Of a stretch of DNA of 64,000 nt, positions 1 to 64,000 are shown in pieces. Each line of letters opens with the position of its first letter. Position 1 is the first letter of the stretch. Origin of the DNA: Chaetoderma sp. LZ-2023a (lineage: Eukaryota; Mollusca; Caudofoveata; Chaetodermatida; Chaetodermatidae); the NCBI GenBank assembly GCA_034401795.1, contig CM067359.1:143908233-143972232 (forward strand), in the 5' to 3' direction. The notes under the pieces are model-generated. The model ran no database searches. It saw only the letters and a list, made by a program, of their open reading frames with translations, and was not told where the DNA came from. Position numbers and translations under genes: made by a program.

Positions 1-990
1 TCAGCGTTGGACAAAACTAATAATTGATAGTAAGGCGCAAGGCTGATTATGACGTCATAACTTAAAAAATAAGAAGTTAAATCGATCCGAAACAAAACCT
101 CCAGGTGTAAGGACGAATTGTAATCATATCCAGAACATTCTAACTAGACCGGATAGTTAATACAGACTATACAAACATCAGATAAACAATGATAAATGGC
201 AGTAAGATTTTATGAATATTGTCAAATATAATTGAAATGCCTCATATCATAACTAGAGTACCTGAGTCTTTAGCATAGACAAACCATCTGATCTGATGAA
301 CCGGACGCTCCACCAACCTTATGACCTCTTAACTCTCTCCACCTTAGGGGGAAGGAAGTGGATCAAGAGGGCAAAGTGAGAAGACCTTCATCCGAGGCCT
401 CCAACTCACTGGGAAAAGATTTTTGGTTAGATAACCTTACAATGTTAGTAGGAAATGGAACCTTGGTGGAGAGAAAAACAAACTCTCTGAAGATGTGATG
501 TCCTAACACTCCTAACATAAACACAAAGAGAGATTAGTATTTCATAGCGCCATTTCGAAATAAACTAGTTATTTTAGGTGCTTATCATGATAAACGTGAG
601 TCCCGGAAACACATTACACCGGGAAAAACTCGCTAAATTATAATAGAAGTCACCTGATGGCTAGGTCCTGGGCTCTCCTCTGGAGTAGTAACACGTTCTG
701 CCATATTAATCCAGGAGAAATAGAACTTCTACACAGCCAAAACTTTCGGAAATTAAGGAAAAGCCTATGAGCATAGAAAACATGAGTTGTCTCTCAGCCA
801 ATAAATTAGCAAAGAGGAAGTGCTAGTCTGCGCATGCGCGGTGGTGGGGCTGGCATCCGCCGGACTGCACTCTGACTCCCTGCCCAGTAGGGGCACCTAA
901 CTGTTTTTATTCTGAGTGTTTATTGAGTGAAAGCCGATATTTAGCGATATCAAAGAGTATTAGGGAGGTAAGTATACTCTTGAAGTGAAA
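1..990 (-). mobile_element. DIRS copy e1 (family A), left end only; rest lies outside the window
   Basis: Read on the minus strand this is the left ITR, short first gag exon and most of the 5' intron of a DIRS retrotransposon. It aligns by eye, block after block, with 52741-53729 of e6: the 'gattatgacgtcat' block, the 'ctccaactcactg' block, the 'ggaaatggaacc' block, the gag exon, the CCAAT-ETS-NRF1 cluster and the terminal 'gggaggtaagtatactc'. The outer terminus is at about 990. The body of the element would lie to the left of base 1, so nothing can be said about its coding capacity. Confidence 0.85.
654..704 (-). CDS. gag exon 1 of e1 (17 codons)
   Basis: On the minus strand an ATG at 704 opens 17 codons, MAERVTTPEESPGPSHQ, ending CAG at 654 and followed directly by GTGACT, a good splice donor. 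The same 51-nt length, the same PEExPGP core and the same CAG/GT junction recur at 1051-1101 and 24746-24796, and in altered form at 53396-53446. Exon 2 would lie left of the window. The role is inferred to be the N terminus of the gag-like protein; no database family is recognised. Confidence 0.6.
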
Positions 991-994
991 AACC

Positions 995-1371
995 TGAGTC
1001 CCGGAAACACATTACAACGGAACAAAACTCGCTAGTGTAGTTGAAATCACCTGATAATTCGGTCCTGGGCCCTCCTCTGGAGATGCAGCACGCTCAGACA
1101 TGATTTCAGGTAATTAGACACTTGAATTTTCTATTTTAGATTGAAAAGTCAGCAGAAACTTTTAAAGCCAAAAGTCGCGTGTAGACTCTCTGCCAATAAA
1201 TTAGCAAAGATGAAGTACTAGTCTGCGCATGCGCGGTGGTTGGGGCTACTCTCATCTGACTACCTGCCCAGTAGGGGCACCTATCTTTTTTAACCTGAGT
1301 TTTTATTGAATGAAAGCCGATATTTAGCAATATCAGAGTATGAGGGAGGTAAGTATACCCTTGAAGTGAAA
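995..1371 (-). mobile_element. Second family A left terminus, directly abutting e1
   Basis: This repeats the outer part of e1 (597-990), with its own gag exon, CCAAT motif, TGCGCATGCGC palindrome (1224-1234) and 'gggaggtaagtat' terminus. It begins abruptly at 'gagtcccgg', exactly where e1 ends ('gaagtgaaa'). The simplest reading is that e1 inserted into the 5' region of an older same-strand copy, whose remainder would lie beyond the left edge. Unequal recombination between ITRs is an alternative. Confidence 0.75.
1051..1101 (-). CDS. gag exon 1 of the second left terminus (17 codons)
   Basis: ATG at 1101, 17 codons reading MSERAASPEEGPGPNYQ, ending CAG at 1051 and followed by a GTGATT donor. 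Length, PEExPGP core and splice junction match the exons at 654-704 and 24746-24796, although flanking bases have diverged. The copy has no downstream gag attached inside the window, so it is a stranded exon. Confidence 0.55.
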
Positions 1372-1388
1372 TTACTATTTAATAAAGG

Positions 1389-1482
1389 TTCTGTTGAATA
1401 TTTTGAAAATCACTGACACTGTTGCTGCCATAGGCAGAAAGAGCATCCAGACAAATTAGTTTCGAAATATTCAACAGGTTAA
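1389..1482. repeat. Palindromic hairpin repeat, type 1
   Basis: The arms 'ctgttgaatattttgaaa' and 'tttcgaaatattcaacag' are inverted around a 'gttgctgccatagg' loop. The same arms and loop recur at 2375-2465, 2885-2957, 6310-6415, 54305-54392 and 54598-54680, with single arms at 2010-2045, 39200-39235, 39593-39640 and 54720-54750. This is the structure of a short MITE-like element; no transposase is present. Confidence 0.7.
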
Positions 1483-1819
1483 CTGTATGGTTACCTTGAT
1501 ATCAGGATTCTGGGAATTAAGATTTCAATCGATCTCAACACGGGCAAAGCGTGAGCAGAGATTAAAGAGAAATGAGCGGGGTGAAGCTAGAACTGGATCA
1601 CTCTATTCATGTGATAGTTGGTGTGTGGATAATTCATTAAGTATGGTGGCCCTTTACCATTAACCCTTTCACTGATGAATTCCCCATATCTGATTTTTAA
1701 GGCAATCAACCAACCTGTATATTTTGAAATTAATTTAACTGGAAGCTATTGCTGCAGCTTCTGCCTTAAGGCAGCAACATCTTCCTGACAAATATTTATA
1801 TTGAAATCAGCCCAGTGGT

Positions 1820-1918
1820 TCATTAAAAGAAAAAGTTGACGGACACAGAACGCAGGACACCGGACGGACGGTCGCCATGGCATAAGCTCACTTGGCCATT
1901 CTGGCCAGGTGAGTTAAA
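1820..1918. repeat. Interspersed repeat tail with GGCCAGGTGAG end
   Basis: It contains 'gacggacggtcgccatgg' followed by 'gctcacttggcc' and 'ggccaggtgag'. Reverse-complement relatives are at 27065-27170, and another copy is at 30600-30690, which is interrupted by e4. It is a dispersed host repeat with no coding potential seen. Confidence 0.55.
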
Positions 1919-2120
1919 AATTACATAGCGCCATCAGAATAATCGAAAATTCTGTCAGCAAAATGTGTGAATTGTCTGTCTGAAGAATGAATTACCAAAT
2001 CAATAAACATTAGTTTCAAAATATTCAATTCAACAGCTTACCTGTATTGTTACTTGGAAATATAGTTTCTGGGAATTCAGGTTTCGAAGGGGGGGGGGGG
2101 GGAAGAATCCATCCACTTAC

Positions 2121-2243
2121 CTTATTAATTTTGGTCCAATCACCGCCTGGTGGTCGATAATGTATGTAGAAACCATAGCGCCGGTAACTTGGAATAGCTT
2201 TGTACACAATGCCTGTTATGTAGACCGGACGAACAAAATTCAC
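2121..2243 (-). CDS. Host exon, discoidin (F5/8 type C)-like segment
   Basis: The minus strand shows a complete internal exon: acceptor 'tattttgcag' ending at 2244, 41 codons with no stop, and donor AAG/GTAAGTGG at 2121/2120. Both junctions are phase 0. The peptide begins VNFVRPVYITGIVYKA and continues with a Y-x-F-x-I-x-Y pattern and PPGGDWTK. This resembles the strand-rich core of discoidin domains, where a '-RPVYITGV-' strand is followed by a 'Y-S-x-D-G-x-x-W' turn. Such domains bind glycans or lipids in secreted or membrane proteins. A G14 tract (about 2088-2101) sits 20 bases into the downstream intron. No neighbouring exon was found in the window, so the gene must be long-introned or broken. 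The splice structure is seen; the family is inferred. Confidence 0.6.
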
Positions 2244-2374
2244 CTGCAAAATATAATGGATGAATCCACTCTTAGGTATACCCAACCCATCTCCAGAAAA
2301 GCTCCGCCCACGCTTCGCCTGTGTTGCAAATCAATCGAACCCTGAACTCCCTGACTCTCAATATTCAGAAAACT

Positions 2375-2465
2375 ATACAGGTGTAAGCTGTTGAATATTT
2401 TGTAACTAATTTGTCTGGGTGCAAACAGTGCCCAGTCAAGTTAGTTTCAAAACAGCCAACAGAAT
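2375..2465. repeat. Palindromic hairpin repeat, type 1
   Basis: A 'aagctgttgaatattttg' arm and a 'caagttagtttcaaaac' arm face each other, as at 1389-1482, here with a 'ggtgcaaacagtgccc' loop. The outer 'tatacaggtgtaagctg' contains a donor-like sequence, as in other copies. Confidence 0.6.
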
Positions 2466-3029
2466 AATAATAAAGAAATATTAGTTACCAAGTTAAATAT
2501 GAGACATACAAATCGTACAACTGATAGACTTAAAAGTTTGTGACACACTTAGCTATGGCATTCATTATATAGAACTTTGATTGTGATGTCAGGCTACATG
2601 TGACATAATTGATTATGACATCATATACATGATCGACAGATTGGATTCATCAATAAAAGGATGCTAATCTCATCTCAAATGTTATACTGCACCGATAGAT
2701 TATGGTTTATAGATTCCATTGAACTCATATCCCGTCATATTCCCTTATCTGTATAACAATTATCTGCTTTGTAATATCGCGTAAATGTTGAACTGTGATC
2801 GCCACCATTTTGTCTCCTCAAGCGAGTGTGTGATGTCATGTAAATGCCAATGCATTAGATTTCTTATTACGTAACACTCATCTCGTTAAATATTTTTAAA
2901 ACTAACTATGGCAGCAACAACTTCCAGTCAAATCAGTTCCAAAATACTCAACAGCGTACCTGTATGATTATTTATACCACATTGACAAACTATAACTGGC
3001 ACCTCAATGACCGAGCGTATATCCCGAGG
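2466..3029. other. AT-rich host DNA, no gene seen
   Basis: No open frame, RNA gene or splice-bounded exon was recognised. A degenerate half of a type 1 hairpin ('ccagtcaaatcag') lies at about 2885-2957. Confidence 0.5.
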
Positions 3030-4600
3030 CACATGCTAGGCTTTTTCTGATTGGTTGAAAATTAAATCATGACAGCCATCATAGGCTGTAGAAATGTAGC
3101 AACATTTAGCTACTAAAGCCTGGATATCTTTTCTTAGCAGCATGATAACAAGAGCCATCAGAAGATGGCATATCACCCCGGATCCAAACATTTCAGATAA
3201 ACAACCATCGTAGCTAAACTGTAGGAGTTGTGACATCTTGAAATGATTGCCAAAGATGGACGGACCGACAGACTGACACACATACATTCTATACAGATGC
3301 ATGGATGTACAGGCATACAGATAGCACATGCACATCGTCAAGTGGTAATGAGAATCCTTACTAAGTTTCAATAGAATCACAGCTAAATTGTAGGAGTTGT
3401 GTTGACAAGAAATGATTGGTACTGCAGTTTATGTATCGGCTTAAAGGTATTTAAAGGGAGATAACGCTGTAATGAATAATTTTCTGGCCGCGAAAAAAAC
3501 ACATGCACATCTTCGGATGGTAATGACTAGATTCACCATGTTTCAAAAGAATTGTAACTAAACTGTAGGAGTAGCATTGACAAGGATGGATCGACAGACG
3601 AAAATACATTTTGGACAGATGGATGGATGCACAAGTATACGGATAGCACATGCACATCTTCATGTCGTAATGATAACTAGTTTCAAAAGAATCGCAGTTA
3701 AACTGTAGGAGGAGTTGCATTGACAAATTATTGGCAATGCAGTTTATGTATCGGCTTTAAGATATTTAAAGGGTGATAACTCTGTAATGAATAATTTTTT
3801 AGCCGTGAAAAAAGCACATGCACATCTGCACATGATACTGATAATGTGGACAAAATTTAAAGTTAATCCATTGAGACCTTTAAGAGGAGTTGCGGTGACA
3901 AGAAATGATTGTCAGAGATGGATGAACTGACAGAGGGACATACATACATTTTGGACAGACGGATAGACGTACAGGTATACGGATAACACATGATACTGAT
4001 AATGTGGACAAAATTTAAAGTAAATCCATTGAGACCTCTACGAGTTGCGTTGACAAGAAATGATTGTCAGAGATGGATGGACTGACACACAGACATAGAT
4101 ACATTTTGGACAGACGGATGGACGTACAGGTATACGGATAACACATGCACACCCACACGTGGTAACGATAACATGTACCAATTTTCAAAAGAATCGGAGC
4201 TAAACTGTAGGAGTTGCGTTGACAAGAAATGATTGGCAATGCAGTTTATGTATCGGCTTTAAGATATTTAAAGGGGGATAATTGTAATGAACAATTTTTC
4301 GGTCGCGAAAAACGCACATGCACATCTGCACACGATACTGATAATGTCGACAAAATCTTAAGTGAATCCATTAAGACCTCTAAGAGAAGTTGCGTTGACA
4401 AGAAATGATTGGCAATGCAGTTTATGTATCGGCTTTAAGATATATAAAGGGGGATAACTCTGTAATGAACAATTTTTGGATGTGAAAAAAGCACATGTAC
4501 AACCGCACATGATACTGATAATGTGAACAAAATTTTAAGTTAATCCATTGAGACCTCTAGGAGTTGCGTTGACAAAACGGGGACAGACGGATGGCCGGAG
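3030..4600. repeat. Degenerate tandem repeat array
   Basis: Blocks recur irregularly: 'tgacaagaaatgattggcaatgcag', 'tatcggctttaagatattta', 'gcacatgcacatctgcac' and 'ttttggacagacggatgg' occur at roughly 3400, 3725, 3905, 4050, 4225 and 4400. Small open frames here (Cys/Met/Tyr/His-rich) are translations of the repeat, not genes. A reverse-complement relative lies at 38268-38640. The array ends at a C15 tract (about 4611-4625). Confidence 0.7.
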
Positions 4601-5835
4601 ATGCTGATCGCCCCCCCCCCCCCCCTTATGCACACAAATCAGCAATATGGATAGGTATGCATGCCAAGTTTTTTACTCATATAAAAGGAAAAGGACCCAT
4701 AGCACTCACCCTAGCTGGGTCCTGACCCAGCAAAAAATTAGTAATCATTAAATGAAAATTTGTAAACAAATACAAATTGAATTAATTTAATATTTTTAAT
4801 TCACGAAAAAAATGTATTCTGACACATAATTGTACAATCCTGCAAAGTTCCCTGAAATTTATGTACGCAGTCGATCTCAAATTTATTTGTATCCCGGTCA
4901 TGATCGAAATTTGCAGACTAGAACGTCTCGCGGAATTCTCAGAAATCACAAGATTTTGTGTTTATTGTTCTATTATGGAGTACGCCGGCAATCAAATTTT
5001 AACTTTCCATTCTCTTTTCATGTCACTAAATAACAAAAAGGTTGAATACTCTGTACTTAAAGATGGAACAAAGGTGGAGACTAACCATCCTACAATACTC
5101 TCAAACCTACAGATGAATTAGGATAGACTCAGTTTTAGTTTCTGGTTAGAACAAGAGTATGGATTGCAATTTGACTCGTGAAGCTGAAATTTACAATGAG
5201 TTTTGTTTCCTTGTCAGGCCACAATCCGTAAGTTAGTATTAATCAGACAAGTTAGCACTGTCAAATCAAACTCTGGGGCGATAATTTGATATTTCTAATG
5301 CACGCGAAATATAGAAAATTTCACGTGTATTGTTGTCATCTGCTATAGATGAATATACCACCAAGAAATTGAAGCATGTGGGATAGCAGAATGAGTGACT
5401 CACTGTCTGTGTCACTCCATAGAAAACACATTAAATACCTCAGGGACCATTCACCTAGTTACCCTCCCCGAGTCCCTGGGACTCGTTCATTACAAACCTA
5501 TCAGTCACTGAAAATGTCTTTGAAAAATTGTAATTTGTATAGTTGGACAAATGTATGGATGTTTTAACATTTCTGCTATGTAAAAAAAGAATAAATTTCA
5601 CCCAGGAGGTTTACAGGAAACGAAACTATTTTTTATTTGGCCTAAACATGTCATTGTATGTCAGATTGTGCATGTACTCATCTATGGAAATATATTTTAT
5701 GCTAGATCGCGATTACGTATATGACACACACACACACCCAAGCCCCAAGCTTTAAAAAATTGTACATTTGTTAGCTAAGGATATTGAAAGCCAGACACTG
5801 ACTATTCTGATGTTATGCAAGTGGTTGTGGCATTG
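4601..5835. other. Host DNA, no supported gene
   Basis: Short frames of 60-86 codons exist at 4830-5121, 5376-5567 and 5543-5755. None has a recognisable domain, splice context or codon bias. A 'ctgggtcctgacccag' palindrome lies near 4713-4732. Confidence 0.4.
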
Positions 5836-5975
5836 CAGTATTTTGGCATTGGCAGGGAGTCGAACACACAAACGGCGAGAGCACCTAGCATCATAGCTTC
5901 CATGGTGGAAGCGTTTGTGGGCTATGATGCTAGACGCTCTCGCCGGTTGCGAGTTCAATTCCCTGTCAATGATTA
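5836..5975. repeat. Head-to-head pair of tRNA-like half sequences
   Basis: On the plus strand 'gatgctagacgctctcgccgg' precedes 'gcgagttcaattccc', which resembles a tRNA T-arm/B-box. On the minus strand the same order appears as 'gatgctaggtgctctcgccg' then 'gtgttcgactccctg'. The two copies are inverted around 'cttccatggtggaag'. No full cloverleaf (no clear D-arm or acceptor pairing) was found, so this is better read as an inverted tRNA-derived SINE fragment than as tRNA genes. Confidence 0.4.
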
Positions 5976-6299
5976 ATCCGAGAATTTCGTAAAATTGTGG
6001 CTGCCTTCGACAGCAATGACTGCCACTCATATCTTCAGAAAGTGTTCCTACAATGAATGCCCAGCTGATTATTTTGAAATTGTTGCATTGATTTTCCGTG
6101 AAATTGTTTTCTAAATGTTAGCTAGCAACCCTTGCATTTCCTTATTATTATTTCATGACCATTTGAAGGAAAGTTGCTACTGCTATAGACAGTGTGGACC
6201 TTTCCACTTTTAGCTATGCCCCGCCCATTTCAATCTAAGCTCCACCCACGCCACGTCTGTGTTGATATCGATCGATCTTTGAACTCCATGAGTATCAAT

Positions 6300-6415
6300 T
6301 TCCAGAAAACTATACAGCTAACCTATTGAATATTTTGGAAATAATTTGACTGACCACTCTTGCAGCTATGGCAGCAACAGCATCCAGTCAAATTAGTTTC
6401 AAACTATTTAACAGC
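6300..6415. repeat. Palindromic hairpin repeat, type 1
   Basis: Arms 'ctattgaatattttgg' and 'ttagtttcaaactatttaacag' surround 'gcagctatggcagcaacagc'. Same family as 1389-1482, more diverged. Confidence 0.55.
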
Positions 6416-6744
6416 ATGTTTATTAAATAGTAGACATACAATTCGTATGTGTCAGATTATTAAGAGTTAGACGAGCCAAATAGAATCATTTATGACGTAC
6501 TGATTATGACATCATCCTACACGTCACTTAGTTGGCTATGACATCATATGATGTCATATGATCGATGGATAAACTTGGAAAGGTCCATAGTTATAAAATA
6601 TCTAGCGAAACGCCTCTACTAAAGGAAATACACAATTAGAATCGAACTATTCTAATTATTATGCGCTATTGAGGCAGTTCTACTCACAGTATAATGGTTA
6701 TCATTATCATTACAGGAATGGTTTGCCCAACAGGGAGAACAATT

Positions 6745-7490
6745 GTGTCCCAAACAAGAGGCCCAAGGGGCTTGTATCGCTCACCTGGAACATAGACATT
6801 TCAGCCAGGTTTGGGCCAGAATTGCAATAAGAACTAGGTCATCCAAGATGGCTGCCACACAAATTGACCCATCAGGTTCTCTTGAACAAACTTGGTTCAG
6901 CTCTTGCCCTAGATGGTATTTCATGAGTTTTGAATCAATAACCCAAGCAATTTCAGACGTTTCGAAAAATCAGCTAAAATATAAGATGGCCACTGGCCAA
7001 ATTGGCCGATCGGCTTCCTTTGAAAAACTTTTATCACTATACCATTAGGGATGCTTCATATCAAATATAATTCAAAATCCATCAAATAAAAAAATCCAAT
7101 ATGGCTGCCAAAAACGCTACATATTAATTGGCCTATGGCGGTCAAGTTTTTTGACATATCAACTTCTCTTGAACAGCCTTTAATGGCACTTAGTCCATAA
7201 TCATAACTCAAAAATTTTGGCCAGAACCATTCAGCAGTTCTGGAAAAAATCCAAGATGGTCACTGAACCATTCAGTCAATCAACTTCCCTTGAACAAACT
7301 TGTTTCAACTCTTGCCCGATATGCTATTTCATGCGTTTTGAATTAATTACCTGGTGGTTTCGGAGATTTTTTAAAGACATTTCTAAAAATCAGCCAAAAT
7401 CCTAGATGGCCACTGGCCAAATTGGCCGATCGGCTTCGTTTGAACAACCTTGTATTTCTATGCCCTAAGAATGCTTCCTGTCAAATATAA
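6745..7490. repeat. Interspersed 'caagatggc' repeat, copy 1
   Basis: It starts with 'aacaagaggcccaagggg' and 'cgctcacctgga', then holds repeated 'aagatggccactggccaa' and 'gaacaaacttg' modules with a loose period near 120-200 bp. An inverted copy occupies 27400-27955, and a further related array is at 62330-63010. Frames of 62-101 codons inside are repeat translations. Confidence 0.7.
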
Positions 7491-7639
7491 TTGAAATCAG
7501 TTAATAAAGTTCTACGTATTGAGAACAATAGTCTGGTTCTCAAAAGCCTGATGCTTGATTACGTTTTTGTGTAATCCTGAAAGTCTGAATGGTCTGGGCT
7601 TGTTTTGTGAGGCCCCTTTTATACCCTTTTTGGAGGCCA

Positions 7640-9248
7640 GGGGCAAGTTTCACAAAGGTGCGTAAGTACGATATTGGATGTAAATATGGCGTAAGTACGG
7701 TAGGGGGCGTAAATCAGGTTTCACAAAAAGCGCGTAACTTACGCGGGGGCATAAATATGGTCGTAACTTACGCGTGCTGAGACCCACGCGTAAGTTAGAC
7801 GAAAACGTCTAACTCAGAACATCACGTTCAGAATCTCCTTTTCCAGCGTACACGGCGAGTATTTGCGAGGCTAATTAGGTCAACATTTAGATCGGGAACA
7901 CGTGGCCCTGCCATTTTTATCACATTGTACATCTTTCCTATTCGCCAGATTTTGTCATATTACGTCCAAAATTAGGGTTTCAGTGTATGGTCACCTCCTT
8001 TCCTATGTAAATTTTTTTAGCTAAATAGTTTCCAAAAATTTGATCTGGCTTTTTTCTGAATCACGGCTAATGTTGGATATCTGCTTTCACAATAAAATTC
8101 TTTGTTATGTTAAAATTTGACTCAAATCTGATTAGTTTTTATGGGGAGCACGTAAACAGACCGACAAACACACGCATGCACACAGATGGTATTGTTTACT
8201 TCAGGAAATCACTTGACATTATCTATACAGTTAGTCTTGACCACCCTGGTTTTATGTGGAGGTTGGGATGTGATGGAGTGGGTGTTGCCACCCAGTGGTA
8301 TGCGAAACACCACCCCCCCCACCCCTCATTGGTGAAATGGTTATCTATCTCAGTCCTGCTTTCTTGAGGTGATGTTATTTCAATCAATGAAACACTGGTA
8401 GAGCTATACAAGCAAACCTGTCTATAACGGTCACTGTATGGACCATCAAAATATAGTCACTAAGATAGGTGGTCGCTAATTGCAGCTCACCGGCTGTGAG
8501 GTTTTAGGTGCATGCATGGCATGTGATCGTGTTTTCCTAACAGTAAGACTCAACTCTTATGGATAGTCATCAATTCGTCCCAAAAGCGAGTAAGCATCGT
8601 AGACGTGTATGTCCGCTCTAGACAGGTTTGTCTGCATTTCCGAGAAATAGCCCTCTGCCGTTTTAGAGCGTGTTGACTCATAGGCGCCTTCAGCCTGACC
8701 TACTTCTATGCCACTCTCTGTAATAAGAGAAGTACGACGTCGCGCTAAAAATACCTATGCCGTGACCTCATTTGGTGTTTTCTTTCTTAGTTGGTAAACA
8801 CATTAGAAAAATCAATGTTAAGAAAATTACTATTTATAGGATTTGTTCAAACATGATTATGTCGACAACGTTTATCAAAATAAAACACGAAATTAGGTAA
8901 CGCTTACCAAGTTTAATGTAGCAGCGAATGTTGAATTGTCGTCTCGCTGCCGTTAAAATATGCAATTGTACTTTCTATATGGTTCATGCTAAAAGTTATT
9001 TGTACTGATTGACCCCGTACTACAATTAACAACTGACAGCTGTCACATTGCAGTCAGCGGGATCATGTCATAAGCGGCGACGATTCTCGCCTTAACGAAC
9101 TAGAGAGCTCCGCGTCTAATTTACGCGTTTTATTATTTAGGCGTTTATTTACGACCCCATTCGTGAAACTGACGTAGATGCGGGACATAAAGTATAGCGT
9201 CTAAGTTAGATGGGGGCGTAACTTACGCACCTTTGTGAAACTGGCCCC
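7640..9248. mobile_element. Non-autonomous DNA transposon, copy A
   Basis: The ends are inverted repeats: left 'ggggcaagtttcacaaagg' at 7640, right 'cctttgtgaaactggcccc' ending at 9248. Just inside are several 'gcgtaacttacgcg' palindromes, typical of transposase-binding subterminal repeats. About 1.6 kb, with no open frame large enough for a transposase, so it is presumably mobilised in trans. The superfamily is not recognised. A second copy lies at 28104-29637 and a left-end fragment immediately follows. Confidence 0.7.
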
Positions 9249-9249
9249 A

Positions 9250-9508
9250 TCACAAAGGTGCGTAAGTACAATATTGGACGTAAATATGGCGAAAGTACGG
9301 TAGGGGGTGTAAATCGGGTTTCACAAAAAGCGCGTAACTTACGCGGGGGCATAAATATGGTCGTAACTTACGCGTGCTGAGACCCACGCGTAAGTTAGAC
9401 GAAAACATCTAACTCAGAACATCACGTTCAGAATCTCCTTTTCCAGCGTACACGGCGAGTATTCGCGAGAGGCTAATTAGGTCAACATTTAGGTCTGGAA
9501 CACGTGTT
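9250..9508. mobile_element. Left-end fragment of the same DNA transposon
   Basis: Repeats 7655-7910 closely ('gcgtaacttacgcggggg', 'agacccacgcgtaagttag', 'ccagcgtacacggcgag') and diverges at 'gaacacgtg'. It joins the right end of copy A with no spacer, suggesting nested or tandem insertion. Confidence 0.7.
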
Positions 9509-10089
9509 AAAATTAGATCTGTTTATTCATAGCTATTTCTTTTGTGCACTTCGGAACTTCGCACATTTTCCAGAATGCATTGCTATCGACACAAACAGAT
9601 CATCACTGAAAGGTTTGCCGTTACTATATACCGTAATTTAAGCTGCCAAAATGAGTCACCAGTTTTCGAATATCCCTATCGCTGTTCTGATAGAGCTCAT
9701 CTTCTGCCGCGCGTCGCTTCTAATATGTCAAAGCTACATCTTCGATCTAAAAGTACAGGCAATATTTTGTTTGAAATAATCGAGCCATCATCCTCTAAAA
9801 TGACGCTTCAAATCCAGGATTTAATTTAACAATAAAGCCTGTCTATTACGACCACACTATAGGAGCAGAGTAACTGTCAGAATATGAATAGTGAATCAAG
9901 CCAAGGCCCAAGTGTATGCCCTAGGTGACAGATAATAGTTGGCAGATTATTTTGAAAAAAGATTGAGTGTGTTGTTGCTTCCTTAAGTTCTTTACTGTCA
10001 AATTGTTTTCAAAATAATCAGCCAGTTATTTATAGCCATTTTAGCCTTTAGCCTTTGTCATAAATAAAACAAGTTAATTCTCTTTTTCT
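9509..10089. other. Possible interior of a related transposon; no supported gene
   Basis: A 95-codon frame at 9542-9829 begins with GTG and lacks a recognised motif. It may be the interior of a longer relative of the 7640 transposon, since it follows that element's left end. I would not call it a gene. Confidence 0.3.
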
Positions 10090-11605
10090 GGTAAATGAAT
10101 TTTCGAATACTGGTACAGCACTGCAGTAATTATAGACAATTTTTGTAAATTTACCACGAATGACTGGCTTCATTATCGAGCCAATTCTTCAAGTGGTAAA
10201 ATCTAAAAAATAGTTGCCGCATCCTGCAAGCTTTCACAATGGTTTAATGAAAAAAGCTGTTAACCCAACGTCATGTGCCTGCTGGGAACCCTTTAACCCT
10301 CGAATTGAAAAATAATTTCTGTGTTTTCATTGAAAATGTCCCTTTGCTGACCAAGAGATTATTTTTTTAATTTTAGCACTTGAATGACTGGTTCGGTTAT
10401 TGAGCCAACCATCCGTGGTAATTTAAAAAAATAATCCTTTTAGTCTGCAAATGCACATTTCTCATGACCTCTGCAGAAGCTGTTTTTGGCTGGCTAGAGT
10501 TAAAACAAGAAAACAAGAATCATTTCCAGTGACTTCCATTTCCTTTGTTAAAACTAGCCCTATGAACCTGTGGTCGAATAAGGTGGTGGCACAATATACA
10601 CTCTCTGAATCTGAATTGTTTAAATCAGGTAGCCATATTGGATTTTGAATGCAGGGCAGTAGTCATAGCCACAATAGATATTGTCAAAAGGAACAAATGA
10701 TGAAAGTTGTTAAGTTCCATCATGTAAATGCCAAACTTGTTGACAGACAAACGGCTAGACCTGTGTACACACTATTAAAGTTTTTCCAGTATGGCTCCCT
10801 TGAAATTAAAATATTCCTCAAGGGAAAGGTTTAACCCTTTAATGGCATGGTTCATACACAAGTACACAGAAAGTCTAGGAAAAGTGTGGAATTATAAGAA
10901 ACCAATATATTCAGGCCTTGAAAATTATGGAAAATTTAATTTCTCCTACAGCTTTGGAAAATGTATGGGGAATTAAAATATTGTCAGATGTGATTCTCAT
11001 TTGCAAAATAATATAGATAATAATCAAAATATTGATGATCTTAGCTACAAATTTCATAATTTTTCTGAAAAATTTGGCAGCTTTCATATGGACACAGATT
11101 TGAGACATAAAATGGGACTAGAAATTGATTAATTAGGTCTGGAAAAGGTATAGAAAATGTATGGAATTTCATTCTGCAGAAGATGTATGTACCCTGTAAT
11201 GAGAAAATGTAGTCAAGAAAAAAAAATGTCCCATAGAAAATATCCATTTGCAGACCCATGAGAAGACTATTTTTGACAACTTATCACTGAAATGACAGAC
11301 TGGCTTGATGATTTAGCCAGTCATTCCCGTGATACGATTTCAAGAATAACATTCTCTTGGTGCATTTGCAGACCATGAGAAGACTATTTTTGACAACTTA
11401 ACACTGGAATAACTGGCTTGGTGATTGAGCCAATCATTGCAGTGATAAGATTTCAAAAATAGCATTCTCTTGATCTGCAAATGGATTATACATTGCCCCA
11501 TAGAAAATTTCCATTTGCAGACCGTGAGAAGACTATTATTGACAACTTACCACTGGAATGACTGCTTGGTGATTGAGCCAATCATTGCAGTGATAAGATT
11601 TCAAA
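10090..11605. repeat. Array of palindromic hairpin repeats, type 2
   Basis: Each unit of about 110-125 bp is a palindrome. The left arm runs 'ccatttgcagaccatgag' to 'cactggaatgactggct'; the right arm runs 'agccaatcattgcagtg' to 'cttgatctgcaaatgg'. Good units lie at 11234-11350, 11355-11480 and 11505 onward, and weaker ones at 10100-10230 and 10330-10455. The last unit is cut by e2 and resumes at 25083. Stray copies are at 26745-26830 and 54845-54950. Frames of 61-72 codons here are not genes. Confidence 0.65.
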
Positions 11606-11993
11606 TTAAACGAAATCACGGATTTCTTTTTTCACGAGAGAGTTGATACATACCTCCCTAATACTCTTTGATATTGCTAAATATCGGCTTTCACTTAATA
11701 AAACACTCAGATTTAAAAAGAAAGGTGCCCCTTATGGGCAGGTAGTCAGAAGTCAGTCAGGCGGATGCCAGCCCCACCACCGCGCATGCGCCGACTAGTA
11801 CTTCCTCTGACTAATTTATTGGCTGACACACATGCAACATAATAAGAGCCTGAAGACCGAGCCTCAGCGGGGCGGAGAGGCCGGGTCCGTATTAGGGAGG
11901 TAAGTATCAACTCTCTCGTGAAAAAAGAAATCTGTGATTTCGTTTATTTCACTTCAAGAGCATACTTACCTCCCTAATACTCTTTGATATTGC
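11606..11993 (-). repeat. Right ITR and internal complementary region of e2
   Basis: The outer arm 11606-11670 ('cgaaatcacggatttc' to 'acctccctaatac') is repeated inverted at 11889-11945. Next, 11945-11993 is the reverse complement of the left terminus at 25035-25082. The two adjoining complements form the DIRS ICR. The ITR carries GCGCATGCGC at 11782-11791, an inverted CCAAT motif near 11817, and a right-end-specific 'cggggcggagaggccggg'. Confidence 0.8.
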
Positions 11994-12533
11994 CAGAATT
12001 CTTCAGTGAATTCGGCGGGAGGGAGGCGACGTCAAAAGACCAGCTCTTCCCTATGCGCTTTTCTGCGATTAAGGCACTTAAACTTCTGAAATTGTGTGGA
12101 AACACAATCAGGAATAGGTAGGAAACATCGGCTAACACAAACCGATGGCTGAGAGATGACCAAGTCATATGCGCTCCCCCCCCACCCCCCACCCTCCTCT
12201 TGGGAGGAAGACTGAATGACCTCAATGTCCCATACGCTCTCTACGTACAAGTGCCATGTACTATAGGACATTAAACAAAAAGGCTTCATTTTCGTATACT
12301 CTCAATAATGAACCACATAAAACACGTACCATCACCATATTAATAACGAATGGTCACGTGACATTACAAAAAACCATGGACAACACACACAAGACTGACC
12401 TTGTGGAAGATTGGTGCTGTCATCATCTCCCCATTGGTGAAGACTGATGCAGCCTATAAAGTAGATGTTTCCATTGATTAAATGTGAAATATATAAAAAT
12501 AGAGGATACCTCATCAAAATATGTACACCTAGA

Positions 12534-14576
12534 TTAGCTTTTCAAAATCGATAAGGCGAGAGGATTCGAGGTGTCACGAAGATAATGGTCGGTAAAACTT
12601 GACTCACAGTGCCAGTGAGCTACTGACATAATGTCATCCACAGGTACCCCATTAAATAGGGCAGTGGAAGCCACTACACCTCGGACACTGTGAGCCTTGG
12701 CCATGTCAACTTGTTTACCTGTGGCGGATTTATGGCAAAATTGAATACACTCTACAATCCAACTGGAAATGGTGTCCTTTGACGCCCTGCCATGGGGTTC
12801 AATATATGACAACCATAACGCTGTTGGGTCCGTCCGCCAATCTTGAGTACGTTGTTTGTACCGGATTAATGCTCGGACTGGACACCATAGCTTTGAATTA
12901 GGATCAAACCTAGTCAAAGCTGGTAAAATTATCGGTTGACCCGCATATTTCAAAGACTGGTTTTTCGCCATGAAATTTATCCTGGGTAGAAGCCTAAGGC
13001 CTTCCCCTGTAACCACAAAACAGTCTGCCTAGGCTGACAAGGCATGAATCTCACTCCTACGCCTAGCCAAGGCCGCAGCAATTAACAATATAGTTTTAAG
13101 AGTCAACATTTTCATAGAAATGGAGCTTAGTGGTTCAAACGGCCTATCAGCTAGCACCTGAAGCACTAATGATAAACTCCAAGACGGAATCACTGGGGGA
13201 TTCCTTGGTCTTAGATTGCCCATGCCTTTGATTAAAGTATTTAATGTATTTACTTCATCACTTCCCCTATTAGCCAAGCAAGGGATAACTGTCATTAAAG
13301 CTGACTTATAGCCAGCAATAGAGTTAGGCTTGACGCTATAGGCATCATACAGGTGACAGAGGAAATCGGCTACTACCTGAATAGATGAATCCATTGGATT
13401 AATACATCTTTTTGAGCACCATTCTGCAAATCTGTTGATTTTATAATTATATGCTCTGGAGGTTGACCCCCTCCTGGCTTTTGCCATGAACATGGCTGCT
13501 TGCTCAGAAAAGCCCTCCTTAATTCTAGATTCCTTGACAACATCCACGCAGTCAATTAGAACATTGACGGATTGTTGTGAAGGTTCTTGCACTGGAAGAT
13601 AATATTGTCCATCAGAGGCAGAGGAACTGGAGTGCAGACCAGAAGGTCCAGCAGATCCGTATACCATGATCGGCTTGGCCAATTTGGGGCGATCAGAAGC
13701 ACTTGGCACTCCTCCTGTCTGATTTTCTGAAGAATTTTTGGAATCAGGATTGCTGGAGGGAATGCGTATGCATACATTCCCGCCCAGCTGATACCTAACG
13801 CATCTGTTGCGAAAGCTCTTGGATCTGGAATCGGAGAGACGTACGTCGTCATCTTCGCATTCTTCTTCGTTGCGAATAAATCTATGTTGTGTTTCACCCA
13901 GTGGTCGAACAGACGATCCGCCACACATTGATTTAGTTGCCATTCCGTAGGTAAAACACTCATCCTTCGGCTCAATGAGTCTGCTAACAGATTTAACCTT
14001 CCCGGAATATGAACTGCCTTCAAGGTAATCCTGTGATCCAGGCACCAACAAAGCAGTTTCCAAGTCATCATACAGAGCCTGGGCGACTTCGTTCCACCCT
14101 GGCGGTTTATGTAAGTCACTACTGTTGAGTTGTCTGATCGAATTAGAACACTCTTGCCCTGAACTTTCTGTAAGAAATGTTCCAGGCCCAGGACTACTGC
14201 TCGTAATTCCAGTAGATTGATATGTTCCTTTGACTGTTCCAGATTCCAAAGCCTTGATATCGTGGACTCTTCCAGGCAAGCTCCCCACCCCTCCATCGAT
14301 GCATCTGTATACATCGTTAACTGAGGGTGAGGAGGGGTTAACATTAGCCCCGCCAGGAGATTCTCTGTCTTCAACCACCATTGAAGGTGATGAATTAGAG
14401 GCTCCAACACTGACACGCTTGAGTCCAGTGAACCTGTACTCTGGGTCCATTGTGTCATGAGAAATAACTGGATCGGCTGCTTGCGTAAGGCCGCCTGAAG
14501 AATGACTGGTTCCAGAGAAACCATCAACCCCAGCATTCTCAGATAAACCCGTGCCAGGACATGACGACTGTTGCAC
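12534..14576 (-). pseudogene. Tyrosine recombinase of e2, one nonsense codon
   Basis: The C-terminal third is a DIRS-type tyrosine recombinase. It catalyses insertion of the circular cDNA by nicking and rejoining DNA through a covalent tyrosine. Visible catalytic signatures are ARRRSEIHAL (first Arg), HSVRG (His and second Arg), HWHCESSF and HYLRDT (nucleophile Tyr). A TAG at 13029-13031 interrupts the frame between HALSA and the following segment, where e6 has GAG; both halves are otherwise in one frame. The 300 codons upstream of the domain overlap RT-RNase H in another frame. With the stop, only the N-terminal half would be made, so this copy should be recombination-dead. Confidence 0.85.
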
Positions 14577-15817
14577 ACTGACTGTATTACGGAGATGAGT
14601 ATCTGTACCCTCTCATGAGTAGGATAAACATATCCTATCTCCAGATCGAAGAACATTTCCAGGTAAACAAACTTCTGGAATGGAGTCAGCTCTGATTTTT
14701 TTTAATTTACTATCCAGCCTAAATCTGTGAGAGTTTTCAAAACTATCTCCAGATTTGCTGATAAACTTTCCTGGTCGTGTGCTTTTAACAGCCAGTCGTC
14801 TATGCACGTGTGGACTGCTATGCTTCTCCTGCGGAGGTATGCTGTAATCGCAGGAACCACCATGGTGAAGACCCGAGGAGCCGTAGAAATTCCGAAGGGT
14901 AACACCCTGAATTCCCACTGTCTGCCCTGGAATGCAAATCTCAGGAAGCGACGGAAACTCCTCGCAATTGGAATGTGGAAATAAGCATCCTTCAAATCTA
15001 TTGAAGCTGTCCACATTCCCCTCTCCAACCCTGCCAACACCGATCCCACAGTTTCCATCTTGAAACTGGGTGTGTCTATGAACTTGTTCAATGGCTTGAG
15101 GTTGAGAATAGGTCTCCACCCTCCAGTGCTTTTCGTTACCAAGAACACGGTTGAATAGAAGCCCGGGCAATTTTGTGCCGGTTGAATTGCTTCCTTGAGT
15201 ATGAGGGAATTTATTTCCTCCTCTATACATAACCGCTGATCTGGATCTCTTGGAATTTGAGTCCAGACCGGCACCAGAGACAGTCGTGATGGTGGGCCTG
15301 TTATCCAGTCGGGATGATACCCGACTGAAAGCCATCGCAAGACTAAACGGTCCTGAGTCAACCGGTCCCACTCTTGCATGTGGTTGGCCAATCGGCCTCC
15401 CACTGGTCCACCTAGGGAGAGAGGTGGACATAAGGAGTGCAAGAGTGGCACTGTCTCCTGGTGCAGATGCACTGGGGTAGCTTTTACTGTGGTAATCACC
15501 CTGTCAGGTACGATTACCACGACCAGATCCTCGCGCACCACACAGCGCGCACCACGGTGCGCGGGCGGCTGCCTGGCTGGCTGCGCCGGAGAAGCCTGCG
15601 CCTCCCTCGCTGCTGGCCGAAGCGCACGCGGCCATGGCCGCGACGCTGCGCTGGTCTCTGACCTGGCCACCGCCACCTCGAGCCTGCAGGGGATGATACG
15701 CAGGGGGAGCTGCGCGAACGCGCTCTCTACGGAGCACTTCAAATTGCTCACGTAATGCCCTCTGGTTATTGACCAGGGTAACCGTTTCCTGGAGATGCTT
15801 ACATTCCTCACCTCCAA
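13373..15817 (-). pseudogene. RT-RNase H of e2, two nonsense codons
   Basis: Reverse transcriptase with the signatures GFYSTVFLVTKSTGGWRPIL, ASIDLKDAYF (motif A Asp), LPFGISTAPRVF and CIDDWLLKA (motif C; e6 has YIDD). RNase H follows, with YTDASMEGWGACLEE, LLELRAVVLG, IRSDNST and LADSLSRR. TAA at 14702-14704 breaks the protein between RT and the RNase H part, and another in-frame stop at 13556-13558 lies near the C terminus. Frame is otherwise preserved over 2.4 kb, so decay is by point mutation. The frame runs upstream into the end of gag, so the natural start is unclear. Confidence 0.85.
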
Positions 15818-16816
15818 AGAGACCAGGACCCGTCATAGGCGTACGCAGCAGCCTATTATACAAATCCTGGGACGGGCACAAGTTATCATGAGCAAACATG
15901 CGCCTCGCCCGGACACTCCTGGTTTTAGACCGGGTTAAACAGTCCAAAGCCAAGTTAATTCCATCTTGGATGGCTCTCTGGACAGTCACCGGACTAGGCT
16001 GACATAATGCGGATGCCGTTACTACCCCTTGTAACAACTGTGAGACATACGAAAGCGCTGAAATAGACGCCCTCGAACTCTCTTCCACATCACGTAACGC
16101 GGTGTGAACCGAACGCAAAGCATTCGAACACAGTGCTCCCGTGTCAGACCGGGAACCTGGCCGCGTATCTTCACCCAGCGCAGCACGGTCATCCGTGCTC
16201 GGCTTCGGTACTACACCGTATAGCTGATATTGATCAGCTGTAATACGGCACCGCTTTGCCACTTCGCGGGGGGCCTTCGCTAAACGTCCATGTGCCTTAA
16301 TGGAAGTCTCCGCCGCAGTGAACATATCAACAATATGATCAGCTAACGGCAAAGTTGGTATAGCGGTAACAGTCGGCGTTCCTGCCAGCCACGGTCCCGT
16401 TGACTGGCCGACTGATCCACGGCAAGATCTGGCCTGACGTTGATTAGCCACTGACAAGCGTCAGACCAGTCTTCCTCCGTGGCCACCTGCGAATGCTCTA
16501 CAAGACGAGGGCCTTCGTCATCCTCCTGAGCAATCACAGGTGTGTATGTGGCTGGAGGAACTGATACGCCTGGCAAGCCAGAGAAAGCATGCGTGCCTGA
16601 AATAACAGGCATGCCAAACTGACTGGCTTGACCAGGAGCAGGCCCCGTGGTATTGCGTGGGAAAAGTTTCGCCACACCACGACCCTGGCCAGCACCTGCT
16701 ACACCATCGGCAAGCCGAGGTATGCGGTAAAACTGGCCATCAGATCCAGCCCGGGCTACCCTCTGCGCCGTGAACGCTACTCCTGCGTGAGTGGCACCGT
16801 GGACAATGTCGCCCGT
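15504..16816 (-). pseudogene. gag of e2, 3' part
   Basis: Matches the C-terminal two thirds of the e6 gag-like protein: the STGPWLAG-type linker, SVRARRMFAHDNLCPSQDLY, GPGLFGGEECKHLQETVTLV, the NNQRALREQFEVLRRERVR helix and an Arg/Gly-rich tail ending GSGRGNRT. The last two features suggest oligomerisation and nucleic-acid binding. A frameshift lies between 16343 and 16457, where two overlapping frames exchange. The 5' part of the same gene is at 23884-24497, displaced by e3. Confidence 0.8.
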
Positions 16817-17018
16817 TTTCACATCATGAGAACATACTTACCTCCCTAACACTCTTGATATACTAGTATATCGGCTCTAAATTCAATAATATTCAGAATT
16901 ATAAAGTTAGGTGCCCCTAATGGGCAGGTGGAAGTACACAGTCATGCACATGACAAACACCACCCTCTGTGCATGCGCACACCGGTACTTCCGTTTTCTA
17001 ATATATTGGCTGAAGAAG
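16817..17018 (+). promoter_or_regulatory. Left ITR and presumed promoter of e3
   Basis: Terminus 'tttcacatcatgag', then 'acttacctccctaac', a 'gatatactagtatatc' palindrome, the conserved 'tgcccctaatgggcagg' block, TGTGCATGCGCACA (16969-16982, NRF1-like), 'acttccg' (ETS core) and 'attggc' (inverted CCAAT). The same order is seen in e4, and with different spacing in families A and C. In DIRS elements the left ITR acts as promoter; the factor names are inferred from motif likeness only. Confidence 0.6.
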
Positions 17019-17084
17019 CAACTTGTGAAATTCCTCACAGGCTCTTTCTGAATTCTACGAGAACTAATTACATCCCTATCCATC

Positions 17085-17129
17085 ATGGCTGATGCAAGAA
17101 TGTTGGAGGAGTCCTCGTCATCATCCAAG
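17085..17129 (+). CDS. gag exon 1 of e3 (15 codons)
   Basis: ATG at 17085 opens MADARMLEESSSSSK, ending AAG at 17129 and followed by GTGACA. A phase-0 acceptor 'ccctcccttttcag' ends at 18055, in front of the cysteine-rich module, giving a 926-bp intron. e4 keeps the MADA start and the LE pair at 37536. Position and junction phase match the 17-codon exon of family A, although the peptide differs. If unspliced, translation would stop at TAA about ten codons later. Confidence 0.55.
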
Positions 17130-18055
17130 GTGACATTGTTCCAGGCTTTTATTTTAGGCTTGTAACTTTTGTGTGTTACCGGTTTTCGTAGCGGCCGTTT
17201 TCGGCGGTACCGCGTTTCCAGGCGCTGGGAATCCTTGTTAATTTTTTCCCAGCACCTAGGGCTAATAAACTCTTGTGTTTTATGCTTACAGGTGTGTCTT
17301 GTGTCTATACAAGGATGCCTGGTCTTCTCTGGAAGGTTGTTCACGTCCCAGGATGACTTATCATCATGATATGTCTAAGGGTTGGAGATATAATATATTA
17401 ATAAATAAAATATCTCCTTCCTTTTGTCCCATCCCCCTCATCAGTTCTTCTGGAAGAGGAGTCTCGGCGGATGGATGGACGTGTTTTCCTGCACAAGAGG
17501 ATGGTTGCCTGTGCTCAGGCTAAGGGAGTTTATTAATTATGGCGCATGATTATTTGAAAATAATTACATTTCTGCTGCCGTTTGCTATTGCACTATTTTC
17601 TCTCTTGCGTGTGCATGGGTTCTCGAGTATATATAATTTAATATTATAATAGTCGAGAGCTGAGAATGTCTGGAGATCTAGATATTTCTTGCATAAATCC
17701 GACGTCCCCTCTCCTGGTAGGAGCTTTTGCATAGTGAGGTTTGATGTCATAATCAACCAGAGTTTGCTCTTTCCTTGATGTCATGATCCTAGGTTAGAGT
17801 AGTATGTGATGTGTTCGTCTCCCTGTTTATTAAGAGTGTTGAGAGATATCTAGATAGTCATAATCTTTCTCTCTCTCTTAATTTGGGGTTCTGGTTGTAT
17901 TTGGTGTGTATTAACTTGAGAAGTCTCCTGTCCCGTCAGGGTGGTCGTAATAGTGGATGTCTTCTCTCGAGTTGGTTTTTGGTTTCTACTTAAAAATCCG
18001 TTATCACGGCTTTGAGACTGTCATACTCATTGTCTTCGTATCCCTCCCTTTTCAG

Positions 18056-19976
18056 AAGTGCTCATCCTGTCTGAAGACCATGAAAGCTAGATTCTTCCCC
18101 CACCCTTGCCATCTGTGTTCAGCGTGTAGGCTGTCCAACAAATGTGTTATTTGTGAAAAGGGGGGGGGGGATCTAACCTCTGAGTTCTTCTCTTTGCAGG
18201 CGAAGATGATGGCGGAGGAGGGGAAGAAACCGAAGGAGGGTAAGAAGAAGGCCTCTGAGAAGGGTGGGCTCGAGGCCTTCAAGAGTGAGTTGGTGAGTGA
18301 GATGCGCAGGACTTTGAAAGCCCTGATGCCTGACATGCTTCGCGGCATGTTGCCTGGCACAGGTGTTTCAACTTCCTGCGCATCGACCTCAGTGCAGGTA
18401 GCCCCCGTCCCTGGATCATGGCCTATTGGCTCGGACAAAGCGTTGAGTGATCCAGGGGCGGCCGTCTTGGACCCAGGCTTGATGTTCGCATCGCCTGGGG
18501 TGCCAGCGGCGCGAGAAGCATCAGGCGGGACCCGACCAGCGGGCCTGACCACGATCACTCGCGGAGTAAACTCTTCATCTGCCTTTGGGCAGTCTCCTGG
18601 TCAGTCTGGATTAGTTTTCTTTACTAATCCAGAGGAAGATGATGAGGACTACCTGCTCGGTCCACAGGTGGATCATGAAGACATGGATGTGAGCGCCTAC
18701 ACTCCTCTCTTGGGGAGCGTGAACGCTCGCACCTATGGCACTGTTCCCTCGGGAGCAGGTTTCATGGTTCAGCCTGTGGCCCGCATTGGAGCAGACGGCC
18801 AGCCGTATAAGATTCCACGGTTGGCCGTGGAGTCTCATACGGACGTTCCAGGCCGTGCTGGTGTGTATGATCCCCCCTCACACAAGCGCGGCCTTGGAGC
18901 CTGGTTTGCCTATGGAGAATGCTATGCCAGCCCTCGCGGGCCCGTATACGTTCCCTGGGCAGCCAGGTTCGTCTATAGCCTCCTCCTCGGCCGTGCCTGC
19001 GAATGCCATTGAGGATGACGAGGGCGCGCTGCTCGTCGGCAGTTCGCAGGTAGCCACGGACGAAGACTGGTCGGAGGCGTGTGCGTGGCTCCTCGCTGTG
19101 AGACCAGAGCTCGCCGTGGACGAGACGGTCGCCGGTAACCCTCGGGCATGGTTACAGGCGCAGCCGTTGGCCAGCACGGCTCTGTCTCTGCCGTACGCTG
19201 ATCATGTCTTAGATATGTTCGCGGCGGCAGAGGAGTCGATCCGACCAAGAGGTCGCCTCGCGAAGGCCCCCCGCGAGGTAGCTAGGCGATGTCGGGTTAC
19301 TGCCAGTCAGTATGCTCGGTATGGCCTGGCACCCAGACCGAGCGCGGACGACCGCGCCGCTCTTGGGGAAGATACGCGGCCGGGTTCCCGGGCTGACACG
19401 GGAGCGTTGTGCACGGGCGCTATGCGCTCGGCGAATGCCGCCTTGCGTGACACCGAGGAGAGCTCGCGAGCAGCGATTAGTACGCTGACGCATGTCTCTC
19501 AGCTGCTATCGGGAGTGGTAGCGGCGTCGGTGCAGCAACAGCCTAGTCCCGTGACAGTCCAACGAGCCATCCAGGATGGCATCAACCTGGCGTTGGACTG
19601 TCTGACTAGGTCGGTCACGAAGTCGCTGAGGACGAGGCGCACTTTTGCACTGGACTGGCGGGCCCTGGACTCTTTGGAGGTGAAGGTTGTCGGCACCTCC
19701 AGGAGACGGTGACTTTGGTGAACAACCAGAGGGCGCTGCGGGCACAGTTTGAAGTGCTGCGCAGGGAACACGTGCGTGTTCAGCCCTCGGCTGCTCGACA
19801 GCCGTATGCTCGTGGCGGGGCTGGCAGTGTCAGAGGCCAGCCGGTTTCAGAGACCGCGTCGGCTACGCCAGCAGCAGCGTGCGGTTGTGCGACAGCCGCC
19901 GCCTCAAGCGCAGCCTGCCAGACAGCAGCCCGCGCACCACGGTGCGCTAGTCGCGGCGCGTGGTAACCGGGCCTGA
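18056..19976 (+). pseudogene. gag exon 2 of e3, frameshifted
   Basis: Starts after the acceptor with a cysteine-rich module whose spacing C-x2-C-x10-H-x-C-x2-C-x2-C-x5-C-x2-C is the same as in e6. A Lys/Glu-rich stretch (KKPKEGKKKASEKGG), a helix (SEMRRTLKALMPDMLRGMLP), a long Pro/Gly/Ala linker and the SADDRAALGEDTRPGSR conserved core follow. At least three lesions break it: a frame change between about 18735 and 19012, a 49-bp deletion at 19654/19655 relative to e4, and an 8-bp deletion near 19840. The ending ARGNRA-TGA overlaps the ATG of the next frame (TGATG, 19974-19978), an arrangement suited to reinitiation. Confidence 0.8.
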
Positions 19977-22078
19977 TGCAAGAAATTTTTTTCCGGTTAT
20001 CACAAGTACCACTCGGGTGTTGCCACTCGTATCAGACACACCCACTTCCAAAATTTATGGGCTCCCCGTCAACCCTAGGTGCACCAGTGGGAGGTCGTTT
20101 GACTTGTCACATTCAGAAGTGGGCGCGGTTAATTCAGGACCGCTTAGTCTTGCAATGGCTTTCGCACGGATACCGTCCAGATTGGATAAGAGGTCCGCCG
20201 TTGCATTTGTCTCTGGTACCGGTCTGGACTCAAGTTCCAAGAGATCCAGACAAGCGGTTGTGCATAGAAGAGGAGATAGATTCTCTCGTTCTAAAAGAAG
20301 CAATTCAACCGGCGCAGGATTGCCCGGGCTTCTATTCAACCGTGTTTCTTGTGGCAAAGAACACCGGGGGGTGGAGACCAATTCTCAACCTCAAACCTCT
20401 AAACAAGTTTTTAGACACTCCGACTTTCAAAATGGAAACAGTGAGATCGGTGTGGTTGGGGTTAGAGAAGGGGATGTGGACAGCGTCTATAGATCTCAAG
20501 GATGCTTACTTCCACATTCCGATTGCAAGGAGTTTTCGTCCGTTCCTGAGATTTGCTTTTCAGGGACGCCAATGGGAATTCAAGGTTCTTCCATTCGGCA
20601 TCTCGACGGCTCCACGGGTCTTCACTCGAGTGGTACTTGCTATCACGGCATACCTCCGCAGGAGAAATATAGCTGTTCACACTTACATAGACGACTGGTT
20701 GCTAAAAGCACACAACCCAGAAAGTTTGACAGCAAATCTGGAGATAGTTTTGGAAACTCTCACAGATTTAGGCTGGATGATCAACTTTCCGAAATCAGAG
20801 CTGACTCCATCCCAGAAGTTTGTTTACCTGGGTTATGTTCTTCGATCTGGAGATCGGATTTGTTTATCCGCCCCAGGAGAGAGTGGAGTCTCCTCTCGTG
20901 CATTCAGTTGGTTTGCAAGTCGTTATATTCTGGCACGGGTCTATCTGAGAATGTTGGGTCTGATTCCTCAGGCGGCCGATTCAATTGTTTCTCATGACCC
21001 AGTGGACGCAGAGTTCAGGATCACTGGACTCGCGCATTCAAGTGTTGGACCCTCTCATTCATCACCTTCACTGGTGGATGGAGAGAGGAAATCTCCTGGC
21101 GGGGGTCATACTGACCCCTCCCCACCCTCAAGTAACGATGTTTACGGATGCATCGATGGAGGGTTGGGGAGCTTGCCTGGAAGAAGCCACTATATCAGGG
21201 CTTTGGAATCTGGAACAGTCAAAGGAACATATCAACATGCTAGAATTGCGGCCTGTAGTTCTAGGCCTGGAACACTTCCTAGAGGAGGTGGAGGGAAAAT
21301 TTGTGATGATACGTTCAGACAACTCTACAGTAGTGAGTTACATAAACCGCCAGGGCGGAACGAAGTCGCCCAGTCTCTGTATGATGACATGGAAGCTGCT
21401 TTGCTGGTGCATGGATCATATGATCACCTTGAAAGCAGTTCATATTCCGGGAAGGCTGAATCTGTTAGCAGACTCATTGAGCCGAAGGATGAGTATTCTG
21501 CCTACGGAATGGCAACTAAATCAATGTGTGGCGGATCGTCTGTTCAACCACTGGGGGGAAAGCCCAACATAGATTTGTTCGCAATGAAGAATGCGAAGAT
21601 GACGACGTACGTTTCTCCGATTCCAGATCCAAGCGCTATCGCAATAGATGCGCTAGCTATCAGTTGGAAGGGAATGTATGCATACGCATACCCTCCAACA
21701 ATCCTGATTCCAAGAATCCTTCAGAAGATCAGACAAGAGGAATGCCAAGTGCTTCTGATCGCCCCGAATTGGCCAAGCCGATCATGGTTTACGGATCTGC
21801 TGGACCTTCTGGTTTGCAATCCGGTTCCTCTGCCGCTGATGGACAATATTATCTTCCAGGGCAAGACCCTTCACAACAATCCGTCAATGCTTCGATTGAC
21901 TGCATGGATGTTGTCAAACAATCCGCGATTAAGGAGGGTTTTTCTGAGCAAGCAGCCAATTTCATGGCCAGAGCCAGAAGGGGGTCAACCTCCAGAGCTT
22001 ATAATTATAAAATCAACAGATTTGCAGAATGGTGCTCAAAGAGATGTATCAATCCGATGGAAGCATCTATTCAGGTAG
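19976..22078 (+). pseudogene. RT-RNase H of e3, with two compensating frameshifts
   Basis: Opens with ATG in the TGATG overlap with gag. RT signatures are intact: GFYSTVFLVAKNTGGWRPIL, ASIDLKDAYFHIPI, LPFGISTAPRVFTRVV and YIDDWLLKA. An extra T at 20833-20834 (ggttatgtt against ggtatgtt in e4) moves the frame so that RNase H is lost; RNase H signatures (FTDASMEGWGACLEE, LELRPVVLG, IRSDNSTVV, ADSLSRR) continue in the frame 20985-21572. Two extra G's in the run at 21553-21558 restore the first frame for the C-terminal part (PNIDLFAMKNAK to the end). The frame stays open 700 codons because the alternative frame has no stop. A functional polyprotein is not expected. Confidence 0.85.
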
Positions 22079-22917
22079 TAGCTGATTTTCTCTGTCACCT
22101 GTATGATACCTATAGTCTTCAACCTAATTCTGTTGCTGGATACAAATCGGCATTGATAACTGTTATCCCTTGCTTGGCAAAGAGGGGAAGTGATGAAGTA
22201 AGTGTTTTAAATACTCTTATTAAAGGTATGGGCAATCTCAGACCTAGAAATCCTCCACTGAGACCGTCATGGAGTCTTTCTCTGGTTCAGCAGGTTTTGA
22301 GTGGTAAGCCTTTTGAACCACTCAGTGCTATATCTGTTAAATTATTGACACTTAAAACTGTATTTTTAGTGGCGGCGGCTTCAGCCAGACGCAGGAGTGA
22401 AATTCATGCCTTGTCTGCTGAGCCTGCCCATTATATAGTTACAGGTGAAGGCCTTAAGCTTCTACCAAGATTGAATTTCTTGGCTAAGCATCAATCTTTA
22501 AAGTATCCGGGTAAACCTATTATTTTACCTGCTTTAACCAGATATGATCCTGGTGCTAAAGTATGGTGTCCTGTCCGTGCTTTAAATAAGTACAAGAGAA
22601 GAACTCAGGTTTGGCGGACGGACCCATGTTCCCTATGGTTGTCATATATTGAACCCCATGGTAGGGCGTCGAGAGACACTATTTCCAGATGGATAGTGGA
22701 ATGTATCCAATTCTGTCATAAAACAGCCACTGGAATCCAGGTAGATAGAGCCAAGGCTCATAGTGTCCGTGGTGTGGTAACTTCCACGGCATTATCTAAT
22801 GGTGTTTCTATTGAAGACATTATGTCAGTAGCCCAGTGGCACTGTGAGTCAAGTTTTACCGACCATTACCTTCGTGACACTTCTAACCCACTCGCCGTCT
22901 CAGTCCTCAGGAAATAA
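21526..22917 (+). CDS. Tyrosine recombinase of e3, open
   Basis: DIRS-type tyrosine recombinase, the enzyme that integrates the circular DNA copy. The domain begins near IKEGFSEQAANFMARARRG (about 21925) and runs to the TAA at 22915. It carries SARRRSEIHAL (Arg), HSVRGVVTSTAL (His, Arg), AQWHCESSF and DHYLRDT (Tyr nucleophile). No stop or frameshift interrupts the roughly 330-residue domain, so it is the best preserved family B recombinase here. The upstream frame is disturbed by the G-run indel at 21553-21558. The start is unknown: the frame opens at GTG 21526, and the protein may normally begin further upstream in the frame that overlaps RT. Confidence 0.8.
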   Translation: MWRIVCSTTGGKAQHRFVRNEECEDDDVRFSDSRSKRYRNRCASYQLEGNVCIRIPSNNPDSKNPSEDQTRGMPSASDRPELAKPIMVYGSAGPSGLQSGSSAADGQYYLPGQDPSQQSVNASIDCMDVVKQSAIKEGFSEQAANFMARARRGSTSRAYNYKINRFAEWCSKRCINPMEASIQVVADFLCHLYDTYSLQPNSVAGYKSALITVIPCLAKRGSDEVSVLNTLIKGMGNLRPRNPPLRPSWSLSLVQQVLSGKPFEPLSAISVKLLTLKTVFLVAAASARRRSEIHALSAEPAHYIVTGEGLKLLPRLNFLAKHQSLKYPGKPIILPALTRYDPGAKVWCPVRALNKYKRRTQVWRTDPCSLWLSYIEPHGRASRDTISRWIVECIQFCHKTATGIQVDRAKAHSVRGVVTSTALSNGVSIEDIMSVAQWHCESSFTDHYLRDTSNPLAVSVLRK

Positions 22918-23499
22918 AATATTTATGCAGAGGTTTATGTTTGTAAATAGTTTGCCTCCTCTGCTATTTTCAAATGTCACATTTGTTGGTAGGGTATTCC
23001 TACTATTAGCTGGTACACTTCTCTTCATCCGGTGGGGGAAGAGATGAGTGCCGCGTCCAAGACATCAGAGGTCAGTGGTTATGACCATTTTTTGATTTTC
23101 TGTCTTGGTGATGGTGTCATTTTATTTTTTAATATGGTGATGGTTGATGTCTCTTAATTGTGGTTTTTTCAGAGTTTTTGAAATAGAAGCAATTCTTCTT
23201 TTTCCAATGTCTAGTAATACTTTCATTAAGTATTAGAGAACGTGCTAGTCATTTAGAGCAGCGTTTTTTCCTAAACCTTCCTCAGAAAGAGGGGGGGGGA
23301 GCGCATTTGCCTTTTGATCAATCTCTCTTCATCGGTCGATTATCCGATGCAAAATTCTATTCCTGGTTGTGGTTTCAGTCACAATTTCAGATGTTTTAAA
23401 TCTCTTGAGAATTCAAAGAGCCTAGCCTCTTCGAGGGTGTGCGGGTCTTCAGGACCTTGCCTCCCTCCCACCAAAATTTCCTTTCAAATTCTGGTTTTT
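22918..23499 (+). other. 3' untranslated region of e3 with a conserved G-run
   Basis: No gene. It contains 'gaggggggggagcgcat' near 23290-23306. The same G-run followed by AGCGCAT or AGCTGAT occurs downstream of the recombinase in e2 (12172-12197), e4 (31268-31284), e5 (40920-40936) and e6 (47257-47276), always 340-370 bp past the recombinase stop. Confidence 0.6.
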
Positions 23500-23883
23500 A
23501 TCAAGAGTGTTAGGGAGGTAAGTATGTTCTCATGATGTGAAATAAGTAAATTTATCAAATTTCTTTTTCACGAGTGAGATGACATACTTACCTCCCTAAC
23601 GGGATCCCGGCCTCAACACCCCACGGAGGCCTGGTCCTTTGGCTATTGAACAGTTGCTTCTATGTCAGCCAATATTTAGTAACGGAAGTACCGGTGTGCG
23701 CATGCGCAGAGGGTGGTGTTTGTCATGTGCATGACTGTGTACTTCCAGCTGCCCATTAGGGGCACCTAACTTTTTATAATTCTGAATATTATTGAATTTA
23801 GAGCCGATATACTAGTATATCAGGTGTTAGGGAGGTAAGTATGTCATCTCACTCGTGAAAAAGAAATTTGATAAATTTACTTA
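23500..23883 (+). repeat. ICR and right ITR of e3
   Basis: 23500-23543 is the reverse complement of the left terminus (16817-16860). 23544-23600 is the reverse complement of the right terminus (about 23823-23883). These abutting complements are the DIRS ICR. Between them lie the right-end 'caccccacggaggcctgg' block, inverted CCAAT, ETS and TGCGCATGCGCA (23697-23708). Confidence 0.85.
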
Positions 23884-24497
23884 GTTCCCCGCGAGGGGTG
23901 CACGTACGTCAATGCCCATGGCCACGGCGCCAGAAGGAGAACCCAGCAGATAATCCTCTTCTTCCTGGCCAGAAAGATTAGACTCCAGGTTAGCAAAGAA
24001 TGCTAACCCGGACTGGCCAGGAGAGGTACCATAGGAGGAACTGGTACCTGCAGGGTGCGGAAATCCTGGCCTGATAGGCAGGAAGGTTCCAGCGACACCT
24101 GACCACGAACAACCGGCGTGGCAAGCCTGCTGCCAGTGTTCTTACCATGGATTCACCCTCTATTAGGGCCACCTCTGAATCATGGTCGAAAACTGATGTC
24201 CCTAAATAGTACCGATTCAGAGGCGGGGATTATCTGCTCCGGAGCAGATGAAGAGGACAACGAAAGATTTGGACCAGGAAGCATGCCACGAAGCAACTCT
24301 GGGACCAAATCTTTAATTGTCCTCTTCATCTCTCCCATCATCTCAATACGGAAGGCCTCCATATCCATAGTGGACGAGGCCTTCCTCTTACCCTTCTTAC
24401 CAGAAGCCTCTTTCTTAATTTTCCTCTCCTCCTCCGGAGCCTTCTCCCTGGTCTGCAATGATAGAAATTCAGACATTAGCTCCAACTCACTGGGCAT
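23884..24497 (-). pseudogene. gag of e2, 5' part, N terminus deleted
   Basis: Reads MSEFLSLQTREKAPEEERKI, a Lys-rich stretch, TMDMEAFRIEMMGEMKRTIK and DLVPELLRGMLPGP, parallel to e6. The frame breaks near 24172-24180. The cysteine-rich module that precedes this in e6 and e3 is missing because of the roughly 620-bp deletion, and the splice acceptor went with it. Continues across e3 at 16816. Confidence 0.8.
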
Positions 24498-24745
24498 AAT
24501 TTTTGGTTAGAAAACCTAACCATGTTAGTAGGAAATGGAACCTTGGTGGAGAGAAAAACCAACTCTCTGATAATGTGATGTCCTAAACAACTGAAGGTAG
24601 ATACCTGTGGACATAAACACAGAGATTAGCATTTCATAGCGCCATTTTGAAATAAACTAATTATTTTAGGCGCTTATTATGATAAACGCGAGTGCCGGAA
24701 ACACGTTACAACGGGATAAGCTCGCTAAAATATACTAGAAGTCAC

Positions 24746-24796
24746 CTGATGGCTAGGTCCTGGGCGCTCCTCCGGCGATTTAATCCGATCTGCCAT
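24746..24796 (-). CDS. gag exon 1 of e2 (17 codons)
   Basis: ATG at 24796, 17 codons reading MADRIKSPEERPGPSHQ, ending CAG at 24746 and followed by GTGACT. It keeps the PEExPGPSHQ core of e1 exactly, despite a changed centre. Its usual partner acceptor is deleted, so the exon is orphaned. Confidence 0.55.
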
Positions 24797-24879
24797 CACT
24801 CCAGGTTGATAAAACACTTCTAATATATTAATTAAACGACTTAAACAGCTCAGAAAAGCTTTAAGCATGAAACATGTGT

Positions 24880-25082
24880 GAACCCCTTGCCAATAAATTA
24901 GCAAAGAGGAAGTACTAGTCGGCGCATGCGCGGTGGTGGGGCTGGCATCCGCCTGACTGACTTCTGACTACCTGCCCATAAGGGGCACCTTTCTTTTTAA
25001 ATCGGCGTGTTTTATTAAGTGAAAGCCGATATTTAGCAATATCAAAGAGTATTAGGGAGGTAAGTATACTCTTGAACTGAAA
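24880..25082 (-). promoter_or_regulatory. Left ITR and presumed promoter of e2
   Basis: Inward from the terminus on the minus strand: 'acttacctccctaatac', 'ttgctaaatatcggctttcac', 'ggtgccccttatgggcagg', GCGCATGCGC (24922-24931), 'acttcctctttgc' (ETS core) and 'tttattggc' (inverted CCAAT). It is an inverted counterpart of 11625-11830. Confidence 0.6.
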
Positions 25083-25405
25083 ATAGTATTCTCTTGGTCT
25101 GCAAATGGATATACATTGTCACCTAGAAAATTTCAATTTACAGACCATGAGAAGACTATTTTTGACAACTTAACACTGGAATAACCGGCTTGGTGATTGA
25201 GCCAATCATTGCAGTGATAAGATTTCAAAAATAGCATTCTCTTGATCTGCGAATGGATATAGATTGCCCCATAGAAAATTTCCATTTGCAGACAGTAAGA
25301 AGACTATTTTTGACAACTTACCACTGGAATGACTGGCTTGGTGATTGAGCCAATCATTCCAGTGATAAGATTCCAAGAATAGCATTCTCTTTGACTGCAA
25401 TTCTA
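25083..25405. repeat. Type 2 hairpin repeats, continuation
   Basis: Right arm of the unit cut by e2, then two complete units (about 25128-25255 and 25280-25402) with 'ccatttgcagac' and 'gtctgcaaatgg'-type ends. Confidence 0.65.
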
Positions 25406-27064
25406 GGGGGCCCAACTGGTGAATAATATATTATATGATTCAAAAGTACTTTCCTTTGTTTTGCAGCCTGTGCCAGGGTGATGAGTGTGCACCAAATCAA
25501 TGTCTAGTGTAACATATAGGCCTTGCAATGAGATGCATTCTATGATTTAATCTTCATCAGTCTTAAATGATTGGAACCAGTAAATGGAATAACATCTGTA
25601 ATACCGGTATCAAATTCCCAAAAGACATTCTCAGTCAATCTCAGAATGACACACACCTGTGATGGATGTGACCACGGTGTTTCTAAAGACTGTTTTCAAA
25701 GTCTCATACATACTTGCTATTAACAACACACTCTGATAATTACAGTTCATTGCATCAATAATCATATTTCAGGCAAATACTGCATTTATTGAATGAGGTA
25801 AAAAGAAAAAATTCAGTTTTAGTGATTGCAGTTTTTATTTACCCCGTATGTCAAGTTATGACAATGATTTCAAAATGGTTAATTGTTGCAGAACCAGTAG
25901 TTAATAACACTGGCATATATTGTTTAAAGAGTTGCATGGCCTAGATGTTAAACAAATAATCTTGGGTTAGTGTCGAAATACACATATTGTGTACAGTCAC
26001 TAATGTACCTGGCCTTACTCAGTCATTTTTGTCAGTAGACACAATGAGCACTGAAAATTGGATATAAGAATCTAAAATCACACCAGTCTACAATCCACCA
26101 GTTTATATAGAATATGAATTCTGTACTTGATGAATGAAAAATTGTGATTTTCTAACACAGTCATGAGTATCATTCATCAAATACAGAATTCACATGCTGT
26201 ATGAACTGGTAATTGGAGACTGTTGTAATTTTCAAAAGATAATACCTTTGTCCCTTGCATAATTCTACCATCCTATGCACATTTCTAGCACAGAATTTGT
26301 AATTCTGATCATAAGTTTCATACTTCTGGTCAAAAGTGTTACATTTTGACCTGCGATTTCCATATTTGCTGCTAAAATATATACATCTCTGTCCAAATGT
26401 TTTGGTTTTAATCTCAAATTACCTCATTTCAAGAACAAAATGTTCGCATTTCTGACCAAAATGTATGTTTTTAGTCAAAATGTGTTAAATGAAATTTATT
26501 TCCAAGTGTTCTGATTCAAATACTGAGGTTCCAGGTGAGCGATACAATCTCCAGGGTGTTTATTTGTTGGTAATTTATGAAAATATCATAGCCATTTTTT
26601 GCATGGTAATGATACTGTATAATTTTTTTTATTTTGGTCCATCTTAAATTACAACTACATGACAAATGCTATAAAGCGACACAAATTTATCCCCAACTTA
26701 ACGTTTTATCACTCAAGCCAGCCCAAACAGTGGTACTGAGAAATGTTCATTGGTAGACCAAGAAGACTATTTTTAAAATTCTGGAATTGGAATGACTTGT
26801 ATTGCTATGAAATTGACTAAATGGTTTAGTCATGCAAAATCATGATGCCTTTGAAATGTCATATCCAGGCTAGATTGAAAGATTCAACCAATGACATGCA
26901 GAATACTGCTACTGCATTTGAGCAACATGCCAGAGTGAAATGTCATCAGATACAGTAAGTAGATGCTGGTAAATTAGCATCATGAATTTATAGCATGAGT
27001 GTCTTTCCCAAGACTCTGGAACATAAGTATCATCTGAAACAAACAAAACATGTTTTAAATAATT
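25406..27064. other. AT-rich host DNA with one long hairpin; no gene
   Basis: A third palindrome spans 26085-26221: 'gaattctgtacttgatgaatg' faces 'cattcatcaaatacagaattc', with a loop of about 35 bp. A stray type 2 arm lies at 26745-26830. The acceptor-like 'tttgttttgcag' at 25466 opens only 15 codons and was not taken as an exon. Confidence 0.5.
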
Positions 27065-27955
27065 ATTAGCTCACATGGCCAGAATCTCCAAGTTAGCTTG
27101 TGCCGTGGCGACCGTCCACTGTCTGTCCGTCCGTCAACTTTTTCTTTAAATGACTTCTCAAGAGCCACTTGGTCGATTTCAATTATATCGGCAGCATGGC
27201 TGTGCTGTAATATTTCCAATGGTAACCCATAATAGGTTGTCTTATATGTTTTAAGGAGACATATGGTAACCTAAACCTTAGAAAGCTCATTGATGTCAAT
27301 ACTAAAATCAACAGATTACGGACGGTAACCTGGTTCAGGTCCCCTAAAATAAATTACGGCAACCTCATGGAGAGCGTTTTCAACAGGTTACCATAACACC
27401 TTTGGCCTGGCCAGGAAGCATCCTTAGGGCATAGAGATTCAAGTTTGTTCAAACAGTCGATCGGCCAATTTGGCCGGTGGCCATCTTGGATTTTGGCCGA
27501 TTTGTAGAAGTCTTTAAAAATCTCCGAAACCGCTTGGGAATTGATTCAAATCTCATGAAACATCATTTAGGGCAAGAGCGAAGCCAAGTTTGTTCAAGAG
27601 AACTTGATTGACCAAATGGTTCGGCAGCCATCTTGGATCATCTAGTTTTCGCGAAAACAACTCCAGAACCGCTGAATGGATCGGGCCGAAAATTGTATAT
27701 GTGTATATGTAAAAAAACATGTCCGCCATGAATCAATCAAAATATAACGTTTTTGCCGGATATCTTGTATTTTCTGCAAATTTCTTAGAAAATCATACTC
27801 ATTAACCGCTGGGCCAATTTTAATAAAACTTGGCTAAGCTTTCTTCACAGAAATTTGATTGGTAAATTTTTCCAATGCTCATCTCGTTTTGTTCGGTTGG
27901 GTCAGTGGGCAAATATTTCAGGTAAACGATACAGGCCCCTTGGGCCTCTTGTTAA
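27065..27955. repeat. Interspersed repeat, inverted relative of 6745-7490
   Basis: Begins with 'agctcacatggccagaatc' and the 'gtctgtccgtccgtcaac' motif, carries 'ggccatcttggattttggcc' and 'gcagccatcttggatc' modules, and ends 'caggccccttgggcctcttg', the reverse complement of the start of the 6745 copy. Confidence 0.65.
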
Positions 27956-28103
27956 TATTCTAAACAACCCACATGCTTTGGCATAATGACATGAACAAGC
28001 AATGTGTCTCATTTTGTGAGGTATTTGCTATGGTTAAAGGGAAATGGTACATTTTATTTTGTTTTGGTTTTATACAATAACAAGATAGAGATTGCAGACC
28101 CTC

Positions 28104-29637
28104 ACCCTGCCATTTTTATCACATTGTACATCTTTCCTATTCGCCAGATTTTGTCATATTACTCCCAAAATTGTGAAACCCTAGTATATGGTCACATCCT
28201 TTCTTATGTAAAAATTTTGAGCTAAGTAGTTTCCAAAAATTGGATCATGGCTAATGTTGGATATCCACTTTCACAATAAAATTGTTTGTTGTGTTTAAAT
28301 ATGAGTCAAATCTGATTAGTCTTTATGGAGAGTACCACACGTAAACAGACCGACAAACACATATACACACCACCCACACGCGCACGTTTGCACAACCCGC
28401 CCCCTCACACACGCGCACATTACCCCCACACACACGCGCGCGCACACACAACACCTACACAGATGCACGCGCACACAAACACACGAATAAAATGATGATG
28501 ACAATTCTGAAATGCTGCTCAAACCCAATAATGCTTCTTTATTGGAATTAGAATTAATGCATACGACAGTGTTAACAATAATTTACTGGTTTATTTCAGT
28601 TCAAATTTTAACACAAGAATGTGTGTGATCCTGTACTAGGATTCCACAACTAGGGATGCAATCTAAAAACTCTGGATGTGGTTACAATGTCATAACAGTA
28701 ACTAACAACAGGAGAGCGAGGGTCTGCTGGTGAAATTGTTATCGATCTCAGTCCTGCTTTCTTGAGGTGATGTTATTTCAATCAACGAAACACTGGTAGA
28801 GCTATACAAGCAAACCTGTCTATAACGGTCACTGTATGGCCAATATAGTCACTAAGATAGGTGGTCGCTAATTGCAGCTCACCAGCTGCGGGGTTTTAGG
28901 TGCATGCATGGCATGTGATCGTGATTTCCTAACAGTAAGACCCAACTCTTATGGATAGTCATCAATTGGTCCCAAAAGCGAGTGTGCGTCGTAGACGTGT
29001 ATGTCCGCTATAGACAGGTTTGTCTGCATTTCCGCGAAATAGCCCTCTGCCATTTTAGCGCGCGTTGACTCATAGGCGCCTTCAGCCTGACCTACTTCTA
29101 TGCCACTCTCTGTAATAAGAGAAGTACGACGTCGCGCTAAAAATACCTATGCCTTGACCTCATTTGGTGTTTTCTTTCTTAGTTGGTAAACACATTAGAA
29201 AAATCAATGTTAAGAAAATTACTATTTATAGGATTTATTCAAACATGATTATGTCGACGTTTATCAAAATAAAACACAAAATTAGGTAACGCTTACCAAG
29301 TTTAATGTAGAGGCGAATGTTGAATTGTCGTCTCGCTACCGTTAGAATGTGCAATTGTACTTTCTATATGGTTCATGCTAAAAGTTATTTGTACTGATTG
29401 ACCCCGTACTATAATTAACAACTGACAGCTGTCACATTGCAGTCAACTGGACCATGTCATAAGCGGCGACGATTCTCGCCTTAACGTACTAGAGAGCTCC
29501 GCGTCTAAGTTACGCGTTTTATTATTTAGGCGTTTATTTACGACCCCTTTCGTGAAACTGACGTAGGCGCGGGACTTAAGTATAGCGTCTAAGTTAAGAC
29601 GGGGGCGTAACTCACGCACCTTTGTGAAACTGGCCCC
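28104..29637. mobile_element. Non-autonomous DNA transposon, copy B, left end missing
   Basis: Matches copy A from 'ccctgccatttttatcac' (7914) to the right terminus 'gtgaaactggcccc', with small indels. The left inverted end and subterminal 'gcgtaacttacgcg' repeats are absent. The centre differs by a CA/CG-rich microsatellite and about 250 bp of other sequence. No transposase frame. Confidence 0.65.
28362..28485. repeat. CA/CG compound microsatellite
   Basis: Alternating 'cacacgcgcacac' and related purine-pyrimidine runs. The open frame on the minus strand (Val/Cys/Arg-rich) is a translation of this repeat. Confidence 0.8.
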
Positions 29638-30545
29638 TGGTGTTGGCGGCCTTTAGTGGGCGGCTATGTGGTTGTGCGCATGTGTCTGTGCATGCGTAGT
29701 GGGAGACTGGGTGGGTGGGCGGGCGGTCTGGTGGCTTGGCGGCTTTTTGGTGATTTTTCACTGTTTGAGGCTTAAGAACCAGACTACTGTTCTTAATACG
29801 TAATTATTAACCTGTTGAATGATCGCTATGAATACTGCTAACGAAAACATAAAAGGACCAGAGGTTGAGACAGTTATGCCCTCCAATGCCTCTGCCTCTA
29901 GCCCAATGGACCCACAGCGCCAGGTCGCTGTATGAGACAGAAAACGTAGAAGGGTAGAAGAGCCCAGGGGAGCCCTCCCTCCTACAAGCCGCCAAACACC
30001 GACAGGAACTGCCGTTGGCTACACCAAACCAGGGATCACCAACACTGTCCAGCCTTCATGGCCACAAATGGACTAAACTTTAAAGAAAATCAGACTGCTT
30101 ACCATGAGACTAAAGGCTACAAAACGGCCTTCACGAACGCACTCAGTGCTGCTACTACACTAGGAGCACAGAACGCCACAGCCAACGTTCCAGCAGCCCT
30201 AGAACCCACAGACCAAGGCCACGCCCTCGCATCCAGAGGGTCTAGGCCCCCTCCATAGCAAGGGGTAACACCGCCTCGAATCAAAGGGGAGAGCCTTACA
30301 GGCGAGCACAATAGCAACGCCAACAGAGCAGACCGCATGCCGCCCCGCCTTGCAGACCAATCCAGGCCACCACGACCATTCATGGGGGTCAGCAGCACGG
30401 ATCCTCCGACCTAACAGACCCAGAGTCAACACCATGGAGGAGACACAAAGAATCCCGTTGGCTTCACCAACTCCCCACCATGGAAGCAATAGGAATTAAC
30501 TTAGCAGGGTGAGGACGCGCCTTTTCATGTGGGTCTAACCCAACA
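29638..30545. other. GC-richer segment of unknown nature
   Basis: Base composition rises over the AT-rich surroundings from about 29640. A 66-codon plus-strand frame at 30058-30258 begins MATNGLNFKENQTAYHETKG, and minus-strand frames of 93 and 96 codons overlap it. No domain, splice signal or terminal repeat identifies it. It could be a fragment of an unrecognised retroelement or a host exon. Confidence 0.3.
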
Positions 30546-30599
30546 CCCACATACGTTATTATCCCCATAATTGAAATCGGACATGATTCTTGAGAATCA

Positions 30600-30695
30600 G
30601 TTTAAAGGAAAAGTTGCCGGATGACGGATGGACACACACACGACAGATAGTTGCCATGGAATACATTCACCTGACCTTTCAGGCCAGGTGTGAAA
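30600..30695. repeat. GGCCAGGTG repeat tail, target of e4
   Basis: The same 'gacggatggacacac', 'gttgccatgg' and 'ggccaggtg' modules as 1820-1918. e4 begins right after 'aggtgtgaaa', a flank that matches the e4 left terminus 'gatgtgaaa'. Confidence 0.55.
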
Positions 30696-31078
30696 GAAAA
30701 TTTATCAAATTTCTTTTTCACGAGTGAGATGACATACTTACCGCCCTAACACTCTTGATATACTAGCATATCGGCTCTAAATTCAATAATATTCAGAATT
30801 ATAAAAAGTTATGTGCCCCTAATGGGCAAGTGGAAGTACAGTCATGCACACGACAGATACCACCCACTGCACATGCGCATACCGGTACTTCCATTACTAA
30901 CTATTGGCTGACATAGAAGCAACTATTCAAATAACCAAAGGACCAGGCCTCCGTGGGGTGGCGAGGCCGGGATCCTGTTAGGGAGGTAAGTACGTCATCT
31001 CACTCGTGAAACAGAAATTTGATAAATTTTCTTATTTCACATCATGAGAACATACTTACCTCCCTAACACTCTTGATA
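30696..31078 (-). repeat. Right ITR and ICR of e4
   Basis: The outer arm 30696-30757 is repeated inverted at 30976-31033. 31034-31078 is the reverse complement of the left terminus at 37763-37806. TGCACATGCGCA (30868-30879) shows one change from the NRF1-like palindrome; the right-end 'ctccgtggggtggcgagg' block is present. Confidence 0.85.
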
Positions 31079-31622
31079 AAAACCAGAATTTGAAAGTAAA
31101 TTTGGTGGGAGGGAGGCAAGGTCCTCAAAACCAGCACACCCTCGAAGAGACTAGGCTCTTTGAATTTTCAAGAGATTTAAAACATCTGAAATTGTTACTG
31201 AAACACAACCAGGAATAGAATTTTGCATCGGATAATCGACCGATGAAGAGAGATTGATCAAAAGGCAAATGCGCTCCCCCCCCTCTTTCTGAGGAAGGTT
31301 TAGGAAAAAACGCCGCTCTAAATGACTAGCACGTTCTCTAATACTTAATGAAAGTATTACTAGACATTGGAAAAAGAAGAATTGCTTCTATTTCAAAAAC
31401 TCTGAAAAAACCACAATTAAGAGACATCAACCATCACCATATTAAAAAATAAAATGACACCATCACCAAGACAGAAAATCAAAAAATGGTCATAACCACT
31501 GACCTCTGATGTCTTGGACGCGGCACTCATCTCTTCCCCCACTGGATGAAGAGAACTGTACCAGCTAATAGTAGGGATACCCTACCAACAAATGTGATAT
31601 TTGTAAATAGCAGAGGAGGAAA

Positions 31623-32794
31623 CTATTTACAAACATAAACCTCTACATTATTTTCTTTTCTGAGGAGTGAGACGGCGAGCGGGTTAGAAGTGTCACGAAG
31701 GTAATAGTCGGTAAAACTTGATTCACAGTGCCACTGGGCTACTGACATAATGTCTTCAATAGAAACGCCATTAAATAATGCCATGGAAGCTACCACACCA
31801 TGGACACTATGAGCCTTGGCTCTATCTACTTGGATTCCAGTGGCTGTCTTATGACAGAATTGAATACATTCTACTATCCATCTGACAATAGTGTCTCTTG
31901 ACGCCCTACCATGGGGTTCAATATATGACAACCATAGGGAACATGGGTCCGTCCGCCAAACCTGAGTTCTTCTCTTGTACTTATTTAAAGCACGGACAGG
32001 ACACCATACTTTAGCACCAGGATCATATCTGGTTAAAGCAGGTAAAATAATAGGTTTACCCGGATATTTTAAAGATTGATTCTTAGCCAAGAAATTCAAT
32101 CTTGGTAGAAGCTTAAGACCTTCACCTGGAACTATATAACGGTCAGGCTCAGCAGACAAGGCATGAATTTCACTCCTGCGTCTGGCTGATGCTGCTGCAA
32201 CTAAAAATACAGTTTTAAGTGTCAATAATTTTACAGATATAGCACTAAGTGGTTCAAAAGGTTTATCACTCAAAACCTGCAGAACCAGAGAAAGTTTGAG
32301 ATTGCCCATACCTTTAATAAGAGTATTTAAAACACTTACTTCATCACTTCCCCTCTTTGCCAAGCAAGGGATAAGTCATTAATGCTGATTTGTATCCAGC
32401 AATAGAATTAGGCTTAAAACAATAGGTATCATACAGGTGACAGAGAAAATCAGCTACTACCTGAATAGATGCTTCCATCGGATTGATACATCTCTTTGAG
32501 CACCATTCTGCAAATCTGTTGATTTTATAATTATAAGCTCTGGAGGTTGACCCCCCTTCTGGCTCTGGCCATGAAATTGGCTGCTTGCTCAGAAAAGCCC
32601 TCCTTAATCGCGGATTCTTTGACAACATCCATGCAGTCAATTGAAACATTGATGGATTGTTGTGAAGGGTCTTGCCCTGGAAGATAATATTGTCCATCAG
32701 AGGCAGAGGAACCGGATTGCAAACCAGAAGGTCCAGCAGATCCGTAAACCATGATCAGCTTGGCCAATTCGGGGCGATCAGAAGCACTTGGCAT
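31623..32794 (-). pseudogene. Tyrosine recombinase of e4, frameshifted
   Basis: Recombinase signatures SARRRSEIHAL, HSVHGVVASMAL (second catalytic Arg of HxxR changed to His), AQWHCESSF and DYYLRDT. Frame changes occur near 32551-32555 (C run) and 32375. A 36-bp in-frame loss removes the RPRNPPLRPSWS-type segment near 32295. The Arg loss alone should inactivate it. Confidence 0.85.
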
Positions 32795-34466
32795 TCCTCT
32801 TGTTTGATCTTCTGAAGAATCCTTGGAATCAGGATTGTTGGAAGGTATGCGTATGCATACATTCTCTTCCTACTGATAGCTAGCACATCTATTGCGATAG
32901 CGCTTGGATCTGGAATCGGAGAAATGTACGTCGTCATCTTCGCATTCTTCTTCATTGCGAACAAATCTATGTTGGGCTTTCCCCAATGATTGAACAGGTG
33001 ATCCGCCACCCATTGATTTAGTTGCCATTCCGTAGGCAGAATACTCATCCTTCGGCTCAATGAGTCTGCTAACAGATTCAGCGTTCCCGGAATATGAACT
33101 GCTTTCAAGGTGATCATATGATCCATGCACCAGCAAAGCAGCTTCCATGTCATCATACAGAGACTGGGCGACTTCGATCGGCCCTGGCGGTTTATGTAAG
33201 TCACTACTGTAGAGTTGTCTGAACGTATCATCACAAATTTTCCCTCCACTTCTTTTAAGAAGTATTCTAGGCCTAGAATTACAGCCCGCAATTCTAGCAT
33301 GTTGATATGTTCCTTTGACTGTTCCAGATCCCAAAGCCCTGATATAGTGGCTTCTTCCAGGCAAGCTCCCCAACCCTCCATCGATGCATCCGTAAACATC
33401 GTTACTTGAGGGTGGGGAGGGGTCAGCATGACCTCCGCCATGAGATTTCCTCTCTACATCCACAAATGAAGGTGATGAATGAGAGGCTCCAATACTTGAA
33501 TGCGCGAGTCCAGTGAACCTGAACTCTGCGTCCACTGAGCCATGAGAAACAATTGAATCGGCCGGCTGCGTAAGGCCGCCTGAGGAATGACTGGTTCCAT
33601 TGAAACCATCAGACCTAACATTCTCAGATAGACTTGTGCTAGAATATAACGACTGTTGCAAACCAACTGAATGCACGAGGAGATTTTCCACTCTCTCCTG
33701 GGATGGATAAACATATCCTATCTCCAGATCGAAGAACATACCCAGGTAAACAAACTTCTGGGATGGAGTCAGCTCTGATTTCTGAAAGTTGATTATCCAG
33801 CCTAAATCTGTGACAGTTTTCAAAACTATCTCCAGATTTGCTGTCAAACTTTCTGGGTTGTGTGCTTTCAGCAACCAGTCGTCTATGTAAGTGTGAACAG
33901 CTATATTTCTCCTGCGGAGGTATGCCGTGATACCAAGTACCACTCGAGTGAAGACCCTTGGAGCCGTTGAGATGCCGAAAGGAAGAACTTTGAATTCCCA
34001 TTGGCGTCCCTGAAAAGCAAATCTCAGTAACTGACGAAAACTCCTTGCAATTGGAATGTGGAAATAAGCATCCTTGAGATCTATAGATGCTGTCCACATC
34101 CCCTTCTCTAACCCCAACAACACCGATCTTACTGTTTCCATTTTGAAACTCGGTGTGTCTATAAACGTGTTTAGAGGTTTGAGGTTGAGAATTGGTCTCC
34201 ACCCCCGGTGTTCTTTGTCACAAGAAACACTGTTGAATAGAAGCCCGAGAAATCTTGCGCCGAATTAGAGATTCTATCTCCTCTTCTATGCATAACCGCT
34301 TGTCTGGATCTCTTGGAATTTGAGTCCAGACCGGTACCAGAGACAGATGCAACGGCGGACCTCTTATCCATTCTGGACTGTATCCGTGTGAAAGCCATTG
34401 CAAGACTAAGCGGTCCTGAATTAACCGCTCCCACTCCTGAATGTGGCCAGTCAAACGACCTCCCAC
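32560..34466 (-). pseudogene. RT-RNase H of e4, frameshifted
   Basis: RT signatures ASIDLKDAYFHIPI, LPFGISTAPRVFTRVV, YIDDWLLKA and SQKFVYLGMFFDLEIG (34141-33730), and RNase H FTDASMEGWGACLEE, LLELRAVILG, IRSDNSTVV and ADSLSRR (33441 onward). Lesions: a deletion near 34258-34270 removing the LKEAIQPAQ-type segment, a frame change near 34190, another between 33714 and 33441, and TAG at 33454-33456. Confidence 0.85.
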
Positions 34467-34599
34467 TGGTACACCTTGGGTTGACGGGGTGGGGTGCCCA
34501 TAAATATTAGAAGCGGGAGTGTCTCTGGTACGAGTGACAACACCCGAGTGGTACTTGTGGTAACAGGAAAAAATTTTAGCGCATCAGGCCCGGTTAACA

Positions 34600-36581
34600 C
34601 GCGCCGCTCCTCGTGCACCACGGTGCGCGGGCTGCTATCTGGCTGGCTGCGCTTGAGGCGCTGGCTGACGTACAACAGCACGCTGCTGCTGGCGCGGCCG
34701 ACACGGTCTCTGAAACCGGCCGGCCTGCTGGCCTCTGACAATGCCAGCACCGCCACGAGCGTACTGCTGTCGAGCAGCCGAGGGCTGAACATGCACGTGT
34801 TCTCTTCGCAGCACTTCAAACTGTGCGCGCAGCGCCCTCCGGTTGTTCACCAAAGTCACTGTCTCTTGGAGGTGCCGACAACCTTCACCTCCAAAGAGAC
34901 CAGGGCCCGCCATTGGCGCTTGCAACAAGCGCGACTTGAGCTCCTGAGACGGGCACAAATTGTCCAACGCAAAAGTGCGCCTCGTTCTCAGCGACTGTGA
35001 CTGACCTAGTCAGACAGTCCAACGACAGGTTGATGCCATCCTGGATGGCTCGCTGGACTGTCACAGGACTAGGCTGTTGCTGCACCGACACTGCTACTAC
35101 CCCAGATAGCAGCTGAGAGACATGCGACAGCGCACTAATCGCCGCTCGTGAACTCTCCTCGGTGTTGCGCAAAGCGGCATTAGCCGAGTGCATAGCGCCC
35201 GTGCACAATGCTCCCGTGTCAGTACGGGAACCCGGCCGCGTATCTTCCCCCAGAGCGGCGCGGACAACCGCGCTCGGTCTGGGCGCTACGCCATATCGAG
35301 CATACTGACTGGCAGTAACGCGACATCGTCTAACAACCTCGCGGGGGGCATTCGCGAGGCGACCTTTCGGTCTGATCGACTCCTCTGCCGCCGAGAACAT
35401 ATCTAATTGTTCAGCATACGGCAGAGTCGTGCTGGCCAACGGCTTTGCCTGTAACCATGCCCGAGGGTTACCGGCGGCCGTCTCGTCCACGGAGAGCTCT
35501 GGTCTGACAGCGAGGAGCCACGCACACGCTTCTGACCAGTCTTCATCCGTGGCTACCTACGAATTGCCGACGAACAGCGGGCCCTCATCATCTTCAATGG
35601 CATTCGCAGGTAAGGCCGAGGAGGCTATAGACGAACCTGGCTGCCCAGGGAATATATACGGGTCCGCGAGGGCTGGCATAACATTCTCCATAGGCTGACC
35701 AGGCACCAAGGCCGCACTTGTGTGTGGGGGTTCATGCACACCAGCGCGGCCCGGAACGTTCATATGAGATTCCCTGTCTAAGCGTTGAATCTTATACGGG
35801 CGGCCGTCTGCTCCAAACCGGCCCACATGCTGAATCATGAAACCTGCTCGCGAGGGAACAGTGCCATAGGTGCGAGCGGTCACGCTCCCCATGAGAGGAG
35901 TGTAGACGCTCGCATCCAGGTCTTCATGCTCATCCTGTGGACCGAGCAGGTAGTCTTCATCATCTTCCTGGTCAGGAAAGTTAGACTCTGGATTAGTAAG
36001 GAAAACTAACCCAGACTGACCAGGAGAATGCTCGAAAGCAGATGATGAGGTTAGTCCGCGAGTGATCGTGGTCAGACCCGCTGGTCGGGTCCCGCCTGAT
36101 GCTGCTCGCACCGCTGGAACACCAGGCGATGTGAACATCAAGCCTGGGTCCAAGACAGCCGCCCCTGGATCACTAAACACTTTGTCCGAGCTAGTAGGGC
36201 ATGATCCAGGGACGGGGGCTACCTGCACTGAGGTCGACGCGCAGGAAGTTGAAACACCTGTGCCAGGCAACAAGCCGCGAAGCATGTCAGGCATCAGGTC
36301 TTTCAAAGTCCTGCGCATCTCACTCACTAACTCAACCTTGAATGCCTCGAGCTCACCCTTCTCAGAGGCCGTCTTCTTACCCTCCTTCTTAGTCTTCTTG
36401 CCCTCCTCAGCCATCAGCTTAGCCTGGGAACAGAAGAATTCAGAGGTTAGATTCCACCCCCCCCCCAACCCCCCTCTTTACAAATGACACATTTGTTAGT
36501 TAGCCTACAAGCTGAACACAGATGGCAAGGGTGGGGGAAGAATCTAGCCTTCATAGGCTTCAGACAGGATGGCTATGACTT
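34600..36581 (-). pseudogene. gag exon 2 of e4, frameshifted
   Basis: Follows the acceptor 'cccttcccttttcag' ending at 36582. An insertion creates a TAG at the third codon, before the cysteine-rich module. Downstream are a Lys-rich stretch, SEMRRTLKDLMPDMLRGLLP, a Pro/Gly linker, GEDTRPGSRTDTGALC and NNRRALRAQFEVLRREHV, in at least three frames. The GNRA-type end and TGATG overlap are retained near 34580, but the ATG there runs into TAA after two codons. Confidence 0.8.
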
Positions 36582-37491
36582 CTGAAAAGGGAAGGGATAC
36601 GAAGACAATGAGTATTATAGTTTGCAAAGCCTTGTTAATTGACTATTAGTACAAAACAAGAACAAACTCGAGAGAAGACATCCACTTTTATGACAGACAA
36701 CCCTGACGGGACAGCTGACTTCTCTAGTTAATAAAAACCAATCACAACCAGGATCCCAAATTAAGAAAGAAGAGAGAGAAAGATTATGACTATCTAGATA
36801 TCTCTCAACCATCATAATACAGGGTGATAAACACATCACAGAATTCTCTAAACTAAGATTATGACATCAAGGCGAGAGAAAACTCTGTTTGATTATGACA
36901 TCAAACCTCAATGCAAAAGCTCCTTCAAGGAGAGGGGACGTCAGAAAAGAATGCAAGAAATATCTAGATATTAAAAACATTCATACCTCCCGAATAATAT
37001 AATATCAAATTATATATATTCGAGAACCCATGCACACACAAGAGAGAATACAGTGCAATAACAAAAGGCAGCAGAAAATTGTGATTATTTTCAAATAATT
37101 ATGTGCCATAATTAATAAACTGCCTTAGCCCGAGCACAGGCAACCATCCTCTTGTGCAGGAGAACACATCCATCCATCCGCCGAGACTCCTCTTCCAGAA
37201 GAACTGATGAGGGGGGGAATGGGACAAAAGGAAGGAGATATTTCCTTTATTAATTTAATATCTCCAACCCGTAGACATATCACGATGATAAGTAAAAAAG
37301 AGACGTGAACAACCTTCGAGATAAGAACAGGAATTCTTATTCATACATAAGTCGAACCTGTAAGCACAAAGCACAAGAGATTAATAGCCCTAGGCACTGG
37401 GAAAAAATTTAACAAGGATTCCCAGCGCCTGAAGACGCGGTACCGCTGAAACGGCCGTGACGAAAACTGGTAACAAATAAAAATTACAGGT

Positions 37492-37536
37492 CTTAGATAA
37501 ATATATGGAACACTCCAACACTTTAGCATCAGCCAT
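37492..37536 (-). pseudogene. gag exon 1 of e4, donor lost
   Basis: ATG at 37536 begins MADAKVLECSIYLSK, parallel to MADARMLEESSSSSK of e3, but the base after AAG is ACC instead of a GT donor. Splicing at this place is not expected. Confidence 0.45.
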
Positions 37537-37599
37537 GATGGATAGGGATGATTTAGATAGAGAAAATTCTCGATAAAGAGCCTGTGAAGATTTTCACAA

Positions 37600-37806
37600 G
37601 TTGCTTTGCAGCCAATATATTAGAAAACGGAAGTACCGGTATGCGCATGCGCAGTGGGTGGCGTCTGTCATGGGCATGACTGTGTACTTCCACCTGCCCA
37701 TTAGGGGGACCTAACTTTTTATAATTCTGAATATTATTGAATTTAGAGCCGATATACTAGTATATCAAGAGTGTTAGGGAGGTAAGTATGTTCTCATGAT
37801 GTGAAA
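37600..37806 (-). promoter_or_regulatory. Left ITR and presumed promoter of e4
   Basis: Contains, inward, the 'acttacctccctaac' motif, 'gatatactagtatatc', 'tcccctaatgggcagg', TGCGCATGCGCA (37642-37653, full NRF1-like palindrome), 'ggtacttccg' (ETS) and 'attggc' (CCAAT). Confidence 0.6.
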
Positions 37807-40357
37807 GGTCATGTGAGCTAATAATGATGGCCATAAATATCAAACTAAAATTGAGCCCAAACTAAAATGATGGCTCCGAAGAAGTTGCCACTGAATTTTT
37901 TCTAAATAATTATAATAGATTTAAATTAATTTTTCAGATATTTTTTTCACTGAATATTTGGTCCAATGTAACCCAGGTAGCATACAGTATCCTGCGACAA
38001 TATATGCATGTTAGCTATATGGTATTCTAATGTCACTTGCCATAGCCTCAGCAATGCATCTATTTCAAAACAATAATGGATATCTATTATTCTGACATGT
38101 AAATTAACTAGTATCAGCATCGGGGTTTGTCATTTCAAAATAAGTTTAATGGTTAGCGAGTCCGGACTTAGTGCAACACAGGTAAACTTTTGCATTTACC
38201 TCCGCTACTCTGCCCCATGGCTGCCAAGCTTTAGATATAGTATAGAGCATTTGTCATTTCAGTTTAGGTGTGGCCAGGAAATGTTTCATTATAGAGTTAT
38301 CACCCTTTAAATATCTTGATGCCAGAATGACTGCATTACCAATCATTTCTTGTCAACACACCTACAGTTTAGCTACGATTTTTTTAAAGTTTGTAAGTGT
38401 TATCATTACCATGTGCAGATGTGTGTGTGCTATCCGTATTGCTGTGTGTCCATCTATCTGTCCAGAATGTCTGTTTGTCCATCCATCTCTGATAATCATT
38501 TCTTGTAAACATTACTCCTCAAAGAGTTTCAAATGGATTAATGTGAAATGTTGTGCACATTATCAGTATGATGTGCAGATGTGCATGTGGTTTTTTCGTG
38601 GCTGCGAAATGTTTCATTACAGAGTTATCCTACTTTAAAAATCTTGAAACTGATGCATAACTTCAGAATACCTGGATTCATGCAAAATTTCTTTATCATT
38701 TGATTATTGTTGTTACTACTGATGGGGGTGATATAGCGATCAGCATCTCTGTCAGTCTTTCTGTCCATCCGTCTGTCTACCCGTTTGTTGATTTGTCTGA
38801 ATTATGTCCCCTGCGAAAGGTAAAATTCATCAAAATTGTCCTTCTCGGGTCAGTTCTTCAAGAGTTTTGAAGCTATGCTCACAATCATTTTCCACTGTTC
38901 GTATTACTTCAATACACAGTGCTATGATTCTGAACAGGTATGAATCATATTTATACCGTTGCTATTATCTTCTTGGCAATGTATGTAGAACTGTACACAA
39001 TTTGACTCGCATAGGTGTATGATGGCCGAGTGATCAGCTTTAACTGTTCTCGCGTCTTGTTACTTATCTGTTCTGCTCCAGCTGATGGTGTCGTTTCAAA
39101 CACATCTATCAGTAATGATGTTTGGCACCCTGAAAATAAACAGGAAATATGTTACTAACCAGGGTTTGAAATTCATGAATCCTGTTTCTCAAAAAAACAC
39201 ACCCAGTCAAATTAGCTTCAAATATTTAACAGCTTATTTATATAGTTTTCTGGAAATTGATAGTCAGGCAGTTCAGGGATCAATCGATCCCAACACGAGC
39301 GAGGTGGGGGTGGAGCTTAGGTAGAGTTGGGCAGGACTTAGCAAAAACTGGAACGGTCCATTGCAAGTCTTTAGCACAATCTGGGCATCTCATTCCATGA
39401 CCTTCGTGTGACCTTGAACATGAAAACTAAAATTGACAACAAAACTATTTGAATACTAAGCGTCCCAAAGATCATGATTTTATATGGTGTGAAGATTTAA
39501 CATGAGGTGCATGCTGAATGTCATATGCCCTCACACTATTAATAGTCCATCAGGTTATTCAAATTGTATGTCTTTAATACTATTTAATAAACATGCTGTT
39601 GAATATTTTAAAACTAATTTGGGTGCTGTTGCTGCCTATGGTCATGACTAAGATTCCAATCCAGTGACAGCTAGTAGCAGTTGCCATCCATATTTGGAAG
39701 TCGGTAGTCAGACCATCATTTCATAGAAACCACATGACCATGTCAGACAATCAATAAAGAAAATCCAGACATCTCTGCTTGGCCACCATCTCCCCGCCTC
39801 CATCCATATTTCATAGAGTATAGAATATAAATATATAATTAATGTGATCAATACTCAGATAATTGGCCTTTCCAAGCTTTAATTATTAACTAAAGTTTAT
39901 TCTACCCCAAATTCATTCTGGTCACGGTCTTAACGAAATCTAGGATTTCTTTCTTTACGAAGGAGTTGATACGTACAATTACGAAGACTGATATAAGCTA
40001 ATTCAGTGCTGTAACTTAGCGAGTGCCCGCCTGCAAATGCACTTGAAAATTACCATGGGCACATCAATCACATCAGTAACATGCCTGTGCGGGCATGTCA
40101 AATTTTCTGCACAATAAATAGCAGCGCATCGCTGATGACTGCTAACTTGTGAAGAGAAAATGTGACTACGAGTTTTTATTGAATAGTCTTTCGCCATAGT
40201 GCGTATTGCGCCAATGAAAACGCAGAATGGCAGCTTTTAGAAAATATTAACACAGCCGATTGTTCCGTTAGGAAGCGAATACATCATTCTGAATTTTGAT
40301 TGGATGATTTTTCTTCTTCCTCAGGTTCTTAATTTTGATTCGATAATTAGCCTAGAA
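37807..40357. other. Host DNA with repeat fragments, no supported gene
   Basis: 38268-38640 is a reverse-complement relative of the 3030-4600 array ('caatcatttcttgtcaac', 'tatcaccctttaaatatctt'). Half type 1 hairpins lie at 39200-39240 and 39593-39640. A 79-codon frame at 39085-39324 runs through one of these and is not credible. A weak acceptor at 39081 opens 25 codons and was not accepted. Confidence 0.5.
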
Positions 40358-40735
40358 TAAACGAAATCACGGATTTCTTTTTTCACGAGAGTTGATACTT
40401 ACCACCCTGATACTTTATGATATTTCCTAAATATCGACCTAGCTTCAATAATACTCAGAATTAAAAAGAAACCGCCCCCACTGGGCAGGTTACACAACTG
40501 ACAGACCAGCGGATGTGCAGCCCAAACTTGCACATGCGCAGGGCTGACTCATTCTATTACAAAATATTGGCTGACCTAATTGCAACATAAAACGCCGATA
40601 GACCGAGCCTCTGTGGGGCGGTGGCCAGGATCGTATCAGGGTGATAAGTATCAACTCTCTCGTGAAAAAGGAAATCCGTGATTTCGTTTATTTCACATCA
40701 CGAGTATACTTACCACCCTGATACTTTATGATATA
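40358..40735 (-). repeat. Right ITR and ICR of e5
   Basis: The outer arm 40358-40416 is repeated inverted at 40631-40690. 40687-40735 ('tttcacatcacgagtatac') must be complementary to the lost left terminus, so it preserves that sequence. TGCACATGCGCA (40529-40540), inverted CCAAT and 'tctgtggggcggtggcc' are present. Confidence 0.8.
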
Positions 40736-41281
40736 GCCAGAACTCGTAAGAGAATTTGGCGGCAGGGAGGCGAAGGTCAGAAGACCGGCTCATCCCTGGA
40801 AGAGCAAGCTTTTACTTTTGGAGCACAACAAACATCTGAAATTGCGTATGAAAACACAATCAGGAAATGATTTTGACATCGGATAACATGACCGATGTTG
40901 AGAGTAATGACTGTTTCACATCAGCTCCCCCCCCACCTCTTTTAAAGAGGGAACGATGACCTCAATGTCCTATACGCTCTCTATGTACTCATGCTAAAGT
41001 ACTATAAGACATCGGACGAAAGCTTCATTTCGTATACTCTCAGATGGAACCACAAAGAACACAAAACTTTAGTAAGCAATATAAAAACGTGACAAAAAAT
41101 AACCATCACCAAATATAGGACTAACCTATTTTGACGAGATTCTCCTTTGATCACCGCTGGCGATGATAGGTACAGTACGGAAAAGCTGGGATTCCCCCCC
41201 ACCCCGCCCCCCCCCCCACTAAATTGCACTGAGTGTGAGTCAACGGCCTTATGTACAATATTTACAAATTTATATACAGAT

Positions 41282-42250
41282 TTAACGTTTATGTAAAATC
41301 GATAAGGCAAGTGGATTTGACGTGTCACGTAGGTAATGATTTGTAAAACTAGACTCACAGTGCCATTGTGCTACTGACATAATGTCATCCACCGGCACTC
41401 CTTTAAACAGGGCCGTGGATGTCACTATGCCACGGACACTGTGAGCCTTGGCCATGTCAACTTGTTTACCCGTGGCAGCTTTGTGGCAATGCTGGATGCA
41501 TTCCACAATCCACCCAGAAATGGTATCTTTAGAAGCTCTCCCATGGGGTTCAATGTAAAATAGCCATAAAGCACTAGGGTCCATCCGCCATTCCTGTGTA
41601 CGTTGTTTATAACACGTTAATGCACGGACTGGACACCAAGCCTTTGAATTAGGATCAAACCTAGACAAAGCGGGTAAAACTATAGGCTGACCAGGATATT
41701 TTAAAGACTGGTTCTTCGCCATAAAGTTAACTCTAGGTAGAAGCCTAAGGCCTAAGGCCTTCCCCTGTCACCGCAAAACGGTCTGGCTCTGCTGACAAAG
41801 CATGTATTTCACTTCTTCGTCTGGCTGAAGCTACAGCAATCAGAAAAACTGTTTTAAGCGTCAACATTTTCATGGAAATGGAGCTTAGTGGTTCAAAGGG
41901 TTTATCTGCTAATACTTGAAGTACTAAACTCCAAGACGGGATCACTGGAGGATTTCTTGGTCTTAGATTACCCATGCCTTTGATTAAAGTATTTAGATTA
42001 CATACTTCATCACTTCCCCTAATAGCCAAGCAAGGGATAACTGACATTAAAGCTGACTTAGGCTTGAGGCTACAGGCATCAAAAAGGTGACAGAGGAAAT
42101 CGGCTACTACCTGAATAGATGCTTCCATTGGATTGATACATCTCTTTGAGCATTCAGCAAATCTGTTGATTTTATAATTATATGCTTCTGGCTCTTGCCA
42201 TAAACATAGCTACTTTCTCAGAAAAGCCCTCCTTAACTGCTGATTCCTTA
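41282..42250 (-). pseudogene. Tyrosine recombinase of e5, frameshifted
   Basis: Signatures SARRRSEIHAL, HSVRGIVTSTAL, AQWHCESSF and NHYLRDT are all readable, so the catalytic residues persist. A duplication 'cctaaggcctaaggcct' at about 41738-41756 shifts the frame, small deletions lie near 42050-42065 (loss of the NSIAGY-type segment) and 41925, and another break occurs near 42180. Confidence 0.8.
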
Positions 42251-44264
42251 ACAACATCCACGCAGTCAATTGGAACATTGACGGGTTGTTGTGCAAGGCC
42301 ATGCCCTGGAAGATTATGTTGTCCATAAGAGGCAGAGGAACAGGATTGCAGACCAGAAGGTCCAGCAGATCCGTATACCATGATCGGCTTGGCAAATTTG
42401 GGGTGATCAGAAGCACTTGGCATTCCTGCTGCCGGATTTTCTGGAGAACTTTTGGAATCAGGATTGCTGGCGGGAATGGGTATGCATACATTCCCTCCCA
42501 ACTGATAGGTAACGCATCTATTGTGGTAGCGCTCGGATCTGGAATCGGAGAGACATACGTCGTCATCTTCGCATGCTTGTTCGTTGCGAATAAATCTATG
42601 TTGGGCTTGCCCCAGTGGTTGAACAGGCGATCCGCCACACATTGATTTAGTTGCCATTCCGTGGGAAGAATGCTCATTCTTTGACTCAATTAGTCTGCTA
42701 ATAGATTCAGCCTTCCCGGAATATGAACTGCTTTCAGGGAAATCCCATGATCTAGGCACCAGCAAAGCAGTTTCCACGTCATCATACAGAGACTGGGCGA
42801 CTTCGTTCTGCCCTGGCGGTTTATGTAAGTCACTACTGTTGTATTGTCTGATCGAACCAGAACACTCTTGCCCTTGACCTTCTCTAGGAAGTGTTCCATG
42901 GCTAAGACTACTGCTCGCATTTCCAGCAGATTGATATGTTCTCTTGACTGATGCAGATTCCAAAGCCCTGATACTTTGTTTTCTTCCAGGCAAGCCCCCC
43001 ATCCCTCCATTGATGCATCTGTGTACATCGTTAACTGAGGGTGGGGAGGTAACAACGTCACCCCCGCCAGATTTTCTCTCTTCATCCACCATTGAAGGTG
43101 GTGAATAAGAGGTTCTAACACTGACACCTTTGAGTCCAGGAAACCCGTAATCTGGGTCCACTGTGTCATGAGAAATAACTGGATCGGCCGCCGGCGTAAG
43201 GCTGCCTGAGGAATGACTGGTTCCAAAGAAAGCATCAACCCCAACATTCTCAAGTAGACCCGTGCCAGGACATGACGACTGTTGCACACCGACTGTATGA
43301 CTGAGATGAGTATTTCTACTCTCTCTTAAGATGGATAAACATATCCTATCTCTAGATCGAAGAACATGCCCAGGTAAACAAACTTCTGGGATGGAGTCAG
43401 CTCTGACTTTTGAAAGTTGATTATCCAGCCTAGATCTGTAAGAGTTTTCAAAACTATCTCCAGATTTGCTGATAAGACTTTTTTGAGTGTGTGCCTTTAA
43501 CAGCCAGTCGTCTATGTATGTGTGGATTGCTATGTGTCTCCTGCGGAGGTATGACGTCATAGCTTGGACCACTCGAGTGAAGACCCATCGATATACCAAA
43601 TGGGAGAACTCTGAATTCCCATTGGCAGCCCTGAAATGCAAATCTCAGGAACCGACGAAAGCTCTTCGCAATGGGAATGTGAAAATAGGCATCTTTTAGA
43701 TCTATTGATGCTGTCCACATTCCCTTCCTCAATCCTGCTAACACCGTTCTCAGTTTCCATTTTGAAACGTGGTGTGAGGATAAACCTGTTGAGAGGTTTG
43801 AGGTTGAGAATTGGTCTCCACCCTCCAGTGCTTTTTGTCACTAGGAACACGGCTGAATAATAACCCGGACATTTTTGTGCCGGTTGAATAGCGTGTTTTA
43901 GTATGAGGGATTGAATTTCTTCCTCTATACACAACCATTGATCTGGATCTCTTGGATTTTGAGTCCAGATCGGAACCAGAGACAGACGCGATGGCTGATT
44001 TGAAATCCAGTCGGGATGGTAACCGACTGAAAGCCATCGCAAGACTGAGCGGTCCTGAGTAACCCGCTCCGACTCTTGCATGTGGAAGGCCAGACGGCCT
44101 CCCACGGGTGCACCTAAGGACTGAGGTGGACCCGAGAAGTGCAAGAGAAGCCCTGTCTCTGGTGGCTGTCCTAGTAGCACTGGTGTGGTCTTTTTGAGAG
44201 GCAACCCATCAGGTTCAGCTCCCACAACCAGAACCCCGCACTCCTCTACCAGCGCCACGCGCAC
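42210..44264 (-). pseudogene. RT-RNase H of e5, frameshifted
   Basis: RT signatures GYYSAVFLVTKSTGGWRPIL, ASIDLKDAYFHIPI, YIDDWLLKA and LPFGIS; RNase H YTDASMEGWGACLEE, LLEMRAVVLA and VRSDNTTVV. The stretch after LPFGIS is broken by small deletions near 43580-43600. A stop near 42690 follows HIPGRLNLLAD. Many substitutions against family A suggest an old copy. Confidence 0.8.
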
Positions 44265-45846
44265 CTCGGTACACAGGCTGTCTGGCTGGTTGCGCTGGAG
44301 GAGCCTGCGCTCCCCCCTAGCTGGCTTATGCTGTCGTTGCCGTGGCCGACACTACGTAGGTGGTTGGCCTCTGACAAGGCCACCACCACCACCACCTCTG
44401 CTGAGGGTGGAAGGCAGGGGGCGCTGCTCGAACACGCTCCCTGCGGAGCACTTCAAACTGCTCTTGCAGCGCCCTCTGGTTGTTCACCAGGTTTACGGTT
44501 TGTTGGAGGTGCAGACATCCTTCACCTCCAAACAACCCTGGACCTGCCATCGGCGTCTGAAGAAGCCGATTGTACAGTTCCTGCGAGGGGCACAAATTGT
44601 CAATGGCAAATGTGCGCCTCGCCCGTAAACTCCTGGTTACGGATCTCGTCATGCAGTCCAGAGCCAGGTACATGCCGTCCTGGATGGCTCTCTGGACTGC
44701 AAAAGGAGAAGTTTGGCGGACCACGGATGCTGCTACTACCCCCTGTAGCAGCTTGGAAACATGCGAGAGCCGAGATGGCTCCTCTCGTACTTTCCTCCGT
44801 GTCCCGCAGCGCGGAATTAGCGTTGCACTGGGCGCTAGCGCACAAGGGTCCCGTGTCAGACTGGGACCCAGGCCGCGTGTCTTCGCCCAAAGCCACACGG
44901 TCATCCGTGCAAGGCTTTGGACCGACGCCATACTTCTGATATAGATCAGAACTTATACGGCAGCGCCGTGCCACCTCGCGAGGGGCCTTCGCAAGGCGTC
45001 CTTTCGGCAGAATGGACGTCTCTGCTGCAGCGAACATATCAACGATATGCTCCGCATACGGCAGAGATGGCTCGTCACCGGTTTCCCTCTCAACCACAGG
45101 CACTGGTCCCGCTGGGAAGCCGGTGGATCCACCTGGAGTTCTGGCTTGATGTTCACCAGCCATTGGCAAGCATCCAGCCAGTCTTCCTTGGTGGCCACCT
45201 GTGAATGTTCGACGAGCCTAGGGCCTTCGGCGTCGTCCTCAACCACATTCACTGGTGGGGTAATGGCCGGAGCTGAAGATGCTCCTGGAAAGCCAGGTAA
45301 GCCATACGGACCCGCAAGGGATGGCATGGCTTGCGCAGTGGCTATTCCAGGAGCCGGATCTACGGCGTCATGGGAGGCTAAACACATGACGTCACAGTCC
45401 GGGCCTTCCTCACGGTAACTCTCGGCAAGCCAAGGGATACGGTATGGACAGCCATCGGCTCCTAGCCATTGAGCAGTGAAACCCACTCCCGAAGTAGTTC
45501 CATGGAAAAGGTCATTTCCATGGCCATCGACTCATCGGTAGGCCATAAGTGTCCTCTTCTTCCTACCCAGAAAGATTAGACGCCAAGCTTGAAAAGGGAT
45601 CAAGCTCGGCCTGGGCAGGAGGGATATCGTGTGAGGTGCTGATACCCATAGCCTTAGGCTGCTCTAGAGCACTCGATAAGCAAGCGCCCACGGCCATGGC
45701 TTTCGCTCCCGGGTCCACGGGCGAGGCAAGCCTCAACGCCGGACCAACGGGAGCCATCTCTGGGTCTATAACGAAAACTGGTTTTGAGGGAAAAAGCAGG
45801 CCTTCACAAAACTGTGGCATGAAGGGCATTTGTTCTCAATAACCCT
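44260..45846 (-). pseudogene. gag exon 2 of e5, internally deleted
   Basis: The acceptor 'ccatttgtgtcttttcag' ends at 45847, the third family with this acceptor. Exon 2 starts RVIENKCPSCHSFVKACFFP, equivalent to the start of the cysteine-rich module. The rest of the module and the Lys-rich stretch are missing. Downstream GEDTRPGSQSDTGPLC, RRTFAIDNLCPSQELYNRLL, GPGLFGGEGCLHLQQTV and NNQRALQEQFEVLRRERVR are readable in several frames. Confidence 0.75.
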
Positions 45847-45900
45847 CTGAAAAGACACAAATGGAAACAATTAGTTTTTAGTTATGACGAACCAACAAAC

Positions 45901-46695
45901 CAATTGCAGAAGGCTAATAAGATCCATAAGGAAAACATTTGACCATCAAATGAAAGATAAGCCAGGCCCATAGAAAAAACTATAGGCCTGACAAAAAGTA
46001 AACAAATCCTAAAACCTTGTTATACATCTTTAAGACAAGGGAGACATAAGAATTTGAACTTGAATACTTGAGAGGCGATCTTTTTTAGACTTCACAGCTC
46101 AAAACAAAGATTCATTAGTAATTGTTGCTAATTCTGTGCATAATTGAGCCAGTTGGATATATTAGCATATCATTATGGCAAGTTAAATTAATAGTCGATC
46201 AGACGGCAAAATAATTCATCAAACTGAAAATCAAATACATCACATGTTAGATGTGACTTCTGCCACCCCTTTAGTCTCAATGCCTCCAAGAAATAGGAGG
46301 CCATCAAATGCAGACTTGCTCCGAGAGGATAGCCAAAATATCAAACTAAATTCCAGAGAATTTTCTATGATTTTCAGTGAAGCATGAAAAGGAGGTCATG
46401 CTGGCTGTCTTCTGATATACGACAGACCTTTAGGCTATGATGCATCCATATACCAAGTTTACTCACAATATGTGAAAAAATCTTGAAACGTTAATAAAAA
46501 ATTCAATTGTCTGATGTGCAGTGAACCATGAAAAGTATGTCACCGACTTACGGTTATGACGCCTACTGATGATATGCGACTCAACATTAGCCTGTACTTC
46601 ATCGTTACACAAAATTTGGGTACTCTATACAGAAAACTCAAGAAACTATGTAGCCACGGACAAGAACAAGCTATGGTGTTCAGTGAACCATGAAA
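45901..46695. other. Remains of e5 intron, then host repeat
   Basis: The first part is presumably e5 intron sequence. From about 46370 there are 'gaagcatgaaaaggaggtca', 'ggctatgatgcatccatat' and 'agtgaaccatgaaaag' modules, related to 53735-53850 on the other side of e6. No gene. Confidence 0.4.
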
Positions 46696-47083
46696 TTAAA
46701 CGAAATCTAGGATTTCTTTTTTCACGAGAGAGTTGATACTTACCTCCCTAATACTTTTGATATTGCTAAATATCGGCTTTCACTCAATAAAACACTCAGA
46801 TTAAAAACAGTTAGGTGCCCCTACTGGGCAGGGAGTCAGAGGTAGTCCGGCGGATGCTCGCCCCACCACCGCGCATGCGCCGACTACTACTTCCTCTGGC
46901 TCATTTATTGGCTAACACATGCAACTACCAAGAGCCTGAAGACCGAGCCTCTGTGGGGCGGAGAGGCCGGGTCAGTATCTAGGGAGGTAAGTATCAACTC
47001 TCTCGTGAAAAAAGAAATCCTAGATTTCGTTTATTTCACATCAAGAGTATACTTACCTCCCTAATACTTTTGATATTGCCAGA
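46696..47083 (-). repeat. Right ITR and ICR of e6
   Basis: The outer arm 46696-46755 is repeated inverted at about 46975-47033. 47034-47083 is the reverse complement of the left terminus (53680-53729). The junction of the two ICR halves reads GAAATAAACG on the element strand and so contains AATAAA. GCGCATGCGC at 46871-46880, 'cctctgtggggcggagagg' near 46948. Confidence 0.85.
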
Positions 47084-47607
47084 ATTCGAAAGTGAATCTG
47101 GCGGGAGGGAGGCGAGGTCAAAAGACCAGCTCTTCCCTATACGCTTTCAAGCGTTTTAAGGCACTTATGACGTCTGAAACTGTGTGAAAACACAGTCAGG
47201 ATTTGATAAACCATCGGATAACACAACCGATGCCTGAGAGATGACCGATTTGTCATATGCGCTCCCCCCCCCTCCCTTGGGAGGAAGATTAAATGACCTC
47301 AATGTCCTACACGCTCTCTTCGTACTAGTGCTAAGTACTATAGGACAGAGACGAAAAGGCTCCATTTTCGTATACTCTCTATAAAGAACCACAACCCACA
47401 TAAACCATCACCATATTAATAACACTGGGTAACGTGACAATACAAACAATGAACAACACATGAACAAGACTGACCTTGTTGTCCTAGGAAGCTGTCATCA
47501 TGAATCCAGTAGAGAAGGATGATACAGTCCCGACAAGTGGTTGTCACCGTCGCTGAATGGCGAAGTATATAAGCAATGCGGAGGCACTCTTCACAAACAT
47601 AAAGCGG

Positions 47608-50505
47608 TTATTGTTTCAAAATCGACAAGGCGAGAGGGTTAGAGGTGTCACGGAGGTAATGGTCTGTAAAACTAGACTCACAGTGCCACTGAGCCACTGA
47701 CATAATATCATCCACAGGGACCCCATTAAAAAGGGCAGTGGATGTCACGACACCGCGGACACTGTGAGCCTTGGCCACGTCAACCTGTCGCCCGGTGGCG
47801 GATTTGTGACAAAATTGAATACATTCCACAATCCACCTAGAAATGGTGTCCTTAGACGCCCTACCATGGGGTTCAATATATGACAACCATAACGCTGACT
47901 GGTCGGTACGCCACTCCGAAGTACGCTGTTTGTACCGGAGCAGCGCCCGTACGGGGCACCATACTTTAGAATTAGGATCATATCTAGTTAAAGATGGCAA
48001 AAAAATAGGTTGACCTGGATATTTCAATGACTGATTTTTAGACAAGAAATTAATCCTAGGTAGAAGCTTAAGGCCTTCCCCTGTAACCACAAAACGGTCA
48101 ACCTCGGCTGATAAGGCGTGAATTTCACTCCTACGCCTAGCCGAGGCCGCAGCAATTAAAAATACAGTTTTAAGAGTTAACATTTTCATAGAAATGGAAC
48201 TAAGTGGTTCAAAAGGCTTATCACCTAGTACCTGGAGCACCAGTGATAAACTCCAAGACGGAATCAGTGGAGGATTCCTTGGTCTTAGATTGCCCATGCC
48301 TTTAATTAATACATTTAATGTACTTACTTCATCACTCCCCCTATTAGCCAAGCAAGGAATAACAGTCATTAAAGCTGACTTATAACCAGCAATAGAGTTA
48401 GGCTTGAGGCTATAGGCATCATATAGGTGACAGAGGAAATCAGCCACTACCTGAATAGATGATTCCATTGGATCAATACATCTTTTTGAGCACCATTCTG
48501 CAAATCTGTTGATTTTATAATTATATGCTCTGGAGGTTGACCCCCTCCTGGCTTTGGCCATAAACATGGCCGCTTGCTCAGAAAAGCCCTCCTTAATTCT
48601 AGATTCCTTGACAACATCCACGCAGTCAATCGGAACATTGACGGATTGTCGTGAAGGGCCTTGCCCTGGAAGATAAGGTTGTCCATCAGAGGCAGCGGAA
48701 CCGGATTGCAGACCAGAAGGTCCAGCAGATCCGTATACCACGATCGGCTTGGCCAATCCGGGGCGATCAGAAGCACTTGGCACTCCTGCTGCCTGATTTT
48801 CTGAAGCACCTTTGGAATCAGGATTGCTGGGGGGAATGCGTATGCATACATTCCCTCCCAGCTGATAGCTAACGCATCTGTTGCGAAAGCGCTTGGGTCT
48901 GGAATCGGAGAGACGTACGTCGTCATCTTCGCATTCTTCTTCATTGCGAACAAATCTATGTTGGGTTTCCCCCAATGGTCGAACAGACGATCCGCCACAC
49001 ATTGATTTAGTTGCCATTCCGTGGGTAAAACACTCATCCTTCGGCTCAATGAGTCTGCTAGCAGATTTAACCTCCCCGGAATATGAACTGCTTTCAAGGT
49101 GATCCCATGATCCAGGCACCAACAAAGCAGTCCCCATGTCATCATACAGAGACTGGGCGACTTCGTTCCGCCCTGGCGGTTTATGTAAGTCACTACTGTT
49201 GAGTTGTCTGAACGAATTAGAACAATCTTGCCCTGAACTTTCTGTAAGAAATGTTCCAGGCCCAGGACTACTGCTCTTAGCTCTAGTAGATTGATATGTT
49301 CCTTGGACTGATCCAGATCCCAAAGCCCTGATACTGTGGACTCTTCCAGACAAGCTCCCCACCCCTCCATCGATGCATCTGTATACACAGTCACCTGAGG
49401 GTGGGGAGGGGTTAGCAAAACCCCCAGCAAGAGATTCTCTGTATTCAACCACCATTGCAGGTGGTGAATCAGAGGCGCCAACACCGGCACGTTCGAGTCC
49501 AGCGAACCTGAACTCTGGGTCCACTGTGTCATGAGAAACAACTGGATCGGACGCCTGCGCAAGGCGGCCTGTGGAATGACTGGTTCCAAAGAAACCATCA
49601 AGCCCAGCATTCTCAAGTAAACCCGTGCCAGGACATGACGACTGTCGCACACCGACTGAATTACCGAGATGAGTACTTGAACCCTCTCCTGAGTGGGGTA
49701 CACATACCCCGTCTCCAGATCGAAGAACATGCCCAGGTAAACAAACTTCTGGGATGGAGTTAGCTCTGATTTCGGGAAATTGATCATCCAGCCCAAGTCC
49801 GAGAGAGTTTTCAAAACAATCTCCAGATTGGCTGACAACGATTCCCGGGTGTGTGCTTTCAATAGCCAGTCGTCTATGTACGTGTGGACTGCTATGCTTC
49901 TCCTGCGGAGGTATGCAGTGATCGCGAGAACCACACGGGTGAAGACCCGAGGAGCCGTGGAAATTCCGAAGGGTAACACCCTGAATTCCCACCGCCGGCC
50001 CTGAAATGCAAATCTCAGGAATCGACGGAAACTCCTCTCTATGGGAATGTGGAAATAAGCATCCTTCAAATCTATCGACGCTGTCCACATCCCTCGCTCT
50101 AACCCCGCCAACACCGAGCGCACAGTCTCCATCTTGAAACTGGGTGTCTCGATGAACTTGTTCAACGGCTTGAGGTTGAGAATCGGCCTCCACCCTCCGG
50201 TGTTTTTTGTTACTAAGAACAGGGTTGAATAGAAGCCCGGGCACCTCTGTGCCGGCTGAATGGCTTCTTTTAGTATGAGGGAATTTATTTCCTCCTCTAT
50301 ACACAACCTCTGATCCGGATCCCGTGGAATGGGAGTCCAGATCGGCGCGAGAGACAGTCGCGATGGCGGGCCTGTCACCCAGTCGGGACGATACCCGACC
50401 GAAAGCCATCGCAAGACTAAACGGTCCTGAGTCAACCGCTTCCACTCTGGCAAGCGGGCGGCCAAACGGCCGCCCACCGGTCCACCTAGGGATAGAGGTG
50501 GACAT
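47608..50505 (-). CDS. Tyrosine recombinase of e6, with a long open N-terminal extension
   Basis: The last 331 residues (from SRIKEGFSEQAAMF, 48603) form the DIRS tyrosine recombinase that inserts the circular element DNA. Catalytic signatures: ARRRSEIHAL (about residue 791), HSVRG (His 914, Arg 917), AQWHCESSF (Trp 940) and HYLRDT (Tyr 950). The 634 codons upstream are open but lie in the -1 frame of RT-RNase H; they are Ser/Pro/Gly/His-rich with no domain I recognise. The frame has an ATG at 50505 and is the same frame as gag: after the gag TGA at 50580 there is no stop for 75 nt before that ATG. So either the protein begins internally near the domain, or it is made as a long product. The start is unresolved. 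Confidence 0.8.
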   Translation of the reverse strand: MSTSIPRWTGGRPFGRPLARVEAVDSGPFSLAMAFGRVSSRLGDRPAIATVSRADLDSHSTGSGSEVVYRGGNKFPHTKRSHSAGTEVPGLLFNPVLSNKKHRRVEADSQPQAVEQVHRDTQFQDGDCALGVGGVRARDVDSVDRFEGCLFPHSHREEFPSIPEICISGPAVGIQGVTLRNFHGSSGLHPCGSRDHCIPPQEKHSSPHVHRRLAIESTHPGIVVSQSGDCFENSLGLGLDDQFPEIRANSIPEVCLPGHVLRSGDGVCVPHSGEGSSTHLGNSVGVRQSSCPGTGLLENAGLDGFFGTSHSTGRLAQASDPVVSHDTVDPEFRFAGLERAGVGASDSPPAMVVEYRESLAGGFANPSPPSGDCVYRCIDGGVGSLSGRVHSIRALGSGSVQGTYQSTRAKSSSPGPGTFLTESSGQDCSNSFRQLNSSDLHKPPGRNEVAQSLYDDMGTALLVPGSWDHLESSSYSGEVKSASRLIEPKDECFTHGMATKSMCGGSSVRPLGETQHRFVRNEEECEDDDVRLSDSRPKRFRNRCVSYQLGGNVCIRIPPSNPDSKGASENQAAGVPSASDRPGLAKPIVVYGSAGPSGLQSGSAASDGQPYLPGQGPSRQSVNVPIDCVDVVKESRIKEGFSEQAAMFMAKARRGSTSRAYNYKINRFAEWCSKRCIDPMESSIQVVADFLCHLYDAYSLKPNSIAGYKSALMTVIPCLANRGSDEVSTLNVLIKGMGNLRPRNPPLIPSWSLSLVLQVLGDKPFEPLSSISMKMLTLKTVFLIAAASARRRSEIHALSAEVDRFVVTGEGLKLLPRINFLSKNQSLKYPGQPIFLPSLTRYDPNSKVWCPVRALLRYKQRTSEWRTDQSALWLSYIEPHGRASKDTISRWIVECIQFCHKSATGRQVDVAKAHSVRGVVTSTALFNGVPVDDIMSVAQWHCESSFTDHYLRDTSNPLALSILKQ

Positions 50506-50687
50506 AAGGAGGGCCAGAGTGGCACTGTTCTCTCGGCCTGAAACACCGGAGTGGTTCCCACCGCGGTAACCAGGCCATCAGGCCCGATTACCGCGACCAG
50601 ATCCCCGCGCGCCCCGCCCAGCGCCGCGCGCACCACGGTGCGCGGGCTGCTGTCTGGCTGGGTGCGGCTGGGGAGCCTGCGCCCCCC
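48447..50687 (-). CDS. RT-RNase H of e6
   Basis: Reverse transcriptase plus RNase H that copies element RNA into DNA. Numbering from 50636: GFYSTLFLVTKNTGGWRPIL (134-153), ASIDLKDAYFHIPI with motif A Asp 189, LPFGISTAPRVFTRVV (221-236), YIDD (253-256), SQKFVYLGMFFDLETG; RNase H YTDASMEGWGACLEE with Asp 420, LLELRAVVLG with Glu 452, IRSDNSTVV with Asp 477 and LADSLSRR with Asp 528. A C-terminal part (PNIDLFAMKKNAK to LQNGAQKDVL) is conserved in all copies. No methyltransferase motif like DPPY was seen. The frame is open from 50687 but has no ATG before the RT core; only GTG at 50636. It overlaps gag in the +1 frame, so a +1 frameshift or reinitiation would be needed. It overlaps the recombinase domain by about 157 nt. 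Confidence 0.88.
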   Translation of the reverse strand, partial: GGRRLPSRTQPDSSPRTVVRAALGGARGDLVAVIGPDGLVTAVGTTPVFQAERTVPLWPSLCPPLSLGGPVGGRLAARLPEWKRLTQDRLVLRWLSVGYRPDWVTGPPSRLSLAPIWTPIPRDPDQRLCIEEEINSLILKEAIQPAQRCPGFYSTLFLVTKNTGGWRPILNLKPLNKFIETPSFKMETVRSVLAGLERGMWTASIDLKDAYFHIPIERSFRRFLRFAFQGRRWEFRVLPFGISTAPRVFTRVVLAITAYLRRRSIAVHTYIDDWLLKAHTRESLSANLEIVLKTLSDLGWMINFPKSELTPSQKFVYLGMFFDLETGYVYPTQERVQVLISVIQSVCDSRHVLARVYLRMLGLMVSLEPVIPQAALRRRPIQLFLMTQWTQSSGSLDSNVPVLAPLIHHLQWWLNTENLLLGVLLTPPHPQVTVYTDASMEGWGACLEESTVSGLWDLDQSKEHINLLELRAVVLGLEHFLQKVQGKIVLIRSDNSTVVTYINRQGGTKSPSLCMMTWGLLCWCLDHGITLKAVHIPGRLNLLADSLSRRMSVLPTEWQLNQCVADRLFDHWGKPNIDLFAMKKNAKMTTYVSPIPDPSAFATDALAISWEGMYAYAFPPAILIPKVLQKIRQQECQVLLIAPDWPSRSWYTDLLDLLVCNPVPLPLMDNLIFQGKALHDNPSMFRLTAWMLSRNLELRRAFLSKRPCLWPKPGGGQPPEHIIIKSTDLQNGAQKDVLIQWNHLFR

Positions 50688-52626
50688 TCACTGCTGGCCG
50701 AATCGCCCGTGGCCTAGGCCTACGTTGCGACGGTGGCTGGCCCCTGACCTGGCCAGCACCACCTCGAGCCTGCAGAGGACGATACGCAGGGGGTGCCGCG
50801 CGAACACGCTCCCGCCGGAGCACCTCAAATTGTTCCCGCAGCGCCCTCTGGTTATTAACCAGAGTGACCGTCTCCTGGAGGTGCCTGCATCCCTCACCTC
50901 CAAAGAGACCAGGACCTGTCATAGGCGTCCGCAGCAGCCTATTATACAGGTCCTGGGACGGGCACAGATTGTCAAGCGCAAACGTGCGCCTCGCCCGGAC
51001 ACTTCTGGTTACCGCCCGCGTCAAACAGTCCAAAGCCAGGTTGATACCATCCTGAATGGCTCTCTGGACTGTCACCGGGCTAGGTTGGCGTGATGCGGAA
51101 GCCGCTACCACCCCTTGTAGCAGCTGGGAAACGTGGGATAGAGCGGCAATCGACGCTCTCCCACTCTCCTCCGCATCCCGCAGCGCGGCATTTGCCGAAC
51201 GCAACGCGTTCGAGCACAAGACTCCCGTGTCAGAACGGGAGCCCGGCCGCGCATCTTCGCCCAAAGCCGCGCGATCATCAACGCTCGGCTTTGGCACCAC
51301 ACCGTACCGCTGGTAATCCAGGGGCACGATGCGGCACCGCTTCGCCACCTCGCGAGGGGCCTTCGCGAGACGTCCATTCACCTTAATGGACGCCTCTGCC
51401 GCTTCGAACATGTCCACGACATGCTCAGCAAGCGGCAGAGATGGCATAGCGGTAGCCGCCGGCCTACCAGCTAACCACGGCCTATGGTCACGCTGGCTAG
51501 CCGGCAGCTCCACGGGTAGATCTGGCCGAACACTTACCAGCCACTGGCAAGCGTCCGACCAATCCTCCTCCGTGGCTAACTGCGAGCGCTCTACTAGACG
51601 AGGGCCTTCGTCTTCCTCCAGAGCACTCGCAGTTGATGTCGACGGCGGGTAAGCTGATACCCCTGGCAAGCCTGGAAAAGCATGCGGGCCCGAGAGAGCA
51701 GGCATGCTAAAATCCGCGGCTTGACCAGGAGCAGGCGCCGTGGCAGAGCGCGGGGTAAACACCGCTCTACCACGGGTCTGACCAGCACCAGCCATACCAT
51801 CGGCAAGCCGAGGTATGCGGTATCCGTGGTCAACAGCACCGCCCGGGGACACCCTCTGGACCGTGAAATCTACTCCTGCGTGAGTAGAACCATGGAACAC
51901 GTCGCCTGCATTCCCCGCGAGGGGTGCACAGACGTCGTATTCCATGGCCACGTCCTCAGAAGGCGACCCCAGCAGGAGATCCTCTTCTTCCTGGCCAGAA
52001 AGATTAGACTCCGGGTCAGCAAAGAAAGCTAACCCGGACTGGCCAGGAAAGGTGCCATAGGAGGGTTTGGCACCTTCGGCGCGCGGATACCCGGGGTCTG
52101 ATGAGCAGACCGCGGGTCCCAGCAACAACCGTTGTCCACGGCCCCTCGGCGCGGCGCCATGCCTGCTGCCAGGGCCTTGGACTGCCCCCAACAAAGGGGC
52201 CACCTCTGAATCCACAACCGGACCGGACCTAAAGAGACCGGATTCAGAGGCGGGGATCACCTGCTCGTAAGCAGATGCCGAGGACAACAAAGGAGCTGGC
52301 CCAGGGAGCATGCCACGAAGCAACTCTGGGACCAGATCCTTTATTGTCCTCTGCATCTCTTGCAACATTTCGGACCTGAAGGCCTCCATATCCACCGCGG
52401 ATGAGGCCTTCTTCTTACCCTTCTTACACACTTTCTCCTTCTTCTTCCTCTCTTCCTCCATTACCTTCTCCCTTGCCTGCAATGCGAGAAAATCAGACAT
52501 TAATTCGCCCCCCCACAGCTTACATACGTCGCACTTCAGCAACGGTCCACAGGGACTGCAGCTGAAGCACAAGTGCGGGACGAAGCGGCTTTTCAGAAAC
52601 CTCCCGCAGGACGGGCAACCAGGTCT
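50578..52626 (-). CDS. gag exon 2 of e6
   Basis: Gag-like structural protein. Starts after the acceptor 'gtcctttgtcctgtttcag' (ending 52627). Residues 4-35 form a cysteine-rich module C-x2-C-x10-H-x-C-x2-C-x2-C-x5-C-x2-C, likely zinc-binding. Next come a Lys/Glu-rich coiled segment (EKVMEEERKKKEKVCKKG), a helix (MQRTIKDLVPELLRGMLPGP), a long Pro/Gly/Ser linker, a conserved acidic-Trp segment (LATEEDWSDACQWLVSVRPD), PREVAKRCRI, RAALGEDARPGSRSDTGVLC, a helical core to NNQRALREQFEVLRRERVR, and an Arg/Gly/Pro-rich tail ending GSGRGNRA. The 27 bases the open frame gains upstream of the acceptor begin with TTG and are probably intron. Stop TGA at 50578-50580. Confidence 0.85.
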   Translation of the reverse strand, partial: RPGCPSCGRFLKSRFVPHLCFSCSPCGPLLKCDVCKLWGGELMSDFLALQAREKVMEEERKKKEKVCKKGKKKASSAVDMEAFRSEMLQEMQRTIKDLVPELLRGMLPGPAPLLSSASAYEQVIPASESGLFRSGPVVDSEVAPLLGAVQGPGSRHGAAPRGRGQRLLLGPAVCSSDPGYPRAEGAKPSYGTFPGQSGLAFFADPESNLSGQEEEDLLLGSPSEDVAMEYDVCAPLAGNAGDVFHGSTHAGVDFTVQRVSPGGAVDHGYRIPRLADGMAGAGQTRGRAVFTPRSATAPAPGQAADFSMPALSGPHAFPGLPGVSAYPPSTSTASALEEDEGPRLVERSQLATEEDWSDACQWLVSVRPDLPVELPASQRDHRPWLAGRPAATAMPSLPLAEHVVDMFEAAEASIKVNGRLAKAPREVAKRCRIVPLDYQRYGVVPKPSVDDRAALGEDARPGSRSDTGVLCSNALRSANAALRDAEESGRASIAALSHVSQLLQGVVAASASRQPSPVTVQRAIQDGINLALDCLTRAVTRSVRARRTFALDNLCPSQDLYNRLLRTPMTGPGLFGGEGCRHLQETVTLVNNQRALREQFEVLRRERVRAAPPAYRPLQARGGAGQVRGQPPSQRRPRPRAIRPAVRGAQAPQPHPARQQPAHRGARGAGRGARGSGRGNRA

Positions 52627-53395
52627 CTGAAACAGGACAAAGGACAGGGACAATGAGCAAGATAGTTAAGGTTAGCAAACTCAAAACCAACTAAAAAGAG
52701 AGGACAGGATCATCAAGATCAGAAATCAAGAAGAACCAGCCATGGACAAAACGTTAATTGTTAATAAAAAGGCCAAGGCCGATTATGACGTCATCACTCT
52801 CGTGACCAAATTAATCGATCCGCAACAAGCACCAAGAGCAAGAACGAATTGTATAAGTAAAAACGGAACATTTCCGTTGAATTGGCATTTCGAGTACACA
52901 ACAATCAGATATACAGAGATAACTCCTTCCAATTCTAGTATTGGCAAAAAGGGAAATTATCTCCCCTTTTGTTTACATTATAATTAGATACCTGATCCTT
53001 GTATAGACAAACCATCCAACGTGATGAACCGGAGAACTCCACCATAGTACGCCTCTACATTCTCTCCACCTCAGGGGAAGGAATTGGAGCAAGAGGGCAA
53101 AGTGAGAAGACCTTTATAACAGGCCTCCAACTCACTGAACATAGATCTTTTGGTTAGATAACCTAACAGTATTAGTAGGAAATGGAACCGTGGTGGAGAG
53201 AAAACATATCCTCTTGTGCCGAAAAGTCCACCAAAGCTTCTATGCGATACCTGTGGACAAAACACAAAGAGAAATGAGACATATGAAGCACCATGTTGTA
53301 AAAACCCAACATAATCAGGCGCTAATCACGGTAAGCGCGAGTCCCGGAAATACATTAAACCGGGACAAAACACGCTAGCATATCAAAGAATTCAC

Positions 53396-53446
53396 CTGAT
53401 AAAGCGATCCCGCTCCTTCTAGAGGCGAATCCTCCCTTTCCGACAT
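53396..53446 (-). CDS. gag exon 1 of e6 (17 codons)
   Basis: ATG at 53446 opens MSEREDSPLEGAGSLYQ, ending CAG at 53396 followed by the GTGAAT donor. The acceptor at 52627 is also phase 0, giving a 769-bp intron. The same 51-nt length, start and junction are seen in e1, its neighbour and e2. Function unknown; probably the N terminus of gag. Confidence 0.6.
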
Positions 53447-53534
53447 GCTTCCACCAAAAATAAACGTCAAACGTGAGCGAAAAACAAGGCAACGCGCAGA
53501 AAAGTATGAAAATCACAAAACCGCATGTAACCCT

Positions 53535-53729
53535 TTGCCAATAAATGAGCAAAGAGGAAGTAGTAGTCGGCGCATGCGCGGTGGTGGGGCGAGCATCCGC
53601 CGGACTACCTCTGACTCCCTGCCCAGTAGGGGCACCTAACTGTTTTTAATCTGAGTGTTTTATTGAGTGAAAGCCGATATTTAGCAATATCAAAAGTATT
53701 AGGGAGGTAAGTATACTCTTGATGTGAAA
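53535..53729 (-). promoter_or_regulatory. Left ITR and presumed promoter of e6
   Basis: From the terminus inward on the minus strand: 'acttacctccctaatac', 'tgctaaatatcggctttcac', 'caataaaacactcag', 'ggtgcccctactgggcagg', GCGCATGCGC (53570-53579), 'acttcctctttgc' and 'tttattggc'. The order NRF1-like, ETS core, inverted CCAAT is shared with e1, e2, e3 and e4. Confidence 0.6.
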
Positions 53730-55006
53730 ATAGGTGAAGCTGACATACTTTTGATACAAGACACACCTTTTGGCTATGCTGCATCCATATTATAACAAGT
53801 TTGGTGACTATATCTGAAAAACTCTTGAAAGTAACCATGAAAAGTAGGTCACAGTGATCCGATTGCGGAGTATATAACACCATTTGGGGGGTGTGTGTGT
53901 GTTAAATAAGATCTTCCATTGACACAGGAAGGAAAGAATGATCCATATACTACAGGCTTATCTATGAGATGTACTCTATACCAGAGGCCAGCTCACTGAC
54001 AAATCCACTGACCTTTATTTTCAGCTTCGCAGATGACACAAGCTGAAACTCCAAACACATCATCTTCAGACATCACACTCCAAACTGATGAGGCAGACTT
54101 CTCCAGCATAAGTGTAGAATTCTCTCCACGGTCTGTATGATAATGGATAGATCTGATCTGTTACTCAATATTTATGATGTCAAGATCACTTATGTCACAT
54201 GGAATCTGACGTCACAATCAAAATGCGCAATGAATGAAGCATCTAGGTCCGTTATGAACACTGAATAGCCCGCCAAGTGTTTGAATTGTATGTTCTTACT
54301 ATTTAATAAAGTGTTGAACATTTTGAAACTAATATGTTTGGGTGCTGTTGCTGCTGTAGCACTCAGTCAAATTAGTTTCAAAATATTCAACAGGTTACTT
54401 GTATAGTTCCCTTGAATTTGGAATTCTGGGAATTCAGGATTCAGAGTATGTAAATCGATCCCAATACACGTACATATTCAATTACGTCACAATCAAAACG
54501 CGTAATTTGAATGACATCTAGATCTGTCATAAACATTGAATACATAAAGTCCGCCAAGTGTATTACTATGAATTTTATGTTTCACTATTTAATAAACATT
54601 CTGTTGAATATTTTGAAACTATCTTGACCATAGGTAGCAACAACGGCCAGCTGAATTAGTTTCAAAAATATTCAAACGGTTACCTGCATAGTTAGCTTGA
54701 AATTGTGATCCTACAGGTAAGCTGTTGAATATTTTGAAACCAATTTGATTGGAAGTATTACTAGAATAAATCCCTCTATTGAAAGAGAAACTAGCACTTG
54801 AATGGGCAGGCCGGCCAGAATAGTCTCTGCAGTGTTCTTAAAGAATGTCCATTTGCAGTTCAAAGCTATTTTTGAAAATTTATCACTAAAATGACTTACT
54901 CAATAACCCACACTAGTCATTCCACTAGTAAATTCTCAACAAGAGCTCAGCAAACGATGCATAATACCCTGTCCTGATGACAAATCAATGAGAGCATTCA
55001 GAAAAC
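53730..55006. other. Host DNA with hairpin repeats, no firm gene
   Basis: Type 1 hairpins at 54305-54392 and 54598-54680 with a half arm at 54720-54750, and a type 2 hairpin at 54845-54950 ('tccatttgcag' arm). A possible terminal exon at 54025-54140 is described separately. 53735-53850 continues the host repeat cut by e6. Confidence 0.5.
54025..54140 (+). CDS. Possible terminal coding exon of a host gene
   Basis: The acceptor-like 'gacctttattttcag' ends at 54024. One frame after it (entering in phase 2) is open for 38 codons including SQMTQAETPNTSSSDITLQT and a DEADFSSISVEF stretch, ending with TGA at 54138-54140. The composition is coding-like (polar, acidic, Ser/Thr-rich), but an open run of this length is not rare by chance, and no partner exon or domain was found. 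Confidence 0.2.
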
Positions 55007-55527
55007 CCCAACAGACCCCCCCTTTAGTGGGTTGGTCTGTAGTTTTATTAACCACTATAAAAACATACTTACCGTTCAATCACTACTTGCTAAATCAAAT
55101 AGCTGCATTTAGCTATCAGAATAAAGTTTTTATGCTTGCTTATACTCCCTAATGCCTATACCATCACCATGTAGACCCTCCACCAGGCTTCTGGTAGAGG
55201 GACCCCCTGCATTAGCCTTACAATAGACTGGCACCAGTCTGTACTCACTCCTTGGTGACGCTTGTCACTAAGCACGCTCGCGCATGCGCAGTAGGTCCCA
55301 ATTGTGAAAACTGAATCACTTTTCTAAATATAAGTGCCATACATCCAGCCTAGATTCTCAAATCAATACCCAGCGGGGTGGCTGAGGGCAGGTCGTAGTG
55401 ATTGAACGGTAAGTATGTTTTTATAGTGGTTAATAAAACTACAGACCAACCCACTAAAGGGGGGTCTGTTGGGGTTGTTATTATACCACAAAAACATCCA
55501 TTACCGTTCAATCACTACTTGCTAAAC
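55007..55527 (-). repeat. Right ITR and ICR of e7
   Basis: The arm 55004-55086 ('cccaacagacccccccctt' to 'cgttcaatcactact') is repeated inverted at 55395-55477. 55474-55527 is the reverse complement of the left terminus 62238-62291. GCGCATGCGCA at 55280-55290. About 55068-55325 is inverted against 62018-62262. Confidence 0.85.
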
Positions 55528-55687
55528 CCGTAGATTTGGTCAGTTCCCCACTACGAAACTTTGGTGGGAGGTGATTTGAGAATCCATAAGCATGGATAAA
55601 AATCAAACAAACATAACCAAATGTTAACAACATAACATAATGGTGCCTCCTAATCAATCAGACAGTGATTAACAACCAAATAAAACT

Positions 55688-56730
55688 TTAAACATAAAGA
55701 ATTAAATTAAAACCCAAGTAATAACTCTCACCATTACCCGCAGACGCACAGTCCTCGCGAAAATGGTGGTATCTGCTTGGTAAATGGTCTTCGGGCTTTT
55801 TGGTTAAAATAGTAATGTTCCTAAAGAAAGATGCCGCTGCGCTCTGGTCTTTCAAATAAAAAGAGGTAAAAGTAGACTCAGATTTCCATCCTGCAACTTG
55901 CATAAGTTCGTCTACAGAAGAGCCAGCAGAGCGAAAGAGGTAGCCATCCCTCTGACATCATGACCTTAATGTGATATAGATTGATTTGCTCAGGAGAAGC
56001 AATCTCGTAGCAGAGTTGAATGGTGTCACAAATCCATCTAGCAATGGATGCTTTAGAGACCAGTCTGGCTACCCCTTCCGCGTAGGGAACACATAAGCTT
56101 TAAGCTAATCGAAGCGATGGGTTCAAATATGATGACCTGCCACAACCTGAAGAATCAACGCCAGGTTCCCGGAAGGTAAAGGTTTAGCAATAGGAAGACG
56201 AATATTACCTAAACCTCTGATGAAAAATTCAGCACCTCAGTATCTATAACATCCGCATTTAACGAAAAAGGAATAGAGTATGTTAAGGAAATCTATATCC
56301 TATAACATTGTTAGCAGTCAGATGAAGCGAATCGAACAGATAGAATAAGAAATCTAACACTTGAGATATAGAAAACAGAATCGGGCACGATATCCTGATT
56401 TGAACACCATCCTCCGAAAATCTTAAGTCGACCCTTGAAAACTCTTCGGGTTGACTCCCTCTTGGCCGAATTAATGATTTTCTGAGATCTTGCAGAAATT
56501 TTATTTTCCGTGAACGAGCACTCGATATTCTCCAAACACACCGACTGAAGATTCCTGGGTTTGGATGAAGGCCCGTTCCCCTTACCTGGGATAACAGATC
56601 TGGGGACACTGGCAGCAGACGCGGGAGTCTACTAGAAGCTCGAGAAGGTCTACGAAACAGATCCTTTATGGCCAAAAGGGAGCTATCAACAAAATCTCGC
56701 AGAATTAATACTTGACTTTCTTCATAACCA
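55688..56730 (-). pseudogene. Tyrosine recombinase of e7, heavily broken
   Basis: The C-terminal signature QVAGWKSESTFTSFYLKDQS (about 55845-55903) matches the W-x2-E-S-x-F-x3-Y-L end of DIRS recombinases, with the nucleophile Tyr. An N-terminal part near 56675-56283 holds SQVLDFLFYLFDSLHLTANN followed by VIGYR, corresponding to QVVADFLCHLYDAYSLKPNS of e6. The middle is split over several frames and no HxxR could be read cleanly. Confidence 0.65.
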
Positions 56731-56776
56731 AGGGAAGCATGATAGTCGAAGGGAACGCATATGCGAAGATTCCTGT

Positions 56777-58428
56777 TCAGGACTGAGACAGGGCGTCCAC
56801 CGCCAACGCCTGATTGACCGGAAAAGGAGACATGAAATAGGAGATCTGGGCATTCAGAGAGGTCGCGAACAGGTCTACATGGGGACGATCCAGGAGGGGT
56901 ACAGAGAATTCAGACATCCTGGGACATGTGAGGACACCAGGAAACTCTGTTTCATACGACACCACGTGAGGAGATTCCACACCTCCAAAGTCGAGACGAC
57001 TTTGTGCCTCCCTGCTTGCTGATATAGGAAACTACTGTCGAATTGTCCGATCGAATCGAGATATTGATGCACTGCACTTGATCCGACCAAGCAAGGACCA
57101 AGCAAAGAGAGTCTTCTTGACAGCCCACCTTTCCAGAATGTTGATGTGGGCTGATGACTCCTCCAGGAACCACAGGCCTGAGACCGAAAGTGAACCCCAG
57201 ACCGCTCCCCCTCCCTCCTGGGAAGCGTCTGCAAAGATGATTGCTTGAGGAGAAGACTTGACCAGAGGAACACCCATCAGAAGCAGAGAGCGATCCTTCC
57301 AGATTCTAGGTGGGGACTTAAATGCTCTCTGACCGGGATCTGATGGTACACTGAATGGGTCGCTGTTTCCCTAGGGAAATGAGCTACATTTGGAAAAGTC
57401 TCCTCATCAGCGCCTCCCCCGGAACGATGTTCTCGACGCTGACCATCAAGCCTAACACCCGGAGAAAGAAAATTGCTCTGACCACGGCAGAGGATGTCAA
57501 AATTTCCATGGCTACTAAGATGGCTTCTACTCTTACATATGAAGGGAAGACTAAGCCTTGATCTAGGTCGAAAGCCACACCTAGGTGGGTGAAACCCTGA
57601 GACGGGACCAAATATGATTTTCCTAGATTTATAACCCATCCTAGACTGGAAGCCAGACTGCAGACCTCTGGAATGATACTTGCCAGAATTGAGGCAGATT
57701 CTGCTTTTAGCAACCAATCGTCTATGTAAAGGTGAAGGGGACAGAACGACTGTGCAGAAAACCTGCCACTGCTGACACTAGGCGGGTGAAGAAAAGAAGC
57801 CGTGGTCAGGCCGAATGGCATGACTCTGATTGCCATACCCGGCCCTTGAACGCGAATCTCATGAATTTTCTGAATGGAGGGAGGATGAGAATGTGAAAGT
57901 AGGCGTCCTTGAGATCTATGGACGCTGTCCACATGCCTGGACTCAGACTGGCGATAATCTGAGATACCGTCTCCATCTTGAATTTGGGGTGGATATATGC
58001 AGATTTAATCTCTTCAGATTGATGATTGGACGCCATCCACCTGATTTCTTGGGGACTAGAAATAGATTTGAGTAGAATCCCGGGTCTACTCTCCAACATG
58101 GAACCTCTTCTATAGCCTTCTTCAACCGCATTGACTCCAATTCGTCTTCCAGGGCTCCCAACTTCTCCAGATTGGATGGAACTGGAGTCCATTTGGGCTG
58201 GCAAGACATAGAAGGCAGATCTATCCAAGACGGTGCATACCCCCAGCGGCTTTGCTCTAACAGCCAGTAGTCCTGCGCGAGGGCTTGCCAAGTCTCCCAG
58301 AACAGAGACAAGCGCCCTCCTACTGGCACGCTGGGAAGAAGGGACTGCACCGATAGATCCAAAGGTGGTAGAAGATGAGGAAGGACTGGTAAATGAGAAA
58401 GGGAAAGGCCTGCCCGGGCTGATGCCAC
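56777..58428 (-). pseudogene. RT-RNase H of e7, frameshifted
   Basis: RT: GFYSNLFLVPKKSGGWRPII (58090 region), ASIDLKDAYFHILI, VMPFGLTTA, YIDDWLLKAES (YIDD box) and THLGVAFDLDQGLVFP. RNase H: IIFADASQEGGGAVW (57245 region), ILERWAV, IRSDNSTVVSYIS and HVPG; then RPHVDLFATSLNAQISYF, matching PNIDLFAMKKNAK of the other copies. At least four frame changes. The order and motifs place it in DIRS, but distant from A-C. Confidence 0.75.
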
Positions 58429-58432
58429 CCCT

Positions 58433-61400
58433 TCAACCCCGTCTAGGTTGAAAACCTCTAGAGGAGCGTCCCTTAGGTCTAGACCTGGAACCTCGAGAGA
58501 AAAATTGCCCCCTTCTCACCTGAGGGGGGGCTTGACGAACCTGGGCTCTAGGTCTATGCGAGGGAATGGATTTAAAACGATCCTCCTTCGCAGATCTGGA
58601 ATGGGAAGGAGAGGACCGATTAGAGTTCGTAAAAACCCTTGACGGATAAGCCCCATATTCATCCGGCCTAAGACTCTTCCTCCTGGGAGAGGAGGGACTC
58701 TTCACCCCGGAAGAGTCTCTTTTGCTGAAGGCCTCAAAATCAAACACTAATCCCGCAGATCCTTAGCTGATCTAAAACGATCAGACTCCGCCCTAATAAT
58801 CGAGGTAGCATTCTGACCAAAAATATCTGATCCGAAAGGCGGAGCAGATATCAGGTTACTCCTGAGGGATCAGAAATGATCACCTCAGTAAGCTTCCTTG
58901 ACCTTCTCTCAGAGGTGAACACCAAACCAACGGTAAACTGATTTCACCTAACCTCTTGACAGGTCAGCTGAAGAATGAAATATTTCCTGAGGAATCTGAC
59001 CCCCTTTCTCCTGAGTTTCGATAATAGCCTCCGAAAGAAGGGCCAAAAAGTTAGCTGATTTCAACTGAGCCCGACAGACAGACTCCCATCTAAAAAGGGG
59101 CTGATGAAGATTCTACCTTAGCCGCTTCCTTCAGATGTGATGACAGAACATCCCATGTCGGACCATTAATAGATTGGGTAGAGGCCAATCTAATGTAATC
59201 ATCTTTGGGAACCTGTACTGGAGCATCTACCTTGGGCGTAAGAGAGAAAACTTTCAGTTGGACATCGTTAATGTAAAATCTAACATGTCTACGACCAAGT
59301 TATCCACCGAAAGAACAGAAGGAACATTGCCTGAAGATTCTGAAGATGCAAGATCAGAACCCAACGACGGAGGATCAATCGAAAATTCATCCTGAAGAGG
59401 AAGAGATAGGGACGACGCTATACATTGATGAGCCCTAGACCAGTCATCCGGAGAGGCCCTATCATGATAGAACCTCTTCAGATCCCTGGCTCTGACTGAT
59501 CTCTGAGTAGCCTTAACAGAAAGGTAAGACGGAGACGAAGAAGAAGGAGGACAGATGTCCGAGTCTAGCGAAGCAGAAGAATCAACGATCCTCAGAGAGG
59601 ACGGAGAAGCTAACGCTCTAGAGGGAGAGTCCGAGAGAGAGTCCAAAGTCAACGGAGACTGATAAGGACTAACCACGCAATCCTCTGGCTGACTAGAACA
59701 GAAAAAATAACGATCCACCTCACTAGCTGAAAATCTGGACAAAATTGAAAATCTAGCTGAAATAATAGATCGGTGAAGAGAGGGATCTCGGCTTACTGAA
59801 AACAAGGAAAAAATCTAATCCCGAATCAACTATCTGGAATTCTAATTCTGGAGACAGAACGACCGAAACAATAGGATCCAAATGATCAAACGCCGGAGAA
59901 GATGAGTAATAAGAAGGCAAAGGCGGGACAGACGGAGCAGAAGAAGGTATGTGAGAAGCCGCAGAATAATTCTGATGAAGGGAAGCCGGAATATGAAGCA
60001 AACCTGGAGGCGGAGATATAGATGACGGATGAAAAAGAGAAGACGAATTAGAAACATGAGAAGACGAAAATCCCTAGCAGATAAGACAGATGCAGAAGAA
60101 GAATAGGACGGATGACTACTACTACTCTTCTGAGAACCTGCTTGAGAGAAAAAGGAAGGAGATGAGGAACGAGAGAGAGATACTACATCACGAAAGGAAG
60201 GATGAACAAAATCTGACACAGGACCAAATTGAGAACTAGAAGAACGATCCGGATACTGTCTATCCAAGACGGAAGGAGCGGTGCAAAAATAACTAGTCGG
60301 AATTAACAGACCTATTACTTAACTGTGAATCTGCGTTAATCGGAAGTTCGTATCTTAATCCGGAAGTAGAACTACTGTCACCTGAAGCGGAAACGGAAAC
60401 CCCTGCCCCGGAAGACGCTTGCAAGGACGGGTCAACACGACCCGGACATGCGTAACTCTAACCGGAAGTGCCTAAACTACCCCCGGAACCGGAAGTACAC
60501 AAAGCTGAACCGGAAAAAGAGGACGAAAGCAATGACGGATCCAACTGACTCGGATAAGCCTCCTTCCTACCGGAAGTAGCCACACTACTACCGAAAGAAG
60601 AGCCTGACAATCCGGAAGCGGAACGATGCATATATGGGTCCAACAGACCCGGATGCACATTTTTCCCACCGGAAGTAGTAACACTACTACCGGAAACGGA
60701 AGTCGGAAAACCGGAAACGGAAGACGCCAACATATGCACTGCCGAGTCCAACAGACCCGGAACTACATTCTTCCTCCCGGAACCAGAACCTCTATCGCCG
60801 GAAACTGTTGAATCGGAAACGGATGTTGGCGCATAAGTCCTATTCTCATGAGTCACCGGATGTTCAGACACGCCAGAAACAGTCTCGGTGCTCCTTTCCG
60901 GATGCCTGGTAAAACCAGAATCCATTCCTGACAGCAAACCCGCTTGTCTGGCAACGCCAGGAGCAGAGGCAGGTGCTTCTTTATTTCCTACCGGAAGTAG
61001 TAACACTACTACCGGAAACGGAAGTCGGAAAACCGGAAACGGAAGACGCCAACATATGCACTGCCGGGTCCAACAGACCCTGAACTACATTCTTCCTCCC
61101 GGAACCGGAACCTTTATCGCCGGAAACTGTTGAATCGGAACCGGATGTTGGCGCATAAGTCCTATTCTCATGAGTCACCGGATGTTCGGACACGCCAGAA
61201 CAATCTCGGTGCTCCTTTCCGGATGCCTGGTAAAACCAGAATCCATTCCGGACAGCAAACCCGCTTGTCTGGCAACGCCAGGAGCAGAGGCGGGTGCTTC
61301 TTTAGATGCGATCGGCGATCTTACCATATTCCTAGCAATCGGAATCACTGTGAAACGGACCTTGGTTGCAGGCGACATCCTGGCGTAACTCTAACCGGAA

Positions 61401-61540
61401 CTCCTACCAACGGACGCCTTTGAAGTGATACGTTCGTCTAAAGACTTGGTTAAAACATTAGCGAAGGATTCAAACCTGGCGAATAATGCCATGACCGGAT
61501 CTGAACTAGAGGAGCTGCCCCCCTCCGATGTTGAGACCGC
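58433..61540 (-). pseudogene. gag of e7, Ser/Gly-rich, frameshifted
   Basis: The 3' end is basic (QAPPQVRRGQFFSRGSRSRP), in the place of the Arg-rich tail of other gags, and directly precedes RT. Upstream frames at 59254-60267 are Ser-rich (SSSSPSYLSVKA, SDSPSRALASPSS). The 5' part, 60458-61378, is built of SG/TSG-containing repeats encoded by TTCCGG on the minus strand, with a tandem duplication of 322 bp. A possible N terminus near 61490 reads MALFARFESFANVLTKSLDE. The cysteine-rich module of families A-C was not found. Confidence 0.55.
60668..61310. repeat. 322-bp tandem duplication in e7 gag
   Basis: 60668-60989 and 60990-61310 are near-identical, each beginning 'accggaagtagtaacactac' and running through 'gttggcgcataagtcc' and 'cgcttgtctggcaacgcc'. 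The copies differ by a few substitutions and a 1-bp change near 'cagaacaatctcgg'. Confidence 0.85.
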
Positions 61541-62017
61541 CGTGTAAACAGATATGTGAAGCAGATTGATACGACATAAAGCAACTAGTTTTGAAACACC
61601 CCTGAGACATCACAACGGCGACTCCTAGGGCGATCTTAATAAAGTGCTTTGAGGAAAGAATCAGTAATGATTTTTCTGATATTGTTTTGAGAGCACTAAG
61701 ATTACGTTATTAGGAGTGGTACTGGCTATTATTCCTTCTAACATGGTATCTTGATGGTATATAATAGGCATGGTTACTCTAACCTCTAAAGCGGGAGTGG
61801 TGACACAAAAACTGGTAACTCCAAACGCTAGAGTTACAAACACCTCTAAAACACCATGATATAAAAGTTAAACATAACTTAGAAAGAATTGACTTCATGG
61901 TAGGCATCTTTGTTCAATTAGTTGTAGTAGATTGTCTATAAAAGCAAGCTAATTGACTTTTATATCTAATTTTGATAGCTGACAGAACTGTTGGCTAGCA
62001 GAATATTTGAAAAGTGA

Positions 62018-62291
62018 TTCAGTTTTCACAATTGGGACCTACTGCGCATGCGCGAGCGTGCTTAGTGACAAGCGTCACCAAGGAGTGAGTACAGACTGGT
62101 GCCAGTCTATTGTAAGGCTAATGCAGGGGGTCCCTCTACCAGAAGCCTGGTGGAGGGTCTACATGGTGATGGTATAGGCATTAGGGAGTATAAGCAAGCA
62201 TAAAAACTTTATTCTGATAGCTAAATGCAGATATTTGATTTAGCAAGTAGTGATTGAACGGTAATGGATGTTTTTGTGGTGTAATAACAAC
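62018..62291 (-). promoter_or_regulatory. Left ITR and presumed promoter of e7
   Basis: Contains TGCGCATGCGC (62043-62053), a palindrome 'gactggtgccagtc', 'ccagaagcctggtgg' and the terminus 'gaacggtaatggatg'. It is inverted against the right ITR. Neither CCAAT nor a clear ETS core is seen next to the NRF1-like site, unlike families A and B. Confidence 0.55.
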
Positions 62292-63060
62292 AGTGATTTA
62301 ATTCTTCCTCAGACATAGACAAGTCATCTTATGAAGTGCCAAAGCAATCTGCTAAACTTGTCACGTAGTTATTGTCCTGAAACCAATTTTCAAGATGGAT
62401 TTAGGAGCATCATTGATTTCGATAAGTTTAATCCTCAGATTACTGCCATCCTATGAAATTTCAAAGTAATCAATTTTCAAGATGGCCACTCTTGGCTGGT
62501 GCACATCTTGGATTTAGGATTATCGTCAATTTTGTTAGGTTTCGTCTTCAAACCTAGTCAAAGAACGCTATGAGATTTCAAAGCGACCCTATCAACTTTA
62601 ACGAAGCTCTCAGGCAGAAACCAATTTTCAAGATGGCTGCCAGTGGCTGGTGGCCATCTTAGATTTTAGATCATCGCCAATTTCAATACATATTTCTTAT
62701 CCAGACCAATTCCAAACACGCTATGAAGTTTCAAAGTGATCACTTAAACGGTTACAGAGCTTTCAACTGGAAAATTTTCAAGTCTTGGTCATCAGATCAT
62801 CGTCAATTTCGGTCAGTTTCTTCATCAAACCTAGTCCTTCATCCTATAAAGTTTCAAAGGGATCCGAAAAATGGTAATGATGTTATCATCTGGGAACAAA
62901 TTTTCAAGATGCCCGCCTGTGGCTAGCAGCCATCTTGGATTTCTATAGGTTTCGTATCCAGATATAGTCCAACCCCTATGAAGTTTCAAAGCGATCCGTT
63001 AAATGGTAATGGAGTTAATATGCCTATATTATCACGTCATTAATTTATTTCAAGATGAGA
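62292..63060. repeat. Degenerate 'caagatggc' tandem repeat
   Basis: Modules of about 110-130 bp: 'aattttcaagatggc', 'ggccatcttggattt', 'atcgtcaatttc' and 'tatgaagtttcaaagcgatcc' recur about six times. Related to 6745-7490 and 27400-27955. Confidence 0.65.
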
Positions 63061-63512
63061 ACTTAATGTTAACCTCGGCGCCACCAGAGAAATCAGGCAA
63101 AGGCCTTAATATTAAATAATGTTCAACATAAATTAAGCAAATATAGTTTATACATTCCTAACAACGCTGATGTGAAAACGCTTATAAAACACAATTTGCA
63201 AGTTTTTGCAATGGCACTGGATGACAGCGAAAAAAGTGTTAAACTTAGGACCTTGTGTGTCCCCGAGTCAGGAATATAAATTTTGCGAAGGCATCACATT
63301 TCTTAATAACAAATATTTTGACTTCTAATTTGATTTGAGGTTAAAATTATATTTTTGGAAACGTTATGTTGTGCAGATCTATTCATTTTGTAGCAAGTAC
63401 TATAGGGGGTCTGGAGTGCTCTTTTAGAGCATCCTCATTTCATATCACAGATGATTTTTTTTGTTTAAGGTTGGTCCCGATCCCATGGTGGTTCATAATA
63501 AGGATAAATTAG
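63061..63512. other. Host DNA, nothing recognised
   Basis: AT-rich, no open frame or repeat identified. Confidence 0.4.
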
Positions 63513-63985
63513 TTACCTCGCCAGGATGTAAAAATTGTTTGAGTGCAGCTCCTTCAGCACTACCTCGGCACTGGCTACATCACTCTGGTCAGTTCTTGTG
63601 GATTGATAGACCACTGGTATATGGTAGCCATCATCTCGGTTCAACGTTGGCTGATGTTTAAAAATTTTGATGGCCTTTAATAAGTTGGTCTTGTTGCTAA
63701 TGACCGAGGCACTGCTGGCGGGGAAGGTATGGCCAGTGGTTTCTGGGTGCTCTGCCACAGCTGAGTTGGAATTGTTTTTGCATGTTCTTTCATTCTAGTG
63801 CTCAGGGGCCCTGATGTTTCACCTATGTATGCACCATCGCAATGGTCACACTCGATCTTGTAGATGACTCCAGAGCATTCATCTGTGGTAAACTTATCTT
63901 TGGGTCTGACTAATTGCGATCTTAAGGTGTTGACGGGATTCACCAGCGAAGTCGAAGAACATGGCCAGATTGCTTTGCTAGACAT
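63513..63985 (-). pseudogene. GIY-YIG endonuclease end of a Penelope-like element
   Basis: The minus strand reads GVIYKIECDHCDGAYIGETS, then LSTRMKEHAKT: the 'GIY' strand written VIYKI, a Cys-x2-Cys insert, the 'YIG' strand, and the Arg of the R-x3-EH motif. In a second frame (63758 down) follow AEHPETTGHTF and a LLKAIKIFKHQPTLNRD segment, which fits the E-x-hydrophobic-x-I-x5-P-x-LNRD end of Penelope-like endonucleases. A frameshift separates the two near 63680-63760. This domain nicks target DNA for retrotransposition; the RT should lie to the right of the window. The initiating codon of the frame is not meaningful. Confidence 0.65.
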
Positions 63986-64000
63986 TTTGGTACATGTCAG

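Follow-up and report, generated by a model that had tools for sequence, protein, structure and literature searches.

A candidate short first coding exon of gag, probably joined by splicing, in DIRS-like retrotransposons

Self-comparison of the 64-kb stretch of DNA analysed here, called the window below, showed a number of DIRS-like elements and fragments, nested in or next to one another, belonging to families A and B (Table 1). The elements e6, e3, e4 and e5 of an earlier, sequence-only reading of this DNA were taken to be A6, B1, B2 and A5. A nested insertion was seen in A2, where the family-A element is split by the complete-ended family-B element B1. Both A6 and B1 have complete ends, with inverted terminal repeats and with internal complementary regions in exact match to the outer ends. 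The inverted terminal repeats measure 166 nt at 95.8% identity in B1 and 163 nt at 92.6% in B2, and a search for one in A5, the left end of which is missing, found none. The internal complementary regions are of 44 and 58 nt in B1, both at 100%, and of 44 nt at 100% and 58 nt at 94.8% in B2.

The reverse transcriptase of B1 matched PF00078 with an E-value of 5.7e-22; the match of A6 is given in Table 1. The RNase H match of A6 (PF17917, 3e-4, 21.3 bits) lies below the curated cut-off of 24.8 and its Dam-type methyltransferase match (PF05869, 0.0016, 18.6 bits) below that of 28.1; Phage_int_SAM matches in A6 and B1 are both below the Pfam cut-off. The recombinase ORFs of A6 and B1 have R, HSVR and HYLRD residues in common, and we take their R, HxxR and Y residues to be the tyrosine recombinase signature. 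The DIRS-like character of the host elements is well supported, since the inverted terminal repeats, the internal complementary regions and the reverse transcriptase are clear, with RNase H, methyltransferase and recombinase below threshold. A further degenerate reverse transcriptase element, DIRS-like by eye and with RVT_1 matches below cut-off, lies at 56283-59814 on the minus strand.

A protein search with the reverse transcriptase returned 847 proteins among 7993 scored; among the best 120 of the 847, the top match was 57% identical and of jgi source, and a Pinctada imbricata protein was 33% identical. Reverse transcriptase scans of viral contigs, run both with a single protein and with an alignment of 8 sequences, gave no relative, phage records gave none, one exact repeat-end pattern was not found in prokaryote genomes, and Rfam gave no match at the gathering threshold. 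The sequence GAGGTAAGTAT, presumably a near-perfect U1-type donor, occurs 15 times, compared with 0.04 expected from base composition (for example at 46736, 47049, 53704, 16834, 23515 and 37779); judged by position, its copies belong to the repeat ends and the internal complementary regions, and those at the element ends point outward.

Table 1 Elements, open reading frames and candidate splice features in the window. A slash between letters marks a predicted splice junction. Splice-site ranks come from human-type frequency matrices, which are not those of the host, over stretches chosen by the analyst.
Feature	Position	Strand	Description
Element A1	1-991		truncated by window edge
Element A1b	986-1379		left-end fragment
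Element A2	11603-25086		interrupted by B1
Element A6	46697-53729	-	both ends complete
Element B1	16817-23883	+	both ends complete
Element B2	30694-37806		ends near-complete
Element A5	40358 to past 45846		no left end identified
A6 left inverted terminal repeat	53537..53714	-	178-nt match to 46736-46912, 98.9%
A6 right inverted terminal repeat	46736..46912	-	pairs with left repeat
A6 internal complementary regions, two abutting	46980..47079	-	46 + 54 nt, 100% complementary to outer ends
A6 reverse transcriptase ORF	48447..50636	-	PF00078 2e-23; matches to RNase H and Dam-type methyltransferase below cut-off
A6 probable tyrosine recombinase ORF	47608..50505	-	overlaps reverse transcriptase ORF; Phage_int_SAM matches sub-threshold
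A6 candidate exon 1	53396..53446	-	51 nt, MSEREDSPLEGAGSLYQ, donor CAG/GTGAAT, rank 1 of 80 GT sites
A1 candidate exon 1	654..704	-	MAERVTTPEESPGPSHQ, donor CAG/GTGACT, rank 1 of 60; acceptor position outside window
A1b candidate exon 1	1051..1101	-	MSERAASPEEGPGPNYQ, donor CAG/GTGATT, rank 1 of 22; in left-end fragment
A2 candidate exon 1	24746..24796	-	MADRIKSPEERPGPSHQ, donor CAG/GTGACT, rank 3 of 42; acceptor and cysteine module deleted
B1 candidate exon 1	17085..17129	+	45 nt, MADARMLEESSSSSK, donor AAG/GTGACA, rank 2 of 94
B2 candidate exon 1 remnant	37513..37536	-	first 24 nt left; 28-nt deletion took donor
A6 inferred gag intron	52627..53395	-	769 nt; from donor and acceptor scores
A6 mid-intron junction CCACAG/GTATCG	53250..53251	-	acceptor rank 1 of 50, donor rank 4 of 80
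A6 gag exon 2	50578..52626	-	682 codons + stop, open throughout
A6 cysteine module	52522..52617	-	seven Cys, B1-like spacing (translation, by eye)
B1 inferred gag intron	17130..18055	+	926 nt
B1 mid-intron junction TTACAG/GTGTGT	17291..17292	+	acceptor rank 1 of 70, donor rank 1 of 94
B1 gag exon 2	18056..19012	+	up to first in-frame stop
B2 gag acceptor CCCTTTTCAG/AAG	36581..36582	-	rank 1 of 63; stop is third codon after junction
A5 gag acceptor GTCTTTTCAG/AGG	45846..45847	-	rank 2 of 51; module after junction cut short

The sequence-only reading had described, at the left ends of family A, a block of 51 nt that opens with ATG and ends CAG/GTGA, and a 45-nt counterpart in family B ending AAG/GTGACA. 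All four family-A blocks and the family-B block were confirmed at the positions of Table 1. The common peptide formula proposed with them holds for A1, A1b and A2 but not for A6 (53396-53446), which is off at three formula positions. This candidate exon 1 is present with its donor in five of the seven copies or fragments, the exceptions being B2, with its 28-nt deletion, and A5, for which a scan of the window for ATG-open blocks found none of the exon-1 type. In 5/5 copies the donor lacks a G at +5 and the ATG has a purine at -3.

The 64-kb window has, over both strands, seven ATG-open blocks that are 12-24 codons long and end in (C or A)AG/GTGA; five of them are the exon 1 copies and two lie inside the A6 gag. 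When the leader was dinucleotide-shuffled, 10 of 1000 shuffles for A6 and 45 of 1000 for B1 gave a comparable block (12-24 codons, donor score of at least 4.3 for A6 or at least 2.5 for B1) within the first 250 nt, and 32 and 158 of 1000, respectively, gave one anywhere in the leader; the family-A copies are homologous and give no independent trials for such chance estimates. The possibility that exon 1 is conserved merely as part of the inverted repeat was rejected, the exon lying 90 nt to the inside of the repeat. Further motifs, GCATGCGC, ACTTCC and ATTGGC, were found in the five leaders tested (A6, A2, A1, B1, B2), with ACTTCC and ATTGGC at a near-constant 16 and 34-35 nt from GCATGCGC; we assume them to be motifs of the NRF1, ETS and NF-Y types. 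The ATG of exon 1 is 80-98 nt from ATTGGC, and other ATGs lie at most 30 nt from it in A6, A1 and A2.

We analysed codon-level constraint by NG86 in the six pairs of family-A copies, which are not independent of each other. Exon 1 showed a pS of 0.62 and a pN of 0.26; the in-frame ratio is 0.42, the two alternative frames give 0.82 and 2.64, and shuffling its middle 45 columns matched this codon signal in 3 of 2000 trials. Of the 98 gapless 51-nt windows in the leaders of A1, A2 and A6, 67 are clear of the exon; none of these mutually overlapping windows reached the low ratio of the exon, and two were free of stops in all three copies. Exon 1 is under codon-level constraint, as judged from few sequences. 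The signal is weak once A6 is left out (matched in 106 of 2000 shuffles).

The exon was also compared with its flanks in the same six pairs. Pairwise identity is 43-57% in the 5' UTR, with 4-10 gap columns per pair, and 51-82% in exon 1, with zero gap columns; over the first 51 positions of the intron, identity is 74-88% and exceeds that of the exon in 6/6 pairs. The earlier statement that the flanking UTR diverges around a preserved peptide and donor therefore stands upstream and fails downstream. What is conserved in exon 1 is its frame, its length, its donor and, in A1, A1b and A2, its peptide; in all pairs its DNA is less conserved than the intron next to it, and in A6 the peptide has drifted. 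It follows that either the start of the intron is itself constrained or the evolution of the exon is rapid. A longer intron block, at 53060-53251 in A6, is alike at 144 of 176 positions in its A1 counterpart, with small indels, and is perhaps a cis-acting RNA element.

At the other end of the inferred intron, a TTTCAG acceptor lies directly before the cysteine module in A6, B1, B2 and A5 (4/4), as had been claimed, with the stop at the third codon in B2 and the truncated module in A5 listed above. By the matrices of Table 1, the gag acceptor ranks 2 of 50 in A6 and 2 of 70 in B1, so that it is first or second in all four elements. Exon 1 and an intact acceptor occur together only in A6 (53396/52626) and B1 (17129/18056), and in both the junction is in phase 0 at either end, again in agreement with the sequence-only reading. 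Between the nearest upstream stop and the acceptor there is no in-frame ATG in A6, B2 and A5 (three of the four copies), and in B2 the frame ahead of the acceptor is closed by a stop. The exception is B1, with an in-frame ATG in the intron at 17957 that is open into gag. Within exon 2, A6 has its first ATG past the module, at codon 43; that of B1, at codon 9, falls within the module. Where no in-frame ATG stands ahead of the module, the start codon must come from something upstream.

The cysteine modules of B1 and B2 differ by 6 silent and 4 changing substitutions (pS 0.286 and pN 0.053, from 10 differences only), and those of A6 and B1 show a pS of 0.78 and a pN of 0.39. The acceptor tracts of A6 and B1 are similar, 1 of 1000 shuffles being as good, and the remainder of the two introns gave short matches only. 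Later similarity to gag in B1 lies in another frame, so this copy is not intact. Protein searches with the whole gag (7994 candidates scored) and with residues 385-620 (7996 scored) gave no relative at E ≤ 0.001; with E-value limits of 10 for Pfam and 1 for PDB, weak matches only were obtained, among them PHF5 over the B1 module at 0.045, below the Pfam cut-off. The deletion in A2 (24480) joins the intron to gag behind the cysteine module, and the fusion keeps an in-frame ATG CCC AGT GAG TTG GAG CTA ATG, which could start gag without splicing. We rejected this deletion as an exact intron loss, its joint not being GT-AG and its far end lying past the cysteine module (by eye). No exact intron loss was found among the copies that can be judged (A6, B1, B2, A1 and A2).

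The observations on element structure, exon frame and length, splice-site ranks, phase and codon-level constraint are best explained if the short block is the first coding exon of gag, joined to the rest by splicing, a reading of the sequence to which we give a probability of about 0.72. It is favoured by the donor and acceptor ranks, by phase 0, by the codon-level constraint and by a cysteine module that has no start codon of its own in three of the four copies. The spliced gag mRNA put forward by the sequence-only reading gains partial support, with the reservation that the pair of donor and acceptor is intact in two copies only. Counted against it were also the weakness of the codon signal without A6, the B1 ATG at 17957, which could start gag unspliced, a mid-intron acceptor that outscores the gag acceptor in A6 and B1, the absence of a gag relative in the searches above, and the lower conservation of the exon than of the intron start in 6/6 pairs, for which the probability was set slightly lower.

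With a spliced first exon, transcription would start close to the inner edge of the left inverted repeat, and exon 1 would supply the AUG together with 15-17 residues. The spliceosome would remove an intron of 769 nt in A6, or of 926 nt in B1, and the AUG would be joined in phase 0 to a large exon 2 opening with the seven-cysteine module. We propose that the unspliced RNA is kept as the template of reverse transcription, which is why the copies would retain the intron. The donor without a G at +5 may keep splicing inefficient, so that enough full-length RNA would be left.

The mid-intron acceptor bears on where exon 1 would first be joined. This acceptor (53250 in A6, 24604 in A2, 17292 in B1, 37357 in B2 and 511 in A1) ranks first or second in each of the five leaders and is directly followed by GT in A6, A2, B1 and B2 (4/5). 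In form, the resulting AG/GT junction resembles a recursive splice site, although it may just as well be an alternative acceptor. Joining of exon 1 to this site first, as the end product or as a step respliced at AG/GT to gag, is possible although on balance unlikely, and as its two-step form would yield the very mRNA of the spliced first exon, the odds of the two overlap. The mid blocks of families A and B are alike, with 5 of 1000 shuffles as good for A6 and B1 and 0 of 1000 for A6 and B2, but 3 of 106 other 50-mers of the B1 leader score equally with the A6-B1 block, some possibly overlapping the site. Only in B1 is the donor half of the junction strong, ranking there as the top donor; A6 and B2 have a weak one, and A1, with GA in place of GT, has none. 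A6 and A2 do not share the phase-0 frame after the site (by eye), unlike what a coding exon would show, and the mid-intron block was rejected as a coding cassette.

We consider it improbable that the block is a short, unspliced upstream ORF that regulates translation, with gag starting at a non-AUG codon or at an ATG within the apparent intron. Read without splicing, the exon-1 frame closes 6 codons past the exon in A6, giving an ORF of 23 codons in A1, A2 and A6, as such a role would allow; in B1 the open ATG at 17957 leads into the cysteine module, and the sequence past the donor is better conserved than the block itself. However, the end of this ORF varies (29 codons in A1b, 26 in B1) while the donor persists, A6, B2 and A5 offer no ATG and the frame before the B2 acceptor is closed, and the strength of donor and acceptor would be left unexplained. 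Finally, a chance block in dead repeat DNA, common to the copies by descent alone, would fit the homology of the family-A copies, the several broken copies and the drifted A6 peptide, but is very improbable given the codon-level constraint, the equivalent block in the distant family B, the shuffles of the leader (10 of 1000 for A6, 45 of 1000 for B1) and the 682-codon gag open in A6.

If the spliced first exon is real, ORF-based annotation truncates gag in such elements, dropping its start and, in A6, the cysteine module, and activity tests that assume a single gag ORF would fail. In the accessible text on DIRS1-like retrotransposons (Piednoel et al. 2011, PMC3266345), gag is described as one ORF, and the words 'intron', 'splic' and 'exon' are absent from it. 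The elements described there and those of the window are alike in inverted terminal repeats, internal complementary regions and the order of gag ahead of overlapping ORFs for pol and a tyrosine recombinase, the latter only probable in the window; they differ in that the gag start codon is here apparently on a separate exon. The words 'intron' and 'splic' are likewise absent from a fungal DIRS/Ngaro paper and a Xenopus paper, and in a nematode paper 'intron' is absent and 'splic' is used in an unrelated sense. Among the matches listed in the accessible literature, judged by titles and abstract openings, there was no report of a DIRS gag intron, nor of recursive splicing in retrotransposons.

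A spliced gag is known in BARE; that no report was found for DIRS is no proof of novelty. According to the sections available of Chang et al. 2013 (PMC3735527), BARE makes Gag from a spliced subgenomic RNA, apart from the RNA that is copied into DNA. A separate spliced RNA for Gag would be common to both systems, being predicted here from sequence alone. BARE, however, is an LTR element with one ORF, whereas here a 5' intron would lie between the gag start codon and gag. DIRS would, if the prediction holds, join the retroelements in which one share of the RNA is translated into coat protein and another is copied.

The second comparison concerns TMPO/LAP2alpha and ZNF451, mammalian genes with a captured DIRS1-like gag (Abascal et al. 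2015, PMC4495291, in its accessible part). There, as predicted here, a splice acceptor leads into the gag exon, which in those genes is the captured one; they differ in being domesticated vertebrate sequences, and in the accessible part no acceptor is shown inside a DIRS element. When our gag was scanned against Pfam (E up to 10), no LAP2alpha family was listed, so protein homology of the gags is undetected, and the link to the LAP2alpha/ZNF451 capture, drawn by analogy, is one of arrangement and not of detected homology. Partly for this reason we hold as unlikely the wider proposal that the supply of DIRS Gag is set by a tuned splicing switch, with a weak first donor and a recursive mid-intron AG/GT, and that a portable gag acceptor explains the capture of gag, in the role of a terminal exon, by two unrelated mammalian genes. 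A native acceptor before gag is nevertheless what the inference of Abascal et al. requires, as far as the accessible part of that paper sets it out, and the elements of the window would, if spliced as predicted, provide a concrete model for the acceptor postulated there for DIRS gag capture.
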